A DNA stretch of 64,000 nt from Kaistia dalseonensis (lineage in GTDB: Bacteria > Pseudomonadota > Alphaproteobacteria > Rhizobiales > Kaistiaceae): positions 248,001-312,000 of the forward strand of contig NZ_JAUSVO010000001.1 of assembly GCF_030814715.1 (NCBI RefSeq), read 5' to 3'. How positions within the stretch are numbered: position 1 is the first letter of the stretch; each line of letters opens with the position of its first letter. The translations under genes were made by a program, and so were the position numbers. The notes under the pieces are model-generated. The model was given only the letters and a program-made list of their open reading frames with translations, ran no database searches and had not been told where the DNA came from. Positions 1-64,000 of the stretch are shown here, one piece after another.

Positions 1-1246
1 GGATCTCGGTCGCCACCACCGCGAAGCCGCGGCCATACTGACCGGCTTTTTCCGCCTCGATGGCGGCGTTCAGCGACAGGAGGTTGGTCTGGTCGGCGAC
101 CTTGGTGATGGTGGTGACGACCTGATTGATGTTGCCGGCCTTCTCGCTCAGCACGGCGAGCTTCGCGTTGATGGCGCTGGCCGCCTCCATGACGCGGCGC
201 ATGGTCTCCTCCATGCGTGACAGGCCTGCCTGGCCGCCGCCGGCGAGCGTGGCCGTCTGTTCGGCGACGTCGGAGACCTCGTCCATCGTGCGCACCAATT
301 CGTGCGAGGTGGCTGCGATCTGCTTGGCCGTGGCGCCTATCTCCGTCGTGGTCGCGGCGATCTCGCTCGCGGTCGCCTGCTGCTGCTTCGATGTAGCCGC
401 GACCTCGGTGATGGAGGTGTTGACCTGGATGCTCGACCGCTGCACCTGCCCGATCAGCAGCATCAGATCGTCGGCCATCGCATTGACGCCATCGGCGAGC
501 GTGTTGAATTCGTCCTGGTTCTTGAGCTGGAGCCGCTCGGTGAAATCGCCCTTGCGCATGGTGGCGACGATGTCGACCAGCCGCCCGAGCGGGCGCGTGA
601 TCGTGCGGAACAGCATAAAGCCGCAGAAGAACGAGAGCAGGAGCGCCGTCGCCGCGCCGATGAGCAGCCCCGTCTCGGCCGAGCGCACGATCGAGACGAT
701 CTTCTGCGTCGAGCTATCCGCCTCGGCGCGGTTTAATTCCACCATGGATGTGAGCGCCGCCCGGATCTGGTCGGTGATCGGATTGAGCTTGTCCTTGATC
801 GCGGCCTTCTGGTCATCGCTCTGGAGGCTCGCGAGTGCGCGGCGCTTGGCTTCCAGGATCGCGTCCTCGACCGGAACATAGTTGGCCGAGAGCTGCTGGA
901 CCGTGACGAGATTCTGGCGGTCCTGGTCCGTGTCGACGGTCTTGTCGAAGGCGGCCGTCAGATCCTTGAGCCGCGCGCGATTGGTCTGGATCGCCTCGCC
1001 GACCTTGTCCATCTCCGCCGGATCGTCCTGGACGACGAATTCCTGCAGCAGGCTCTTCGCCTCCATCCAGCCGGCCATCAGCTGCCCGCTCAGATAGAGC
1101 GCCGGGACGGTGTTCTGCTCGACGCTGGTCGCCTCGCGCTCGGTCCTGAGGAACCAGCGATAGGTGACGGTGGCGATGGCGCTCAGGACCAGAAGGATCG
1201 CCAGGAAGCTCAATATGATGCGCTGACGTATCGTCACATTCTTCAT
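1..1246 (-). CDS. Methyl-accepting chemotaxis protein, 3' end cut by window edge
   Basis: Chemoreceptor that would pass ligand signals to CheA/CheW at the inner membrane. About 415 residues are visible, from the ATG at 1246 (MKNVTIRQR). They show an N-terminal membrane anchor near residues 8-28, a periplasmic helical region, a second membrane segment near 190-210, a HAMP linker (ITRPLGRLVDIV) and the start of the signalling coiled coil, which ends at the conserved tip (NLLSLNAAIEAEKAG, then RGFAVVATEI). The rest of the signalling domain lies beyond base 1. The gene is divergent from htpG. Its ligand cannot be read from the sequence. Confidence 0.95.
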   Translation of the reverse strand, partial: MKNVTIRQRIILSFLAILLVLSAIATVTYRWFLRTEREATSVEQNTVPALYLSGQLMAGWMEAKSLLQEFVVQDDPAEMDKVGEAIQTNRARLKDLTAAFDKTVDTDQDRQNLVTVQQLSANYVPVEDAILEAKRRALASLQSDDQKAAIKDKLNPITDQIRAALTSMVELNRAEADSSTQKIVSIVRSAETGLLIGAATALLLSFFCGFMLFRTITRPLGRLVDIVATMRKGDFTERLQLKNQDEFNTLADGVNAMADDLMLLIGQVQRSSIQVNTSITEVAATSKQQQATASEIAATTTEIGATAKQIAATSHELVRTMDEVSDVAEQTATLAGGGQAGLSRMEETMRRVMEAASAINAKLAVLSEKAGNINQVVTTITKVADQTNLLSLNAAIEAEKAGQYGRGFAVVATEI

Positions 1247-1404
1247 CGGCTCAATCCGTGGTCGAGGCTTTGCGTGGAACGGCCACGCTCCGCGGCACCC
1301 GGCCGGCGGATCGTCGCGGCTGGATGTCCCGGAGGGCCGAAGGACAGAGTGCTCAGCCTAGAAGGGAATTGTTTCATCTCCGTTGAGGCGTGGGATACAG
1401 GGCA

Positions 1405-1433
1405 CTTGAAATCCGGCCCGTCTCCGGCCATCT
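1405..1433 (+). promoter_or_regulatory. Candidate sigma-32 (RpoH) heat-shock promoter of htpG
   Basis: CTTGAAA at 1405-1411 is followed after 14 bp by GGCCATCT at 1426-1433. This resembles the heat-shock consensus CTTGAAA, 11-16 bp, CCCCATNT, and lies about 37 bp upstream of the htpG ATG. HtpG is a classical RpoH target. The -10 part is imperfect, so this is a candidate only. Confidence 0.45.
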
Positions 1434-1469
1434 GGTCCGGCGCATCAACGGACGAGGACAGCCACGATC

Positions 1470-3353
1470 ATGACGACCGCCGAAGCAGCCCCCGAAAGCC
1501 GCAGTTTTGAGGCTGATGTCGCGAAGCTTCTGCACCTGATGGTGCACTCGATCTATTCCGACAAGGATGTGTTCCTGCGCGAGCTGATCTCGAATGCGGC
1601 TGACGCCTGCGAGAAGCTGCGCTACGAGGCCGTCACGACGCCGGCCCTGCTGGGCGACGATCCGCAGCCGCGCATCACGCTCGCCATCGACGCCGAGAAG
1701 CGACTGCTGACGGTCGAGGACAATGGCATCGGCATGAGCCGCGACGAGATGGTCGAGGCGCTCGGCACGATCGCCCGCTCGGGCACCAAGGCGTTCATGG
1801 ACCGCCTCGAGGCGGCGCAGGGCGCCGAGGGCGCGCAACTGATCGGCCAGTTCGGCGTCGGCTTCTATTCGGCCTTCATGGTCGCTGAGCGGGTCGACGT
1901 GATCTCGCGCCGCGCCGGCAGCGATACCGCCGCGATCTGGTCCTCGGACGGCAAGGGCGCCTATACGGTCGCCCCGATCGATCTGGACGCGGCGCCGGCG
2001 CGCGGCACGCGCGTCGTCCTCCATCTGATGGAGGATGCCACCGACTATACCGAGCGCTTCACGCTGGAGCGCACCGTCAAGGCGCAGTCCGGCCATGTGC
2101 CGGTGCCGATCTCGATCATCGAGAAGCCGGGCGCCGAGCCGGAGCAGATCGCCGATGGCGCCGCCCTCTGGACTCGCCCGAAGAGCGAGATCACGAAGGA
2201 CGAATACACCGATTTCTATCGCAGCGTCGCCGGCCAGTTCGACGAGCCGGCCCTGACCGTGCATTACCGCGCCGAAGGGCGACAGGAATATAGCGCGCTC
2301 GTCTTCGTGCCGGAGACGCGGCCCTTCGATCTGTTCGATCCCGACCGCAAGGGCCGGGTGAAGCTCTATGTGAAGCGCGTCTTCATCACCGACGATACCG
2401 AGATCCTGCCGCGCTATCTGCGTTTCGTGCGCGGTCTCGTCGATTCGGCCGACATCCCGCTCAACGTCTCGCGCGAGATGATCCAGCAGAGCCCGATCCT
2501 CGCTGCGATCAAGAAGGGCGTCACCAACCGCGTGCTCGGCGATCTCGAAAAGCTGGCACAGAGCGATGCCGAGGCATTCGAGAAGATCTGGGAGACCTTC
2601 GGCGCCGTCATCAAGGAGGGGCTCTATGAGGACTTCGAGCGGCGCCAGCAATTACTGTCGCTCGCCCGCTTCAAGACGACCGGTTCGGCCGGAAAATGGC
2701 GCACGCTCAAGGACTATGTCGGCGGGCTGAAGGAAAACCAGACGGCGATCTATTATATCGTCGGCGATCCGGCGCGGCTTGAATCCTCGCCGCAGCTCGA
2801 AGGATTCCGGGCGCGCGGCATCGAGGTGCTGCTGCTTTCCGACCAGGTCGACAGCTTCTGGGTGACGGCGGGCATCGATCACGAGGGCAAGCCGTTCAAG
2901 TCGGTGACGCAGGGCGCGGCCGATCTGAAGCTGATCCCGCTGACCGACGCCAAGCCTGAGGAGCCGGCCGAGACGAAGGAGACCGTCACGGCCTTCATCG
3001 ACTTCGTGAAATCCACATTGGGCGAGGATGTGTCGGATGTGCGCGCATCGGACCGGCTGACGACGAGCGCCGTGTGCCTGGTGGCTCCGGAGAGCGGTAT
3101 GGACCGGCAACTCGAGCGACTGCTGGCTGAAGCCGGTCGCGGCAATCTCGGGCCGAAGCCTGTGCTCGAGATCAACCCGCGCCATGATCTGGTCGTTGCG
3201 CTTTCGGGTCTCGGCGAAGGTGATTCTGTGTTTCGCGAGGATGCCGCCCGGCTTCTCTATGACGAGGCGCGCGTCCTCGATGGTGACAAGCCGCTTGATC
3301 CCGCCGCCTTCTCCGAGCGGCTGATGCGGATCATCGAACGCGGCATTCGCTAG
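1470..3353 (+). CDS. htpG: Molecular chaperone HtpG (bacterial Hsp90)
   Basis: Cytosolic ATP-dependent dimeric chaperone that helps client proteins fold under stress. The 627-residue product has the usual HtpG length. Visible Hsp90 marks are the N-terminal ATPase pocket (SKD-type start HSIYSDKDVFLRELISNAADA, of which ELISNAADA holds the catalytic Glu and Asn; DNGIGM; GQFGVGFYSAFMVA), the middle domain with the conserved LYVKRVFI, and the stretch LPLNVSREMIQQ-like (IPLNVSREMIQQ). It stands alone, divergent from the chemoreceptor and followed by strong hairpins. Confidence 0.97.
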   Translation: MTTAEAAPESRSFEADVAKLLHLMVHSIYSDKDVFLRELISNAADACEKLRYEAVTTPALLGDDPQPRITLAIDAEKRLLTVEDNGIGMSRDEMVEALGTIARSGTKAFMDRLEAAQGAEGAQLIGQFGVGFYSAFMVAERVDVISRRAGSDTAAIWSSDGKGAYTVAPIDLDAAPARGTRVVLHLMEDATDYTERFTLERTVKAQSGHVPVPISIIEKPGAEPEQIADGAALWTRPKSEITKDEYTDFYRSVAGQFDEPALTVHYRAEGRQEYSALVFVPETRPFDLFDPDRKGRVKLYVKRVFITDDTEILPRYLRFVRGLVDSADIPLNVSREMIQQSPILAAIKKGVTNRVLGDLEKLAQSDAEAFEKIWETFGAVIKEGLYEDFERRQQLLSLARFKTTGSAGKWRTLKDYVGGLKENQTAIYYIVGDPARLESSPQLEGFRARGIEVLLLSDQVDSFWVTAGIDHEGKPFKSVTQGAADLKLIPLTDAKPEEPAETKETVTAFIDFVKSTLGEDVSDVRASDRLTTSAVCLVAPESGMDRQLERLLAEAGRGNLGPKPVLEINPRHDLVVALSGLGEGDSVFREDAARLLYDEARVLDGDKPLDPAAFSERLMRIIERGIR

Positions 3354-3371
3354 GCGGCACGAAGCCCGGCT

Positions 3372-3408
3372 CCGGAGCACACGCGAAGGGTTCGCGAGAA
3401 TGCTCCGG
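3372..3408 (+). terminator. Compound hairpin downstream of htpG
   Basis: An outer stem CCGGAGCA/TGCTCCGG (3372-3379 with 3401-3408) encloses an inner stem CGCGAA/TTCGCG (3382-3387 with 3391-3396). It starts 19 bp after the htpG stop, so it is a likely terminator, although no T-tract follows. Confidence 0.5.
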
Positions 3409-3459
3409 GGTGGGCGCGGCGGGGCCGGGCATCACGAAGATCGTCACCCCAGAAACGGC

Positions 3460-3489
3460 GAAGCCCGGCATCTCGCGATGCCGGGCTTC
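3460..3489. repeat. Perfect 13-bp inverted repeat
   Basis: GAAGCCCGGCATC, a 4-base TCGC loop, then GATGCCGGGCTTC form a perfect stem. The 10-mer GAAGCCCGGC also occurs at 3361. It may be a second htpG terminator or a dispersed palindromic element. No long T-tract follows on either strand. Confidence 0.55.
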
Positions 3490-3895
3490 AATTGGGCTGT
3501 GGTCCAAGCCCTTCGCGTGACGAACACTGCCCCCCGGCAATTCGTCACCCGCCGCCAATGCACCTGATCGGTCACCGGACGCCTGATTACATATCAGCCG
3601 GCCACCGACTCCCGCTGCTAGTCGGTACAGGTGCATGTGCTGGCCGACCAAGCCCAATATGTTCTTGGCAGCCATACCAAGATGGCGTTGGCCGGATGAG
3701 CGCGAGATGAGGCATGTTGGAACATACCCTGCTCGAAATGCTCGTCCGCACCGCCGACCCCCCGATAAGGAACAGATCCGCGGCAAGCTGCTCTATTGAG
3801 TCCTTGCCGCTCAAGAACTCTGGCGCGGGCTCGGCTTGCGGTCTACCTACAAATGATCAGGAATTCTTTCAAATCCTTGCAGGTCGATGCGGCCG
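3490..3895. other. Gene-poor stretch between htpG and the histidine kinase
   Basis: About 400 bases with no convincing gene. Short open frames exist on both strands, but none has a recognisable domain, a good ribosome-binding site or a familiar N-terminus. The local composition is less GC-biased than in the flanking genes. I see no tRNA or insertion-sequence ends. Confidence 0.5.
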
Positions 3896-5896
3896 CTATG
3901 TCGACCGGCGATCGAAATAAAGCATGACACGGCCGCCCTTGGCGTGATTGCCGATCCAGAGCGTGCCGCGATGGGCTTCCGCCGCCCGGCGCGCAAGATA
4001 AAGGCCGAGGCCCATACCCGGCAGGGACGGCCGTGTGGTGCCACGGAAGAAGGGCGTCGCGAGATAGACGATGTCGTCGACCGGGAAGCCGGGTCCTTCA
4101 TCGTCGACCGTGATCTCGAACCGTTCCGGGCCAGCCTCGATTCGGACCCGGACCGGCGAGCGCGCCGGCGCAAATTTGAGCGCGTTGCCGATGATGTTTG
4201 AGAGCGCCAGCTTGAGCAGCATGGGATCGGCGAGGATGCTGCCATCCGGATCATTCGTTGAAATCCGGATCCGGGCCGCCTCATACCGGTCGAGCTCGAG
4301 CGAGCGCACGATCCCCTCCACGGCGGCGGCGGAGAGCGGAATGGGCTCGGCCTCCAGTTCGCCGCGTTCGAGCGGGCCTGCGGCCAGGAAGCGGCTCACC
4401 AGCCCGGCCGCATCGCCGGCGCGGGCCTGCATGTTGACGATGCGCGCCTTCTGCGCAGCAGAGAGGCCATCACCACGATAGAGCAGCATCTGCGCCGAGC
4501 GCACGATGGTCGCGAGCGGGGTGCGGACCTCGTGGGCCAGCATGGCGAGCATGTTGCGCTGGTTGGCCCGCAGCATGCGCTCATCCGCAAGGGCTCTTGT
4601 CAGTTCCTGCTGGACGGCCGTCAGCGTGGCGGTTCGCTCGGCGACCGTCGTCTCGAGCCCGCTCTGCGCGTCGACAAGGGCCTGTCGCGCCGCCTGTCGG
4701 TCGGCGGCGAAGCGATAGAGCTGCCAGGCGAGAGCGAGGTTGAGAAAGGCGAGTTGCCCTGCAGATCCGATCAGGAAGCCGAACACGGAGAAGCTGCTGA
4801 CCGGCAGCGTTCCGGTCTGATCCAGCCGCTGGATCGTGAAGGCGACAATCAGGGTCGCAAGGCCGAGCCCGAAAAAGATCAGGTCGCCTTCGGCTTCGTG
4901 ACGGATCCAACGCCGGATGATGATGGCGAGCGTCAGGATCGCGATCAGGGCGGCAATCACATAGGCGTTGTTCGATACGGGAACGTACCAGCGGGTACCG
5001 ATCAGGCAGTAGACACTGGCGAGAACCAGCGGGGCGGCGAGGTAAATCGTGCGAAGGATCCGCTGTGACGGCTTCAGGTCGAGGATCTGCCCGCAGAGCG
5101 CCGCGCCCAATATGGAGCAGGCAGGCAGGGCGATGCTGGCGAAGAGTTCGTTTGCCGACTGGCTGTTGATTCCGGTCAGCGACGGAAAGAACCCGATCTG
5201 CACCGCCGCCACGCCCGCGACCGATACGAAATAGCCGGCGCTGAAGAGGGCGACACGATTGCGAAGGGCAACGCCGGCAATGAGATGGATGAAGGCGAAC
5301 AGCAGGGTGACGCCGAGATAGATGCCGCTCCATATCTGCGACGACAGCTGCTGCGCTACGAAGGTTTCGAGCGGCACGGCACGGCCGATCAGCACCTTGG
5401 CGCGCATGCCGCTCAGCCGGATGAGGACAAGCGATGTCCTGCCGCCGGGCTCATCGATCAGGAAGGCGTGGCGGATGCGCGGCATCGCCTGATTCTCGAC
5501 GATCGTTTCCCGGCCTGGTCCGGTGGCGGTGAAAACCCGGAGATCGTCCAGGAAGGCCGGCATCAGCCGGAGCACCCAATCTTCCGGCTTGCCCGGTGGC
5601 GGCGCCAGTTGGAAGGCGAGCCAATAGGTGTGTTGCGACAGCCAGGCCGAAAAGAAGCCGGGCAAGGGCGTGAAGGCGCCTTCGCCAAAGAGCGCCTTCG
5701 CCTCCTCCGGATCCAGCTTGCCCTCGGGGTCATCGAGCACGGAGAGATGCCCCGCGAGGCTGCCGGGCGCCATCAGGGCGGCTACCGGCGCCGAGGCCAG
5801 CGCATGTCCGGCCCAACCGATCAGGACGAATGCGAGAGCGAGCCGCCCGAGGCCGGCGAGCACGGTATCGCGAAGGGGGCAACAGCGTCGGCTCAT
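3896..5896 (-). CDS. 7TMR-DISM sensor histidine kinase
   Basis: Membrane sensor kinase of 666 residues. An N-terminal signal or membrane segment (about 15-35) is followed by a periplasmic 7TMR-DISM-type ligand domain (about 40-185), seven or so hydrophobic helices (about 190-395) and a short coiled coil. The kinase core then has the H-box LAHEVRTPLATI (His near residue 455), N-box NIIGNALKFAP, G1 DDEGPGFP and G2 GMGLGLYLARRAAEAHRG. Its ATG lies 69 bp from the divergent response-regulator gene, which is very likely its partner. The signal is unknown. DISMED2-type domains often bind carbohydrates or small polar ligands. Confidence 0.92.
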   Translation of the reverse strand: MSRRCCPLRDTVLAGLGRLALAFVLIGWAGHALASAPVAALMAPGSLAGHLSVLDDPEGKLDPEEAKALFGEGAFTPLPGFFSAWLSQHTYWLAFQLAPPPGKPEDWVLRLMPAFLDDLRVFTATGPGRETIVENQAMPRIRHAFLIDEPGGRTSLVLIRLSGMRAKVLIGRAVPLETFVAQQLSSQIWSGIYLGVTLLFAFIHLIAGVALRNRVALFSAGYFVSVAGVAAVQIGFFPSLTGINSQSANELFASIALPACSILGAALCGQILDLKPSQRILRTIYLAAPLVLASVYCLIGTRWYVPVSNNAYVIAALIAILTLAIIIRRWIRHEAEGDLIFFGLGLATLIVAFTIQRLDQTGTLPVSSFSVFGFLIGSAGQLAFLNLALAWQLYRFAADRQAARQALVDAQSGLETTVAERTATLTAVQQELTRALADERMLRANQRNMLAMLAHEVRTPLATIVRSAQMLLYRGDGLSAAQKARIVNMQARAGDAAGLVSRFLAAGPLERGELEAEPIPLSAAAVEGIVRSLELDRYEAARIRISTNDPDGSILADPMLLKLALSNIIGNALKFAPARSPVRVRIEAGPERFEITVDDEGPGFPVDDIVYLATPFFRGTTRPSLPGMGLGLYLARRAAEAHRGTLWIGNHAKGGRVMLYFDRRST

Positions 5897-5965
5897 TTGG
5901 ATTTCGTAAGGGAACGACGTTAGAATGCGTGGCAGTTCATCACCCCAGCGCGGCCTGTAGCGAAC

Positions 5966-6670
5966 GTGTCAGCCGGAATCGTTGTTGTCGAGGACACTGT
6001 CTCGTTACGGGAGGATCTCGTCGAGTTCCTGCTCGATCGTGGCTTTGATGCTTTCGGGGCCGGGGATGGCCGCGCGCTCGATGCGGTCATGGCCAATCAT
6101 GCCATCGATCTCGTGCTGCTCGATCTGAACCTGCCGCTGGAAGGCGGGTTCAGCATTGCGCGGCGGCTGCGCCAGACATCGGATGTCGGCATCGTCATCC
6201 TCTCGTGCCGCGATGCCGATCGCGACCGGGTATCGGGCATAGAGGCAGGGGCCGATGCCTATCTCGTCAAGGAAGCGAGTCTCGAACTGATCGAGGCGAC
6301 GTGTCGCGGCGTGCTGCGGCGTGTCCGTCCGGGCCGGCCGAATATCGCTCCCGCCGACCATGCCGTGCCATGGCGGCTGGAGACCACGGGATGGCGGCTC
6401 AGCGGCCCGACGGGCGGCGCGGTCCGCCTGACCGGCTCCGAATTCGAGCTTCTCGCGGTGATCATGCAGGAACCCGGCGCGACGATCGCGCGCGAGGAGA
6501 TCCTGAGCCGCATGGGCCGCGTGCCGACACGCGAGAACGAGCGCGCGATCGAAGTTCGAATCAGCCGGCTGAAGCGTCGCGTCGGCGCCGAGATCGGCCA
6601 GCCGCTGCCGTTGCAGAGCATTTATGGCCGCGGCTACTGCTTCCAGGCCGCAGCGCTCGTGACGCCGTAG
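5966..6670 (+). CDS. OmpR-type response regulator, winged-helix output
   Basis: DNA-binding response regulator of 234 residues, probably the partner of the divergent 7TMR-DISM kinase. The receiver domain carries the acidic pair in VVEDT, the phospho-acceptor Asp in LVLLDLNLP, a Ser at the switch position (VILSCRD) and Lys in LVKEAS. A C-terminal winged helix follows (LTGSEFELLAVI, REEILSRM, the recognition stretch AIEVRISRLKRRV, and YGRGYCF). The start is GTG at 5966 (GTG TCA GCC), because no better ATG precedes the receiver fold. It converges on the GntR gene with only 15 bp between stops. Confidence 0.9.
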   Translation: MSAGIVVVEDTVSLREDLVEFLLDRGFDAFGAGDGRALDAVMANHAIDLVLLDLNLPLEGGFSIARRLRQTSDVGIVILSCRDADRDRVSGIEAGADAYLVKEASLELIEATCRGVLRRVRPGRPNIAPADHAVPWRLETTGWRLSGPTGGAVRLTGSEFELLAVIMQEPGATIAREEILSRMGRVPTRENERAIEVRISRLKRRVGAEIGQPLPLQSIYGRGYCFQAAALVTP

Positions 6671-6685
6671 CGGCAAGTGCCGGCC

Positions 6686-7423
6686 TCAGTCGTCGAGCTG
6701 GAGTTCGTTGCCGACCGTCGGCGACATGAAGCGCTTCAACTGGCCGATAATCTGCTCGGCGTGCTGTCGGCCCAGCTCGTCGGCGCGGCGCATGTCATGC
6801 GCCTCGATCGCCTCGATGATCTGCTCATGTTCCTTGACGTATTGCGGCGGCAGGTGATCCTCGAAGATCGCGTAATAAAGCCTGAGCAGCCGTGTCCCCT
6901 CGTTGAGCAGGCGCGCGAACAGCTCGATATAGTACCGGTTGCCGCCGGCCTCGGCGATGGCGAGGTGGAACTGTCGGTTCCGTTCGATCATGGCGATGGC
7001 ATCGGCCTCGTCCACAGCGCGGGCGAATTCGAGCTGCCGGGCATGGATTTCGAGGAGGTCGGCATCGCTGCGGCGCTCGGCGGCGAGTCGCGTCGTCACG
7101 CGGTACATCAGCATGAGCGCGTCGAGATAGGCCGGCAGCTCCGCATAGTCGATCGCGGAGACAATGGTGTTGCGGTTCGGCAGGGTCGTTGCGAGCCCTT
7201 CCGAAACGAGCTTCACCAGCGCCTCGCGGATCGGCGTCCGCGACAGGCCGAAGCGAAGCGCCAGGCCGGTCTCGTCGAGCTGGTCGCCGGGCGCAATCGT
7301 CATGTCGAGAATGTCGCGCTTCAGCGCTTCATAAACCGTCGCGACGCCCGCACCGCGCCGCGGCCCGACCTTTTCCGGTCCGGGTTTTCCAGCCCCGGTC
7401 TTCCCGTCTGTCTCGCGCTTCAC
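6686..7423 (-). CDS. GntR-family regulator, FCD (FadR) subfamily
   Basis: Transcription factor of 245 residues. The N-terminal winged helix (YEALKRDILDMTIAPGDQLDE, with LALRFGLSRTPIREAL as the helix-turn-helix) is followed by an all-helical FCD effector domain. Potential metal-binding residues of the latter include the His in RQFHLAIAEAGGN and the EHEQIIEAIEAHD and RQHAEQI helices. Such proteins usually sense carboxylate metabolites. The start is GTG at 7423, preceded by GAGGTG. No adjacent catabolic operon is visible, so the targets are unknown. Confidence 0.9.
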   Translation of the reverse strand: MKRETDGKTGAGKPGPEKVGPRRGAGVATVYEALKRDILDMTIAPGDQLDETGLALRFGLSRTPIREALVKLVSEGLATTLPNRNTIVSAIDYAELPAYLDALMLMYRVTTRLAAERRSDADLLEIHARQLEFARAVDEADAIAMIERNRQFHLAIAEAGGNRYYIELFARLLNEGTRLLRLYYAIFEDHLPPQYVKEHEQIIEAIEAHDMRRADELGRQHAEQIIGQLKRFMSPTVGNELQLDD

Positions 7424-7531
7424 CCCGACACCTCAAATCTGGCACGGCGCAGGAAGAGCACAGAGCGGGGAGGAAGCGCAATCATTTACCCGACGAACGG
7501 CGCCGTCGACGCGCTTATGCCGCGAGGCCGA

Positions 7532-8557
7532 TCAGCCGCCGGTCATGCTCATATGGCGGCCGACCGCCGGGCGCTGATGATCGCGGTCGATGATGAAATC
7601 ATGGCCCTTGGGCTTCCGGAGGATCGCCTCGTCGATCGCCGCGGCGAGCAGTTCATTACCCTCCGAGGCGCGAAGCGGCGCGCGCAGGTCCTTCGCGTCC
7701 TCCTGGCCGAGGCACATGAAGAGCGTTCCCGTGCAGGTCACGCGTACCCTGTTGCAGCTCTCGCAGAAATTGTGCGTGAGCGGCGTGATGAAGCCGATCC
7801 GGCCACCCGTCTCCGCCACTTCGACATAGCGCGCGGGGCCGCCCGTCCGGTACCCGATCTCGCCGAGCGTCCAGCTTTTCGAAAGGCGATCCCGCACGGT
7901 CGAGAGCGGCAGATACTGGTCGGTCCGGTCTTCGCCAATTTCGCCGAGCGGCATGGTCTCGATCAGCGTCAGGTCCATGCCGCGACCATGCGCCCAGCGA
8001 ATCATGTCGTCGAATTCGTGCTCGTTGACGCCCTTGAGCGCGACGGCGTTGATCTTGACCTTGATTCCGGCCGCCAGGGCGGCATCGATCCCGGCCAGCA
8101 CCTTGCCCAGATCGCCCCACCGCGTGATGGCGCGGAAGCGGTCCGGATCGAGCGTGTCGACCGACACGTTGATCCGCCGGACCCCGGCCTCGGCGAGTTC
8201 GCCCGCATAGCGGGAGAGCTGCGAGCCATTGGTGGTCAGCGTCAGTTCCTGGAGCGCGCCGCTTTCGAGATGCCGCGACAGCGAGCGGATCAGGCTCATG
8301 ATGTTGCGGCGGACGAGCGGTTCGCCGCCGGTCAGCCGCAGCCGTCGGACGCCTTTCTCGATGAAGGCCGAGCAGAGCCGGTCGAGCTCTTCCAGCGTCA
8401 GCACGTCGCGCTTCGGCAGGAAGGTCATGTCTTCCGCCATGCAATAGACGCAACGGAAATCGCAACGATCGGTAACCGAAACGCGCAGATAGCTGATCGT
8501 TCGCCCGAACGGATCAACCATCGGGGCCTGCCTGGGGGAAGGAAGCGGCTGGTTCAT
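7532..8557 (-). CDS. moaA: GTP 3',8-cyclase MoaA (molybdenum cofactor synthesis)
   Basis: Radical-SAM enzyme that, with MoaC, turns GTP into cyclic pyranopterin monophosphate, the first step of molybdopterin synthesis. The 341-residue protein has the N-terminal radical-SAM cluster CX3CX2C in [13 protein letters not shown], the SAM-binding [10 protein letters not shown], and the second C-terminal cluster seen in [10 protein letters not shown] with FMCLGQED. The tail [22 protein letters not shown] matches alphaproteobacterial MoaA, whose C-terminal GG is essential. The ATG at 8557 has AGGGA upstream. No other moa gene is adjacent. Confidence 0.96.
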
Positions 8558-8760
8558 GCTGTATCCCTGGCTGCCGTAAACATGACCGCCTTCTCCTCCT
8601 ATTTAGAGGACTATGGGGAGCGTTCAAAGTGCCACCGCATCGGATTTTGCCATGAGGGTCGCTCTGACCTTTTCGGCGCTGTGCACACCGGCCGTTGCGA
8701 TCGTCGCGGGGAAGGCTAAACAGGAGCCCGACCGGGTCGCCATGACCCAAGGAGATCGCC
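8558..8760. promoter_or_regulatory. Divergent promoter gap moaA / DUF971 gene
   Basis: A 203-bp gap that must hold both promoters. I see an AAGGAG ribosome-binding site before the ATG at 8761. I could not recognise a molybdenum-cofactor riboswitch fold by eye, and nothing else stands out. Confidence 0.4.
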
Positions 8761-9129
8761 ATGTCCGAGACTGCCCCCTGGCCGACGGAAATCCGTCTTT
8801 CGCCTGACAAGCGCACGCTGACCGTCGCCTTCGAGGACGGTCAGAAATACGCGCTTTCAGCCGAATATCTCCGCGTGACCAGCCCTTCGGCCGAAGTGCA
8901 GGGCCACACGCCGGACCAGAAGATCACCGTGCCGGGCAAGATCAACGTAGCGATCCGCTCCGTCGATCCCGTGGGGAACTACGCCGTGCGCCTCAATTTC
9001 GACGACGGTCACCATACCGGCCTCTATTCATGGACGTATCTCGCCGAGCTCGGGCGCGATCATGCCAGGATCTGGGGCCAGTATCTGAGCGAAGTCGAGG
9101 CCAAGGGTCTCTCGCGCGCGCGGCTCTGA
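8761..9129 (+). CDS. DUF971 (GBBH-like N-terminal domain) protein
   Basis: A 122-residue cytosolic protein that is one DUF971 domain, the module also found at the N-terminus of gamma-butyrobetaine hydroxylase. Typical features are WPTEIRLSPDKRTLTVAFEDG, the EYLRV segment, and YAVRLNFDDGHHTGLYSWTYL near the C-terminus. Stand-alone members are often linked with iron-sulfur cluster or Mrp/ApbC proteins, but no such gene is here. An AAGGAG site lies 7 bp before the ATG. The molecular function is not established. Confidence 0.88.
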   Translation: MSETAPWPTEIRLSPDKRTLTVAFEDGQKYALSAEYLRVTSPSAEVQGHTPDQKITVPGKINVAIRSVDPVGNYAVRLNFDDGHHTGLYSWTYLAELGRDHARIWGQYLSEVEAKGLSRARL

Positions 9130-9140
9130 CGCCGCGCGAT

Positions 9141-10628
9141 CTACTTCTTTTCAACCCGATAGGTCGCGAGCGAAGCGATCTCGACGTCGCCGAACCGTCT
9201 TGTGAGATCGCCCACGAAGACGGGCGTCCCGAAGGAGAGGCCGAGCGCGGCGCCGGCGTCGTCAGGGCTGCCGACGAGTAGCCCGACGCCCGAGACGCCT
9301 GCCGGCGACCGTCCGGCCATGGATCCATAGCGCTCGGGCTCGTTCGCCTGCAGGACCGTCACGCCGGGCAGGTTGCGCACCAGTTCGGCGTTGAGCTGGT
9401 AATTGTCGGTCAGCACATAGGCTGCGCCAATCTCCCGTCGCCGTTCATCGACAGCGGCGGCCAGTTCCGGCCAGCCTCGCGTCATCCGGATGATCGGGTC
9501 ATGCTCGCCAAACAGCGTGACAGGCGTGATGCAGGCCTGGATGATGCCGAGGGCGAGAATGAGAGCGGCCAGCGGCAGAGCAATGGTCCTGGCCGTTCGG
9601 AAACGCACGACGTCGCTCTGAAAGGCGCGCAGCAGCGCGGTCGCGGCTGTGATCGCCAACGCCGGATAGAGGAAGCCCGGCCAGTTGCCTTCGACCCGCG
9701 CCCGCAGGGCGTGGAAAGCGAAGTAAGCCGCGGGCACGAGAATGAGGCAGAGCAGCAGACGGCGCTTCTCAGGTGTCTCGTAAAGGAACCGGCATGCCGG
9801 GCCGAGGCCTGCGAACGCGAAAACGAGGATGAGCGGAGAGGCGAGGCCGAGTTGCGCGCCGAAGAGTTCGAGCAGGTATTCCGGAGCGAACGTCCAGTGT
9901 TGCGCCGCGCGGCCACCCTGCTTGGCGAACGTCGCCCATTCGTGCTGCGCGTTCCACAGGATATTGGGCGCGAAGATCGAACACGCCACCAGCAGGCCGA
10001 TCCAGGGCCAGGGACCCGCCAAGCGTCGCCGCCAGGCCGGGATGGTCAGCAAGGCCAGGACCAGGCCGGCCGCCAGGAGAGCGGCTGAATATTTCGATTG
10101 CAGCGCCAGGCCGGTTGCGAGGCCGCCGGCAATCCAGAGACCGCTCGCGCCGTCTTCATCGACGAGGCGCGCGGCGCAATAGACCATCGCGGAAGAGAAG
10201 AGCAACAGTGGCGCATCGGGAGTGGCCAGCGCCATGCCGAAGAAGCCCATCGGCGTCAGGTTGAAGATGAGCGCCGCCAGCGGACCGGCGCGCTGGTCAT
10301 CCACGAGCCGCTCTGCCGCCTGCCAGATGAACCAGCTCGCGGCCGCAGCGCCGAGCAGCCCGAGCAGGCGGACGCCGAGCGGATTGTCGCCCGCGATCGT
10401 GATCCCGGCGCGAATGAACAGAGCGATCATCGGCGGATGATCGAAATAGCCGAAGGAGAGGTTATGCGCCCAAAGCGCGTAATAGGCTTCGTCGGGTACG
10501 AGCGGCACGCTGGCCGCGACGAACAGGCGCGCGAGCTGCAGCATCGCCAACATGAGGAAGACTGTAGCCCTGACGTCGAATGTGAAGGCAAAGCCTGCCC
10601 GGCCCCGTCCTTCTGCGAGATCGGTCAT
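9141..10628 (-). CDS. ArnT-like glycosyltransferase family 39 protein
   Basis: Polytopic inner-membrane glycosyltransferase of 495 residues with about ten hydrophobic helices. It is of the PMT/ArnT type, which moves sugars from polyprenyl-phosphate carriers onto lipid or protein acceptors on the periplasmic side. The catalytic first loop is visible as VPDEAYYALWAHNLSFGYFDHPP (DEAYY and DHPP are family signatures), and further conserved patches include LLFSSAMVYCAARL. The C-terminal 120 residues form a soluble domain. It converges on the DUF971 gene with an 11-bp gap. The acceptor is unknown. Confidence 0.88.
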   Translation of the reverse strand: MTDLAEGRGRAGFAFTFDVRATVFLMLAMLQLARLFVAASVPLVPDEAYYALWAHNLSFGYFDHPPMIALFIRAGITIAGDNPLGVRLLGLLGAAAASWFIWQAAERLVDDQRAGPLAALIFNLTPMGFFGMALATPDAPLLLFSSAMVYCAARLVDEDGASGLWIAGGLATGLALQSKYSAALLAAGLVLALLTIPAWRRRLAGPWPWIGLLVACSIFAPNILWNAQHEWATFAKQGGRAAQHWTFAPEYLLELFGAQLGLASPLILVFAFAGLGPACRFLYETPEKRRLLLCLILVPAAYFAFHALRARVEGNWPGFLYPALAITAATALLRAFQSDVVRFRTARTIALPLAALILALGIIQACITPVTLFGEHDPIIRMTRGWPELAAAVDERRREIGAAYVLTDNYQLNAELVRNLPGVTVLQANEPERYGSMAGRSPAGVSGVGLLVGSPDDAGAALGLSFGTPVFVGDLTRRFGDVEIASLATYRVEKK

Positions 10629-10828
10629 GCGGCGATCCAGAGAGGCGTGGCAGTCTGTTCACGCGACAACGCGCCCACTGCGATCGCTGCGAATGGGGCG
10701 TTCACGGGGTTGGCTCGCGACGGTGCGCCGATCCGGGCCCGCACGAAAGAAGTGTTCCTGAGCATGAATATGACGCGCTGACCTCGCTCTGCACAGCACG
10801 GTGCTAGGGCAGCCGAATTAGCCGGGAA

Positions 10829-12139
10829 TTAGCCCCGCACAGAGATGTCGAGGCGCGCGACGAGCCCGGGTCCGGGCGTTCGGTTGGCGAGCGTGATGAC
10901 AGCCTTGCTTCGCTCGGCCGCGGCTCGGGCGATGGCGAGGCCGAGCCCGCTTCCCTCAATGTCGGGCGGCGCCGCCCGGTAGAAGCGCTCGAAGACGTGT
11001 TGCAGGGCGGCTTCGTCTATACCCGGTCCGGTATCGCGGATCTCGATGCTCGCTCCGTCGGGCGCCGCGATGATTGCCACATCGACCGTTCCGCCCGGCG
11101 GGGTGTAGCGGATCGCGTTATCGAGGAGATTGTCGATTGCCACGGCCAGATCGGCCGCAGATCCCATGATCTCGGCCGCATCCTGTCGAACGACGCCGAG
11201 ATCGATCCCGCGCTGTTCGGCAACCGGCGCGATGCGGGCGATGCAATCGAGCGTCAAGGCGGTGAGATCGAGGGGCGTCATGGCCCCACGAATCTCGCTT
11301 GCATCGTAGCGAGCGAGGCTGAGCAACTGGCTCACAAGCGCCGAACTGCGCTGGACGCCTTGATCGAGTTCCGCCAGGCGAGCGCTCAATTCGGTCGGTT
11401 TCGCCGTCTGCAGCCCGCCGATCTGGATGCGGAGCGCGGTCAGGGGCGTTCGAAGCTGGTGCGCGGCGTCGGATACGAAGCGGCGCTGACGTTCGAGGCT
11501 CGTCCGCAGCCGGGCGAGCAGGACATTGATCGATGTGACGAACGGGATGACTTCCTGCGGGACGTCGTCCAGCGGGATCGGCGTGCCGTCGGACGGGTCG
11601 CGCCGGCCGACAGCGAGCGCCAGCTGGTCGAGCCGTCCGATGACCCGGCTTATGATCCAGTTCAGGATCAGCCAGGATAGCGGGATCAGCAGCGTGGTCG
11701 GGATGGCCGCCTGCACCGCGGCACTGGTCGCAAACTCGTTCCTGACCGTCATTTGCTGCGAGATTTGGACGGTTCGGCCTTCATCGGCGAGCGTGTAGAC
11801 GCGCCAGGTCTCGCCCGAGGCCGATGCGCTCGTGAAACCCGTCAATGTCTGGCGGGGGATCGAGATGCTCGGATCAGAGATCCGGATGAGATCGCCGTTC
11901 CTGTTCCAGACCTGGACCAGGAAATCATCGTCCGGATCGTTCTCGTCATCGGATGTCGGGGGCGGCGCGGTCGATTTGGGCTCGCCATCGCCGACATAGA
12001 TGGCGATGCGCCGCAACTGACCATCGAGAAAATCATCGGCCTCGGCCCGCATCAGCCCATATGAAACGATCGCGGCAATGAGCCCGATGATCGTCATCAA
12101 GGCCGCGAGCCAGAGGAATGCCGTGGTCTTGAGCGACAT
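10829..12139 (-). CDS. Two-component sensor histidine kinase (TctE/QseC-like)
   Basis: Membrane sensor kinase of 436 residues. It has a first membrane helix near 8-28, a periplasmic sensor of about 130 residues, a second helix near 160-180, then HAMP. The kinase core has the H-box SDAAHQLRTPLTALRIQI, N-box DNLLDNAIRYTPPGG, G1 IRDTGPGID and G2 EGSGLGLAIARAAAE. The start codon overlaps the stop of the upstream regulator (TGATG), so the two are translationally coupled. The periplasmic domain resembles that of tricarboxylate or magnesium/QseC-type sensors, but the ligand is not evident. Confidence 0.93.
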   Translation of the reverse strand: MSLKTTAFLWLAALMTIIGLIAAIVSYGLMRAEADDFLDGQLRRIAIYVGDGEPKSTAPPPTSDDENDPDDDFLVQVWNRNGDLIRISDPSISIPRQTLTGFTSASASGETWRVYTLADEGRTVQISQQMTVRNEFATSAAVQAAIPTTLLIPLSWLILNWIISRVIGRLDQLALAVGRRDPSDGTPIPLDDVPQEVIPFVTSINVLLARLRTSLERQRRFVSDAAHQLRTPLTALRIQIGGLQTAKPTELSARLAELDQGVQRSSALVSQLLSLARYDASEIRGAMTPLDLTALTLDCIARIAPVAEQRGIDLGVVRQDAAEIMGSAADLAVAIDNLLDNAIRYTPPGGTVDVAIIAAPDGASIEIRDTGPGIDEAALQHVFERFYRAAPPDIEGSGLGLAIARAAAERSKAVITLANRTPGPGLVARLDISVRG

Positions 12140-12804
12140 CAGGCCTTGCCTTTGGCGACCATCCAGCCGGCGCCGCGCACATTGTAGATGATGTCCTTGT
12201 CGAACTTCCGGCGCACATAATGGATCAGGACGTCGATCGCATTGCTTTCGACCTCGTCGCCCCAGCCATAGATGCTCTCCTCGAGCTGAGTCCGGGAGAG
12301 GATCGTGCCCGGTCGCTTGAGCAACGCGTGCATCAACGCGAATTCGCGAGCCGGCAAGATCTGCGTCTGGCCGCGATAGGTCAGTTCATGGCTGGCGAGG
12401 TCGATCTCGATTTCGCCATTGCCGATGACCGAGGCCGCCTGGCCGGCATGCCGGCGGACGACGGCGCGGATGCGGGCCATCAGTTCCCTGAGGTCGAACG
12501 GCTTCGCCAGATAGTCGTCGGCTCCGAGATCGAGGCTTGCGATCCGGTCGTCCAGCTCATCGCGCGCCGTGATGACGAGAACCGGCGTCTTGTCGCCGCT
12601 TCCTCTGACCGTGCGCAATATCTCGGTTCCGTCGCGACCGGGCAGACCGAGATCGAGCAATACGATCGCATAGTCGCCAACCGTGATCGCTTCGGCACCC
12701 ATCTGGCCGTCGCGGACCCAGTCCACCGACATGCCGGCGTCCTCCAGGCTGCGGCGGAGCCCTTGCCCGATCATCGGGTCGTCCTCGATCAGCAGAATGC
12801 GCAT
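12139..12804 (-). CDS. OmpR/PmrA-type response regulator
   Basis: DNA-binding response regulator of 221 residues and first gene of a two-gene operon with its kinase. The receiver has LLIEDDPMIG, the phospho-acceptor in VLLDLGLPGRDG, the switch Thr in VLVITARDE and Lys in LAKPFD. A winged-helix domain follows (LPAREFALMHALLKRPGTIL, YGWGDEVESNAIDVLIHYVR, VRGAGWMV). The ESNAIDVLIHYVRRKFD pattern is that of the TctD/QseB/PmrA group. A 14-bp palindrome about 90 bp upstream could be its operator. Confidence 0.93.
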   Translation of the reverse strand: MRILLIEDDPMIGQGLRRSLEDAGMSVDWVRDGQMGAEAITVGDYAIVLLDLGLPGRDGTEILRTVRGSGDKTPVLVITARDELDDRIASLDLGADDYLAKPFDLRELMARIRAVVRRHAGQAASVIGNGEIEIDLASHELTYRGQTQILPAREFALMHALLKRPGTILSRTQLEESIYGWGDEVESNAIDVLIHYVRRKFDKDIIYNVRGAGWMVAKGKA

Positions 12805-12894
12805 GATGCAATTCTATGCCGGGCCGCGCCGGGAAGACAGTCGCCCCGGGCGTATTGATCGCTTCGGGCCGCCAAATGAACCTCGGCGCAGGCA

Positions 12895-12908
12895 CATCCA
12901 ATTGGATG
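12895..12908. promoter_or_regulatory. 14-bp perfect palindrome upstream of response regulator
   Basis: CATCCAATTGGATG reads the same on both strands. It lies in the 270-bp gap between the response-regulator start (12804) and the dedA start (13075), so it could serve either gene. It is an AT-centred site in GC-rich DNA, as expected for an operator. Confidence 0.35.
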
Positions 12909-13057
12909 GTCATATTGCTGGCTCGCTTTGGCGCTACCATGTTCGGCATGGGTGATCGATGGGGCGCGACTATTGTCGAGCGGATCGGGCGCCTCGGGAA
13001 AGATCAATGAATCAGCCAGATAGCAGCGGCCGAAAGGCCTTCTGCATTGGGAGTATC

Positions 13058-13078
13058 ATGCGCGGCATGGTCCGATGA
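13058..13078 (+). other. Candidate 6-codon leader ORF coupled to dedA
   Basis: An ATG at 13058 with GGGAG 5-6 bp upstream opens a frame encoding only MRGMVR. Its TGA (13076-13078) overlaps the dedA ATG as ATGA. The Shine-Dalgarno-like sequence suits this mini-frame better than dedA itself, which suggests translational coupling. It is too short for coding statistics. Confidence 0.3.
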
Positions 13079-13707
13079 CACACTGGGTCCAGGTGATCAT
13101 CGACCTGATCGCGCAACATCCGCATTGGACGAACTGGGCGGTCTTCTTGACCGCGATGACCGAATCGCTCGCGATCGTGGGCATTTTCGTGCCCGGAACA
13201 GCGATTCTGATCGCGGTCGGCTCGGTCGCGGGGCTCGGCCATGTCAGCCTCGGCGCCGTCATCTTCTTCGCGATTCTGGGCGCGATCATCGGCGACGGCA
13301 TCTCCTATTGGCTCGGCCATCGCTACAAGGCGTTGATTCCGACCGTCTGGCCGTTCCGACAGCGCCCCGGAATCCTGGCCCTGGGAGAGGCTTTCTTTCG
13401 CAGTCATGGCGCGAAGAGCGTCTTCATCGGGCGCTTCGTGCCGACGATCCGCGCGATCATACCGCTGGTCGCCGGAATCGTCGGGATGAAGCCGGCGCGA
13501 TTCTACGTCGCCAACGTGCTGTCAGCGGCTGTGTGGGGGCCCGCCCATATCCTGCCGGGGGCCTTTATCGGCCTGTCGCTGGACTGGCTGGACCTGCCGG
13601 CCGACCGGGTCGTGCCCTGGTCGATCGGCGCGATCGTGGTGGCATTGCTCGGCTATGTGCTCTTCAAGCTCGTCGCCCGGCGTTACCAACGGGTTGGCCG
13701 CGGCTAG
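13075..13707 (+). CDS. DedA-family membrane protein
   Basis: Inner-membrane protein of 210 residues in the DedA/SNARE-associated (VTT) family. Several members act as undecaprenyl-phosphate or phospholipid flippases and support proton-motive force and envelope stability. It shows four to five hydrophobic segments and the family motifs EsLaIvGifvPGT (here ESLAIVGIFVPGTAILI), GDGISYWLGHRYK, and FIGRFVPTIRAIIPLVAGIVGM, with the conserved Arg residues. It stands alone. A mini-ORF precedes it. Confidence 0.92.
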   Translation: MTHWVQVIIDLIAQHPHWTNWAVFLTAMTESLAIVGIFVPGTAILIAVGSVAGLGHVSLGAVIFFAILGAIIGDGISYWLGHRYKALIPTVWPFRQRPGILALGEAFFRSHGAKSVFIGRFVPTIRAIIPLVAGIVGMKPARFYVANVLSAAVWGPAHILPGAFIGLSLDWLDLPADRVVPWSIGAIVVALLGYVLFKLVARRYQRVGRG

Positions 13708-13742
13708 CTCTCCGTTGCGTTGGCGTTGCCTGCCGTTGCGTT

Positions 13743-14930
13743 TCAGCGCAGGAACGTGCGCAGCCGGTCGAGCCCGTCCTCGATCTTCTCCGGCGCGGCC
13801 GCGAAGCACCAGCGCAGCCAGCCATCGCCCTCAGGCCCGAAGGCGCTTCCCGGCGCCAGGCCGAGGCCGACCTTCTCGACGAGACCGCGCGCGAGCTCCA
13901 TGCAGTCCGGCCGGCCCTCGATCCGGAAGAATGTGTACATCGCACCATCCGCCTCAGGCACATCCACCGAACCGAGCGCGCGCAGCCCGTCGACGAGGAG
14001 CGCGCGCGAGCGGGCGAGGTCGGCGCGGAAGCGAAGCACCTCGTCCTCGCTGCGGGGATCGCTGACCGCGGCGATCGCGGCATGCTGGGTGAAGTCGGGA
14101 ATGCAGGAGGTATTATATTCGATGACCTTGGCGAGATCGTCCATGATCGCCGTCGGCGCAGTGATCCAGCCGACGCGCCAGCCGGTCATGCGCCAGGCCT
14201 TCGAGAAGCTGTTGACGACGATCAGCCGGTCCTCGGGATCGGCGAGGCTCAGCATGGACGGCGCGGCATTGAGGCCGGGCCGGAAGACGATCCGCTCATA
14301 GACATCGTCCGAGAGGATCCAGATGCCATGGCGCCGGCAATGGGCGAAAAGAGCGGCCTGGTCCTCGGCCTCGATCGTCCAGCCCGTCGGGTTGTTGGGC
14401 GAGTTGACGATCAACATGCGGGTATCCGGCGTCAGTTCCTCGATCAGCCGTTCGACGTCGAGGCGCCAGCGGCCATTCTCGATAACGAGGGAGTGGCGGA
14501 CCACGTCGGCGCCCATGATCTTCGGGATCTCGGCGATGTTCGGCCAGATCGGCGTGACGACGACGACGCGGTCGCCGGGCGAGACGATCAATTGCGAGGT
14601 CAGCATCAGGCCTGAATCGCCGGAGGCGACGGCCGCAACGCGGCCTTCGTCGATCGAAATCCCGTGCAGGGCGCTGCTATAGCGGGCAATGGCGCTCCGC
14701 AGCGCCGGGCGGCCGAGATTCTGGCTGTAGAAGGTCTCATGCCGTCGCAGCGAGGCGATGCCGGCCTCGGTGATGAAATCGGGGGTCGGCTGGTCGCTTT
14801 CGCCGAACCAGAACGCGGCCATGTCCCGCCGTCCCATGGCGGCATTGGCGATGACGCGAATGCGGGAGGCGGCCAGCGCGCCGATGGCGGGGCGGGCGGT
14901 CGGCGGGAAGGCGGAAGTCTCACGCGTCAT
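13743..14930 (-). CDS. Class I/II pyridoxal-phosphate aminotransferase
   Basis: Aspartate-aminotransferase-fold enzyme of 395 residues. PLP-binding residues are seen in SGDSGLMLTSQLIV, VVTPIWPNI, the NSPNNPTGW loop, ILSDDVYERIVF and the Schiff-base Lys in VNSFSKAWRMTGWRVGWI. The C-terminal substrate-carboxylate Arg lies in LRWCFAA. I chose the ATG at 14930, which has GGAG 6 bp upstream, over a longer frame back to 14990. It follows the solute-binding protein gene in the same direction but beyond a strong hairpin. The amino donor is not determinable. Confidence 0.9.
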   Translation of the reverse strand: MTRETSAFPPTARPAIGALAASRIRVIANAAMGRRDMAAFWFGESDQPTPDFITEAGIASLRRHETFYSQNLGRPALRSAIARYSSALHGISIDEGRVAAVASGDSGLMLTSQLIVSPGDRVVVVTPIWPNIAEIPKIMGADVVRHSLVIENGRWRLDVERLIEELTPDTRMLIVNSPNNPTGWTIEAEDQAALFAHCRRHGIWILSDDVYERIVFRPGLNAAPSMLSLADPEDRLIVVNSFSKAWRMTGWRVGWITAPTAIMDDLAKVIEYNTSCIPDFTQHAAIAAVSDPRSEDEVLRFRADLARSRALLVDGLRALGSVDVPEADGAMYTFFRIEGRPDCMELARGLVEKVGLGLAPGSAFGPEGDGWLRWCFAAAPEKIEDGLDRLRTFLR

Positions 14931-14950
14931 TCGGGATCTCCAGATATCAG

Positions 14951-14978
14951 GAGGGGCCGGTCGTCCGACCGGCCCCTC
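14951..14978 (-). terminator. Strong hairpin after the DUF917/peptide-ABC operon
   Basis: GAGGGGCCGGTCG and CGACCGGCCCCTC form a perfect inverted repeat, with an effective 12-bp stem and 4-base loop. It lies 29 bp past the stop of the solute-binding protein gene and just upstream of the aminotransferase. No T-tract follows, so read-through is possible. Confidence 0.55.
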
Positions 14979-15006
14979 GCTCTTTGGCATTGGCTGCGTC
15001 GGGCGA

Positions 15007-16584
15007 TCAGCCCTTGCTGCAATCCCACCAGAAGTTCGAGAAATTCAGGTCCCAGCTCATCATCGGCACCCACTGGTAGCCCTGCAAGCACTTGTTCGCC
15101 GCATAACGCTGCGATTCCGCGAGCATATAGACATCGCTCTGCCGGTCGACCAGCTTCTGCTGCAGATCCTTGTAGATCGCGTTCTGCGCCGGCACATCCG
15201 TCGTCTCGCGGGCCTTGTCGATCAGCGCGTCGATCTCCGGATCTTCCAGCCACTCCATCGACGACCAGGTGCCCTTGGCCTTGGAATGATACTGGACGTA
15301 GAAGATGCTGTCCGGCGAGGGATAGGTGGCGCCGTTGAAGACCTGCGTCGTGTTCGGCGTGGTCTCGGGCTTGGCGGCGAGCTCGGTGATGCGGTTCCAG
15401 GGCTCGGGCTGCAGCGCGACCTCGAAGCCGATCTGCTCGAGGTTCGACTTGAACATCAGGCCAATCTCATCCTCGAAGCCGAGGCCGGCGACATAGGCGT
15501 GGCTGATCTTGATGGGCTCCTGGCCGGCATATTTCGACAGCGCGACTTCGGCCTTGGCCTTTTCGAGATCGAAGACCGGCGCGGAGAGCGTGTCGAGATA
15601 GGCGCCCTTGAAGGTCGAGGCGAGCGGGCCGTTCAGCGGTGCGCCCGGGAAGATCACGTTGCGGATCGTGTCATAGTCCATGGCGAGCGCGATCGCGCGG
15701 CGGATATGGACGTCGTCGGTCGGCGCCAGCTTGCTGTTCAGCTTGATATAGAAGCCGGTCGAGGTGGCGTGCTCGAGGATCTTGTAGTTCGGCAGCGCGC
15801 CAATCGCGTCGAAGGTGGCGCTGGTCAGCGTCGAGGAGGAGAGGCCGAGTTCGCCGGTCTGGGCGAGCGCCTTGGCGGTGGCGTCGTCCGAGGTGATGAC
15901 GAAGCGGATCTCGTCGATCGGCGTGCCCTTGGTCCAGCCGCCATGATAGCCCTCGTAACGGCCGATCACGAGTTCCGAGCCGCGGGTGTTCTTGATCAGC
16001 TTGTACGGACCGGCGCCTGCGGTGGCGTCCGAGAGATAGGCCTCGCCCCAGGTGTCCTTGCTGTTCGCCTTGACCAGCTTTTCATTGACCACGAGGATCA
16101 GCGGCGTCGATGCGATGAACGGCGCATAGACCTTGTTCAGCGTGATCTCGACCGTCTGCGGATCGATCGCCTTGACGCTCTCCGGGCCGATCAGGCCGGC
16201 GAACAGATAGGACGGGCCTTCATTGAGCGCGAGCAGGCGTTGGAGCGAATAGACGACGTCGGAGGCCTGCACCGGGGTGCCGTCCTGGAAGGTGGCGCCG
16301 GGCTTCAGCTTGAAGGTGTAGGTCTTGTTGTCGGGCGAGACGGTCCAGCTCTCGGCGAGCTGCGGGATGATCGTGCCGTCCGGTGCGACGGTGGTGAGCC
16401 CGTCATAGAGGTTCACCGCGGCCATGTAGCTCGTATAGTCGGTGACCTTGGCCGGATCGATCGTGCCGAAGATCTGCGTCGCATTGACCGTGATCGCAAC
16501 CTTCTCGGCGGCGAGCGCGGGCGGGGTCAGGCTGGCGGTGCAGGCGAGGGCGAAGAGCCCTGCCGCAAGAAGCGTCTTTCTCAT
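15007..16584 (-). CDS. ABC transporter solute-binding protein, family 5 (peptide/nickel type)
   Basis: Periplasmic receptor of 525 residues for the ABC importer encoded upstream in the same operon. The N-terminus is a signal peptide (MRKTLLAAGLFALACTASL, cleavage after ALA). The mature part has SBP_bac_5 features such as LYDGLTTVAPDGTIIPQLAES, KTYTFKLKPGATFQDGTPV and ARDVVYSLQR-like ASDVVYSLQRLL. The ATG at 16584 is chosen because AAAGGAG lies 8 bp upstream and the signal peptide starts there. It is the last gene of the operon, an unusual position for the receptor. The substrate is unknown, and the hydantoinase/DUF917 neighbours suggest a cyclic amide or peptide-like compound. Confidence 0.9.
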   Translation of the reverse strand: MRKTLLAAGLFALACTASLTPPALAAEKVAITVNATQIFGTIDPAKVTDYTSYMAAVNLYDGLTTVAPDGTIIPQLAESWTVSPDNKTYTFKLKPGATFQDGTPVQASDVVYSLQRLLALNEGPSYLFAGLIGPESVKAIDPQTVEITLNKVYAPFIASTPLILVVNEKLVKANSKDTWGEAYLSDATAGAGPYKLIKNTRGSELVIGRYEGYHGGWTKGTPIDEIRFVITSDDATAKALAQTGELGLSSSTLTSATFDAIGALPNYKILEHATSTGFYIKLNSKLAPTDDVHIRRAIALAMDYDTIRNVIFPGAPLNGPLASTFKGAYLDTLSAPVFDLEKAKAEVALSKYAGQEPIKISHAYVAGLGFEDEIGLMFKSNLEQIGFEVALQPEPWNRITELAAKPETTPNTTQVFNGATYPSPDSIFYVQYHSKAKGTWSSMEWLEDPEIDALIDKARETTDVPAQNAIYKDLQQKLVDRQSDVYMLAESQRYAANKCLQGYQWVPMMSWDLNFSNFWWDCSKG

Positions 16585-16649
16585 CGTCGATTCTCCTTTG
16601 GTTCCCCGGTTTGCGGGAGTCATTGTCATTGTCTGGAAGGCAGTTGACG

Positions 16650-17738
16650 TCAGGGATGCAGGGCTTCGACCGGCGTGAACGGGTGGTCGTAGCCGAAGTA
16701 TTTCGGGCCCACGAGATCGAGGCCGGCCGGCGTGCGCCATTGCGGATTGGCGGGCAGGCCGATGAACGAGACCGCGAGGCCGAAGCGGAGCTGTTCGGTG
16801 GTGACGGGCAGGCCGCCATCGGCGTCGAGCGCGCAGATCAGGTCCGGCGTGGTCGCGAGCAGGCGGCCTTCGCCATCCTTTGCGACCAGGAACTCGTTCT
16901 GGAAGTCGATCGAGAAGGTCCGTCCCGCATAGGCGTCGACGCCCTTGAAGATCGCCTTGCCGCGGGCAAAGCCGCCCGTGGTCGCCCGCTCGATGTCGGT
17001 CACGCGGCCGGTGAAGAGCTTGCGGCCGTCGAAGCGCCTGGTCAGCACGTCGCCCGGGTGGCGCTTGGCGTCGCGCTCCGACTTGATCGTCTCGCCGACA
17101 CCCTTGATGAGCGAGAGCGTGTCGTGCAGCAGCCCGACCTTCATCTGCGCGCCGGTCATGGGGTAGGAGGCGATCAGCGCCGCCCCGCCCATCTGCACCG
17201 TCTGCGCGCGGGCGAGCCGTTCCGTCCACAGATTGGAGACGGTGTTCAGGATCGAGGTGTTGCCCTTCTCGTCGGCGAGCACCAGCGGCGTCGCCTTGAT
17301 GCCGTGCATGGTCAGGCTGACCATCTGCAGCTCCGGGAAGGCCCGGCCCATGCCGTCGCCATCGATCAGCGGCAGGCCCGTCGCGGCCGCGACCGCGAAG
17401 GGAATGGTCGAGTTGAGGCCGCCGGCCTCGATGCAGATCAGCGCATCGGCCTTCTTGCCGAGGAAGCGCTCCAACTGGCGCAGCGCTTCCAGCGCCTCGT
17501 CGCCGCGCGGCAGCTTTTCCAGCATGACCGTCGGCGCACCCATCATGGCGACCGGCACGCAGAGCGCGTCATCCGCCACATCCATCGGCGAGATCACCGT
17601 GACGGGGCCGTGCTCGCGGATCGCCTGCTGCGCCATCAGCTTGCCGATATAGGGATCGCCGCCGCCGCCGGTTCCGAGGAAGGCACCACCGAGCGCGATG
17701 GCGTCCATGTCCTCGGCGTTGATCAGAACGCTGCTCAT
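16650..17738 (-). CDS. DUF917 (S-methyl thiohydantoin desulfurase-type) protein, copy 1
   Basis: A 362-residue cytosolic protein of the DUF917 family, whose N-terminal domain is now named after S-methyl-thiohydantoin desulfurase. It has the glycine-rich ALGGAFLGTGGGGDPYIGK near residue 15-33, DGDGMGRAFPELQM near 128, and a C-terminal beta domain (FARGKAIFKGVDAYAG, then DLICALDADGG). The ATG at 17738 has GAGGA upstream. It lies 10 bp after a related DUF917 gene. The two share the LGTGGGG, PYIGKL and DGMGRAFPE cores but differ elsewhere, so they may form a hetero-oligomer or have different substrates. The reaction here is not known. Confidence 0.85.
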   Translation of the reverse strand: MSSVLINAEDMDAIALGGAFLGTGGGGDPYIGKLMAQQAIREHGPVTVISPMDVADDALCVPVAMMGAPTVMLEKLPRGDEALEALRQLERFLGKKADALICIEAGGLNSTIPFAVAAATGLPLIDGDGMGRAFPELQMVSLTMHGIKATPLVLADEKGNTSILNTVSNLWTERLARAQTVQMGGAALIASYPMTGAQMKVGLLHDTLSLIKGVGETIKSERDAKRHPGDVLTRRFDGRKLFTGRVTDIERATTGGFARGKAIFKGVDAYAGRTFSIDFQNEFLVAKDGEGRLLATTPDLICALDADGGLPVTTEQLRFGLAVSFIGLPANPQWRTPAGLDLVGPKYFGYDHPFTPVEALHP

Positions 17739-17748
17739 TGTCCGTTCC

Positions 17749-18864
17749 TCAATTCTCGGCCATCGGGCGATAGATCATGTCGTGGAAGCCGAAGGCCTTG
17801 GGGCCGACGACTTCGAGCGCCGCCGGTGTCCGCATCAGCGGATGGCAGGGCAGCGCCAGGATCGCGACGCGCTGGCCATAGCGCAGCATTTCCGTCGTGA
17901 TGGCCGTGCCGGTGTCGATGTCGAGCACGATGATCAGGTCGGGGACGACGACTTCCATCTCGCCATTGCGGTGGAAGACGAGGTTCTCGTTCTGGATCAG
18001 GACGGAAGCCTCGTCGCCGGCATAGGCATCGAAGCCCGTCAGCAACGCTTCGCCGAACACGAAGCCGCCGCGCATATGCCGCTTCAGGTCCGTGATCTTG
18101 CCGCTGAAGATCCGGCGGCCGCCTTCCTGCTCGCAGATCGCCGCGATCGGATCGGCATGGGTCCGCTGCGCTTCAAGTACCGCGCGGCCGAGCGCGACCG
18201 CGTGGGTATAGGCGTGCGGAATGCCGAATTTCTTGACGAAGGCCCCGCTCATCGGTGCGCTGGCCAGCGTCGACGCGCCGCCCTGCGAAACGACCAGCGC
18301 GCGCGCCATGCGCTCGTGCCAGAGTTCCGAGGCGGCATGGTCGAAGATCACGACATTGCCGTGCAGGTCGCACATGACGCTCGGCGTCGAGCGATGGCCA
18401 TAGATCGAATAGGTCGTCATCTGCATTTCGGGGAAGGCGCGGCCCATGCCGTCGCAATCGACCACCGGGAGGCCCGCCTGCGCGGCCGCGATCAGCGGCT
18501 CCATCGCATTGGCGCCGCCGATTTCCTCGCAGCCGATCGCGTCGATCTTGATCTGCAGCCGCTCTTCCAGCGCGCGGATGCAGCGCACGCCCTCGCGGCC
18601 TTCCTTGATGCGCTCATAGGCCACGAGCGGGGCGCCGATGCCGCCGAGCGAGACGACCTTCGCCTCATCCGGCACCGCGTCGAGCGGCAGGATGGAGAGC
18701 TTGTGGCCGTTGCGGATCGCCTCGCGGGCGCGGAGCTTGCCGATATAGGGATTGCCGCCGCCGCCCGTGCCGAGGATCGCCGCGCCGACTTCGAGCGCGT
18801 CGAGATCGGCCTCGGTCAGCACCCACAACTTTTCATTGTCGATCAGTGCGCTCGCATCAGACAT
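17749..18864 (-). CDS. DUF917 (S-methyl thiohydantoin desulfurase-type) protein, copy 2
   Basis: A 371-residue DUF917 protein and tandem paralogue of the next gene downstream. The cores are VGAAILGTGGGGNPYIGKL (about residue 26-44), CEEIGGANAMEPL, DCDGMGRAFPEMQM, and the C-terminal MRGGFVFGEALLTGFDAYAG and LIIVLDIDTG. The ATG at 18864 (MSDASALIDNEK) overlaps the stop of the hydantoinase gene by 8 bp, indicating coupling, and was preferred over a longer frame inside that gene. DUF917 genes commonly sit beside hydantoinase/oxoprolinase genes, and the pair may act on the same ring-opened or cyclic intermediate. Confidence 0.85.
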   Translation of the reverse strand: MSDASALIDNEKLWVLTEADLDALEVGAAILGTGGGGNPYIGKLRAREAIRNGHKLSILPLDAVPDEAKVVSLGGIGAPLVAYERIKEGREGVRCIRALEERLQIKIDAIGCEEIGGANAMEPLIAAAQAGLPVVDCDGMGRAFPEMQMTTYSIYGHRSTPSVMCDLHGNVVIFDHAASELWHERMARALVVSQGGASTLASAPMSGAFVKKFGIPHAYTHAVALGRAVLEAQRTHADPIAAICEQEGGRRIFSGKITDLKRHMRGGFVFGEALLTGFDAYAGDEASVLIQNENLVFHRNGEMEVVVPDLIIVLDIDTGTAITTEMLRYGQRVAILALPCHPLMRTPAALEVVGPKAFGFHDMIYRPMAEN

Positions 18865-20416
18865 GGGTGCCGCCCATCTCGCCCACGACCTTGACGTGGA
18901 TGCGCGTGGCATTGCCGGGCAGGTAGGCGAGCGGCACGTCTTCGCGTTCGAGAACCTGGATGGTCTCCAGCACCGCGCCGGCGGCGATCGCCTTGCCGGT
19001 CGCCTCTTCCTCCGCCTGCTTCAGGCAGATTTCGCGCGTCAGGCCGTTTTCGAGCGCATAGACGCGGTCGACCTCGCCGGAGATCTGCGCGATCGCGGCA
19101 CCGACCGCGTTGGCGACGGCGAAGTTTTCCGGCCGGATGACGGTCAGGTCGCCGAGCTTGTCGGGCATGAGGATCGAGCCGCCGCCGACCGCGATCACGG
19201 GGATCAGGTCGGGCGAGATGCGGCTGCGCTCCACCGAGGTTTCGAGCAGGCGCACGATTTCGGCCAGCGCGGCTTCGACGAGCGCGCGGTCGACATTCGC
19301 AACGCGCGAGGCATCGCCGACATCGGCCTTGCCGAGCGCGACGGCTATATCGGTCGCCGTCAGCGTCTCGCCGCCGAAGACCATGGCTTCCTTGGTAATC
19401 CGGTAGCCGACCGATTGCGGGCCGACCGTGACCTTGCCCGAGGGCGCCGTCCGCACCAGCGAGCCGCCGCCGAGGCCGATCGAGAACACGTCGGGCATGC
19501 GGAAATTGGTGCGCACGCCGCCAATGTCGACGACCGTCGCCGCCTGGCGCGGGAAGCCCAGATGCAGCGCGCCGACATCTGACGTGGTGCCGCCGATATC
19601 GACGACGATTGCTTCCTTGACGCCGGTCAGGAAGGCGGCGCCGCGCATCGAATTGGTCGGGCCGGAGGCGAAGGTCAGCACCGGGAAGGCCTTGACCGTC
19701 TCGGCCCCCATCAGCGTGCCGTCATTCTGCGTGATGTAGAACGGGCAGGAGAGGCCGGCATCCTTGAGCGCCTTGGCGAAGGCGTCGACGGTGCGGGTCG
19801 AAAGCGAGAGCAGGCTCGCATTCATGATCGCGGCGCTTTCGCGCTCGAGCAGGCCGATGCGGCCAATATCGCTCGAGAGCGTCACGGGCAGGTCGCAGCG
19901 CGCCTCGATGATCGCCTTGGCGCGCTCTTCCATCGCGCGGTTGATCGGACCGAAGACGGAGGTGATCGCGACGGCCTTCATGCCCTTGGCGTTGATGTCG
20001 CCGGCGATGCGCTCGATCTCGGCCTCGTCGAGGGGCGCGATCGGGTTGCCGTCGAACTCGTAGCCGCCGCGGACGAGGTAGCCATTATAGCCGACGGCCT
20101 CGCGCAGATCCTCGGGCCAGTCGACCATGGGCGGCAGGCACGCGGTCGCCGGCAGGCCGAGCCGGATCGCGGCGACGGGGTTCAGATGCTTGCGCTCGAT
20201 CACGGCATTGGTGAAATGCGTCGTGCCGATCATGACATTCGAGATCTTCGACCGGTCGATGCCGGCCTTTTCGATTGCGCCTTCCAGCGCCTCGATCACG
20301 CCCGACGTGACGTCCTCGGTCGTCGATGCCTTGACGCCGGCCAGAACCGTCGAGCCCTGCATGACCACGGCATCGGTATTCGTGCCGCCAACGTCTATTC
20401 CCAAACGGTACAACAA
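18857..20416 (-). CDS. Hydantoinase/oxoprolinase-family ATP-dependent amidohydrolase (HyuA-like, short form)
   Basis: A 519-residue member of the ASKHA-fold HyuA/5-oxoprolinase family, which hydrolyses cyclic amides such as hydantoins or 5-oxoproline with ATP. The phosphate-1 loop is LGIDVGGTNTDAVVM at the N-terminus. Further marks are MIGTTHFTNAVIER, NASLLSLSTRT, ITQNDGTLM, LTFASGPTNSMRGAAFL, VDIGGTTSDVG and the late VGGGS. It lacks the extra 150-200 residues of long HyuA proteins and has no HyuB partner nearby. Instead two DUF917 proteins follow. The start is TTG with AAGGAG about 7-10 bp upstream. Confidence 0.9.
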   Translation of the reverse strand: MLYRLGIDVGGTNTDAVVMQGSTVLAGVKASTTEDVTSGVIEALEGAIEKAGIDRSKISNVMIGTTHFTNAVIERKHLNPVAAIRLGLPATACLPPMVDWPEDLREAVGYNGYLVRGGYEFDGNPIAPLDEAEIERIAGDINAKGMKAVAITSVFGPINRAMEERAKAIIEARCDLPVTLSSDIGRIGLLERESAAIMNASLLSLSTRTVDAFAKALKDAGLSCPFYITQNDGTLMGAETVKAFPVLTFASGPTNSMRGAAFLTGVKEAIVVDIGGTTSDVGALHLGFPRQAATVVDIGGVRTNFRMPDVFSIGLGGGSLVRTAPSGKVTVGPQSVGYRITKEAMVFGGETLTATDIAVALGKADVGDASRVANVDRALVEAALAEIVRLLETSVERSRISPDLIPVIAVGGGSILMPDKLGDLTVIRPENFAVANAVGAAIAQISGEVDRVYALENGLTREICLKQAEEEATGKAIAAGAVLETIQVLEREDVPLAYLPGNATRIHVKVVGEMGGTHV

Positions 20417-20437
20417 AGCTCTCCTTCGAAATGCCTC

Positions 20438-22108
20438 TCAGCCCGCTTGGCGGACCAGGAAACGTTCTCTTTCTTCGCGTGTGACTTGGGGCTTCTCGCG
20501 CTCTTCCGCGTCGCTCATGACGGGGATCGCGGCGATCAGGGCCTTGGTATAGGGGTGCTCGGGCGCGGCGAAGACCTTGGCCGGCGTGCCTTCCTCGACG
20601 ATCTCGCCCTTCAGCATGATGGCGATGCGCGAGCAGAAATTGCGCATCAGCGAGAGATCGTGGGAGATGAACAGATAGGTGAGGCCAAGCTCGTCGCGCA
20701 GCTTCTGCAAAAGCGCGATGACGTTCTTCTGCACTGAGACGTCGAGCGCCGAGGTCGGCTCGTCGAGCACCAGGATGCGCGGATTGGCGGCGAGCGCGCG
20801 GGCGATGGCGACGCGCTGCTTCTGCCCGCCGGAAAGCTCGTGCGGATATTTGTCGAGATAGGCGGCCGGCAGGTCGACCTGGCGCAGCAACTCGATCATG
20901 CGGGCCTGGCGCGCGGCACGGTCGAGGCCGGAATGGACCAGCGGCACGGACAGCGTCTGCGCCACGCTGCGCTTGGGATTGAGCGAGGTTCCGGGGTTCT
21001 GGTAGACGATCTGGATCGGGCGCAGGCGCGACGCCATCTGCTCGGGCGAAATCGCGACGTCGATCGTGCCGGAGGAGGGCGCGATCATGCCCATGATCAT
21101 GCGCGCCACCGTCGTCTTGCCGGAGCCGCTCTCGCCGGCGAGGCCGAACACCTCGCCCTCGGCGATCGAGAGGTTCACATCCTTGACGGCGTGATGCTTG
21201 CGGCCGCGGCCGAAGAAGCTCTTCTCCTCGAAGATCTTGTCGACGCCCCTAACCGTGATGATCGGCTTGCCGCCGGAGAGCGGCTGGTCCACGACCCGGG
21301 GGCCATAGAGCGTCGGGATCGCGTCGATCAGCGCGCGGGTATAGTCCTTCTTGGGTGCAGTCAGGATCTCGTCGATCGAGCCGGTCTCGACGATCTCGCC
21401 CTTGCGCATCACATAGATCTGGTCGGCGGTCTGACGCACCACGCCGAGATTATGCGTGATCATCAGGAGCGACAGGCCGTTCTCGTCGACGAGGCGGTTG
21501 ATCAGCTTGATGATCTCGTCCTGCGTCGTGACGTCGAGCGCGGTGCCGGGCTCGTCGGCGATCAAGAGCTTGGGTTGATGCAGCAGGGCGAGCGCGATCA
21601 GCACGCGCTGGCGCATGCCGCCGGAGAGCTGCGAGGGATAGGCGTTGAAGACGCGTTCGGGATCGTCGAGCTGCACCTGGCGCAGCACCTCGAAGATGCG
21701 CGCCTGCCGTTCCCGGGCGCCCGACGCGCGGTTCAGGCGCTGGTCGGCGTAATACATCACGTCGTCGAGGTGCCGGCCGATGCGGAACACCGGATTAAAC
21801 GACGAGAGCGGGTCCTGCATGATGATCGAGAAGGCGGTGCCCTTCAGCGCCTCGCGCTCGCCCGGCGACATCGAGAAGAGCTGGTAGCCGTCATAGGCGA
21901 TCGAGCCGCCCTCGACGGTCGCGTTCTCCGGCAGCGTGCCAAGGATCGCCTTGGCGGTGACGGATTTGCCGGAGCCGGATTCGCCGATCAGGGCGACGCG
22001 CTGGCCCTTCTCGATCGAGAGCGACACGTCCTTCAGCGCATGGAAGCGGCGGCCATAGGTCGTGAAGCCGACATTGAGCTTGTCGAGGCTGAGAAGCGGA
22101 ACGGCCAC
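20438..22108 (-). CDS. Fused double ATPase of a peptide/nickel-type ABC importer
   Basis: Cytosolic ATP-binding subunit of about 556 residues combining DppD- and DppF-like halves. Half 1 has Walker A GESGSGKSVTAKAIL, signature LSGGMRQRVLIALAL and Walker B LLIADEPGTALD. Half 2 has GESGSGKTTVARMI, ELSGGQKQRVAIARAL and ILVLDEPTSALD, each with the oligopeptide C-terminal extension. The GTG at 22108 lies 4 bp after the permease stop with GGAG upstream. An in-frame ATG at 22126 is an alternative start. It powers the two permeases encoded directly upstream. Confidence 0.93.
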   Translation of the reverse strand: MAVPLLSLDKLNVGFTTYGRRFHALKDVSLSIEKGQRVALIGESGSGKSVTAKAILGTLPENATVEGGSIAYDGYQLFSMSPGEREALKGTAFSIIMQDPLSSFNPVFRIGRHLDDVMYYADQRLNRASGARERQARIFEVLRQVQLDDPERVFNAYPSQLSGGMRQRVLIALALLHQPKLLIADEPGTALDVTTQDEIIKLINRLVDENGLSLLMITHNLGVVRQTADQIYVMRKGEIVETGSIDEILTAPKKDYTRALIDAIPTLYGPRVVDQPLSGGKPIITVRGVDKIFEEKSFFGRGRKHHAVKDVNLSIAEGEVFGLAGESGSGKTTVARMIMGMIAPSSGTIDVAISPEQMASRLRPIQIVYQNPGTSLNPKRSVAQTLSVPLVHSGLDRAARQARMIELLRQVDLPAAYLDKYPHELSGGQKQRVAIARALAANPRILVLDEPTSALDVSVQKNVIALLQKLRDELGLTYLFISHDLSLMRNFCSRIAIMLKGEIVEEGTPAKVFAAPEHPYTKALIAAIPVMSDAEEREKPQVTREERERFLVRQAG

Positions 22109-22112
22109 GGGC

Positions 22113-23003
22113 TCAGGTCTCCACATCGAACATGTCGCGGAGGCCGTCACCGAGCAGGTTGAAGCCGAGCGTCGCGTAGAAGATCGCCATGCCGGGGGCG
22201 AGGACTTCCCACCATTTCTCCGGCAGGAACTGGCGGCTCTCGGCGATCATCGAGCCGAGATCGGGCGTCGGCGGCTGTACGCCGAGGCCGAGGAAGGAGA
22301 GCGTCGCGCCGAACATGATCACGAAGGCCGCGTCGAGCGTCGTCTTGACCGAGATGACCGAGATGCAGTTCGGCAGGATCTCGCGGGTCAGGATGTGGAA
22401 GTGGCTGGCGCCGGAGAGCCGCGCCGCCTCGATGAAATCCTCGACCGCCACGGATTTCGCCACGCGATAGACGAGGCGGGCATGCCAGGTCCACCAGAGC
22501 ACGGTGATCGCGAGCATGGCGTTGACGAGGTTCGGCTCCAGCACATTGCCGACGGCGAGCGCCATGACGAGCGGCGGGATCGCCAGCATCACATTGGTGA
22601 AGCCGGAGATGAAGCGCTCGACCGGACCCTTGAAATAGCCGGCGAGCAGGCCGAGCGTGACGCCGATCGGCACCGAAATGCCGAGCACGCCGACGACCAG
22701 CAGCAGCGAGACACGGAAGCCGAACAAGACGCGCGTGAAGATATCGCGACCGGCCTTGTCGGTGCCGAACCAGTGCAGCGCATCGGGCGGCAGGTGGCGG
22801 GCGCGGAAATCGACCACGGCGCCGACATGCTTGGGATAGGTCGCGAGCAGGGGCGCGAAGATCGCGATCAGAACGACGGAGACGACGATGATCGTGCCGA
22901 TGATCGCGGCTGGGTTCCGGCTGAAGCGGTACCACGTCATGTAGCGCGCGGTCAGCGCCGGTGCGTCGGTGGCCTCGACGATGGAAATGTCCTCGACCGA
23001 CAT
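22113..23003 (-). CDS. ABC importer permease, DppC-like
   Basis: Inner-membrane permease of 296 residues with the N-terminal OppC-type segment, about six helices and the BPD_transp_1 fold. The ATPase-coupling EAA loop is seen as EAARLSGASHFHILTREILPN. Other family marks are HWFGTDKAGRDIFTRVLFG and SFLGLGVQPPTPDLGSMIAE. The start ATG overlaps the DppB-like stop (TGATG), so translation is coupled. It forms the channel together with the upstream permease. Confidence 0.94.
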   Translation of the reverse strand: MSVEDISIVEATDAPALTARYMTWYRFSRNPAAIIGTIIVVSVVLIAIFAPLLATYPKHVGAVVDFRARHLPPDALHWFGTDKAGRDIFTRVLFGFRVSLLLVVGVLGISVPIGVTLGLLAGYFKGPVERFISGFTNVMLAIPPLVMALAVGNVLEPNLVNAMLAITVLWWTWHARLVYRVAKSVAVEDFIEAARLSGASHFHILTREILPNCISVISVKTTLDAAFVIMFGATLSFLGLGVQPPTPDLGSMIAESRQFLPEKWWEVLAPGMAIFYATLGFNLLGDGLRDMFDVET

Positions 23004-24031
23004 CAGCGTGCCTCCCTGAGGCGCAGCCGTGGATCGAGCAGGGTCAGGATCACGTCGATCACCAGATTGGCGACCACGAAGAAGCAGCCGGAGACGAGCA
23101 CCACCGCCATCACGGCATTGAGGTCCTTCTGCATGATGGCGGAGAGGCCGTAGGAGGCGAAGCCGCCCCAGGAAAACACCATTTCCACGACGAAGGCGTT
23201 GCCGATCAGCGAGGCGAATTCGAGCCCGAGAATGGTGAGCGGCGCGATCGAGGAGAGCTTGAGCAGATAGCGGAACACGATCACCCGCGTCGGCACGCCG
23301 AAGGAGCGCAGCGTCAGCACGTGATCCTTGCGCTGGTTCTCGATCATGGCCGAGCGCGTGATGCGCGTGATCTGGCCGATGGAGGCGAGGGCGAGCGCCA
23401 GCGTCGGCAGCGTCAGGTATTTGAGCGCGGCCAGGAAGACATCGGGCCGGCCATGCACGATCGAATCGATCAGATAGAGCCCGGTCGGCCCCGTCGGCGG
23501 CGCGAGATTGTAATCCATGCGGCCGAGGATCGGCCAGCCGGGCACGAAGCGCGCCACGAAGAGCTGCAGCAGCACCGCGAACAGGAAGCCCGGCATGGTG
23601 ACGCCGACCAGCGAGAAGAAGCGGCCGAGATGGTCGATCCAGCCATTGCGATAGCGCGCGGTCAGCACGCCCAGCGGAATAGACACCGCGAAGACGAGGA
23701 TGACGGTCGCGAGCACGAGTTCCAGCGTCGCGGGCAGGAAGGTGGCGAGGTCGTCGCGGACGGGCTTGTGCGAGAGCAGGGATTCGCCGAGGTCGCCGTG
23801 CAGGACCTTGCCGATATAGGTGAAATACTGGCCGATCAGCGGCTCGTCGAGGCCCATGCTGATCCGCATCGCATCGACCTGCTCCTGCGTGGCGCGGGGG
23901 CCGAGGGCGATGCGCGCCGGGTCGCCGGGCACCACGCGGGCGAGCACGAAGATGATCAGTGAAAGGACGAAGAGGACGAGAACGAAACCCGCAATGCGTC
24001 GGAGAAAGAGTTCGATCATTCCGGCGTTCAT
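23003..24031 (-). CDS. ABC importer permease, DppB-like; first gene of the operon
   Basis: Inner-membrane permease of 342 residues with the DppB/OppB N-terminal signature RIAGFVLVLFVLSLIIFVLARVVPGDPAR, whose core is VVPGDPAR, and MGLDEPLIGQYFTYIGKVLHGDLGESL-type sequence after it. The EAA-like loop is seen around LTLRSFGVPTRVIVFRYLLK. The ATG at 24031 (MNAGMIELF) is chosen, with an internal ATG at 24019 possible. A much longer frame runs upstream but carries the promoter region. Promoter-proximal direct repeats lie 120-150 bp upstream. Confidence 0.93.
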   Translation of the reverse strand: MNAGMIELFLRRIAGFVLVLFVLSLIIFVLARVVPGDPARIALGPRATQEQVDAMRISMGLDEPLIGQYFTYIGKVLHGDLGESLLSHKPVRDDLATFLPATLELVLATVILVFAVSIPLGVLTARYRNGWIDHLGRFFSLVGVTMPGFLFAVLLQLFVARFVPGWPILGRMDYNLAPPTGPTGLYLIDSIVHGRPDVFLAALKYLTLPTLALALASIGQITRITRSAMIENQRKDHVLTLRSFGVPTRVIVFRYLLKLSSIAPLTILGLEFASLIGNAFVVEMVFSWGGFASYGLSAIMQKDLNAVMAVVLVSGCFFVVANLVIDVILTLLDPRLRLREAR

Positions 24032-24151
24032 CGGTTGGGCTCGACCTTCCGTTTCTTCAATCCGGATCGGATCGCCGCCGAAAGAGGCACCGACCGTCCC
24101 TGCCTCCCTAGAAGGCCCCATATGAGGCCGCGCCCTCAAGGCGACAGACGG

Positions 24152-24182
24152 CTAGGTTTTGGAGAAATCAGTCTAGGTTTTG
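24152..24182. promoter_or_regulatory. Direct repeat CTAGGTTTTG x2, 21-bp period: candidate LuxR operator
   Basis: CTAGGTTTTG occurs at 24152-24161 and again at 24173-24182. The starts are exactly 21 bp (two helical turns) apart, on the same face of DNA. The pair lies between the MalT-like regulator gene (stop at 24198) and the permease start at 24031, so it fits an activator site for the ABC/DUF917 operon. MalT-type LuxR activators are known to bind short asymmetric repeats. Confidence 0.55.
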
Positions 24183-24197
24183 CGCTGGCTAGCCTGC

Positions 24198-26642
24198 TCA
24201 GGCGATGAGGCGGAGGGCGCGGGCGGCGGCGATCGCCTCGCGGCGGCCGGTGCAGCCGAGCTTGCGATAGAGATTGGAGAGGTGAAACTTCACCGTGGCC
24301 TCGCTGATGCCGAGGTGGCGGGCGACGAACTTGTTCGAGCCGCCCTCGGCGATCAGCAGCAGGACGCGCGTCTCGCGCCGCGACAGGCCGGCGGTATTGG
24401 CCGAGGAGGTCGTGGTCGGCGCGTCGATCGCATCGAGGCGACGCGCGACCTGCCGCGCCATGGGCGAGGATTGCAGGAATTCGCTGACGCGCTTGTCGTC
24501 GATCATCTCCTTGAGGAAGACCATTTCCTCCATCAGCGGCGCGATGCAGGCGAGCCGCGCCGCCTCCTCATAGGCCTTGAGCAGCGTGGCGCGCGCATTG
24601 GTCAGGTCGCGCTGGCGGCGTGCGACATAGGCGCTCCAGACGAGGAGCGCGATCTTCTGCCGCCGCGTGACGTGATCGTTGATCTGCAATGCCGCGATCT
24701 GGCTCTGCAATTCCCGCCGCATCGGCACCTCATGCACGAGATGGCGCAGCCAGGAGAGGACGAGCGCCAGTTCGTCATGGTCGGCGACGCGGACGAGCTG
24801 GTCGACGGCGGCCTCGACCCAGGTCCGGTTGATGCGCGACTGCAGGACGGAGAGCTTTTCCGCCGCCTCCAGCCAGCGATTGACGTTCTGCAGGATCGCC
24901 GCTTCCCGCATCTCGATCATCATGCGAAACCGGCGGCTCTGCCATTGCTGGATGCGCCAGAGTTCGAGGAAGCTCCGCGCGGCAAAGGTGGAGAGGTGCC
25001 GGCTCAGTGTCTGGCTGCCATAATGGATCGCGAATTCGGCGAGGCTCGGCCAGATCTCGCCCATGGCGAAATGATCGAGATCGTCGCTGAGGAAGACGGC
25101 CAGTTGCTCGATATTGCCATCCTCATAGGCGATGCAGGCCTCGAGCAGGATGAGGATGCGCCGGTCGGACGGGCTCTCGAAGGGAAGCTTCGCCATGCTG
25201 GCGCGGGCGGCGTCTGTGTTCGGGCGTGCCTGCCGGACATTCCCCTGCATCAGCGCGATCGCCGCCAGGAAGATGTGGATGTAGAAGACGAGGAGATGCG
25301 CGTCGATCTGGCGATAGCTGACGAGCGCCCGCTCCGCGATCCCCTCCGCCTCGGCGAAGCGCCGCCGCCGGACATAGATTTCAAGTACGGAATTGTAGAA
25401 CGTGCCGCGGCGCTGGTGATCATGCACCGGCAGCTCGGCCAATATGCCGAAGATCTGTTCGAGCGTCCGGTCCGAGATCGTGACCTCCTCATAGATCATC
25501 GTGATCAGGCGGAAGCAGCGAAAGGCTAGGCTGAACTCGGAATCCGGCGCGAAGACCTTGGTGAGGCTATGGGCATTGGGACCGAAGCGCTCGGTGATCA
25601 GCAGGCGCGCGCGGGGCAGGTTGCCGCTCTTCAGCGCCTGCAGGGCGAGGCTGAAGACCAGCACGTCGCTCTCGCGGGCCAACTCGTCGGGAAAGCCGGC
25701 GAGGACGCGGTCGAAGGCCTCATAGCCGTAATAGTAGATGTAGTTGAACCCGTGCGCCTCGGTGAACCAGTCGAGGGCGAGGCTGTGGAGCCCGGCCTGC
25801 TGCAGCGTGTTGATCGCCTCGGTGATCTGCCCGCCGGAGCGGAAGATTTCCGCGCGCGCTTCGGCCTGCGTCGCCTTTCCCGTCCGCTTCATCGCGGCCG
25901 CAACCGCGCTGGCGAGCTCGTGCCGGATCGAGGGAATGCCGAGGCTGTAGCCCGTGCCCTCTGTGTCGGTCCGCACGATCGGCGCCAGCCGCGCGAATTC
26001 CGCCGCGACGGTCGGGTCCGGAGCTGCGAAGGTGACGGGGCCAGCCGCATGGACCAGCATGTCGAGCGCCGCGAGCGTGCGTGGATCGAGCTCGGCCAGG
26101 ATCTCCGCTTCGAGAAAGGCTGGAAGCGCGGCGGCCCGGCGGCCCGCGTCGGCGGGCGGCGCGCAGAGGACGGCCCAGCCGGCCGTCAACGCGAGGGGCA
26201 ATCCGGTGGCTTCCATGCCGTCAAACGACGGCTCGTCCGGCCGCAGCGCGAGGGCGCCAAAGTCGAGGATCACGGCCTTGCCGTAGAGCACGGCCCGATC
26301 GAGGCCGGCGAGCGCCGCGCCGGGCCGTTTCGCGACCAGCGCTCGCCGTCTCGGCTGAGCCTCGACCCAGGCGAAGAGCGCTTCGCTTTCGGCCTCGGTG
26401 GGTGCATGCCGGGAGAGGTCCCAGAGCAGTATTTCCGTGCCGTCGGGCAGGGTGGCGGGCAGGGGCCCGGTATGAAGCGGCTGGCCGAGCCGGTGCGCCA
26501 GGGCCGACAGCAGCGTGGTCTTGCCCGTGCCGGCGATCGCGCTCAGCACCACGACGCTCTCGGGTCGCGCGAGGAGACCGTCCGCAAGCGTCGGCCGGGC
26601 CAGCGGCGATGTCGAAGGGCGCGGGAAGGCGTGTGTCGTCAT
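24198..26642 (-). CDS. MalT-like LuxR-family ATP-dependent transcriptional activator
   Basis: Large STAND-type regulator of about 814 residues. The N-terminal NTPase has a Walker A in LSAIAGTGKTTLLSAL (about residue 37-52). A long helical, TPR-like middle section (about 300-730) would receive the effector. A C-terminal LuxR helix-turn-helix reads LSRRETRVLLLIAEGGSNK then HLGISEATVKFHLSNLYRKL. MalT homologues are inducer- and ATP-dependent activators. The gene precedes the peptide-ABC/DUF917 operon on the same strand with 166 bp between. The ATG at 26642 was chosen; an ATG at 26651 is also possible. Confidence 0.88.
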   Translation of the reverse strand: MTTHAFPRPSTSPLARPTLADGLLARPESVVVLSAIAGTGKTTLLSALAHRLGQPLHTGPLPATLPDGTEILLWDLSRHAPTEAESEALFAWVEAQPRRRALVAKRPGAALAGLDRAVLYGKAVILDFGALALRPDEPSFDGMEATGLPLALTAGWAVLCAPPADAGRRAAALPAFLEAEILAELDPRTLAALDMLVHAAGPVTFAAPDPTVAAEFARLAPIVRTDTEGTGYSLGIPSIRHELASAVAAAMKRTGKATQAEARAEIFRSGGQITEAINTLQQAGLHSLALDWFTEAHGFNYIYYYGYEAFDRVLAGFPDELARESDVLVFSLALQALKSGNLPRARLLITERFGPNAHSLTKVFAPDSEFSLAFRCFRLITMIYEEVTISDRTLEQIFGILAELPVHDHQRRGTFYNSVLEIYVRRRRFAEAEGIAERALVSYRQIDAHLLVFYIHIFLAAIALMQGNVRQARPNTDAARASMAKLPFESPSDRRILILLEACIAYEDGNIEQLAVFLSDDLDHFAMGEIWPSLAEFAIHYGSQTLSRHLSTFAARSFLELWRIQQWQSRRFRMMIEMREAAILQNVNRWLEAAEKLSVLQSRINRTWVEAAVDQLVRVADHDELALVLSWLRHLVHEVPMRRELQSQIAALQINDHVTRRQKIALLVWSAYVARRQRDLTNARATLLKAYEEAARLACIAPLMEEMVFLKEMIDDKRVSEFLQSSPMARQVARRLDAIDAPTTTSSANTAGLSRRETRVLLLIAEGGSNKFVARHLGISEATVKFHLSNLYRKLGCTGRREAIAAARALRLIA

Positions 26643-26668
26643 GCCCGCCATATAGGACAAGAAAGCGG

Positions 26669-26706
26669 CCGGACGTCACCCGTCAATTGCGACGGGTGAC
26701 GTCCGG
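26669..26706 (-). terminator. Terminator hairpin downstream of the fucosidase gene
   Basis: A perfect 16-bp stem (26669-26684 with 26691-26706, core GACGGGTGACGTCC) closes a 6-base loop. It begins 5 bp after the fucosidase stop, and a T-rich stretch (GCTTTCTTG) follows in the minus direction. It also insulates the LuxR gene from read-through. Confidence 0.75.
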
Positions 26707-26710
26707 TCTG

Positions 26711-28027
26711 TCAGTCCTTCAGGAACAGCTCGATGACCGGCACGGTCACGTTCGGCTTCTTGACCGGCAGTTCGAGCGTCAGCGTATCGGCCGCGATCCG
26801 CACGCCGACATTGCTGTCGACCGGGGCGTGCGGATCGATCCAGCGCACTTCGCTGGCATCGTGCAGGAGCTGGGCATAGGCGACCTTGCCGCCGAGGCCG
26901 GGAATGTGCAGATGCGCGAAGGGCCAGTTGAAGACATGGACATAGAGGCGATTGCCACGCTGCGTCAGCCGGCAGTCCTTCGGTGCCACATAGTCGGAGG
27001 CGCCGGCACCGTAGATGGCGCGGCCATGCAGGCGGAGCCATTCGCCATAAACGTCGAGTGCCGCGATCGCGCGATGATCGAACGTGCCGCGCGCCGTCGG
27101 ACCGACATTCATGAGCAGGTTGCCGCCGAGCGCCACCGCGTCGACCAGGATCTGCACGAGCTGTTCAGGGCTCTTCCAGCTTTCCTCGTCGCGATAATAG
27201 CCCCAGGAGCCGGAGAAGGTGTGGCAGCCCTCCCAGGTCGCCTTTTCCCCGTGAATGACGGGCCAGGACTGCGGGACATATTGTTCGGGCGTGGTCACGT
27301 CGGGCAATTCGCCCGTCGCATTGATCAGGTCGAGGCGGTTGTTGACGATGATATCGGGCTGCAGCTCGCGCACGAGCCTGAGCAGTTCCTCGCTCTGCCA
27401 ATCCTCGCGGCCCTTGCCGGCGAGGCCGTTATAGGGCCGGTCGGGATAGGAGAAATCGAACCAGATGACATCGATCTTGCCGTAGCCCGTCAGCAGTTCG
27501 CGCACCTGGTCTCGCATATAGGCGGCATAGCGCGTGACGTCGCGGCCTTTATTGAACGCGTCCGGATCGCGGTTGCGCTCGGGGTGGAAGATATCCGCCT
27601 TGAAGTCGGGATGATGCCAGTCGATCAGCGAATAATAGAAGCCGATCTTGAGCCCCTCGGCGCGGAACGCCGCGACATATTCCGCCACCAGATCGCGCCC
27701 GCCCGGCGTGTTGGTCGCCTTGTAGTCGGTGACCTTCGAATCCCAGAGGCAGAAGCCTTCATGATGCTTGGCGGTCAGCACGACATATTTCATGCCGGCG
27801 GCCTTGGCCCGCCGCGCCCATTCCCTGGCGTCGTAAAGGTCGGGGTCGAAATGGTCGAAATATTTCTGGTAGTCGACGTTCGAGATTTCCTCGCGGCTCT
27901 TCACCCATTCGTGCCGCGCGGCGAGGCTGTAGAGCCCCCAATGGATGAACATGCCGAAGCGGTCGTGGAGGAACCACGCCTTCTTCTCCGGCGGCAGGAA
28001 CAGGCTGTCTGGCACGGGCGCGTTCAT
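26711..28027 (-). CDS. Alpha-L-fucosidase, glycoside hydrolase family 29
   Basis: A 438-residue retaining exo-fucosidase expected to release L-fucose from glycans or glycosides. The family pattern is clear: WFLHDRFGMFIHWGLYSLAARHEW, YVVLTAKHHEGFCLWDSKVTD, and the nucleophile Asp in YGKIDVIWFDFSYP, with GYYRDEESWKSPEQLVQILVDAV and GGNLLMNVGPTARG later. No signal peptide is present, so it probably acts in the cytosol on imported oligosaccharides. The ATG at 28027 was chosen, 28 bp after the aldo/keto reductase stop. It is last in the fuconate-dehydratase operon, which supports fucose use. Confidence 0.93.
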   Translation of the reverse strand: MNAPVPDSLFLPPEKKAWFLHDRFGMFIHWGLYSLAARHEWVKSREEISNVDYQKYFDHFDPDLYDAREWARRAKAAGMKYVVLTAKHHEGFCLWDSKVTDYKATNTPGGRDLVAEYVAAFRAEGLKIGFYYSLIDWHHPDFKADIFHPERNRDPDAFNKGRDVTRYAAYMRDQVRELLTGYGKIDVIWFDFSYPDRPYNGLAGKGREDWQSEELLRLVRELQPDIIVNNRLDLINATGELPDVTTPEQYVPQSWPVIHGEKATWEGCHTFSGSWGYYRDEESWKSPEQLVQILVDAVALGGNLLMNVGPTARGTFDHRAIAALDVYGEWLRLHGRAIYGAGASDYVAPKDCRLTQRGNRLYVHVFNWPFAHLHIPGLGGKVAYAQLLHDASEVRWIDPHAPVDSNVGVRIAADTLTLELPVKKPNVTVPVIELFLKD

Positions 28028-28055
28028 GAGATCACTCGCTGTTCGCGTCTGCCGA

Positions 28056-29069
28056 TCAGCGCGGTGCCAGATCGGCGGCGAGCAGGCCTTCCGCCACCAG
28101 ATCCGCCCAGAGCGCATCAGGGATGACGACGTCCATCGAGGCGAGGTTGCGATCGAGGTTGCGCTTGTTGCTGACGCCGAGCAGCACGCTGGCGACAGCC
28201 GGGTTGCTCAGCGGGAAGCGCTGGGCTGCGGCGGCGAGCGGCACATCATGGCGGGCGCAGACCGCCTGCAGGCGGCGCACGCGCTCGACGATCTCGGCCG
28301 GCGGTTCGGCGTAATTATAGTGCGCGCCCGGGACCGGGCCGGTGGCGAGGATGCCCGAATTGAACACGCCGCCAATGACGAGGCTGGCGCCGCGCGCGAG
28401 GCAGGCGGCGATCAGCGGCCGTGCGGCTTCCTGCTCCAGCAGCGTGAAGCGGCCGGCGAGCAGGAACGCGTCGAGATCGGCATGGTCGAGCGCGCGGAGG
28501 CAGACCTCGACCTCGTTGACGCCGAGGCCGATCGCCTTGACGTCGCCCGCCGCGCGAAGCTCCTGCATCGCCTTCAGGCCGCCGGAAAACGCGACGGGCT
28601 CATATTCGGCGTTCTGTGCCTCGCCATGCGTGTCGGTGCCGATATCGTGCATGTAGAGCACGTCGATGCGGTCGAGCCCGAGGCGGTGCAGGCTCGCCTC
28701 GTGCGAGCGCATGATGCCATCATAGGAATAGTCGTATTCCTGCTCGAAGGGCAGCACGTCGACGAAGCCGTAATCGCCCATGACGCGGCCGCGCAGCGGG
28801 GTCAGGATGCGCCCGACCTTGGTCGAGAGCACATAGCTGTCGCGCGGCTTGTCGCGGAGGAAATCGCCGAGACGGCGCTCGGAGAGGCCGTGGCCATAGC
28901 GCGGCGCGGTATCGAAGAAGCGGATGCCGGCGTCCCACGCCGCCTGCAGCGTCTCGTGAGCGGCCTGGTTGGTCACCGCCTGGTAGAGATTGCCGATGCT
29001 GGCGCCGCCGAAGCTGAGCGCGGTGACGTCGAGGCCGGTGCGGCCGAGGGGGCGTGTTGCAATCGTCAT
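28056..29069 (-). CDS. Aldo/keto reductase, probable L-fucose (D-threo-aldose) 1-dehydrogenase
   Basis: NAD(P)-dependent enzyme of 337 residues with the TIM-barrel AKR fold. Catalytic residues are seen as Asp and Tyr in RFFDTAPRYGHGLSE, Lys in VLSTKVGRIL and His in VLYMHDIGTDTHG. Members of this subgroup oxidise L-fucose or L-galactose at C1. The location between fuconate dehydratase and fucosidase supports oxidation of L-fucose to L-fucono-lactone. The ATG at 29069 is one base past the dehydratase stop, so the genes are tightly coupled. Confidence 0.88.
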   Translation of the reverse strand: MTIATRPLGRTGLDVTALSFGGASIGNLYQAVTNQAAHETLQAAWDAGIRFFDTAPRYGHGLSERRLGDFLRDKPRDSYVLSTKVGRILTPLRGRVMGDYGFVDVLPFEQEYDYSYDGIMRSHEASLHRLGLDRIDVLYMHDIGTDTHGEAQNAEYEPVAFSGGLKAMQELRAAGDVKAIGLGVNEVEVCLRALDHADLDAFLLAGRFTLLEQEAARPLIAACLARGASLVIGGVFNSGILATGPVPGAHYNYAEPPAEIVERVRRLQAVCARHDVPLAAAAQRFPLSNPAVASVLLGVSNKRNLDRNLASMDVVIPDALWADLVAEGLLAADLAPR

Positions 29070-29070
29070 G

Positions 29071-30348
29071 TCAGCCTCGAAACTCGTTGTTGGCAATCGA
29101 AGCCGGCTTCATCTCGATCGAGAAGCCGGGACGCTGGGGCGGCATGTAGGCCGCATGGCGGATGTCGCAGGGGTCGATGAAATGTTCGTGCAGATGATCG
29201 ACATATTCGATCACCCGGCCATCCTTGGTGCCGGAGACGACCAGATAGTCGATCATGGAGAGGTGCTGGACATATTCGCAGAGGCCGACGCCGCCGGCAT
29301 GCGGCCAGACGGGCCGGCCATATTTCGCCGCCATCAGCAGGACGGCGAAGACCTCGTTCAGCCCGCCGATGCGGCAGGCGTCGATCTGGACGATGTCGAT
29401 CGCGCCTTCCATGATGAACTGCTTGAAGAGGGTGCGGTTCTGGCACATCTCGCCGGTCGCGACCTTCACCGGCGCCACGCCCGCGCGGATGCGGCGATGG
29501 CCGGCGACGTCGTCGGGGCTCGTCGGCTCCTCGATGAAATAGGGATTGGCGAAACGGAGCTTGCCGACCCAGTCGATCGCCTGCTCGACTTCCCAGACCT
29601 GGTTGGCGTCGATCATCAGGAAGCGGTCGGGCCCCATGACCTCGCGCACGGCCTTTAGCCGGCGAATATCATCGTCGAGGTCGCGGCCGACCTTCATCTT
29701 GATGTGGGTGAAGCCGGCATCGACCGCCTCCTGTGCGAGGCGCCGCAATTTCTCGTCGGAATAACCGAGCCATCCGGCCGAGGTGGTGTAGCAAGGATAG
29801 CCCTCGGCGAGCAGCCTGGCCTTGCGCTCCGCCTTGCGGGCGCTCGCCTTGGTGAGCAGGTCCAGCGCCTCGTCCGGCGTGATGCAATCGGTCAGGTAGC
29901 GGAAATCGACGATCCGGACGAGTTCCTCCGGGCTCATGTCGGCGACGAACTGCCAGACCGGCTTGCCGGCCTCCTTCGCCATCAGGTCCCAGAGCGCGTT
30001 GACGACGGCGCCGGTCGCCAGATGCATCGCGCCCTTGTCCGGCCCGATCCAGCGCAGCTGGCTGTCGCCGGTCAGATGGTGCCAGGCGCGGCCGGGATTC
30101 TCGCGCACCCAATCCATGTCGAGGCCGACGACCAGGTGGCGCATGGCGCGAATGGCGGCGCAGCAGACATCATTGCCGCGGCCGATGGTGAAGGTCAGGC
30201 CGTGTCCTTCGAGGCCGTCGCGATCCGTGACGAGGATGACGTAAGCCGCCGAATAATCGGGATCCGGATTCATCGCATCCGAGCCATCGAGCGATTGCGA
30301 TGTCGGGAAGCGGAGATCATGGACGCGAATGTCGACGATGCGGGTCAT
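29071..30348 (-). CDS. L-fuconate dehydratase (enolase superfamily)
   Basis: A 425-residue mandelate-racemase-group enzyme that dehydrates L-fuconate to 2-keto-3-deoxy-L-fuconate. It matches L-fuconate dehydratases along its length, for example VHDLRFPTSQSLDGSDAMNP, GLTFTIGRGNDV and WHHLTGDSQLRWIGPDKGA. Barrel catalytic elements include the KMKVGRDL lysine motif (FTHIKMKVG), metal ligands in FLMIDANQVW, IEEPTSPDD and ATGEMCQNR, and the His in VWPHAGGVGLCEYVQH. The start is ATG at 30348. It is first in the three-gene fucose operon and divergent from the IclR regulator. Confidence 0.93.
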   Translation of the reverse strand: MTRIVDIRVHDLRFPTSQSLDGSDAMNPDPDYSAAYVILVTDRDGLEGHGLTFTIGRGNDVCCAAIRAMRHLVVGLDMDWVRENPGRAWHHLTGDSQLRWIGPDKGAMHLATGAVVNALWDLMAKEAGKPVWQFVADMSPEELVRIVDFRYLTDCITPDEALDLLTKASARKAERKARLLAEGYPCYTTSAGWLGYSDEKLRRLAQEAVDAGFTHIKMKVGRDLDDDIRRLKAVREVMGPDRFLMIDANQVWEVEQAIDWVGKLRFANPYFIEEPTSPDDVAGHRRIRAGVAPVKVATGEMCQNRTLFKQFIMEGAIDIVQIDACRIGGLNEVFAVLLMAAKYGRPVWPHAGGVGLCEYVQHLSMIDYLVVSGTKDGRVIEYVDHLHEHFIDPCDIRHAAYMPPQRPGFSIEMKPASIANNEFRG

Positions 30349-30694
30349 GGCGATCAATCCGATCTGGAACGAGACGCGTTTTTGAAATGGCGGCGAGACG
30401 ATGCCCGATGGCGTTGCCGTGGCGGCGTGAAGAGCCGGGCGTATGGCGCTTCCTCATCGTGCCCGGCACGCCGGACACGATCAGGCATCACATCATCGTT
30501 CTTCCCCTCCCAGGGCGGCGGCGACGCCGGCTCCGATCCACGCGCTCAGTCAATGATAGATTTAGCATTTGAATGGATTATTTACAGGTAAGCATGAGAG
30601 GGCCGGCCGGTCAATCGTGGATATGCTCCGCCGGTCACGTTGCCGGCGGCGATGTGGAAATGTGAAGATCGGCCGGCAGGCAGGGGACGGGACG
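30349..30694. promoter_or_regulatory. Divergent promoter region, fucose operon / IclR gene
   Basis: A 346-bp gap with no supported gene. The AT-rich patch at about 30549-30595 is the obvious promoter candidate in this GC-rich DNA. It holds a small imperfect palindrome centred on CATTTGAATG (30566-30575) that could be an IclR operator. Confidence 0.4.
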
Positions 30695-31483
30695 ATGGCG
30701 GACGACGACCAGAACGAGAAATATCGCGCGCCGGCGCTCGACAAGGGCCTCGATATTCTCGAGCTGCTGTCGGAGACGCAGGAGGGCCTGTCCCAGGGCG
30801 AGATCTCCAAGGCGCTGAACCGGACGCCCAACGAGATCTACCGCATGCTGGAGCGGCTGGTGCGGCGCGACTATGTCGTGCGCACGGCCAATGACAGCTA
30901 TGAGCTGACGCTGAAACTCTTCGCGCTGGCCCATCGCCATCCCCCCATGCACCGGCTGATCAGCCGCGCCACGCCGATGATGCGGCGCTTCGCGCGCGCC
31001 TCGGGACAGGCGGCGCATCTCGTCGTCTTCGATCGCGGCAATGTCGTCGTCATCGCGCAGGTCGACGCCCCCGGCTATTGGAGCCTCGCGATCAAGGTCG
31101 GCTCGCATATCGGGCTGATGAACACCGGCTCCGGCCATGTGCTCCTCGCCTTTGCCCGCGACGAGGAACGGCGGCTGATGATCGAGGAACATGAGCGCAT
31201 GCCGCACGAGCAGGCGCCCGACGATCTCGACCAGATCCTGGAACTGGTCCGCCAGCGCGGCTATGAGGCGCGTGCGAGCCAGCAGATCAGCGCGGTGCAG
31301 AACCTGTCCGTGCCGGTGATGGGATCGGAGGGCAGGGTGCTGGCCGCGCTGACCTGCCCCTTCGTCGAGCGCATCGACAGCGCGGCGGCGCCGAAGCGCG
31401 ACGATGTCCTGGCTCTCGTCATCGAGCTGGGCCAGGACCTGTCGCGCACGATGACCGCTCTCGAAGCCTCCGATCGGACATAG
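30695..31483 (+). CDS. IclR-family transcriptional regulator
   Basis: A 262-residue regulator. The N-terminal winged helix (APALDKGLDILELLSE, with LSQGEISKALNRTPNEIYRMLERL as helix-turn-helix) is followed by the IclR effector domain (AHLVVFDRGNVVVIAQVD, HIGLMNTGSGHVLLAF, then ISAVQNLSVPVMG). It is divergent from the fuconate-dehydratase operon and most likely controls it, perhaps with a fucose catabolite as effector. The ATG at 30695 has a GGGGACGGG purine-rich site upstream. A longer in-frame extension lies inside the promoter gap and was rejected. Confidence 0.92.
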   Translation: MADDDQNEKYRAPALDKGLDILELLSETQEGLSQGEISKALNRTPNEIYRMLERLVRRDYVVRTANDSYELTLKLFALAHRHPPMHRLISRATPMMRRFARASGQAAHLVVFDRGNVVVIAQVDAPGYWSLAIKVGSHIGLMNTGSGHVLLAFARDEERRLMIEEHERMPHEQAPDDLDQILELVRQRGYEARASQQISAVQNLSVPVMGSEGRVLAALTCPFVERIDSAAAPKRDDVLALVIELGQDLSRTMTALEASDRT

Positions 31484-31498
31484 CCGTTACGGCGATCA

Positions 31499-31535
31499 TC
31501 GCCCTCCGTCCGCATCGAGAGCGGGGGGAGGGCGA
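31499..31535. terminator. Candidate bidirectional terminator between convergent genes
   Basis: TCGCCCTCC (31499-31507) and GGAGGGCGA (31527-31535) form a 9-bp stem with a 19-base loop. It lies between the IclR stop (31483) and the end of the aldo/keto reductase (31557). There is no T-tract on either side. Confidence 0.4.
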
Positions 31536-31556
31536 CGATCGATCGCCCTGGGGTGG

Positions 31557-32588
31557 CTACCGGCCGCCCTCGATCTTGCGATGGCGCTGGTCGCGACCGC
31601 CGGTGCCATAGGGGTAGTCGGCCCAGGCGGGTGCGCTGACTTCGCTCAAATGCGCGATCTCCTGCGGCGTCAGCACGAGCTTGGCCGCCTTCAGATTGTC
31701 GGCGAGCTGCGTCTGGTTGCGGGCGCCGAGAATGACGGAGGTCACGGCGGGCTGGGCCGCGACCCAGGCGAGCGCGACCTGCGCCATGCTGACGCCCCGC
31801 GCTTTCGCGATCTCGTCGACGGCGTCGATGATCAGCCAGGTCCGTTCCTGCGCATTGCGGGGCTTGAACGCCTCCATGCCGCGATCGGGATTTTCGCCGA
31901 GCCGCGTCGCGCCGCTCGGGCTGGTGTCGCGCTTGTATTTGCCCGTCAGCCAGCCGCCGCCGAGCGGCGACCATGGCAGCAGGCCGATGCCGGCATCGAG
32001 CGAGGCCGGCACGATCTCGACCTCGATGTCGCGGACCAGGAGGCTGTATTGCGGCTGCAGCGTCACCGGCGCGGCATAGCCCTGCGCCTTCGCGATATGG
32101 ACGGCCTTGGTCAAATGCCAGCCGACAAAGTTCGAGAAGCCGTAATAGCCGATCTTGCCGTTGGAGACGGAGTCGTCGAGGAAGCGCAGCGTCTCCTCGA
32201 GCGGGGTCAGGGCGTCCCAGGCGTGCATCTGGTAGAGGTCGATATGCTCGACGCCCAGGCGCTTCAGCGAGGCGTCGAGCGCCTGGTTCAGATGCCGGCG
32301 CGAGAGGCCGATATCGTTCGGTCCCGGTCCCATCGGAAAGCGGCCCTTGGTCGCGACGACCATCTGGTCGCGCTCGGTCGGGTGGGCTTTCAGCCAGCGG
32401 CCGATGATCTCCTCCGAGACACCGGTGCTGTAGACATCGGCCGTATCGATGAAATTGCCGCCGGCGGCGACATAGTCATCGAGAACCGCATGCGACGTCG
32501 TTTCGTCGGATTCGGCGCCGAAGGTCATCGTGCCGAGGGCGTAGTTCGAAACCACGGCACCACTTGTGCCGAGCGTGCGATATTCCAT
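31557..32588 (-). CDS. Aldo/keto reductase (Kv-beta / AKR YhdN-like type)
   Basis: A 343-residue NADP-dependent oxidoreductase of the aldo/keto reductase fold. The tetrad is visible as Asp and Tyr in NFIDTADVYSTGVSEE, Lys in VVATKGRFPM and His in LYQMHAWDAL. The nucleotide-binding end reads SVILGARNQTQLADNLKA. The ATG at 32588 is preferred to an ATG 6 bp upstream because GGAGG then has an 8-bp spacing. It follows the nucleoside hydrolase with a 63-bp gap that holds a short GGGGGC/GCCCCC hairpin. The substrate is unknown. Confidence 0.88.
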   Translation of the reverse strand: MEYRTLGTSGAVVSNYALGTMTFGAESDETTSHAVLDDYVAAGGNFIDTADVYSTGVSEEIIGRWLKAHPTERDQMVVATKGRFPMGPGPNDIGLSRRHLNQALDASLKRLGVEHIDLYQMHAWDALTPLEETLRFLDDSVSNGKIGYYGFSNFVGWHLTKAVHIAKAQGYAAPVTLQPQYSLLVRDIEVEIVPASLDAGIGLLPWSPLGGGWLTGKYKRDTSPSGATRLGENPDRGMEAFKPRNAQERTWLIIDAVDEIAKARGVSMAQVALAWVAAQPAVTSVILGARNQTQLADNLKAAKLVLTPQEIAHLSEVSAPAWADYPYGTGGRDQRHRKIEGGR

Positions 32589-32651
32589 GATCATATCCTC
32601 CCAGGGATTGGACAGAAGCGACGGGGGCGGAGCCCCCATCGAAGGGGCGCG

Positions 32652-33602
32652 TCAGGCGCGCTTGAAGACGTCCATCATCATGTTGATGAAGATGTCCTTG
32701 TTGGCGCCGAAGGCGACATGGCAGTTCGGGGCAGCGTCGCCGCGCTTGTTGACGTCGAAGACCGTGCGGCCGACCGTGTGGATGCCCTGCGTCTCGATCT
32801 GGACATTGACGAATTTGGTCTCGAGCAGGTCGGGGCGAACGAGATAGGCGACACAGACCGCGTCATGCACGGGCGCGGAGCCCAGCGTCTTCATCGGCTG
32901 CGTGGAATCATAGCCCTTGATGCGCTGCGCGATGAAGCGCGAGGCGGCGATGCCGGCATTGGTGCCGAGATCCTCGAGCGCTTTGGCCTCCGCGCCGGAT
33001 ACCAGCGCCTGGAAGGTCGCGTCGAGCGGCACCAGCGTGATTTTCCTGAAGCCGGCCGCGAAAACCACGGCGGCGGCTTCCGGATCGGCCCAGATGTTGA
33101 ACTCGGCCGAGGCGGTGATGTTGCCGGTATAATGGGCGCCGCCCATGATGACGACTTCCGGCACGTTCTTGACGAAATCCGGATCGGCGGCGATCGCGGC
33201 TGCGATGTTGGTCAGCGGGCCGACCGGCACGAGGACGATCTCCTCGGTCGCGTTGCGGAAGGTCTCGATCAGGAATTCGACCGCGCCCTTGTCCTGCTTC
33301 CTGCTCACCGGATCGGGCAGCGGCAGCACGTTGACATGCATGCCGCCATCCTTCTTCACCGCGCGCGGGATCGGGAAATCGGCGCGGACCAGCGGCTTGG
33401 GGCAACCCTCATAGACCGGGATATCGCCGCGACCGATGAAATCGAGCGTGCGCAGCGAATTGTCGGTGCAATAGCGGATCTCGACATTGCCGTTCACGGT
33501 TGTGACCGCGATCAGCTCCAGCTCCGGATGCAGGGCCGCAAGCGTGATGGCCACGGCATCGTCAGTTCCGGTATCGACGTCCAAAATCAGCTTGCGAGGC
33601 AA
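32652..33602 (-). CDS. Nucleoside hydrolase (inosine-uridine preferring family)
   Basis: A 316-residue N-ribohydrolase that cleaves nucleosides to base and ribose. The calcium site DVDTGTDDA is at residues 8-16, with VTTVNGNVE and the later VIMGGAHYTGNITASAEFNIWADPEA, then the active-site His in APVHDAVCVAYL. A TTG start at 33602 is supported by GGAG 7 bp upstream. It is the first gene of a two-gene unit with an aldo/keto reductase. A LacI-type palindrome lies about 320 bp upstream. There is no nucleoside transporter beside it. Confidence 0.92.
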   Translation of the reverse strand: MPRKLILDVDTGTDDAVAITLAALHPELELIAVTTVNGNVEIRYCTDNSLRTLDFIGRGDIPVYEGCPKPLVRADFPIPRAVKKDGGMHVNVLPLPDPVSRKQDKGAVEFLIETFRNATEEIVLVPVGPLTNIAAAIAADPDFVKNVPEVVIMGGAHYTGNITASAEFNIWADPEAAAVVFAAGFRKITLVPLDATFQALVSGAEAKALEDLGTNAGIAASRFIAQRIKGYDSTQPMKTLGSAPVHDAVCVAYLVRPDLLETKFVNVQIETQGIHTVGRTVFDVNKRGDAAPNCHVAFGANKDIFINMMMDVFKRA

Positions 33603-34031
33603 GATGCATCTCCATGCGCTGCGGAAAAATTCGGCTCGCCGTCAAGCGGCCGGCCGGGTTTGTGTCGTGGGCGCCCGGCCCAGGGCGATAGTGCCCGCCG
33701 ACTGCCCCGCTTCAGGCGGCTGATCGGGAGCGGCGTCATGCAGTCCATCGCGCATGGTCTTTCGAAATCGGGCGGCCGATTGCCGATCCGGCGGCGGATC
33801 GACGAGCGGGAAAAGGGTGGCTTGCTGCGGCCGAGCGGCGATCCGCGAAACATCGGGCGGAAGGGCTCGAACCTGTCGAGGCGAGCGCATCCTAGCGCAT
33901 CCGACACAGGATCATAGTCCTTTTGAACCGGTTCATCTCTTCTGCCGCATCTTAATGCGTGCGGCATGCCACCATCGGTCGAAGTCGCAAGCACGCTCTC
34001 GTGACGCGCGTTTTCGTGCAGGGAGCGCCGC
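33603..34031. promoter_or_regulatory. Divergent gap nucleoside hydrolase / ku
   Basis: A 429-bp gap with no supported gene. It holds the promoters of the TTG-started hydrolase and the TTG-started ku gene, plus one clear palindrome that is listed separately. Short open frames here show no family features. Confidence 0.45.
33924..33935. promoter_or_regulatory. LacI/GalR-type operator palindrome
   Basis: TGAACCGGTTCA is a perfect 12-bp palindrome with the central CG typical of LacI-family operators, in a T-rich local context. It sits in the gap between the nucleoside hydrolase and ku. No LacI-family gene lies in this window, so the regulator would act from elsewhere. Confidence 0.5.
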
Positions 34032-34973
34032 TTGGCAGACGACATCTCCATGGAGCAACATCAGCACGGGGAACCGGCCGCCGCGAGCGACGTTTCGGAT
34101 CAGGAGATCCTCATGGCAGGGCGCGCATTCTGGAAGGGCTACCTGAAGCTGTCGCTCGTGACATGCTCGGTATCGATGATGCCGGCGACGACCGACGCGG
34201 AGAAGGTGCGCTTTCACACGCTGAACGGCCGGACCGGCCATCGCGTCGTGAGCCAGTATGTCGATGCGGTCACCGGCAAGCCGGTCGCCGAGGAGGACGA
34301 GGCCAAGGGCTATCCGCGCGGCGAGGACGACTATGTGATCCTCGAAGAGGACGAGCTGGCATCGGTTCGCCTTGCCAGTGCGCGCACGATCCAGATCGAC
34401 CAGTTCGTGGATCGCGACAGCATCGACTGGATCTGGCTCGATCGACCGCATTACCTCCTGCCGGATGACGAGGTCGGCGAGGAGGCCTTCTGCGTCATCC
34501 GCGATGCCATGGCTTCGAGCGGACAAGTCGGAATTGCGCGGCTCGTGCTCTATAGCCGCGAGCGGGCCGTGATGCTGGAGGCGCGCGACAAGGGCATCGC
34601 GCTGTGGACGCTGCGCTATGGCGACGAGGTCCGCGACGCCGCCGACTATTTCGGCGCGATCGGCGAGGCCGAATCCGATCCGCCGGCCGTGGAACTGCTC
34701 ACCAGGCTGATCGAGTCGCAGACGCGGCCCTGGGACCCGGCCATGCTGGATGATCCCGTGCAGGCACGCCTGCTCGATATGATCGCGGCGAAGAAGAAGG
34801 GCCGCAAGCGCAGGCGGAAGCCGGTGGTCGAGACATCGGGCAATGTCATCAACATCATGGACGCCCTCCGCCGCAGCCTCGCCACGGAAGCGAAGGGCAA
34901 GAACCCGACGAAGAGCCCGAGCAAGAGCGCCGGCAAGGATCCGGGCTCGGCCCCGAAGAAGCCCGGCCGCTAG
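34032..34973 (+). CDS. ku: Ku protein (NHEJ), copy 1, with basic C-terminal tail
   Basis: DNA-end-binding homodimer subunit of bacterial non-homologous end joining, 313 residues. The Ku core begins at GRAFWKGYLKLSLVTCSV and runs through FHTLNGRTGHRVVSQYVDAV, PRGEDDYVILEEDEL, RLVLYSRERAVMLEA and WDPAMLDDPVQARLLDMI. A roughly 60-residue Lys/Ser/Pro-rich tail (KKKGRKRRRK and later repeats) probably binds DNA or recruits LigD. The start is TTG at 34032 with GGGAG 7 bp upstream; the ATG at 34050 is an alternative. Its end overlaps the convergent ligD by 4 bp. Confidence 0.93.
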   Translation: MADDISMEQHQHGEPAAASDVSDQEILMAGRAFWKGYLKLSLVTCSVSMMPATTDAEKVRFHTLNGRTGHRVVSQYVDAVTGKPVAEEDEAKGYPRGEDDYVILEEDELASVRLASARTIQIDQFVDRDSIDWIWLDRPHYLLPDDEVGEEAFCVIRDAMASSGQVGIARLVLYSRERAVMLEARDKGIALWTLRYGDEVRDAADYFGAIGEAESDPPAVELLTRLIESQTRPWDPAMLDDPVQARLLDMIAAKKKGRKRRRKPVVETSGNVINIMDALRRSLATEAKGKNPTKSPSKSAGKDPGSAPKKPGR

Positions 34974-37519
34974 GCTGCTTTGCGCCGGCTGGGCTTCGCC
35001 GTCACCAGCGGCGCCGCCGCCGTGAAAAAATCGGCCCAGGGGTCGTTCGCCAGCGCGGCGAGACGGGCCGGCATCGACATGACCGTGAAATGCGTCGGGC
35101 CTATGCCCGATGCCGCCTCATCCCAGCTGATCGGAGCCGAGATGGCCGCGCCGGGCCGGGCGCGGGTCGAATAGGGCGCGACCGCCGTCGAGCCGCGCTG
35201 GTTGCGGAGATAGTCGATCAGGATCTTGCCGCCGCGCTTGGCCTTGCTGATCGTCGCGACGAAGCGCTCGGGACTGTCGGCCGCCATCGCGGAGGCGAGC
35301 CCCTTGGTGAACGCCTTGATCGCCGGCCAATCGGCTTTTGGCGTCAGCGGCGCCACGATATGGAGGCCCTTGCCGCCGGAGGTCTTCACGAAGCCGGCGA
35401 GCCCGGCATCGGCGAAGCGCTGGCGCACTTCCTGGGCCGCATCGATCACGGCCTGCCAGGCGACGTTTTCGCCCGGATCGAGATCGATGATGATGCGATC
35501 GGGCCGTTCCCAATCGGCGATCGTCGAGCCCCAGGGGTGGATTTCGAGCACCGCCGACTGGACGAGGGCGAGCAGCCCGTCGAGATCCGATATGCCGACG
35601 AGCGGTTCGCCCGCCTTGTCCTTGGGGTCGCGGATCAGCTGAATCTTCGGGCTGATGCCGGCCCATGCGTGCTTCTGGAAGAAGCTCGGGCCGTCTATGC
35701 CATTGGGGCAGCGCAACAGGGCCAGCGGTCGCCCGACAATGTGCGGCGCGATGAAACGCCAGACATCGGCATAATAGTCGGCGAGCCCCGCCTTGGTGAT
35801 GCCTTCGGCCGGCCAGTAGACGCGATCGGGATGGGTGAGCTTGACGGTCCGTTTCGGCTCCGGGGGATCGCTTTTCGTCATCTTCACCACCTCGCGAACG
35901 ATATCACGCGCGGGCTTGTCGTCCCTGAGGCCCCTGAACGATGCGTGCCGCAGGTGCCCGTCGGCCGTCCAGGCCCGAAACTCGACTTCCGCCACGCGCT
36001 CGGGCCGGACGAAGACGACGTCCCGCGCTTCGTCGGATGTGAGCGGAACGCCGAACGGGCTCGAATCTGTCCGGATGGCATCGAGCGCCTTGAAGAGGTC
36101 CGCGGCCACGGCCTGGGTGAAGCCCGTGCCGACGCGGCCGACCGGCTGCAACTCATCACCTTCATAGGCGCCGAGGACCAGCGAGCCGATCGCGTGGCGC
36201 GACGTGGTCGACGGCACATAGCCCGCCACGACGAATTCCTGCCGGGCAGAGCATTTCGACTTGACCCAGCTCTTGCTGCGGCCGGACCGATAGGGCGCAT
36301 CGCGGAGCTTCGAAACCACGCCTTCGAGGCTGAGGCGGCAGGCATGCCGGAGCACCAGCGCGCCATCCTCGTCGAAATGGCCGCTATAGCGCACAAGGCC
36401 GTTATCGCTCGGGATGATCCCTTCGAGCGCGGCCTTGCGCCGGATCAGCGGCAGGGCGCGGAGGTCCTGGCCGTCGAGATAGAGGCAATCGAAGGCGTAG
36501 AAGACGAACCGATCGCTGCGACCTGCGCTGAGATCGGCCTGCAATGCCGAGAAATCGGAAGAGCCCGTGCTCGTCTCGACCACCAGTTCGCCGTCGATCA
36601 GAGCCGTTCGGACGGGAAGGGCCGCGAGCCCATCCATGATCGCCGTGCCGAATTTCGTCGTCCAGTCCAGGCCGCTCCGGGTGAGCAGCTTCACATGGCC
36701 CGCCTCGATCCGCGCCTGCAGGCGGTAGCCGTCGAACTTGATCTCGTGGATCCAGCGTTCGCCGGCCGGCGCCGTGGCGACGAGGGTCGCCAGCATGGGC
36801 TCGACGAAGGCGGGCAGGGGGCCTTCTTTGGCGCCCTCGATCTTCGTGTCCTTGGTCGTTTCGGCCTCGGTTGGCGCGGGGTCCGTCGTCTTGGGACGAG
36901 GCTTGGCTTTGGCCGCTTTCCTGATCGGTCCCGTCCTGGACGACCAGCCGGGCTCTTCGCCCGCCACGTCGGCGAGCGCACGACCGGTCTTGGCCGAATC
37001 CGGCAACGCATCGAGAATGTCGGGCGCGCCTTCCGGCTGGGCATAGTCGTCGTCGCCCTTGATCAGCAGCCAGTTCTCGCGCTTCTCCCCCGGCTTGCCG
37101 TGCATGCGCACGAGATGCCAGCGGCCGTGCAGCTTCTCGCCGTCGAGCTCGAAATCGAGATGGCCCTTGGCATAGCCTTGATGCGGATCGCCGATCGGTG
37201 TCCACGTGCCGCGATCCCAGACGATGACGGTGCCGCCGCCATATTCGCCCTTGGGGATTGTTCCTTCGAAATCGCCATATTGCAGCGGGTGATCCTCGAC
37301 ATGGACGGCGAGGCGCTTCTCGCCGGCGACCAGGCTCGGGCCGCGCGTGACGGCCCAGCTCTTCAGCACGCCGTCGAGCTCGAGGCGAAAATCATAATGC
37401 AGGCGGCGCGCATCGTGCTTCTGCACGACGAAGCTGTGGCCGGCCTTGGTGATCTGGCGACCGCGCGGCTCCGACGTCGCCTTGAAGTTCCGTTTCTTGC
37501 GGTAGGTGTCGAGCGCCAT
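34970..37519 (-). CDS. ligD: DNA ligase D: phosphoesterase-ligase-polymerase
   Basis: Multifunctional NHEJ enzyme of 849 residues. Order: 3'-phosphoesterase (about 20-180; QKHDARRLHYDFRLELDG, HVEDHPLQYGDFEGTIP), a Pro/Lys-rich linker, an ATP-dependent ligase with nucleophile Lys in WIHEIKFDGYRL (about 255-270), and a C-terminal primase-like polymerase (about 550-830; metal Asp pair in IIIDLDPGENV and FVKTSGGKGLHIV). This is the alphaproteobacterial PE-LIG-POL arrangement. It starts one base after the stop of the second ku gene, so the two are co-transcribed. Confidence 0.96.
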   Translation of the reverse strand: MALDTYRKKRNFKATSEPRGRQITKAGHSFVVQKHDARRLHYDFRLELDGVLKSWAVTRGPSLVAGEKRLAVHVEDHPLQYGDFEGTIPKGEYGGGTVIVWDRGTWTPIGDPHQGYAKGHLDFELDGEKLHGRWHLVRMHGKPGEKRENWLLIKGDDDYAQPEGAPDILDALPDSAKTGRALADVAGEEPGWSSRTGPIRKAAKAKPRPKTTDPAPTEAETTKDTKIEGAKEGPLPAFVEPMLATLVATAPAGERWIHEIKFDGYRLQARIEAGHVKLLTRSGLDWTTKFGTAIMDGLAALPVRTALIDGELVVETSTGSSDFSALQADLSAGRSDRFVFYAFDCLYLDGQDLRALPLIRRKAALEGIIPSDNGLVRYSGHFDEDGALVLRHACRLSLEGVVSKLRDAPYRSGRSKSWVKSKCSARQEFVVAGYVPSTTSRHAIGSLVLGAYEGDELQPVGRVGTGFTQAVAADLFKALDAIRTDSSPFGVPLTSDEARDVVFVRPERVAEVEFRAWTADGHLRHASFRGLRDDKPARDIVREVVKMTKSDPPEPKRTVKLTHPDRVYWPAEGITKAGLADYYADVWRFIAPHIVGRPLALLRCPNGIDGPSFFQKHAWAGISPKIQLIRDPKDKAGEPLVGISDLDGLLALVQSAVLEIHPWGSTIADWERPDRIIIDLDPGENVAWQAVIDAAQEVRQRFADAGLAGFVKTSGGKGLHIVAPLTPKADWPAIKAFTKGLASAMAADSPERFVATISKAKRGGKILIDYLRNQRGSTAVAPYSTRARPGAAISAPISWDEAASGIGPTHFTVMSMPARLAALANDPWADFFTAAAPLVTAKPSRRKAA

Positions 37520-37520
37520 G

Positions 37521-38345
37521 TCAGCCAGCCCTGCGCCGTGGCGCCGTCGCGCGGGCTTTTTTCGCCGGCGCCGGGGCAGCGCTCTCGCGCAACGCCTCCA
37601 GCAGGCTCAGCGAGCGATCGGCCTTCCGTTCCTTGGGCGGCCGGATCTTCCGCCCCTCGATCTTTGCCTTGACCAGTTCGGCCAGCGCCGCCTCATAGCG
37701 GTCGTCGAAGGTCGAGGGATCGTAAGTCCCGTGCTTGGTCTCGATGATGTGGCGGGCGAGGTCGAGCATTTCGCCGGCGATCTTGATGTCCGGTATGCCG
37801 GCGAACGCCTCTTCGGCCGGGCGAACCTCATAGTTGAAGTTGAGCGTCGTCGCGACCAGCCCGTCGCCGAGCGGCCGGACCAACAGCGTGCGAACGCGGC
37901 GGAACAACACAGTCTGCACGAGGGCTGCGACCTGCTTCCGGCGCATGGTGTCGCGCAGCAGGGCGAAGACCTCATGCGCGTCCGCGGCCGCCGGGGCGAG
38001 ATAATAGGGCCGGTCGAAATAGACGTCGTCGATCTCGGCACAGGGCACGAAGGCGACCAGCGACAGGGTCTTGTCGCTCTCGGGGACAGCGGCGGCGACA
38101 TCGTCGGGATCGAGCTGGATATAGTCGTCGGGCCCGACTTCGTAGCCCTTGACCTGATCGGCCGGATCGACGGCCTCGCCCGTCTCACTGTCGACGAAGC
38201 GCCGCTGGACGCGGTTCCCGGTTTTGCGGTTGATGGTGTGAAAGGTGACGCGTTCCGAAGTCGAGCTCGCCGAATAGAGCGCGACCGGACAGATCAGTGC
38301 GGCGATCTTCAGCTGGCCCTTCCAGTTCGCTCTCGGCTCACCCAT
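37521..38345 (-). CDS. ku: Ku protein (NHEJ), copy 2
   Basis: Second Ku homologue, 274 residues, and first gene of the ku-ligD operon. The core reads NWKGQLKIAALICPVALYSA, FHTINRKTGNRVQRRFVDSE, VGPDDYIQLDPDDV, VLFRRVRTLLVRPLGDG and YDPSTFDDRYEAALAELV. The C-terminal tail is short and basic (KKARATAPRRRAG). The ATG at 38345 is chosen, with GGAGTGA 8 bp upstream. Two different Ku proteins next to one LigD occur in rhizobia, where they can form alternative repair complexes. Confidence 0.93.
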   Translation of the reverse strand: MGEPRANWKGQLKIAALICPVALYSASSTSERVTFHTINRKTGNRVQRRFVDSETGEAVDPADQVKGYEVGPDDYIQLDPDDVAAAVPESDKTLSLVAFVPCAEIDDVYFDRPYYLAPAAADAHEVFALLRDTMRRKQVAALVQTVLFRRVRTLLVRPLGDGLVATTLNFNYEVRPAEEAFAGIPDIKIAGEMLDLARHIIETKHGTYDPSTFDDRYEAALAELVKAKIEGRKIRPPKERKADRSLSLLEALRESAAPAPAKKARATAPRRRAG

Positions 38346-38397
38346 GGCTGTCACTCCGGCTGGCGCCAACGAAATCCTGAGCGCGAAGCAAGGTTTG

Positions 38398-38416
38398 AAC
38401 GCCAGATCGTGGCGTT
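38398..38416. repeat. Small inverted repeat between SDR and ku
   Basis: AACGCCA and TGGCGTT pair as a perfect 7-bp stem around GATCG. It lies in the 89-bp gap before the ku-ligD operon. It could be a weak terminator of the upstream SDR gene or an operator of ku. Confidence 0.3.
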
Positions 38417-38434
38417 TCGTTCCGCTAGTCGAGC

Positions 38435-39229
38435 TTATACCAGCAGTGATTGCCCGCCATCGATAAAGACCGGTGTTCCGGTGATGTGGCGTGACTGGTC
38501 GGAAGCGAGGAAGAGCGCGAGATCGGCGACATCGGCGCTCATCCCCGGCTTGCCGCCGGTCAGCGGCACCTGGCCGTCGGGATAGATCGCGCGGACCCGC
38601 GCGGCGTCGGTATCGCGCTGGTTGGTGTTGACGTCGATCTCCGTCTCGATCGCGCCGGGACAGATTACATTGACGCGGATGGCATAGCGGGCAAGCTCCA
38701 GCGCCGCCATTTTGGCGAGCGCCACCTGTCCGGCCTTGGAGGCCGAATAGGCCGAGGCGTCCGCCGTGGTGAAGGTGCGCGTGCCGTTGATCGAGGCGGT
38801 GATGATGATCGAGCCGCCGTGCTGCATCATGAAGGGGATGGCATAATGCAGCGTCAGGAAAGTGCCGCGCAGGTTGATGGCGATCGTCTGGTCGAACTCG
38901 TCAGGCTCCAGCTCATGCAGCGGGGCCCAAACGCCGTTGATGCCGGCATTCGCGAAGACGATGTCGAGCCCGCCGAGCGAGGCGACCGTGCGCTTGATGG
39001 CGCTCTCGACCGAGGCGGCGTCCGAGACATCGGCGCTGATCGCCTCCGCCCTGCGCCCATAGCCCCTGATCTCATGGGCGACAGCGTCGATCTCGTCCTG
39101 CGAGCGGCTCAGCACCGCCACGTCGGCGCCAGCCTCGGCGAAGGCGAGCGCCGTCGCCCGGCCTATGCCCGAGCCGCCGCCCGTCACCAGCGCCTTCTTG
39201 CCATCGAGTCTCGCCGTCATGTCCACCAT
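38435..39229 (-). CDS. Short-chain dehydrogenase/reductase
   Basis: A 264-residue NAD(P)-dependent Rossmann enzyme. The cofactor motif is VTGGGSGIGRATALAFAEAG. Others are the NAG motif in VFANAGIN, the catalytic Ser-Tyr-Lys in IITASINGTRTF and ASAYSASKAGQ, and VNVICPGAIETEI with the terminal HITGTPVFIDGGQSLLV. The ATG at 39229 is used, although 39220 is equally plausible. It is separated from the upstream ABC operon by a strong terminator. The substrate is unknown; many relatives act on sugars or polyols. Confidence 0.88.
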   Translation of the reverse strand: MVDMTARLDGKKALVTGGGSGIGRATALAFAEAGADVAVLSRSQDEIDAVAHEIRGYGRRAEAISADVSDAASVESAIKRTVASLGGLDIVFANAGINGVWAPLHELEPDEFDQTIAINLRGTFLTLHYAIPFMMQHGGSIIITASINGTRTFTTADASAYSASKAGQVALAKMAALELARYAIRVNVICPGAIETEIDVNTNQRDTDAARVRAIYPDGQVPLTGGKPGMSADVADLALFLASDQSRHITGTPVFIDGGQSLLV

Positions 39230-39298
39230 CCCGCGTCGCACCGTTCCTGATGCAATGGCGTTTGGCGGCGGACGTTCCGTGGCGGCGATGCGCGAACG

Positions 39299-39329
39299 AA
39301 AAAGGGCCTGGCGATCGCTCGCCGGGCCC
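39299..39329 (-). terminator. Intrinsic terminator of the ribose-type ABC operon
   Basis: An 11-bp stem (39304-39314 with 39319-39329, GGGCC/GGCCC ends, one G-U pair) with a 4-base loop is followed in the minus direction by CTTTTTCG. It lies 30 bp past the DJ-1/PfpI stop, so it marks the end of the operon that begins with the GntR gene. Confidence 0.75.
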
Positions 39330-39358
39330 GCATGTCGAGGCGTGTCGAGATGGCTCGA

Positions 39359-39949
39359 TCAGAGCTTGATCTCGGTGCCGAGAACCTTGAGGCATTCGCG
39401 GATGAAAGCGGCCAGCGCCGTCCAGCCCTTGGCCGAGACCATCGTGCCGTCGACATAGGCGTCGGTGGGCGACAGGTCGATATAGGTTCCGCCGGCGAGG
39501 ATCACTTCGGGCTCGCAGGCGCCGAGCGCCGCGACCTTCTTGCCGCGCACCACGCCGTCGACAGCGATCAGGATCTGCACGCCATGGCAGATCGTGAAGA
39601 TCGGCTTCTGCTTCTCGTGGAAGTGACGGACGATCGCCTGAACGCGCTTGTCGGTGCGGATATATTCCGGGCCGCGGCCTCCGGCGGCATAGACCGCGTC
39701 ATAGAGATCGAGCTGCACTTCGGCTTCCGAGAACGTCTTGTTGATGACGACGTTGTGGCCGGGCTTTTCCGTATAGGTCTGGTCGCCTTCGAAATCATGC
39801 AGCGACGTCTTGAGGATGTCGCCGGCCTTCTTGTCGGGGCAGATGACGTGAACGGTGTGGCCGACGGCTTCCATCGCCTGCTGGAATACGAAGATCTCGT
39901 ATTCCTCGGTGAAGTCGCCGGTCAGCATGAGGATTTTCTTGCCAGGCAT
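39359..39949 (-). CDS. DJ-1/PfpI-family protein
   Basis: A 196-residue class-I amidotransferase-like protein. The nucleophile-elbow Cys is in FTICHGVQILIAV, the conserved acid is in LTGDFTEEYEIFVF, and GGRGPEYIRTD is a typical DJ-1/PfpI loop. Members act as glyoxalases, deglycases, chaperones or peptidases. It is the last gene of the ribose-type ABC operon, 65 bp after the binding-protein gene, with a hairpin in between. A role in handling reactive carbonyl products of the imported substrate is possible but is only inference. Confidence 0.88.
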   Translation of the reverse strand: MPGKKILMLTGDFTEEYEIFVFQQAMEAVGHTVHVICPDKKAGDILKTSLHDFEGDQTYTEKPGHNVVINKTFSEAEVQLDLYDAVYAAGGRGPEYIRTDKRVQAIVRHFHEKQKPIFTICHGVQILIAVDGVVRGKKVAALGACEPEVILAGGTYIDLSPTDAYVDGTMVSAKGWTALAAFIRECLKVLGTEIKL

Positions 39950-39977
39950 GGTCTCTTCCTTGTTGCGTCAGGAGGTG

Positions 39978-40003
39978 GCGGGCGGAACTTGCGTCCCGCC
40001 CGC
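39978..40003 (-). terminator. Intercistronic hairpin after the binding-protein gene
   Basis: GCGGGCGG (39978-39985) pairs with CCGCCCGC (39996-40003) around a 10-base loop. There is no T-tract, so it more likely stabilises the upstream mRNA or attenuates expression of the DJ-1/PfpI gene than ends transcription fully. Confidence 0.4.
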
Positions 40004-40014
40004 GCCGATCAGCT

Positions 40015-40965
40015 TCAGAACGGCGAATCGGGGAAATAGTATTCTTCGGCATTCTCTTTGGTGATCAGCGGCGCGTCGAGCTTGACGGCGCCGCGCACCG
40101 GCGCATGGCCGACGAGATTGGCGACCGTCATGTAGATCGCAGTCTTGATCATGGACGGCGGGTAGGGCGTCTCGACCGGGGTCATGGCGTCGCCGTCGAT
40201 CACCTTCTTGATGATCTCCTTCATGCCATTGCCGCCGAGCGCGTATTTGATCTCCGTCCGCTTCGATTCCTTGATGGCTTCGAGCACGCCGAGCAGCATG
40301 TCGTCGTCATTGGCCCAGACCGCATCGATCTCAGGATATTTGGCCAGATAGTCCTGCATCAGCTTGAAGGCGTCGTCGCTGTTCCAGTTGGCATACTGGA
40401 TGTCGAGGATCTTGAGGTCGGAACCCGCGATCCCGTCCTGAAAGCCCTTGATGCGCTCATCGTCGATGACCGTCGGGATACCGCGCAGGACGACGAGGTT
40501 GCCCTTGCCGCCGAGCTTGTCGACGAGGAACTTCGCCGTGTTGCGGCCGACCGCGATGTTGTCGCCGGCGACGTAGAGATCCTGGATCGCCGGATCGTTC
40601 AGGCCTCGATCGACCACGGTGATGAAGGTTCCCCCATCCTTCACCGCCTTGACCGGCATCGTCAGCTCTTCCGAGGTGTGCGGCAGGATGACCAGCGCGT
40701 CGAGCTTGCGCCCGGCAGAGAGGTCTTCCAGCGCGCTCACCTGCGCGGTCGCCGACGGCGAGGTCTTCACCACGACTTCCACATCCGGGAAGGCCGCGTT
40801 GATTTCCTTGGCGGCTGCCTGCGCGTGATAGACGACACCCGCCGTCCAGCCATGGTCGGCGGCGGGGATCGAGACGGCAACCACCTTCTTGTCGGCTGCC
40901 AGGGCTTGCCCGGCCAGCAGAAGCGCGCCGAGCGTCGCGGCCGCCACCCACTTTGATCTGGTCAT
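40015..40965 (-). CDS. Ribose-type ABC transporter substrate-binding protein
   Basis: Periplasmic sugar-binding protein of 316 residues in the Peripla_BP_4 (RbsB-like) fold. A signal peptide (MTRSKWVAAATLGALLLAGQALA) precedes the mature start at ADKKVVAVSIP. Ligand-site patches include HTSEELTMPVKAVKDGG, VVDRGLND and WANDDDMLLGVLEAI. The ATG at 40965 has GGGAGG 8 bp upstream; a longer frame would run into the permease gene. It delivers ligand to the permease and ATPase encoded just upstream. Sugar or polyol identity is not evident. Confidence 0.92.
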   Translation of the reverse strand: MTRSKWVAAATLGALLLAGQALAADKKVVAVSIPAADHGWTAGVVYHAQAAAKEINAAFPDVEVVVKTSPSATAQVSALEDLSAGRKLDALVILPHTSEELTMPVKAVKDGGTFITVVDRGLNDPAIQDLYVAGDNIAVGRNTAKFLVDKLGGKGNLVVLRGIPTVIDDERIKGFQDGIAGSDLKILDIQYANWNSDDAFKLMQDYLAKYPEIDAVWANDDDMLLGVLEAIKESKRTEIKYALGGNGMKEIIKKVIDGDAMTPVETPYPPSMIKTAIYMTVANLVGHAPVRGAVKLDAPLITKENAEEYYFPDSPF

Positions 40966-41024
40966 TGATTCCTCCCTTGAAATGGACCGATCGAGAACGA
41001 CACCCGCGTGGTCCGGACGCGGGG

Positions 41025-42017
41025 CTATTTCGAGAACCTCTGGATGAGCATGGCGATGATGATGATGACGCCCTGGACGGCGGCCACGAGGTATTCGGAG
41101 ACGAAGTCCGACAGCACCATCAGATTGGCGATGAGCTCGAGGATGACGGCGCCCGCGACCGTGCCCCAGATGTGGCCCTTGCCCCCGCGCAGCGCCGTTC
41201 CGCCGATCACGACCGCGGTGATGACCTGCAATTCCCAGAGCACGCCGGTCGTGGGCGTCGCGGCGCCGAGGCGCGGCACGTAGCAGATGGCGGCGATCGC
41301 CACGCACGCACCCTGGATCACATAGGCGATGGTGCGGGTGCGGACGATCGAGATGCCGGAATAGCGCGCCACATCCTCATTGGCGCCGGCAGCGGCGCAT
41401 TTGCGGCCATATTTCGTCTTGTAGAGCACGAAGGAGGCGATCGCGGCGACGGCGAGCGAGATGATGATCGGCAGCGGAATGCCGGCCACCGTGCCGAAAT
41501 AGACCGGGCGATAGGCCTCGCGCAGCGAGCGGTCGATCGGGATCGTGCCGCCATCGGACATATAGGTGATGAGCGCGCGAAAGATGCCCATTGTGCCGAG
41601 CGTCGCGATGAAGGGCTCGATCTTGCCGACCGTGACGATGATGCCGTTGACGAGGCCGCAGGCGATGCCGGCCAGAAGGGCGATGCCCATGCCGGCGGGG
41701 ATCGACCACGTGCCCATGCTCGGCGCCATCATGTTCATGAACATGATGGTGATGCCGGTGATGAAGGCGGCCATGGAGCCGACCGAGAGGTCGAGGCCGC
41801 CCGAGGAGATCACGAAGGTCGCGCCGACGGCGATGATGGCGATGAAGGCGCTGCGGGTGATGACATTGCTGAGATTGGTCGGCGACAGGAAGTCGGGATT
41901 GACTAGGAAGCCGATGACGAGAAGAGCCAGCAGCGCCAGAAACGGACCCGCATCGGCCCAGTTGAAGCTGAAATCTCTTTCCCGCCCCAGCCTGGCGGGT
42001 TGCGATACGACGCTCAT
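41025..42017 (-). CDS. Ribose-type ABC transporter permease
   Basis: A 330-residue inner-membrane permease (BPD_transp_2, RbsC-like) with eight to ten helices. Hallmarks are VGATFVISSGGLDLSVGSMAAFI, VNGIIVTVGKIEPFIATLGTM, the conserved YGRKCAAAGANEDVARYSGI and VVIGGTALRGGKGHIWGTVAGA. The ATG overlaps the ATPase stop by 4 bp (ATGA). It is the third gene of the GntR-ATPase-permease-receptor-PfpI operon. Confidence 0.93.
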   Translation of the reverse strand: MSVVSQPARLGRERDFSFNWADAGPFLALLALLVIGFLVNPDFLSPTNLSNVITRSAFIAIIAVGATFVISSGGLDLSVGSMAAFITGITIMFMNMMAPSMGTWSIPAGMGIALLAGIACGLVNGIIVTVGKIEPFIATLGTMGIFRALITYMSDGGTIPIDRSLREAYRPVYFGTVAGIPLPIIISLAVAAIASFVLYKTKYGRKCAAAGANEDVARYSGISIVRTRTIAYVIQGACVAIAAICYVPRLGAATPTTGVLWELQVITAVVIGGTALRGGKGHIWGTVAGAVILELIANLMVLSDFVSEYLVAAVQGVIIIIAMLIQRFSK

Positions 42018-43609
42018 GCTCTTCCTCCCTCGCTCGCGCGTCCGCTGTCCGCCTCGGCGGTGGCGAGCAGCGCGATGTTGCTTTCGGTCATCTGCTCGCC
42101 GAAGACTTCGCCGTTGATCCTCCCCTGGCGCATGACCAGGATCCGGTCGCAGAGCCCGATCAGCTCCTGCATCTCGGACGAGATCACGATGCAGGCCTTG
42201 CCCTCGCCGACGAGCTTGCGGATGAACGTGTAGATCTGCGCCTTGTTGGCGATGTCGATGCCGCGCGTCGGCTCGTCGATGATCACCACCGACGGGTTGG
42301 TCAGCAGGATCTTGGCGAGCAGCAGCTTCTGCTGGTTGCCGCCCGAGAGCTGGCCGGCATTGAGCCTGAGGCTTCGGACACGGATGTCGTATTGGTCGAC
42401 GGCGTCCTCGAGCGCGGCCGATTCCCGGCGCTTGCGCAGATAGAGCCCCGGATTGAAGCGCCCGAGCGCGGAAAGGGTCAGGTTGGGCGCCAGCCGCTCC
42501 TGCAGCAACAGGCCCTTGGCCTTGCGGTCCTCGGTCAGATAGCCGATGCCGGCATCGATCGCCTCGCGCTGCGAGCGGATATTGAGCGGCGCGCCGTTGA
42601 GCTCGACCGTGGCGTGGCCGGGCCGCAGGCCGACGATCCCCTCGAACAGCTCCGTGCGCCCCGCGCCGATCATGCCGGCAAAGCCGAGGATCTCGCCCTT
42701 GTGCGCCGTGAATGAGACGTCGTCGACATAGCCGGGCACTGTCGCGCTGGTGACGCGCAGCATCGCGTCGCGCGCCCGCGCCTCGGTCTTCGGCGGATAG
42801 AGCGCCGAGAGCTCGCGCCCGACCATCAGCTCCGCCATGTCCATCTGGCTCAGCGAGCGGCCGGGATAGGTGCCGATCATCTTGCCGTCGCGCAGCACCG
42901 TGACCTTGTCGGCGAGCCGCTGCACTTCGTCCAGCCGGTGGCTGATATAGAGCACGCCCATGTTGCGGGCCTTGAGGCGGAGCACGATATCGAGCAGCCG
43001 CTCGACCTCGTCGCCGGTCAGCACCGCTGTCGGCTCGTCGAAGATCACGAGCTTGTAGTCGTCGAGCAGGGCGCGGGCGATCTGCACGAGCTGCCGATCA
43101 GCGAGGGCGACATCGCGCACCAGCATGTTCGGCGAGATGTTGCAGCCGAGTTCGGCGAGCTTTTCGCTCGCGATCCGCCGCATGGCCCGGTCGTCGACGA
43201 TGCCGTTTCGCGTGAGTTCGCGCCCGAGAAAGAGGTTTTCGGCGACTGTCAGCCCTTCCGCGAGCAGGATCTCCTGGTGCACCAGCACGATGCCGGCGTC
43301 CTGGGCCTGATGCGGCGTGGTGAAGGTGACGGGCTGGCCGTCGACCACGAGGCCGCCGACGCTCGGATTGATATAGCCCGATATCAGCCGCATCAGCGTC
43401 GACTTGCCGGCGCCGTTCTCGCCGATGATGGCGTGGATTTCGCCCGCATTGATGTCGATCGAGATGTTCGAGAGCACGGTCACGGACCCGTACTGCTTGG
43501 ACAGGTTCTCTGTCCGTACGAGGCAAGTCCCGGCCTTGACGCTGTCGTCGCGCTGCAACGTACGTTCCATGTCCAGATCGTGTGCGGTTGCTGTGTGGGC
43601 TTGATTCAT
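42014..43609 (-). CDS. Ribose-type ABC transporter ATP-binding protein (two-domain)
   Basis: A 531-residue RbsA-like fused ATPase. Domain 1 has Walker A GENGAGKSTLMRLI, signature DVALADRQLVQIARAL and Walker B LVIFDEPTAVL. Domain 2 has the usual degenerate Walker A GMIGAGRTELFEGI, signature LSGGNQQKLLLAKIL and Walker B VVIIDEPTRGID. The start ATG overlaps the stop of the upstream GntR gene (ATGA). It energises the permease encoded directly after it. Confidence 0.94.
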   Translation of the reverse strand: MNQAHTATAHDLDMERTLQRDDSVKAGTCLVRTENLSKQYGSVTVLSNISIDINAGEIHAIIGENGAGKSTLMRLISGYINPSVGGLVVDGQPVTFTTPHQAQDAGIVLVHQEILLAEGLTVAENLFLGRELTRNGIVDDRAMRRIASEKLAELGCNISPNMLVRDVALADRQLVQIARALLDDYKLVIFDEPTAVLTGDEVERLLDIVLRLKARNMGVLYISHRLDEVQRLADKVTVLRDGKMIGTYPGRSLSQMDMAELMVGRELSALYPPKTEARARDAMLRVTSATVPGYVDDVSFTAHKGEILGFAGMIGAGRTELFEGIVGLRPGHATVELNGAPLNIRSQREAIDAGIGYLTEDRKAKGLLLQERLAPNLTLSALGRFNPGLYLRKRRESAALEDAVDQYDIRVRSLRLNAGQLSGGNQQKLLLAKILLTNPSVVIIDEPTRGIDIANKAQIYTFIRKLVGEGKACIVISSEMQELIGLCDRILVMRQGRINGEVFGEQMTESNIALLATAEADSGRASEGGRA

Positions 43610-44298
43610 TCGAATGCCGGCAGCAGCCGGTCACGCGAATGCTCGATATGCAGGCGCATCGCCCTGGCGGCGGCGGCGGGATCGCGCGCGGCAAAGGCGT
43701 CGAGCAGCGCCTGATGCTCGTCCAGCGCCTCGGCGGTGACACGCCAGTGGAACATCAAGCGGAAGATGTGGAAGTGCGTGTGCTGGAAGGTCAGCATCTC
43801 GCGGATCAACTGGTTGCCGGCGAACTCCATGATCCGGTCGTGAAAGATCGCGTCGAGACGGGCGAAGGTCGAATAATGGACATGCTCGTCCTTGCCTTCG
43901 CGCCCGGCCATGACGCCGGCCGCCTCGCGCAGGATCGCGAGCCTGTCCTCGGTCATCGCGGCCGCCGCCTTGGCGGCGCCGTCCGGCTCCAGCAGCAGAC
44001 GCAGCTCATAGAGCTCGTCGAAGCGGCGCCGCGTGATCTGCGGCGCGGCGCGATAGCCGACCAGGTGCGTCTTCACGACGAGGCCTTCGCCCTCCAGACG
44101 GCCCAGCGCCTCGCGGATCGGCGTCTGCGAAACGCTGAACTCCTTGACGAGGCTGTCGACCGTTATCCGCGAGCCCGGCGGGATCTTCAGCGACATCAGC
44201 TGGTTGAAGATCGCCTCATAGACGTCTTCCGCCAGGCTGTTGGCACGATGGATGGTCGTGCTTCCTGGAGTTGTATCGGTGAGCCGGGGTGAGGTCAT
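43606..44298 (-). CDS. GntR-family regulator, FCD subfamily; first gene of ABC operon
   Basis: A 230-residue transcription factor. The winged helix includes SLAEDVYEAIFNQLMSLKIP and VKEFSVSQTPIREALGRLEGEGLV. The C-terminal FCD helical bundle has candidate metal-ligand His residues in FARLDAIFHDRIMEFAGNQL, THFHIFRLMFH and ALLDAFAARD. The ATG at 44298 is chosen over an upstream ATG at 44331. It is divergent from the Ldh dehydrogenase operon, so it probably represses both that operon and its own through the palindromes in the 98-bp gap. Confidence 0.9.
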   Translation of the reverse strand: MTSPRLTDTTPGSTTIHRANSLAEDVYEAIFNQLMSLKIPPGSRITVDSLVKEFSVSQTPIREALGRLEGEGLVVKTHLVGYRAAPQITRRRFDELYELRLLLEPDGAAKAAAAMTEDRLAILREAAGVMAGREGKDEHVHYSTFARLDAIFHDRIMEFAGNQLIREMLTFQHTHFHIFRLMFHWRVTAEALDEHQALLDAFAARDPAAAARAMRLHIEHSRDRLLPAFE

Positions 44299-44339
44299 CG
44301 TCGTCCGTCTTTTGCCTCTTGACAGGATCAAGGCCTAGC

Positions 44340-44378
44340 AGGATATCTGGCGCAATGCAATACGATATCCTATAGGAT
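44340..44378. promoter_or_regulatory. Nested palindromes: candidate GntR operator
   Basis: ATCCTATAGGAT (44367-44378) is a perfect 12-bp palindrome. In addition AGGATATC (44340-44347) is the reverse complement of GATATCCT (44364-44371). FCD-type GntR operators are short AT-rich palindromes of this kind. They lie between the divergent GntR and Ldh starts, and the 12-bp site ends 18 bp before the Ldh GTG. Confidence 0.55.
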
Positions 44379-44396
44379 CTGATATAGAGAGGCGCC

Positions 44397-45416
44397 GTGA
44401 ACATTACAGAACAGGCGGCCATGGCGCTGGCGGTCCAATTGCTGGGCCAGCGCAACGTATTGAAAGATCATGCGATCACCCAGGCGCGCGTGCTGGTCGA
44501 GGCGGAGTTGAAGGGGCATCCCTCGCACGGGCTGCAACGCCTTCCGCGCGTGCTGAAGCGCATTGAGCGCGGCCTGATTGATCCGCGGACGGAAGGCGAG
44601 GGGCGCTGGCGTTCCGGCGTCATACTTGATGTTGACGGGCAGTCGGGGCTCGGCCCGGTTGTGGCCATGGCCGCGCTGCGCCGGCTCGACGAGCGCATCG
44701 GCGCGTCCGGCATGGCGCTCGCGGCGATCCGCAACAACAACCATCTCGGCATGCTCGCCTATTATGTCGAGCAGATCGCGGCCGGCGGACGGATCGGGAT
44801 CGCCATGTCGTCGAGCGAGGCGCTGGTCCATCCCTATGGCGGCACGCGCGCCATGCTCGGCACCAATCCGATCGCGATCGCCGTTCCGACGACCGGCCGG
44901 CCGCTGGTCCTCGATCTCGCCACCAGCACGGTCTCCATGGGCAAGATCCATTATCATGCGGCGAATGGCCGGCCGATCCCGCCCGGCTGGGCGCGCGACG
45001 CCGACGGGCTGCCGACGACGGATGCGGCGCGGGCCACCAAGGGGGCGATCGCGCCCTTCGGCGGCGCCAAGGGCTATGGGCTCGGCATCGCGATCGAGCT
45101 TCTGGTCGCAGCCCTTGCCGGCTCAGCGCTGGCGCCGGACATCCGGGGAACGCTCGACGACCAGTCCATCTGCAACAAGGGCGACGTGCTGATCGCGATC
45201 GATGCGCTCGCGGCGCCCGATCTCGCCGGGCGCCTTGCCGATTATCTCGACGCCGTTCGCGCCTCGCCGGCGGCCGACCCGGACCATCCCGTCAGCGTGC
45301 CGGGCGATGGCGCCGACAGGCGGCGGCAGGCGTCGCTTTCCCGGGGCTTCGATGTCGAACCACAGCTGTGGGACGAACTGAACGCGCTGTCTCTTTCCGC
45401 TTCCTCTGTTCACTAA
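44397..45416 (+). CDS. Ldh family (malate/L-sulfolactate/ureidoglycolate-type) dehydrogenase
   Basis: A 339-residue NAD(P)-dependent 2-hydroxyacid dehydrogenase of the Ldh_2 family (not the classical Rossmann LDH). Marks are the N-terminal HPSHGLQRLPRVLKRIERG, VDGQSGLGPVVAMAA, the cofactor site RNNNHLGMLAYYVEQIA, GTNPIAIAVPT and LDLATSTVSMGKI, and GGAKGYGLGIAIELL. The GTG at 44397 has GAGAGG 5 bp upstream. It is first in a four-gene operon (dehydrogenase, alcohol dehydrogenase, aldehyde dehydrogenase, hydrolase) divergent from the ABC importer. The substrate is not determinable. Confidence 0.9.
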   Translation: MNITEQAAMALAVQLLGQRNVLKDHAITQARVLVEAELKGHPSHGLQRLPRVLKRIERGLIDPRTEGEGRWRSGVILDVDGQSGLGPVVAMAALRRLDERIGASGMALAAIRNNNHLGMLAYYVEQIAAGGRIGIAMSSSEALVHPYGGTRAMLGTNPIAIAVPTTGRPLVLDLATSTVSMGKIHYHAANGRPIPPGWARDADGLPTTDAARATKGAIAPFGGAKGYGLGIAIELLVAALAGSALAPDIRGTLDDQSICNKGDVLIAIDALAAPDLAGRLADYLDAVRASPAADPDHPVSVPGDGADRRRQASLSRGFDVEPQLWDELNALSLSASSVH

Positions 45417-45427
45417 GGAACATCATT

Positions 45428-46654
45428 GTGAGCCTGTTTGCAGCCTTGAGGCTTCCGCGCGAAATCCTGTTCGGCAAGGGTCAGCGCCATGCGCTTCCAG
45501 CCGTGGCCGGCAGGCTCGGCAAGCGGGCCCTGATCTGCACCGATGAACGATTTGCCGGCACCGAACTGTTCGCCCGCATCGTCGACGGGTTGAAGGGAGC
45601 CTCGATCGAGGTGCTCGTGCATGACCGCGTGCTGCCCGATGTCCCGCGCGACAGCGTCGCCGTCTGCGTCGAGGAGGCGAGGGCGTTTCAGCCGGACATG
45701 GTGATCGGCGTTGGCGGCGGCAGCTGCCTCGACATGGCGAAATGCGCGGCGCTGCTGCTCGCCCATGGCGGCGCGCTGCAGGGCTATTACGGGGAGTTCA
45801 AGGTTCCCGGCCCCGTCACTCCCGTGATCGCGGTTCCGACGACAGCGGGAACGGGGTCGGAGGTGACGCCGGTTGCCGTGATCTCGGACCCGGACCGCAC
45901 CCTCAAGGTCGGCATATCGAGCCCCTATCTCATCGCGTCCGTGGCGATCTGCGATCCGGAGCTCACCATGAGCTGCCCGCCCGGATTGACCGCGATTGCC
46001 GGCGCCGACGCGTTGACCCATGCGATCGAGGCCTTCACCGCGGCGCGCCGTGGCGGCGGTTCTGATCTGGCGCAGCAGCATGTCTTTGTCGGCAAGAGCG
46101 CGCTCACGGATCACTTCGCCCTGCTCGCGATCAAGCTGCTCGGCCGGAGCCTGGAGAAGGCCTATCGGGATGGCAGCGACGAGGATGCGCGCGCCGATGT
46201 GCTGATGGGGGCGCTCGCCGCGGGTTGCGCCTTCGGCACGGCCGGCACGGCGGCTGCCCATGCCGTGCAATATCCGGCGGGCGCCTTGACCCACACGCCG
46301 CACGGCCTCGGCGTCGCCACCATGCTTCCCTATGTCATGAGCTACAACCGCTCGGCCGCGACTGCAGAAATGGCCGAGATCGCGCTGGCGCTCGGCATTG
46401 ACGGCAACGGCCGCAGCACCGACGAACTGGCGGACGCCGCAATCCAGGAGGTCAGCCGGCTGTTCGCGGCGATCGGCATCACACCGACGCTGGCAGCACT
46501 GGGCCTTGCTGCCGACAAGCTCGACTGGACGGCCGAGCAGGCGATCGGCATTGGCCGGCTGATCAAGAATAATCCGCGTCCCATTGGTCTCGACGATATG
46601 CGCCGCCTGATCCAGGCCGCCTATGACGGCGACCTCGCAGCTTCCGCCTCCTGA
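45428..46654 (+). CDS. Iron-containing alcohol dehydrogenase
   Basis: A 408-residue group-III (Fe-ADH) enzyme that interconverts alcohols and aldehydes with NAD(P). The cofactor motif GVGGGSCLDMAKCAAL, AVPTTAGTGSEVTPVAV, and the metal ligands in IAGADALTHAIEAF and HAVQYPAGALTHTPHGLG are all present. The GTG at 45428 (SLFAALRLPREILFG follows) has AAGGA 8 bp upstream. It lies 11 bp after the Ldh gene. With the semialdehyde-type dehydrogenase next to it, a hydroxyacid-to-semialdehyde step such as 4-hydroxybutyrate oxidation is one option, but this is unproven. Confidence 0.92.
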   Translation: MSLFAALRLPREILFGKGQRHALPAVAGRLGKRALICTDERFAGTELFARIVDGLKGASIEVLVHDRVLPDVPRDSVAVCVEEARAFQPDMVIGVGGGSCLDMAKCAALLLAHGGALQGYYGEFKVPGPVTPVIAVPTTAGTGSEVTPVAVISDPDRTLKVGISSPYLIASVAICDPELTMSCPPGLTAIAGADALTHAIEAFTAARRGGGSDLAQQHVFVGKSALTDHFALLAIKLLGRSLEKAYRDGSDEDARADVLMGALAAGCAFGTAGTAAAHAVQYPAGALTHTPHGLGVATMLPYVMSYNRSAATAEMAEIALALGIDGNGRSTDELADAAIQEVSRLFAAIGITPTLAALGLAADKLDWTAEQAIGIGRLIKNNPRPIGLDDMRRLIQAAYDGDLAASAS

Positions 46655-46674
46655 CCCGCAAGGTGAACGAACCC

Positions 46675-48162
46675 ATGAACGTCATTCAGCAGAACGCCCA
46701 ATTCGCAAACGAGCCCGGCGATCTCGGCGCCTTCTCGAAGGGCCTCTATATTGACGGCGATTGGCGGCCGTCGGCGACTGGCGCCGTGATCGCGGTCGTC
46801 GACCCCTCGACGGGCGCCACGCTCGCGAGCGTGCCGGACGCTACGCTCGACGATGCCGCCGCAGCTGTAGAGGCCGCGGCCAGGGCTGCCGAGGGGTGGC
46901 GGACCACCGCGCCGCGCAAGCGCTCGGAGATATTGCGCCGCTGCTTCGAGCTGATGATCGAGCGCTCGGAAATGCTCGCCACGCTGATCTCGCTCGAAAA
47001 CGGCAAGGCGCTGCGCGATGCGCGCGGGGAGGTCGCCTATGCGGCCGAGTTCTTCCGCTGGAATGCGGAAGAGGCGGTTCGCATCAGCGGTGAGTTCGGC
47101 ATTTCGCCGGCCGGCACCAATCGGATCGTCGTCGACTATCAGCCGATCGGGATCTGCGTCCTTGTCACGCCGTGGAACTTCCCGGCGGCGATGGCAACCC
47201 GCAAGATCGCGCCGGCGCTCGCGGCGGGATGCACCGTCATCCTAAAGCCGGCGAGCGAGACCCCGCTCACCGCCTATGCGCTCGCGGCGCTCTATGAGGA
47301 GGCCGGCGTTCCACCTGGCGTCGTCAATGTGATCACCACCTCCAGCCCCGGCCCGGTGACGGCGGCCATGTTGGCCGATCCGCGCGTCCGCAAGCTCTCC
47401 TTCACCGGCTCGACCGGCGTTGGTCGCACGCTGCTGGCCGAGGCGGCCAAGCATGTCATCTCCTGCTCGATGGAACTCGGCGGCAACGCGCCCTTCATCG
47501 TCTTCGACGATGCCGATCTCGAGGAGGCCCTCGATGGCGCGATGATCGCCAAGATGCGCAATGCCGGCGAGGCCTGCACGGCCGCGAACCGGATCTATGT
47601 GCAATCGGGCATCCATGACGCCTTTGCCGAGGGCTTGAGCCGCCGCATGGCGGCGCTGAAGGTCGGCGCCGGACGGGAGGCCGCGACCGAATGCGGCCCG
47701 ATGATCACGCGGAAGGCCGTCGACAAGATCGATCGGCTGGTGAAGGACGCGACCGACCGCGGCGCCCGTATCCTTTGCGGCGGCACGGTTCCGGACGGCG
47801 CCGGCTTCTTCTATCTGCCGACGGTTCTGGCCGATGTTCCACCGGATGCCGAGATGGCGCGCGAGGAGATCTTCGGCCCGGTCGCGCCGCTCTCGCGCTT
47901 CGAGACGGAAAGCGAGGCGATCGCGCGCGCCAACGACACCGAATACGGTCTCGCGGCCTATATCTATACAGGCGATGTCGGACGCGGCCTGCGCGTGGCA
48001 TCCAGGGTCGAGGCCGGCATGATCGGGCTCAATCGCGGGCTGGTCTCGGACCCGGCGGCGCCGTTTGGCGGCGTCAAGCAGAGCGGGCTCGGGCGCGAAG
48101 GCGGCCAGCATCACGGCATCGCGGAGTTCATGGAAGCGAAGTATATAGCGGTCGACTTCTAA
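46675..48162 (+). CDS. NAD(P)-dependent aldehyde dehydrogenase, succinate-semialdehyde type
   Basis: A 495-residue ALDH-superfamily enzyme closest in pattern to GabD-type semialdehyde dehydrogenases. Visible are the cofactor site VTPWNFPAAMATRKIAPAL, FTGSTGVGRTLL, the general base Glu in MELGGNAPFIVFDDADL, the catalytic Cys in NAGEACTAANRIYV, and the EEIFGPVAPLSRF and GLNRGLVSDPAAPFGGVKQSG elements. The ATG at 46675 is chosen, with AAGGTGA upstream; a GTG at 46663 is possible. It is the third gene of the Ldh operon. Confidence 0.92.
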   Translation: MNVIQQNAQFANEPGDLGAFSKGLYIDGDWRPSATGAVIAVVDPSTGATLASVPDATLDDAAAAVEAAARAAEGWRTTAPRKRSEILRRCFELMIERSEMLATLISLENGKALRDARGEVAYAAEFFRWNAEEAVRISGEFGISPAGTNRIVVDYQPIGICVLVTPWNFPAAMATRKIAPALAAGCTVILKPASETPLTAYALAALYEEAGVPPGVVNVITTSSPGPVTAAMLADPRVRKLSFTGSTGVGRTLLAEAAKHVISCSMELGGNAPFIVFDDADLEEALDGAMIAKMRNAGEACTAANRIYVQSGIHDAFAEGLSRRMAALKVGAGREAATECGPMITRKAVDKIDRLVKDATDRGARILCGGTVPDGAGFFYLPTVLADVPPDAEMAREEIFGPVAPLSRFETESEAIARANDTEYGLAAYIYTGDVGRGLRVASRVEAGMIGLNRGLVSDPAAPFGGVKQSGLGREGGQHHGIAEFMEAKYIAVDF

Positions 48163-48175
48163 GGAGCCCGCCGCC

Positions 48176-48994
48176 GTGACCAGCGATCCCTTCCGCATTC
48201 GCGACCATGTCGCTGATTTCGATGACATTGTGCGCGATATCATCAGGCGGAGCGAGACCACGCGCTCCGTCCTGCCGATGGAAGGCGATATCGCCTATGG
48301 GCAGGACCCGACCGAGACGGTCGACCTGTTCTTTCCCGTCGAGCGGCGTCCTGCCATGCCGGTGCACATCTTCATCCATGGCGGCTATTGGCGGATGTTC
48401 TCGAAGCGCGACTATTCCTATGTCGCGGACACGGTCACGCGCGCGGGCGCGATCGCCGTCATCGTCGATTACGCGCTGATGCCGAGGGTCAGGATGGCGA
48501 CGATCGTCGACCAGGTGCGGCGGGCCAAGCGCTGGGTCGTCGACAACATCGCCCGGCATGGCGGCGACCCCGCCCGGCTGACGGTCAGCGGCCATTCGGC
48601 CGGTGCCCACCTCGCCACCTTCCTCTTCAATGAGCCGGACGCTCCCTCGGGCATAGAGGCCGCCTTGCTGCTGGGCGGGCTCTATGAGCTCAAGCCGCTC
48701 CAGGCCTCCTTCCTCGAGAAAGAAATCGGCATCACCGACGACGAGGTCGCGGCGTTCTCGCCGAGGGATCAACGCCACGACGTCGCCACCAGGGTCACGG
48801 TCGCGGTCGGGGCGGATGAGACGCCGCCCTTTCACGCCCAGGCCGATGCGTTTGCGGGCGCGCTTCGCCAGCAGGGCCTCGCTGTGGCGCGAACCGATCT
48901 CGCCGACCGCAATCACATGAACAGCGTGCGCGACCTGGGCGTCGCTGATTCAGCGGCGGCTCGCTCGCTGGTGTCGCTCATCCAGAGCGATTGA
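48176..48994 (+). CDS. Alpha/beta hydrolase (arylformamidase/esterase-like)
   Basis: A 272-residue alpha/beta-hydrolase of the BD-FAE/kynurenine-formamidase-like group. The oxyanion-hole motif is IFIHGGYWRMFSKRDYS (HGGYW), the nucleophile elbow is VSGHSAGAHLATFLF, and a late His in DRNHMNSV probably completes the triad. The GTG at 48176 has AAGGAG 9 bp upstream. It is last in the Ldh operon, 13 bp after the aldehyde dehydrogenase, so it may open a lactone, amide or ester intermediate. The substrate is unknown. Confidence 0.87.
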   Translation: MTSDPFRIRDHVADFDDIVRDIIRRSETTRSVLPMEGDIAYGQDPTETVDLFFPVERRPAMPVHIFIHGGYWRMFSKRDYSYVADTVTRAGAIAVIVDYALMPRVRMATIVDQVRRAKRWVVDNIARHGGDPARLTVSGHSAGAHLATFLFNEPDAPSGIEAALLLGGLYELKPLQASFLEKEIGITDDEVAAFSPRDQRHDVATRVTVAVGADETPPFHAQADAFAGALRQQGLAVARTDLADRNHMNSVRDLGVADSAAARSLVSLIQSD

Positions 48995-49047
48995 CGGCCC
49001 GCGGGCCGGCTGATGCGCTGCCTTGAGGGCGTAGAAGCAAATACGGC

Positions 49048-49063
49048 AAGTGGTACGACCAAT
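49048..49063. promoter_or_regulatory. Candidate LldR operator 1
   Basis: AAGTGGTACGACCAAT holds the palindrome TGGT-N3-ACCA (49051-49061), the shape of FadR/LldR-subfamily GntR operators. A near copy lies 85 bp downstream. It sits in the promoter gap of the lldR-lldD operon. Confidence 0.55.
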
Positions 49064-49132
49064 ATCGCTTGATCGCGGTTCTTTGCGGGGATATGCAGGC
49101 TTTACTTCAGCTCGTACCGTTGTCTGGCTCAT

Positions 49133-49148
49133 AAGTGGTCGGACCTAT
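49133..49148. promoter_or_regulatory. Candidate LldR operator 2
   Basis: AAGTGGTCGGACCTAT matches operator 1 at 13 of 16 positions, with TGGT-N3-ACCT at 49136-49146. Two sites 85 bp apart would permit DNA looping, as described for E. coli LldR. It ends about 30 bp before the chosen lldR start. Confidence 0.5.
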
Positions 49149-49179
49149 CGGCGGTATGGGCGAGAATGAGGTGAAGCCG

Positions 49180-49938
49180 ATGGCCTCTCTGGCCGAAAGG
49201 ATCGAAGCGCTGATTGCCGCCCGCAGCCTCAAGCCGGGCGACCGGATGCCGGCCGAGCGCAGCCTGGCGGCCGAGTTTCAGGTCTCGCGTTCGAGCCTTC
49301 GCGAGGCGATCCAGCAACTCGTGAGCCGTGGTCTCCTGATCAGCCGGCATGGTGGCGGCACCTTTGTCGCCGCCCCTGACGAGGCCGAGCCGGTTCGCAC
49401 CGCCTTGCTGCCGTTGGTATCGCTCGCCCAGAGCGAGGCGGGCTATTGGCGCGACGTCATGGAAATCCGCAAGCTGCTCGACAGCGACACCGCCAGTTTT
49501 GCGGCGCTGCGGGCGGATGAAGCCGACAAGGCCCGCCTGGTTTCGGCCTATCAGGCCGTGGCCAATGCGCCGGCGGACGACCCGGAGACGCAGGCGCGCG
49601 CGGACGCCGCCTTCCATATGGCGATCGCCCAAGCCGCGCATAATGCCGTTCTGCATCAGATCATGGCGGGCCTGCACGGTCTGCTGGAGATCAGCATTTC
49701 GGACAGCCTGCGACGGCTCTACGACCTGCCGGGAATCCTCGATCTGCTGAACCAGCAGCATCGGCAGATCCTTGATTGCATCCTCGCTGGCAATGCCGAG
49801 GCCGCGCGCCAGGCTGCCGCCGACCATCTCACCTTTGTTGAAAGTCGCTTGCGGCTCATCGAAGACTCCGCGACGCGCCAGCGGAGATCGTCGCGAGCCC
49901 TGCAGCACATTGCCGAAGAGAAAGAAGCCCTGTCATGA
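49180..49938 (+). CDS. lldR: FadR/LldR-type GntR regulator of lactate use
   Basis: A 252-residue regulator. The winged helix reads [30 protein letters not shown], with [19 protein letters not shown] as recognition part, and GGGTFVA ends the wing. The FCD effector domain follows ([52 protein letters not shown]). The ATG at 49180 has GAGGTGA 6 bp upstream; an ATG at 49156 is less well served. The stop overlaps the lldD start (ATGA), and two operator-like repeats lie upstream. It probably represses lldD in the absence of L-lactate. Confidence 0.88.
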
Positions 49939-51098
49939 TCATCTCGTCGCCCCTCGATTATCGCGAGGCCGCCCGTCGTCGCCTGCCGCCGTTCCTCTTC
50001 CACTATATCGATGGCGGCGCCTATGCCGAGGAGACGCTGCGGCGCAATTCGGACGATCTGAACAAGCTGGCGCTGCGCCAGCGTGTCCTGAAGGAAGTGG
50101 GCGACGTCGATCTGTCGACGCAGATTTTCGGCCAGTCGCTCAGCATGCCGGTGGCGCTCGCGCCCGTCGGCCTGACCGGCATGTATGCACGGCGCGGCGA
50201 AGTTCAGGCGGCCAAGGCGGCGACCGCGAAGGGCATTCCGTTCACCCTGTCCACCGTTTCGGTCTGCCCGATCGAGGAGGTGCAGAGCCAGGTGGATCGC
50301 CCGATCTGGTTCCAGCTCTACGTCCTCAAGGACCGCGGCTTCATGAAGAACGCGCTGGAGCGGGCCTGGGCGGCCGGCATCCGCACGCTGGTCTTCACGG
50401 TCGACATGCCCGTGCCGGGCGCGCGCTATCGCGATGCGCATTCCGGCATGTCGGGCCCGAACGCCGCGATGCGCCGCTATCTGCAGGCCGTGCTTCATCC
50501 GCACTGGGCATGGGATGTCGGCCTGCTCGGCCGCCCGCACGATCTGGGCAATGTCTCAGCCTATCTGAAGAAGAAGATCGAGCTCGAAGACTATATCGGC
50601 TGGCTCGGCGCCAATTTCGATCCGGCGATCGGTTGGCGCGACCTCGAGTGGATCCGCGAGTTCTGGAAGGGCGCGATGGTGATCAAGGGCATCCTCGATC
50701 CGCAGGACGCCCGCGACGCCGTCAAGTTCGGTGCCGATGGCGTCGTGGTGTCGAACCATGGCGGCCGCCAGCTCGATGGCGTGCTGTCTACGGCGCGGGC
50801 ACTGCCCTCGATTGCCGATGCGGTGAAGAGCGACCTGACCATCCTGGTCGATTCCGGCGTGCGGTCCGGCCTCGACGTCGTGCGCATGCTGGCGCAGGGG
50901 GCGGATACGGTTCTGCTCGGCCGCGCCTTCGTCTATGCGCTGGCCGCCGACGGCCAGAAGGGCGTCGCCAACCTGCTCGACCTCTTCGCCAAGGAAATGC
51001 GCGTCGCCATGACCCTCACCGGCGCCCGCCGCATCGCCGACATCTCCCGTGACAGCCTGATCCCCGGCGGCCTCGACGCGGTAACAAGCGCCGCATGA
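49935..51098 (+). CDS. lldD: FMN-dependent L-lactate dehydrogenase
   Basis: A 387-residue membrane-associated alpha-hydroxy-acid oxidase-family enzyme that oxidises L-lactate to pyruvate and feeds electrons to the respiratory chain. The FMN barrel shows [15 protein letters not shown] (substrate Tyr), [62 protein letters not shown] (FMN Lys), [12 protein letters not shown] (catalytic His and Arg) and [16 protein letters not shown]. Length and start ([20 protein letters not shown]) match LldD. It is coupled to lldR by ATGA overlap and followed by a 12-bp hairpin. Confidence 0.95.
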
Positions 51099-51131
51099 CG
51101 GTTGGCATAAGCGGTTGATGCTGAGAGCACG

Positions 51132-51158
51132 GACGAGCGCTGATGTTCAGCGCTCGTC
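51132..51158 (+). terminator. Hairpin downstream of lldD
   Basis: GACGAGCGCTGA and TCAGCGCTCGTC form a perfect 12-bp stem around a 3-base loop, 33 bp after the lldD stop. A purine-rich stretch rather than a T-tract follows. Confidence 0.55.
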
Positions 51159-51429
51159 AGGAGGGGCGGGCAATCCCGGCGCTGCGCGCTGTCTTTTTCG
51201 GCTTCGAGGCCGTTCAGGCGCGAGTCGCCGGTCCTACGTGTCAGTCGCACCCGCCCGGGTTGCCAGCACCTCGTCTCGCATTAGGCGCATCGGGCCTCAT
51301 GGCTTGAACAGTACCAAGAGAACCCGGTGAACCTCGCTCTTTGTGGGGTCTGCCGGGCCGGAGCCGCCGAAATATCCGCACGAGCGACCTATGCGGGTCC
51401 GGTCCAGCCGCCCTGTTCGATCTGCGGCG
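51159..51429. other. Intergenic stretch without recognisable gene
   Basis: Some 270 bases between the lldD hairpin and the YcgJ-like gene. I see no family features in either direction, no RNA fold that I can name and no insertion-sequence ends. Confidence 0.4.
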
Positions 51430-51777
51430 CTATTTGTTGAATAGCTGAGCGGTCGCCTGGGCGTCCACCGGGCTTCGCTTTCCGTTGGCATCGAAATAGC
51501 GGTCCTTGTGGCAGGCTCGCTCCTTCACGTCGCAGAACACGCCGTTTGCAAAGGTGAATTCGCTCGTATCGAACGCCCCTTGCGAGAACAGCTTCGTCGC
51601 AACGGCCTTGCCGAGGAATGTCTCGGTCAGCCGCTTCGAGACACCGTTGGCGTCGGCACACATATACGGGTCGCAGAGCACGCCGGCTTGCGGTGACTGC
51701 AGGATCTTGCCTGATGCGGCAAAAGCTGGCGTCCCCATCAGAGCCAATGCCAACATTGTCCAAGCGATGGTCTTCAT
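51430..51777 (-). CDS. YcgJ-family small secreted protein
   Basis: A 115-residue exported protein. A signal peptide (MKTIAWTMLALALMGTPAFA) is followed by a mature part with four cysteines in LCDPYMCADANGVSK, VFCDVKERACHKDRYF, and the end RSPVDAQATAQLFNK. This cysteine spacing and the SEFTFANGVFCD segment match the YcgJ family, whose function is not known. The ATG at 51777 is chosen because the signal peptide starts there; the frame is open further upstream, into the RND gene. It lies 13 bp after the RND permease gene, so it is probably co-transcribed with it. Confidence 0.75.
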   Translation of the reverse strand: MKTIAWTMLALALMGTPAFAASGKILQSPQAGVLCDPYMCADANGVSKRLTETFLGKAVATKLFSQGAFDTSEFTFANGVFCDVKERACHKDRYFDANGKRSPVDAQATAQLFNK

Positions 51778-51790
51778 CGGAGTTCGCTCC

Positions 51791-54700
51791 CTATCTGCGT
51801 GATGTTGTTTCGGGCATTTCGCGCCGGTCATGGCCACGACCACCCTTGATCCGTTCGCGCAGTCCCTGAAACACGACATAGAGTGCGGGAATGGCAAAGA
51901 TCCCTATGAACGATGCGGCGAGCATGCCGCCGAACACCGGGGTCGAGACATGGCGCCGTGCCAGCATGGCGGCGCCGGTGCCGAAAACGAGAGGCACCAG
52001 CCCGAGGATGAAGGCGAAGGAGGTCATCATCACCGGACGGAACCGCAAGCGGGCGCCCTCGACGGCGGCTTCCAGCAGCGGTGTTCCATTCTCGCGTCGC
52101 GCCTTGGCGAATTCGACGATCAGGATGCCGTTCTTTGCCGCCAGGCCGATCAGCACGATCAGGCCAATCTGCGCGTAAAGGTCCAAAGCCATCCGCCCGA
52201 TCACCACGGCGAGGAAGGCACCGAGCACCGCAACCGAGACCGACAGCAGCACGGGTACGGGAATGGTCCAGCTCTCGTAGAGCGCCACCAGAAACAGGAA
52301 GGCGAACAGCAGCGCGAAGCCGAGGATGATTCCGGTCTGGCCGCCCGCCCGCTTTTCCTGGAACGAGATGTCGGTCCACGCGCCGGCATAGCCGGCCGGC
52401 AGGACGCGGGCCGCGACCTCGTCCATCGCGGCCAGCGCCTGACCGGACGAGACACCCGGTGCCGGGCCGCCCTGTACGGTGACGGCGAGTTTATTGTCGT
52501 AGCGGATCAGGGCCTGCGGTCCGAGCTCGAGACGGGGTTCGACCAGACTCCGCAGCGCGACCATCTCGCCGGTGCGGCTTCTCACATTGATGCGGTCGAT
52601 GTCGGTGATCGCCCGGCGGTCGGAGGCTTCCGCCTGCACCTGCACCTGCCAGGTGCGACCGAACAGGTTCATGTCGTTGACATAGCCCCCGCCGAGCGAC
52701 GTCTGCAGCGCCTCGAAGATCGACGCGATATCGACACCGAGGATCTCGGCCTTGTCGCGATCGATATCGAGGAAGATCGACGGATTGGAGGCCGAAAAGG
52801 AGGAGAACACGCCGGAGAGCCGTGGGTCCTGATTTGCCGCCACGAGCAGCCCGCGCAGCGCCTGCGAGAGGGCAGTCGGGTCGTTATTGGACATGGCGCG
52901 CAGCATGTAGGTGAAGCCGCCGCCAGTGCCGAGGCCGATGATCGGCGGCGGCGCGAGAGGCATCGAGATGCCGCCTTTGATGCCCATCAGCTTCGGCGCC
53001 AGACGCTCGATCACGGCGGATGCGGACTGCCCGGCTCCCTGTCGTTCCTCGAACGGCTTCAGCGTGACGATGAGAAAGGCCGCATTTGGCTGGGAATACC
53101 CATCGACGAAGTTGAAGCCGATGATCGAGGAGGTATCGGCGATGGTCGGCTCCTGCTTCAGGATCGCCTCGACCTCCGCGACGGCCTGGCTGGTGCGTCC
53201 GACAGATGCGCCGTCCGGCGCCTGCACCACCACGAAGAAGGCACCCTGATCCTCCTCGGGAAGGAAGCCGGTCGGCGTGATCCCGTTCAGCGCATAGATG
53301 CCGGCGCCCGAGGCCAGAACCATGACGAGACCGATGACGGCGATGCGCACGAGGCGCGCCACCACCGCGCCATAAGCGTCGCGCACAGCGTCGATACCGC
53401 GCATCAGCGCACCCAAGGGCCCGCGCCGGGGACCATGATGCGGCTTGAGCAGGATGGCGCAGAGCGCTGGCGACAGGGTCAGCGCGTTGATCGCGGAGAG
53501 CAGCATCGACACCGCGACGGTGACGGCGAACTGGCGGAACAACTCGCCAGTGATGCCGGGGATGAAGGCCACCGGCACGAATACCGAGAGCAGCACCAGC
53601 GTGATGCCGATGATCGGCGCGGTGATCTCGGTCATCGCCTCCTTGGTCGCCGCGGCGGGAGAAAGCTCCGGCTTCTGCTCCATCTTGGCCTCGACCGCCT
53701 CGACGACGACGATGGCGTCGTCGACCACGATGCCGATGGCGAGAACGAGCGCGAGCAACGACACGGTATTGGCGGAATAGCCGATCGCGTTCAGCACGAT
53801 GAAGGTGCCGATGAGGCTCACGGGCACGGCGATGGTCGGGATCAGTGTGGCGCGCAGGTTGCCGAGGAAAAGGAACACCACCAGCACGACGAGCACGAAG
53901 GCTTCGACCAGGGTGTGCCGCACAATCTCGATCGTCGCGGTGACGAAGGTGGTGGGGTCGTAGGTGACGCTCCAGGTGAGGTCGTCGGGGAACCGGCTCT
54001 GCGCCTCGGCGAGCTTCTGCTTCACGGCGGCGAGCGTCGTCAGCGCATTGGCGCCCGGAGACTGATAGATGCCGATCAGGGTCGCCGGCTGGCCGTTCAG
54101 CCGGGTCGAACGGTCGAGATTGGCGGCGCCGAGCTCGACGCGCGCCACGTCGGACAGCCGCAGCACCGAGCCGTCGGCGTTGCTGCGGATGATGACGTTG
54201 TTGAACTCGTTTACCGAGGCGAGGCGGCCCTTGGTCTGGATGTTGAGCTGGAGCTGCTGATCGTCGGAGATCGGCCGCGCACCGATGCGCCCGACGGCGG
54301 CCTGCACGTTCTGGCCGCGGATCGCGTTGACGACGTCCGTCGCGGTCAGCCCGAGCCCGGTCAGGCGGTCGGTCTGGACCCAGGCGCGCACGGCATAGTC
54401 CTGCGGTCCGAAGAGAGTCGCTTCGCCCACACCCTGCGTGGAGCGGATGTCGTCGACCAGATTGATGGTGGCGTAGTTGGAAATGAACAGCTCGTCATGG
54501 CTGCCCTTAGGCGAAGTCAGCGCGATCACGCCGAGCAGCGCGGAGGACTGCTTCTTGACGGTCACGCCCTGCTGCTGCACGTCCTGCGGCAGCTTGGAGA
54601 GCGCCACCTGGACGCGGTTGTTGACGTTGACCGCGTTGATGTCGGGATCGGAGCCGAGCTCGAAAGAGACGGTGAGCGTGTAGCTACCATCATTGCCCGA

Positions 54701-54946
54701 GACGCTCTTCATGTAGATCGACTTGTCGACGCCGACGATCTGGCTCTCGAGCGGTTGGGCAACGGTTGCCTCCACCACCGCGGCCGAGGCGCCGGGATAG
54801 AAGGCCGTCACGGAGACTTGCGGCGGCACGATGTCGGGATATTGCGCGATCGGGATGGCAAGCAGCGACAGGAGGCCGGCGATCACCGTCACCAATGCGA
54901 TGACGATGGCGAAGCGGGGCCGGTCGACGAACAGTGAGGAGATCAT
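51791..54946 (-). CDS. RND multidrug efflux permease (HAE1/AcrB type)
   Basis: Inner-membrane proton-driven exporter of 1051 residues. It opens with [19 protein letters not shown] and [20 protein letters not shown], has 12 membrane helices and two large periplasmic loops, and carries the proton-relay pair in [19 protein letters not shown]. Other AcrB marks are [35 protein letters not shown] and the second-half [19 protein letters not shown]. The ATG at 54946 is 4 bp after the adaptor stop; a longer frame would overlap the adaptor. No outer-membrane channel gene is nearby, so it may use a shared TolC-like protein. Confidence 0.95.
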
Positions 54947-54950
54947 CGTC

Positions 54951-56078
54951 TCAGCCCGCCTTCGGCTGAAGCATGGTAGCCGGCTGGGCTGAAACCGGCG
55001 CGCCGGGCCGGAGGGTGGATATGCCTTCGACGATGATCTGGTCGCCAACCGTGAGGCCGGAATCGACCACGACGCTGGTGCCGATCTCATCGTCGAGCGT
55101 GACGCGGCGGATGGCGGCCTTGCCGTCCTCGACGACGAAAACGTAGAAGCCCTGCTGATCGGCGATCAGTGCCGATTGGGGCACGAGGATCTTCTCGATC
55201 GGCGTTTCAAGCTGCAGCGTCACCTTCACCAGCTGGCCGTCGATCAGGCGGCCGTTCGGATTGGGGACCACCGCGCGCATGGTGACGCTGTCGGTAGACC
55301 TGTTCACGGAGGCGTCGACGAAGTCGATCTTGCCCGGGTGCTCGTAGGGCGAGCCATCCGAGAAATGGATGAGCGCCGCCAGTTCGTCCTTGGCGGCCAC
55401 TCGATCGGCGCTCCTGAGCGTCAGGAACTCGCGCTGGCTGACGGGAACCGTCACATGCATCGGGTCCTCGCTGACGATCGTGGTCAGTACGCCGCGATCC
55501 GGGCCCACCACATTGCCTCGGGTGATATTGGTGCGCCCGATCAGGCCGCTTATGGGCGCTCGGATCTCCGTATAGCCGAGGTCGATTTCGGCGGCCTGCA
55601 CATTCGCTTCTGCGATCTGCACATTGCCCTTGGCGGTCAATTGCTCGGCAAGGCGCTGGTCGCGCGTGGCGGCACTGCCGGCCTGCGTCTTCAACAGATC
55701 TTCGGCGCGCGAGAGCTGCGCGTCGGCGAAGGCCGCCTGTCCGCGCGCCTGTTCGAGCGCGCCCTGGGCACGCGACAGCGCCGCCTGGAACGGCGCCGGC
55801 TCGATCCGGTAGAGAAGATCACCTTCCTTGACCGGCTGCCCGTCCTGAAACGACACTTCCTGAAGGAAGCCGGTCACACGGGCCCGCAGTTCCACCCTTT
55901 CGCGCGCTTCAATGCGGCCGACGAACTCCTTGCCGGGGTTGATCGGCTGCAAGGTCACCGTCAGCGTGCCCACCCGCACGGGAGGCGCATCCTGCGCCTG
56001 AGCGAACGAACCAGGTGCGGTCAGGCAAAGGCCGACCATGAGCGCGACCAACAACCCGCCCGGATGCATCTTCATCAT
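54951..56078 (-). CDS. RND efflux periplasmic adaptor (MFP/HlyD family)
   Basis: Periplasmic membrane-fusion protein of 375 residues linking the RND pump to an outer-membrane channel. After a signal peptide ([19 protein letters not shown], cleavage near AQA) it shows the lipoyl half-motifs [21 protein letters not shown] and [20 protein letters not shown], a helical hairpin rich in Ala/Gln, and the beta-barrel stretch [11 protein letters not shown]. No lipobox Cys is visible, so it may be soluble or anchored by the signal helix. The ATG at 56078 has GAGGA 8 bp upstream and overlaps the stop of a small upstream frame. Confidence 0.93.
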
Positions 56079-56173
56079 TTGCGATATCCTCGTGAAGAAG
56101 GACGGTCGGCACCTGCGGCGGCGCCTATCCCGATGGTCAGAAGGGCAGCCAGCCCGATCACATCCTTCTTCAT
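56075..56173 (-). CDS. Possible 32-residue membrane/signal mini-protein coupled to the efflux operon
   Basis: A short frame from ATG 56173 encodes MKKDVIGLAALLTIGIGAAA followed by [12 protein letters not shown]. It is one basic-hydrophobic segment like a signal peptide or single membrane helix. Its TGA (56077-56075) overlaps the adaptor start as ATGA, a usual sign of translational coupling. The ribosome-binding site is weak (a CTTGGACG context). It could be a leader, a small membrane protein or a relic of a longer secreted protein. Confidence 0.35.
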   Translation of the reverse strand: MKKDVIGLAALLTIGIGAAAGADRPSSRGYRK

Positions 56174-56354
56174 CGTCCAAGGGACCAGTTCGAAGTGCTC
56201 AGGGAGCGCCGCGCGCGGACCCGCCAGAGGCCCGCGCGGCATGCCCGCGCCGTGTTCCAGCTCGGCTGGCGACACTATTGGCGGATCTGGCACGCGCGCG
56301 CAGCGCTGCCAGCGCACAGGCGGGAAGCGCGCTCGGCCGTTCCGACGGCAGACG

Positions 56355-56807
56355 TCACTTCAGGAACAGCGGCAGGTTGCCGGACCCATCCTTGAGCTTC
56401 GCGGCCGACTCGCAGAAAGCCTTCTTGTCGAGGTGGGCTTCGGCAATGAAGAGGCCGTAGCGCGCACCGAAGGCGATGAGGATCGCCGCCGTCCTCTCAT
56501 CCTGCTGTTCGGGAGCCAATTTCTGCTCGGCCTGCGTCAACAGCTTGTCGAGCGCCTTGCCGACGGCGTCCTTGTCCAGCGTATGGCTGTCGCATACGCG
56601 CACCACCGCCGTCTGATAGGCCAGACTGGTCAACTGGGTGAATTGAGCGCCGCTGAGAAGGTCGCCCTCGGTCTCGGCGAGATCCGCCCACGCGCCGTTC
56701 AGCGGGTCGACCGCGACCGGAGGGGTGTCTTCGGCAAAGCCGGGACCTGCGGTGAGAAGCGTCAAGCCAACACCGGTCACAGCCGTCAAAATGAAGCGTC
56801 GAAACAT
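56355..56807 (-). CDS. Hypothetical secreted protein next to the efflux operon
   Basis: A 150-residue protein that I do not recognise. It has a signal peptide (MFRRFILTAVTGVGLTLLTA, cleavage near GFA), then a mostly helical acidic mature part with two cysteines (VVRVCDSHTLDK and KKAFCESAAKL) that could form a disulfide. It is on the same strand as the RND genes, 276 bp upstream, and 13 bp after another small secreted-protein gene. Codon use looks like that of its neighbours. A periplasmic role is inferred only from the signal peptide. Confidence 0.7.
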   Translation of the reverse strand: MFRRFILTAVTGVGLTLLTAGPGFAEDTPPVAVDPLNGAWADLAETEGDLLSGAQFTQLTSLAYQTAVVRVCDSHTLDKDAVGKALDKLLTQAEQKLAPEQQDERTAAILIAFGARYGLFIAEAHLDKKAFCESAAKLKDGSGNLPLFLK

Positions 56808-56820
56808 GAGTCAGCCCTCG

Positions 56821-57144
56821 TCACTGCGCGAAAACACGGTCGGTCCAGGTCCAGTCGAGCAGGCCATTGGGCATGTAGCACTGCCGGCGCGCGGGATAGC
56901 AGCTCACACCGGGTGTCGGAGAGAAGGGGGGCGGGGGGCCGTAATAGGTGGTCGCAGGCGCGCCGTAGACGCCCGGGTCGCGGGGACGGGCGCTGTCTGC
57001 GACCGCGGCGCCGACGGCGAGGCCGAGAATTCCTGCGGCAATTGCTGCTCCGGTATAATTGTGCGCGGAACTTGGCACCGTCTGAAGCGACAGTGCTACG
57101 GCGATCGTTGAGGTCATGATTATCGATCGAACTATATTTGGCAT
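56821..57144 (-). CDS. Hypothetical small secreted protein, Gly/Pro-rich
   Basis: A 107-residue protein with an N-terminal export segment (STIAVALSLQTVPSSA), a glycine/alanine helix (GAAIAAGILGLAVGAAVADS), a Pro/Tyr-rich linker and a C-terminal Cys/aromatic motif (GVSCYPARRQCYMPNG, then LLDWTWTDRVF). This layout resembles small alphaproteobacterial surface proteins of the BA14K-like kind, but I cannot assign a family. The ATG at 57144 is used, and the ATG at 57117 is possible. An AT-rich promoter-like stretch lies just upstream. Confidence 0.65.
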   Translation of the reverse strand: MPNIVRSIIMTSTIAVALSLQTVPSSAHNYTGAAIAAGILGLAVGAAVADSARPRDPGVYGAPATTYYGPPPPFSPTPGVSCYPARRQCYMPNGLLDWTWTDRVFAQ

Positions 57145-57606
57145 CCTGCACCTGATTGCTGGATAGACTAATATTATATCTAAATTGAACTGCGGACATG
57201 CATAAAGGTTTGATACGCTGACATGCGACGTACCATCAGGATCGCGCAGTAAGCGGCGTCAAATCTCCAGGACGCGCAGGGCATTGGTGGTTCGCCAGTT
57301 ACACGCCGCACCGCTCATCGTCCAGACGTCTGGGAAGCTCCGCCCGGACATTGGGACAGCCGGCCAATGGAAATGGGACGACAGGACAATCCCGGTCCAC
57401 CTCCACGCGCCGCCCCGCGACGCGAACGAGGCTACGGACGCCGGACGATTCTGGCGTGTCGAATGCTCCGCCTGCGGCGCCTGTGTTGGCGCTCCGGCGA
57501 CAGACCGTTTCGCTCGCCGTGAGCACCGCTATCTTGACGGTGACGGCATGCCAGAGACAGACTCCCGCACGGCAGGACCGAGCAGGCGGCACACAGAGGA
57601 CGAGGA
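57145..57606. promoter_or_regulatory. Divergent gap secreted protein / AraC regulator
   Basis: A 462-bp gap without a supported gene. The AT-rich region at about 57155-57190 (TAATATTATATCTAAATTG) is the likely promoter of the minus-strand secreted-protein genes. The AraC gene has a GAGGA site just before its ATG. I found no clear repeats. Confidence 0.4.
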
Positions 57607-58629
57607 ATGCCATCCAGGCCGAAGAAGCTCTTTCTATCCTCGGACATGATCGACCCGAAGATCCGGGACGAATACTGGCGTGACGTTTCCAGCGTCATTT
57701 TCGAGATCGATCCGTGGGATATCAACGGAGATACGGGGTTTCGCGGAACCGTCGTCTCCCGTCCGTTCGGTTCTCTCACCGTCGGGAATACGACCTTCAA
57801 CGACCAGAAGGTCTGGCGCACGCGCCGGACCGTAGTGAGGTCGGCGCTGGAGGTGTGCATCGTCCAACTGGTGATATCGGGCGAATCGCAGGGAGACTTC
57901 AACGGAGCGGACGTCGCCATCAGGCCCGGTGACATCATGATCCACGACATGACGCAGGTGATGGACTCCCAGGTCACCGCCGGCGCCCGCATCTCCATCG
58001 TGATCCCGCGCTCGGAACTGCAGAAATGCGTGTCGCGCCAGACGCTCCACGGCATCGTGCTGCGCGGGGAATGGCCGACGACGCGTCTTCTTGCCGACTA
58101 CATCAAGGGGCTCGACAAGATTCTCACGGATCTCCCGGTCGACGCCGTCCCGGCCGCTGAGGAGGCCCTGATGATCCTGCTTGCCTCGGCGATCAATGGC
58201 CGGGAGGCCGGCTTGCGGGATGACCTGCCCGTCAATCTGCCGATGAAGCAGCGCATAATCGACTACATTGATCGCAGCATCATGGATCCCGAGTTGGGGC
58301 CACAGGCGATCATGAAGCGCTTTCGCCTGTCCCGTTCTCACCTCTATCGGACCTTCGCCGCAGAAGGCGGCGTTGCCAAGCTCATCCGGGACCGGCGGCT
58401 CGATAGCGCTTACCGGATGCTGAGCAGCAGAAGCACCAACATGTGGTCGAACAAGGAAATCCTGCTTCGCTGCGGCCTGCCGGACGGCGTCCACTTCGCC
58501 AGGATATTCAAGGAACGCTTTGGCGTGCTGCCCAATGAAGCGCGGAACCATGAAATTCTCGAATACAAAGAGCGCGTCGGCACCTCCACGCTGCACAGCT
58601 ATCTCGGTGACTACGTCTCCAAGCTGTAG
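57607..58629 (+). CDS. AraC-family transcriptional regulator
   Basis: A 340-residue regulator. The N-terminal half is a cupin-like AraC-binding domain (RTVVRSALEVCIVQLVISGE, DVAIRPGDIMIHDMTQVM). The C-terminal half is a double helix-turn-helix (QAIMKRFRLSRSHLYRTFAA, LIRDRRLDSAYRMLSS, then the second HTH LLRCGLPDGVHFARIFKERFGVLPNEAR). The pattern is that of stand-alone AraC regulators using the HTH_18 module. It is divergent from the secreted-protein/RND cluster and could control it, but that is inferred only from position. Confidence 0.9.
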   Translation: MPSRPKKLFLSSDMIDPKIRDEYWRDVSSVIFEIDPWDINGDTGFRGTVVSRPFGSLTVGNTTFNDQKVWRTRRTVVRSALEVCIVQLVISGESQGDFNGADVAIRPGDIMIHDMTQVMDSQVTAGARISIVIPRSELQKCVSRQTLHGIVLRGEWPTTRLLADYIKGLDKILTDLPVDAVPAAEEALMILLASAINGREAGLRDDLPVNLPMKQRIIDYIDRSIMDPELGPQAIMKRFRLSRSHLYRTFAAEGGVAKLIRDRRLDSAYRMLSSRSTNMWSNKEILLRCGLPDGVHFARIFKERFGVLPNEARNHEILEYKERVGTSTLHSYLGDYVSKL

Positions 58630-59078
58630 TGTGCCGGTGGCCGCCTAACCTCCGAGAATTGCGGCGAGCTGAATTTCCGCTCTGGGCACGACCCGGCTCC
58701 TTGGTCGCTCGCCCGCGCGGAACAGCGCGGCAAGACCTCCCATGGGATTCGGTGTTTTCATTCATCGGACTGGTTCGATCTGTGACGACAGCCCGTCGGG
58801 GCGGCGTCAGTGCCCGCGGCAGTATCTCAGCCGCGTGGAGGCCTTAATCACGTTCCTGCGCCTGTCCGACAGGAACATCCAGGCAACGCACGGGAGTTCC
58901 AGCCAGCGCCGTTTCAGCCGATCGACGGCGATCAAATCACAGCACAGAGCGCCGATACGGCTGCGCGGCGGTGCGCAGCAGCTTCCGCTGCCACGCCTGC
59001 CCGGGATTGGCTCCGCCCGACGCACCGACCGCACTTTCGTACCGCTCGGGGGGTCTTTCGTCGGGCGGCGCCGCGCGC
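58630..59078. other. Degenerate intergenic region with gene remnant
   Basis: A 449-bp gap between the AraC gene and the SDR gene. Apart from the HNH-like remnant listed separately I cannot assign the sequence. Open frames on both strands are short and have no ribosome-binding site or family features, as expected of decayed DNA. Confidence 0.45.
58742..58845 (+). pseudogene. Remnant: N-terminus of an HNH-endonuclease-family protein
   Basis: The frame from ATG 58742 reads MGFGVFIHRTGSICDDSPSG and then RRQCPRQYLSRVEA. This is close to the start of a conserved rhizobial HNH-endonuclease-type protein as I recall it (GFGVFIHR, S-I-Y-DDSP, Q-F-P-x-QYL-x-RVEA). After residue 34 the similarity stops abruptly and the expected continuation (a CVGDWIIYYEP-like segment) is absent. 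It therefore looks like the stub left by a deletion or rearrangement. Identification is from memory of the family, not from a search. Confidence 0.5.
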
Positions 59079-59831
59079 TCATACGGCTGTAAACCCGCCA
59101 TCGACCGTCATTTCGGATCCGGTCATGTAGGAGGCCGCATCTGACAGCAGGAAGGCGACAGCCTCCGACACCTCGCGCGGCTGGCCGATGCGGCCCATTG
59201 CTGTCACACCGACCAGCATCTGGTGTTTGCTCGGGTCGGCCTCGAACTCCGCCGTCATCGGCGTCGAAATGGTTCCTGGATGGACGGAATTACAGCGGAT
59301 CTTGTAGGGCGCATAGTCGACGGCCACGCCCTTGGTGAGCAATCTGATGGCGCCCTTGGTGGCGCAATAGGCGCTCATACCCTCCATATTGGCGACATAG
59401 CCGGAAATCGAGGACACGTTGACGATCGAGCCCGACCCGGTGTCGCGCATTGCTGGCAGCACATGCTTGCATCCGAGGAAGGTGCCCTTGACGTTGATGT
59501 CGAACAGGGCGGTCCAGTCGTCGAGCGTGATCTCGGGTACCGGCTTGCGGATCAGGATGCCCGCATTGTTGACGAGGCCGTCGATCCGGCCGAATTCGGC
59601 GATGGCCCAGTCGACGCACTCCCTCCATTGCGTCTCGCTGGTGACATCGAGCGCACGGAAATGCGAATTGCCGCCAGCGGCTTTGATGGCCTCCGCCACG
59701 GCCGCTCCCTTCGGATCGAAATCCGTAACCAGCACCGTCGCGCCGCGCTCGGCGAAGAGCTTCGAATGCGACTCGCCCATCCCCTTGGCACCGCCGGTAA
59801 CGAGGATCACTTTACCGTTCAACATGGTCAT
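59079..59831 (-). CDS. SDR-family dehydrogenase, last gene of the second sugar ABC operon
   Basis: A 250-residue classical SDR. The NAD site is VTGGAKGMGESHSKLFAERG, the NNAG motif is LVNNAGILIRK, the catalytic Ser is in IVNVSSISGYVA, and Tyr/Lys are in MSAYCATKGAIR. The end is MTGSEMTVDGGFTAV. The ATG at 59831 has GGAGG 6 bp upstream. It follows the substrate-binding protein gene by 52 bp. A related SDR lies at the other end of the same operon, which suggests two sequential oxidations of the imported sugar or polyol. Confidence 0.9.
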   Translation of the reverse strand: MTMLNGKVILVTGGAKGMGESHSKLFAERGATVLVTDFDPKGAAVAEAIKAAGGNSHFRALDVTSETQWRECVDWAIAEFGRIDGLVNNAGILIRKPVPEITLDDWTALFDINVKGTFLGCKHVLPAMRDTGSGSIVNVSSISGYVANMEGMSAYCATKGAIRLLTKGVAVDYAPYKIRCNSVHPGTISTPMTAEFEADPSKHQMLVGVTAMGRIGQPREVSEAVAFLLSDAASYMTGSEMTVDGGFTAV

Positions 59832-59883
59832 CACGTCCCTCCCGGATCAGATGGGGGCGGATCGAGCCCGCCCCCTCACGACC

Positions 59884-60855
59884 TCATTTCAGAAACTTGT
59901 CGGCGTTCTCAGGTGTGACCGCGATCCACGGCACGTTGTACTGCTTGGCCGTGCCGCCATTCCACTTCATGTCGCTCTGCCAGATGTCAGCCTTCGGCTG
60001 GTAACTGTCGCCGGCCGCGGCCCGGACCGCCAGGTCCAGCGCGCCCTGGCCTTCATGATGCGCGGACTTGAAGAGCGTGTAGAGGCCATGCGTCTTGACC
60101 GCGCGCACGGCATCCTGGATGCCGTCGATTGAGACGACCTTGACCTGCTTCGTAGTCAGACCCTTGGCCTCCAGCGCCTGGATCGCTCCGAGCGCCATCT
60201 CATCATTCTGCGCGATCACGCCATTGATCTGATCGCCATAGAGCGACAGCCAGTTCTCCATGACGGCGAGCCCCTCCGCGCGTGACCAATTGGCCGTCTT
60301 CGAGGCGAGCAGCTTGATGTCGGGATTCTTGGCAAGGACGGAATCGATGCCCTGGCGGCGCAGAAGCTGCGGCGAGTTGCCGATCGGCCCCTCGAGGATG
60401 ACGACGTTGCCCTTTCCACCCAGTTCCTCGACCAGATGCTCGGTGATGTTGGCGCCGCCCTCGACGTCGTTCGTGCCGACATAGGCAAAGAGCAGATCGG
60501 AGTTCGCGCGGGTCACCGCACCGACCACCGGAATGCCCGCCTCCTGTGCACGGGCAACCGGTGCGGCAGCGGCATCCGCGTCGATCGGCGAGAAGATGAT
60601 GGCATCGACCTTTTGCGTGATCAGCGTATCCATCTGGTTGCTTTGCACGCTGGCATCGAAACGCCCGTCGAGCACCGTGATTTCGACCGTGCCGTCCTTG
60701 ACCAGCGGGTGCTGCTGGATTTCGTTGACGAAGGTCGACATGTATTCCGGTAGGCCGAAGGGCATGAGCGCGATCTTGTATTGAGCCGCCCAGGTCACGG
60801 TTGTCGACGCCAAGATAGCTGCCGTTGCGGCGAGCATCATCAGTCTGTGTTTCAC
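59884..60855 (-). CDS. Ribose-type ABC substrate-binding protein (second system)
   Basis: Periplasmic sugar-binding protein of 323 residues, Peripla_BP_4 fold. A signal peptide (MKHRLMMLAATAAILASTTV, cleavage near TWA) precedes QYKIALMPFGLPEYMST. Ligand-site patches include IIFSPIDADAAAAPVARAQEAGIPVV, AQNDEMALGAIQALEA and VVSIDGIQDAVRAVK. It is encoded 47 bp after the permease gene. It is only distantly similar to the binding protein at 40015-40965, so the two importers are likely to have different substrates. Confidence 0.92.
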   Translation of the reverse strand: MKHRLMMLAATAAILASTTVTWAAQYKIALMPFGLPEYMSTFVNEIQQHPLVKDGTVEITVLDGRFDASVQSNQMDTLITQKVDAIIFSPIDADAAAAPVARAQEAGIPVVGAVTRANSDLLFAYVGTNDVEGGANITEHLVEELGGKGNVVILEGPIGNSPQLLRRQGIDSVLAKNPDIKLLASKTANWSRAEGLAVMENWLSLYGDQINGVIAQNDEMALGAIQALEAKGLTTKQVKVVSIDGIQDAVRAVKTHGLYTLFKSAHHEGQGALDLAVRAAAGDSYQPKADIWQSDMKWNGGTAKQYNVPWIAVTPENADKFLK

Positions 60856-60902
60856 AGTTGTATCCTCCCAAGGTTGCTGTGATTCTGTGATCGAAGTTCG
60901 TG

Positions 60903-61895
60903 CTAACGCCGGCGGCTGACGTCGAGAAGGACGGCGCCCACGATGATCGAACCCTTGACGACTTGCTGGTAGTATGAAGAGATACCAAGCAGGTCCAAGC
61001 CGTTATTGATGGTGCCGATGATCAGCGCGCCGAACAGGGTGCCGATCAGCGTGCCACGCCCGCCGGCGAGACTGGTCCCGCCGATGACTACCGCGGCGAT
61101 GGCGTCCAGCTCATAGGCGACCCCGGCCTGAGGCAGGGCCGCTGTCGAGCGGGCCGTCAGGATGATACCGGCGAACGCGGCCAGGGCTCCCGAGATGGCG
61201 TAGGTGAGGGCCGTGACGCGCCGGGTATTGACGCCATTCGTGATGGCCGCGCGTTCGCTGCCACCGACGGCATAGACGTGACGCCCGAACACGGTGTGGC
61301 GCAATGTGAACCAGCAGACCGCGAAGACGACGGCCAGCGCGACGATCGGCACAGGGATGTTGAGGATGGTGCCGTTGCCGAACCAGAGGAATGGCTTCGA
61401 CAGGTTGGAGATCGGGCGGCCGTCCGTGTAGATGAAGGTCAGGCCGCGTGCGACGCTCAGCATGCCGAGCGTCGCCACGAACGCGGGGATGCGCAAATAG
61501 GCGACGAGAAAGCCATTCACCAGACCGGCCGTAAGCCCGGTCGCGAGTCCGGCGATGACGACTAGGCCGATGAAGGACTCGCTCGCCGTCGTCGAGAAGC
61601 TGGCGGCCACCGCGCCGCACAGCGCCATCACCGACGCGACCGATAGGTCGATCCCTCCCGCCAGGATCACGAAAGTCACGCCGATCGCCAGAATGCCGTT
61701 GATCGCCGTTTGGCGAATGATGTTCGTCCAGTTGTTCCAGGTCAGAAAGAACTCGCTGGACATGCTGAGCACGACGCACAGCAGAATGAACGCGATGAGA
61801 ATTCCCTGATTCTGAAGGATATTACGCAGGTTAGCCGTAGCTTGCGACAAGGCCGGGCTTGGCGCCGTTCGAATGCTTGGACTGTTCATGGACAT
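60903..61895 (-). CDS. Ribose-type ABC permease (second system)
   Basis: A 330-residue inner-membrane permease of the RbsC-like BPD_transp_2 family. Marks are INGILAIGVTFVILAGGIDL, VASVMALCGAV, GLVNGFLVAYLRIPAFVATLG, YAVGGSERAAITNGVNTRRV and VVIGGTSLAGGRGTLIGTLFGAL. The 5' end overlaps the ATPase gene by 65 bp in another frame. Starts at 61895 or 61889 both lie behind GGGGAGGAG, so the overlap is real whichever is used. Confidence 0.92.
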   Translation of the reverse strand: MSMNSPSIRTAPSPALSQATANLRNILQNQGILIAFILLCVVLSMSSEFFLTWNNWTNIIRQTAINGILAIGVTFVILAGGIDLSVASVMALCGAVAASFSTTASESFIGLVVIAGLATGLTAGLVNGFLVAYLRIPAFVATLGMLSVARGLTFIYTDGRPISNLSKPFLWFGNGTILNIPVPIVALAVVFAVCWFTLRHTVFGRHVYAVGGSERAAITNGVNTRRVTALTYAISGALAAFAGIILTARSTAALPQAGVAYELDAIAAVVIGGTSLAGGRGTLIGTLFGALIIGTINNGLDLLGISSYYQQVVKGSIIVGAVLLDVSRRR

Positions 61896-63411
61896 GCTCC
61901 TCCCCTTCCTGAACGGCGTCGTTCAGGGATGCTTCATGCAACAATGTCTTCTGAGTGGACTGGGCGGCATCGACGAATTTCTTGAGACGCCCCTTCTTGA
62001 AGATCGCGACGCGGCTGCACAGCTGCAGCAGCTCCGGGGCCTCTGATGAGCACACCAGCACCGCGCCGCCTGCGGCGGCGAAGTCGCGCAGGAGCTGATA
62101 GATCTCCTGCTTGGCGCCCTCATCGATCCCGCGTGTCGGCTCGTCACAGATCAGGACGCGCGGCTCCGAGGCGAGGCAGCGCGCAATCACGACCTTCTGC
62201 TGGTTGCCGCCGCTCAGAGATCCGACGTTGAGGCGATCGCTTGCGGCGCGCACGGCGAGGTGCTTCATCATGCGGGCGCTGAGGGCCCTCTCGCGGCCCT
62301 GGCGCACGATGCCGAGCCTTGCAAGACGGCCGAGGATCGACAGCGAGATGTTGTGGCGGATCGGAGCTCCCAGCACGAGACCGGAGTCCTTCCGGTCTTC
62401 GGTGATCATCGCCAGGCCGCGCTTGATCGCAACCTTCGGCCGCAGCGGCGGCAGCATGGCGCCGCACAGGGTAACGACTCCGCTGCTGCGCGGGCCGATG
62501 CCGTAAACGCCATTCAGGAATTCGCTACGGCCCGAGCCCATCAGCCCGTAGATGCCAAGGATATCGCCCTGCTTCAGCGACATCGAAATGTCCTGAAACT
62601 GCTTGCCGTGAGAAAGCCCCTGAATGTCCAGGAGAATTTCAGCGTCGGATTGTCCGACATTTGCCGGGCGTCTTTGGTGGGCGACTTCGTGGCCGACGAT
62701 CTGGTGGACCAGACGGGCGCGATCGATGGTCTTCATGGGACCGGTCTCGACGAAGCGCCCGTCCCGGAACACCGTATAGCGATCCGCAAGCTCGAAGAGC
62801 TCTTCGAGCCGATGGCTGACATAGATGACGCCGACGCCGCCTGCGGTCAGTCTGCGAATGGCGGAGAAGAGCACCAGCGTCTCATGCTCGCCGATCGCCG
62901 AGGTGGGCTCGTCCATGATCAGGATGCGCGCATTCTGGCTGATGGCGCGCGCGATCTCGACGAGCTGGATCTGCGCCAGCGAAAGCTGGCTCATTTTCCG
63001 CGTCGCCTCGACCTCGAAATGCAGTTCGTCCAGCAGCTGTCTCGCCTGTCGCACGATCGCCACGTGATCGACCAGACCGGGCAGGCGCCGGGGCTCGCGG
63101 CCGAGAAAGATGTTCTCGGCCACGGTCATGTCACGGATGGGCGACAGTTCCTGCGTGATGATGGCGATCCGCTCGGCCAAGGCATCCGAAGGCGATTTGA
63201 AGTGAACCTCCTTGCCATGCACCCGTATGGTGCCGGCATCGCGCTGCAGCAGGCCCATGAGGATATTGAGGAACGTCGACTTGCCCGCGCCGTTGCCTCC
63301 GCACAGCGCGTGCACCTCGCCGGCTGCCAGCAGGAGCTCGCCATGGAGCAGTGCCGGCACGCCATCGAAGGATTTGGCGACGCCGGTCGCCTCGACCAGT
63401 AGTTCGGCCAT
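61831..63411 (-). CDS. Ribose-type ABC ATP-binding protein (second system)
   Basis: A 526-residue RbsA-like double ATPase. Domain 1 has Walker A CGGNGAGKSTFLNILMG, signature LSLAQIQLVEIARAI and Walker B ILIMDEPTSAI. Domain 2 has the degenerate GLMGSGRSEFLNGV, LSGGNQQKVVIARCL and VLICDEPTRGID. The last 45 or so residues (after FKKGRLKKFVDAA) are a low-complexity His/Glu/Ser-rich tail encoded over the start of the permease gene. It follows the SDR gene by 37 bp. Confidence 0.93.
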   Translation of the reverse strand: MAELLVEATGVAKSFDGVPALLHGELLLAAGEVHALCGGNGAGKSTFLNILMGLLQRDAGTIRVHGKEVHFKSPSDALAERIAIITQELSPIRDMTVAENIFLGREPRRLPGLVDHVAIVRQARQLLDELHFEVEATRKMSQLSLAQIQLVEIARAISQNARILIMDEPTSAIGEHETLVLFSAIRRLTAGGVGVIYVSHRLEELFELADRYTVFRDGRFVETGPMKTIDRARLVHQIVGHEVAHQRRPANVGQSDAEILLDIQGLSHGKQFQDISMSLKQGDILGIYGLMGSGRSEFLNGVYGIGPRSSGVVTLCGAMLPPLRPKVAIKRGLAMITEDRKDSGLVLGAPIRHNISLSILGRLARLGIVRQGRERALSARMMKHLAVRAASDRLNVGSLSGGNQQKVVIARCLASEPRVLICDEPTRGIDEGAKQEIYQLLRDFAAAGGAVLVCSSEAPELLQLCSRVAIFKKGRLKKFVDAAQSTQKTLLHEASLNDAVQEGEEHVHEQSKHSNGAKPGLVASYG

Positions 63412-63448
63412 CTCTGCCTCGTCGGTTGGATGGAAGCAGGATGGCTGT

Positions 63449-64000
63449 TCAGGTGGCGAGATAGCCGCCGTCCATGACCAGCTCGCTGCCGGTCATGTAG
63501 GCGGACTCGTCGGACGCCAGGAAAAGCACGCCGTTGGCGATCTCTTCCGCCTGGGCCGGCCGTCCCAGCAGCGATGGACCGAGCAGTGCCTTCGTCGCCA
63601 CCGGGTCGTTGACGATGTCCTTCGACAGATGCGTGATCGTCAGGCTCGGATGGACCGAGTTGACGCGAATCCCGTCCTTGGCGACCTCGGACGCGGTTGC
63701 CTTGGTCAAGAGGCGGACGGCACCCTTGGACGCCACATAGGCGGCTGCATCGGGGAAGCCGACGATGCCCCAATTTGAACTGATATTGATGATCGAACCG
63801 CCGCCGCCCTTGCGCATCAGCGGGATCAGGGCGCGCGAACCGAGAAACACACCCTTTGCATTGATGGCGAAGGTCTTGTCCCAGGCCGCGCTGTCGGTTC
63901 TCTCGGTCGTGCCGGCGAGATAGATTCCGGCATTGTTGACGAGGATATCAGCCTTGCCGTAGGTCCTCTCGACCAGGTCCGCCAGCTTCGTCCACGCTTC
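63449..64000 (-). CDS. SDR-family dehydrogenase, N-terminus beyond window
   Basis: C-terminal 183 or so residues of a classical SDR; the NAD-binding start lies past base 64000. The visible part has ADILVNNAGIYLAG, NAKGVFLGSRALIPLMRK, catalytic Ser in IINISSNWGIVG, Tyr/Lys in AAYVASKGAVRLL, VNSVHPSLTITHL and the terminal YMTGSELVMDGGYLAT. It is upstream of, and on the same strand as, the ribose-type ABC genes, so it belongs to the same operon as the SDR at 59079-59831. Confidence 0.9.
   Translation of the reverse strand, partial: EAWTKLADLVERTYGKADILVNNAGIYLAGTTERTDSAAWDKTFAINAKGVFLGSRALIPLMRKGGGGSIINISSNWGIVGFPDAAAYVASKGAVRLLTKATASEVAKDGIRVNSVHPSLTITHLSKDIVNDPVATKALLGPSLLGRPAQAEEIANGVLFLASDESAYMTGSELVMDGGYLAT

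Follow-up and report, generated by a model that had tools for sequence, protein, structure and literature searches.

A direct-repeat pair at 21-bp spacing as the probable operator of a MalT-related LuxR-type regulator at a hydantoinase-DUF917 operon of Kaistia dalseonensis

The MalT box reads GGGGAT/GAGG. MalT itself, the STAND/LAL maltose activator of E. coli, is described as oligomerising and then interacting cooperatively with several MalT sites (PMC10427625). Another member of the LuxR family, Streptomyces MilO, is reported to regulate its own pathway positively and to recognise asymmetric direct repeats; it differs from the case described below in that its repeats, three of 11 bp with 2-nt spacers, are placed 142 bp before the start site and belong to an antibiotic cluster of an actinomycete (PMC11784345). 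Here we describe a putative operator in the window, by which we mean the whole 64,000-nucleotide stretch of DNA that was analysed. The neighbouring regulator shares with MalT a C-terminal LuxR-type HTH, a place as regulator of transport and catabolic genes, and 631 alignable columns: hhalign comparison of our alignment A2 with E. coli MalT gave 98.7% probability at E 4.7e-16, from profile position 113 on, a span that excludes the P-loop. The system differs from that of MalT in its boxes, AAAACCTATACC, which are unlike the MalT box, in having both boxes upstream of the -35 at 21-bp steps, and in its target genes.

All genes of the locus are on the minus strand. The regulator gene (24198..26660) is followed by an operon in the order dppB-dppC-dppDF-hyuA-DUF917, then a second DUF917 gene and genes for a family-5 binding protein and an aminotransferase, to 13743. 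The first gene encodes a dppB-like ABC permease (23003..24031), with its ATG start at 24031 or 24019 as judged against the Ensifer annotation. Next come the genes for a dppC-like ABC permease (22113..23003), a fused dppD/F-like ABC ATPase (20438..22150, start uncertain), a hydantoinase/oxoprolinase-family protein, HyuA (18857..20416), and two DUF917 (S-Me-THD-like) proteins (17749..18912 and 16650..17738), the first of which falls below the NCBIfam cut-offs of two named desulfurases. The substrate-binding protein (15007..16602, start uncertain) and a class I/II aminotransferase (13743..14990) complete the series; the aminotransferase gene starts 16 bp past the binding-protein gene and, from its position, is probably the last of the operon. 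Our guess is that the transporter imports a cyclic amide, e.g., a hydantoin or oxoproline relative. At two of the related loci considered below, operon genes appear split between frames (hyuA, dppDF and DUF917 at L024 1932-6286; dppB at L023 11343-12383), reflecting either sequencing error or decay.

The 10-mer CTAGGTTTTG occurs on the plus strand at 24152-24161 and again at 24173-24182, between the regulator gene and dppB. The starts are 21 bp apart, i.e., two helix turns, just as the earlier note had reported in plus-strand letters. Read in the direction of the operon, on the minus strand, the repeat is two copies of CAAAACCTAG. The conserved columns define a distal box, CAAAACCTAGACT (24170..24182, minus strand, read 24182-24170), and, 21 bp from it, a proximal box, CAAAACCTAGCC (24150..24161, minus strand, read 24161-24150); the columns of both are kept in 24 loci. 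The further claim that such a repeat is unlikely by chance proved overstated. Nine separate exact repeats of at least 10 bases at 10-40 bp spacing are present in the 64-kb window, the CTAGGTTTTG pair included, and when the 166 bp from the LuxR stop to the likely dppB start were shuffled with dinucleotide content kept, 81 of 20,000 shuffled sequences contained such an exact repeat, so that the argument from chance is by itself of moderate weight. Another window repeat, CCGTTGCGTT at 13712-13742, is likewise an exact 10-mer repeat at 21 bp and lies immediately past the aminotransferase stop. Single copies of CTAGGTTTTG with up to two mismatches number 13 in the window versus 11.7 expected; loose single boxes are therefore uninformative, and it is the exact pair that is notable. 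With up to three mismatches allowed, the 5.18-Mb own genome has no second pair at 21 bp, and a reversed-pattern control gave 0. The case for the site is carried by its conservation rather than by the chance argument.

Relatives of the regulator were sought in several samples. At a threshold of E 1e-30 none was present in the 13 other genomes of the genus searched, and 12 plasmid records had one; at 1e-40, 15 of 397 genomes of the order did, the own genome included. We compared 26 loci, each with a regulator relative: 15 from genomes and 11 from plasmid records, the second record of Rhizobium sp. AB2/73 (H6) being left out of the 12. One Devosia locus (L017) came from a scan of genome contigs and, by its length and coordinates, is identical to the G201 contig; the operons of G290 and G317 start in L042 and L043, respectively. 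Regulator and operon occur together at 23 of the 26 loci, across Hyphomicrobiales and Rhodobacterales.

Comparison of the orthologous gaps, the check that the earlier note had named, showed the pair kept at 24 of these 26 loci, always at 21 bp. A regular expression for the half-site, with 18-25 bp spacing permitted, found 15 pairs, every one at 21 bp. A leave-one-out weight matrix recovered the pair at seven more loci (L027-L033), and additional upstream DNA at two more (L042 and L043). At 23 loci the pair precedes the matching operon, before either dppB or the binding-protein gene and invariably at 21 bp; at L037 the 21-bp pair and a short regulator relative precede a different hydantoinase A/B operon. 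The two loci without a pair are L034, with a regulator and no operon, and L041, with a regulator fragment. At L034 the regulator relative (8926-11379, 33% identity) lies by genes that by eye are GntR-like and enolase-superfamily-like.

Alignment of the 24 loci needs no gaps and gives AAAACCTATACC as the box consensus. The module seen across distant Alphaproteobacteria is thus two AAAACCTATACC boxes spaced by exactly 21 bp and followed, after another 21 bp, by a -35-like TTG; this TTG occurs in 23 of the 24 loci (L023 is the exception). Among 11 lineages, identity is 79% and 85% in the boxes and 94% in the TTG, versus 29-33% in the spacer and flanks. When weight matrices were built with the whole clade held out (using the 8-kb L043 instead of L026 for that genome), the true site ranked first in 24 of 24 scans, at 24.5-37.1 bits, with runners-up at 11.2 bits or less. 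A partial match of 20.8 bits at L026:7549 has one good half only and lies within a coding stretch. The site is kept above its flanks and co-occurs with the regulator, as expected for the operator of a linked regulator. Such conservation of the boxes between unrelated flanks makes it extremely improbable that the pair is a chance repeat or a leader RNA element (attenuator or terminator), for all that the window holds eight other exact repeats of comparable form. Moreover, the repeats gave no Rfam match, a fold z-score of +0.69 and no terminator-like site, and the putative promoter is downstream of the boxes, so that its transcripts would not include them. An RNA leader was rejected on the Rfam and folding results, and an intrinsic terminator because the sole candidate, at 24033-24046, belongs to the opposite strand.

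The -35-like element of the window, TTGAGG (24134..24139, minus strand), is 21 bp downstream of the proximal box. The TTG at 24139 that the ORF tool proposed as the dppB start is better read as this -35 element. A weak -10 probably lies at 24110..24116 (minus strand), as GCCTTC at 17-bp or CCTTCT at 18-bp spacing. With the 17-bp spacer, position -7 is T in 22 of 24 loci and C in the window and L018; a promoter search found no consensus sigma-70 promoter. With the -10 placed by the alignment, the boxes would be centred near -51 and -71 and transcription would start near 24104. The pair goes with the operon promoter wherever the regulator gene stands, be it in line upstream, divergent, or beyond the far end of the operon. 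Boxes wholly upstream of the -35 in a fixed register are the layout expected of an activator, and here both lie entirely upstream of the -35-like TTG, in a fixed 21-bp register, before a poor promoter. This arrangement makes it unlikely that the LuxR-type regulator uses the pair to repress, or in a dual role, as might be suggested by a Streptomyces LAL protein that the cited part of one study reports as a negative regulator (PMC9628970).

The co-occurrence of site and regulator was followed through whole genomes with a sequence-only model, R1 (49 columns, 16 rows). On the 397 genomes of the order, R1 gave 14 matches of at least 30 bits, found in 14 of the 15 regulator-bearing genomes and in none of the 382 without the regulator, which supports the earlier claim that the repeat links regulator and operon. 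The order and class scans used stricter filters and scored no more than the 15 best candidates in each genome; with that qualifier, the result for the 382 genomes is independent of R1 training. The training rows came from 8 of the 14 matching genomes, and the remaining 6 are close to trained rows. The fifteenth regulator-bearing genome (G396, the source of L034) has a 15.7-bit match only, on a different contig, and six weak matches, none above 19.8 bits, are spread over five order genomes without the regulator. Among 385 genomes sampled from the class, neither the site nor the regulator was found outside the own genome, and the 12 genus genomes scanned have no R1 site.

In all 14 genomes there is exactly one strong R1 match, and it precedes the operon. 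In the own genome, where 150 of 293 candidates were scored, there is one match at E up to 10, and a large regulon was rejected. The earlier note had suggested that the repeat gives a searchable motif for the regulon; by these matches the motif does not lead to a large one. Most likely, to judge from these matches, the MalT-like regulator has one target promoter per genome.

We also considered whether the site goes with the operon by itself. Eleven plasmid records have HyuA at 60% identity or more, and all 11 are among the 12 regulator-bearing records. As a control set we used 6 of the 109 plasmid records with HyuA below 60% identity. None of these six more distant hydantoinase operons has the pair: the weaker half scored at most 4.4 bits, and no true half scored below 9.9. 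Of the seven genus genomes with a HyuA homologue (58%), six were searched with R1 over their full length (G007 was left out), and none has the pair. The operon alone was rejected as carrier on these two results; nine HyuA loci of relatives cover about 4.5 kb each, and there the promoter may fall outside. Four of the six distant plasmid operons (L076-L079, from Aureimonas, Aminobacter, Rhizobium leguminosarum and Novosphingobium) have another LuxR-type regulator; L080 and L081 have no LuxR-type regulator annotated, but a MurR/RpiR gene is present at L080 and a helix-turn-helix regulator of unspecified type at L081. The first four resemble the present locus in having the same kind of regulator by a related hydantoinase-DUF917 operon, and differ in having no AAAACCTATACC pair. 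Our regulator (P0001) is 27% identical to the Aureimonas protein over 694 columns, with 99.9% probability in a profile comparison, and the two of these four regulators placed in the tree are both on a separate branch. The presence of a different large LuxR-type regulator beside these operons suggests that a link to LAL-like regulators may be frequent among operons of this type.

The regulator of the window is 820 aa long, with a C-terminal GerE HTH at residues 759-811 and a putative P-loop, AIAGTGKT, near residue 42. The HTH matches PF00196 at 66.2 bits against a cut-off of 23.5, and so do those of all 18 relatives in the alignment, with E no higher than 0.1. It is the only region above its Pfam cut-off; NTPase (AAA/STAND) and TPR matches fall below the curated cut-offs. 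In alignment A2 the Walker-A-like AIAGTGKT is mostly kept and a GW motif is also visible. Profile positions 5-44 matched the MalT chain 8bob (E 0.0017 over the chain as a whole, with no individual stretch passing by itself), and TPR_MalT matches were obtained for 4 of 18 members, with a best E of 0.0085. AlphaFold2 run on a two-row alignment gave a poor model (mean pLDDT 58), with low-confidence helices through the middle region. The best Foldseek match of that low-confidence model is the STAND-TPR protein 6mfv, the PDB matches being mostly generic helical-repeat and HTH proteins. The HTH above its Pfam cut-off and the MalT profile probability given above support the MalT-like LuxR protein of the earlier note: a LuxR-type HTH protein that is distantly related to MalT, also beyond the HTH. 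The protein is not MalT itself, a reading rejected on an NCBIfam MalT equivalog score of 48.4 bits versus a cut-off of 537. At two loci with the operator pair the P-loop is altered (GTGRT; L023 8998-11256) or absent (the short protein of L037, 8785-10557), and therefore an ATP switch may not be general.

In 21 rows the sequence of the recognition helix is TVKFHLxN; the other three (L022, L040 and L037) have TVKFHLxR. The proximal box has AACCCA in all three Arg rows and in none of the 21 Asn rows, which have AACCTA or AAACTA. L022 and L040 form the sister group of six rhizobial rows within one well-supported clade of the tree; L037 stands elsewhere, on a long branch whose exact place is unsure. 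The Arg rows therefore occupy two places in the tree, and the co-variation represents two events. These changes of box letters with the recognition helix bear on another explanation, that the pair is bound by some other regulator co-inherited with the operon. Whole loci are shared, and co-inheritance alone names no binding protein. Against such a regulator stand the co-variation, the presence of this regulator and the pair before a different hydantoinase operon at L037, and the absence of the pair from more distant operons of the same kind that lack this regulator; we consider it very unlikely.

Taken as sequence evidence, these patterns make it very probable that the two boxes form an operator for the LuxR-type regulator next to them, a distant relative of MalT and of the large ATP-binding (LAL) regulators that would act as an effector-dependent activator. 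We infer binding, activation and effector control along the following lines. A compound linked to the transporter substrate would render the regulator active. The active regulator would assemble, by analogy with MalT, so that its HTH domains occupy both boxes, the C-terminal domains docking on two asymmetric 12-bp sites that are separated by two turns and share one face of the helix. Since the proximal box is two turns upstream of a poor -35 (TTG only), the bound protein could then recruit RNA polymerase to the dpp-hyuA-DUF917 operon. The register (box-21-box-21-TTG) is found across orders, and the operator also at L037 and L023, with their lost or altered P-loops. A tentative and rather doubtful extension is that the subfamily fixes its two DNA-binding domains and RNA polymerase in this one rigid register, and that the geometry comes from a helical arm plus the HTH, not from ATP-driven ring assembly, with the Asn/Arg residue setting the box letter.

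Among the open-access papers listed we found no description of the motif or of the combination of DUF917, LuxR and hydantoinase genes. The matches listed for AACCTATACC include, by title, no bacterial regulator site; one, again by title, concerns the sites of a plant MYB factor (PMC3669277). In the paper listed for AAAACCTA with direct repeat and LuxR, the letters occur in primers. The operator would be new for this regulator subfamily; the kind of activator is already known. The proposal supplies a subfamily of MalT-like regulators with a putative operator, a rule for its spacing and one target. A reporter with the boxes would allow a direct screen for the inducer, and hence for the substrate of the DUF917-hydantoinase operon. 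The system is also compact enough for work on the recognition of direct repeats by STAND-type activators.

Autoregulation through the same boxes was rejected, as the best half-site in the upstream region of the regulator gene scores -2.9 bits. The nearest upstream gene is 50 bp away on the same strand, and the regulator might therefore be co-transcribed with it. Directly upstream of the regulator, at 26711-33602 of the window, are an alpha-L-fucosidase gene and likely sugar-catabolism genes, by eye an aldo/keto reductase, an enolase-superfamily and a nucleoside-hydrolase-like gene.
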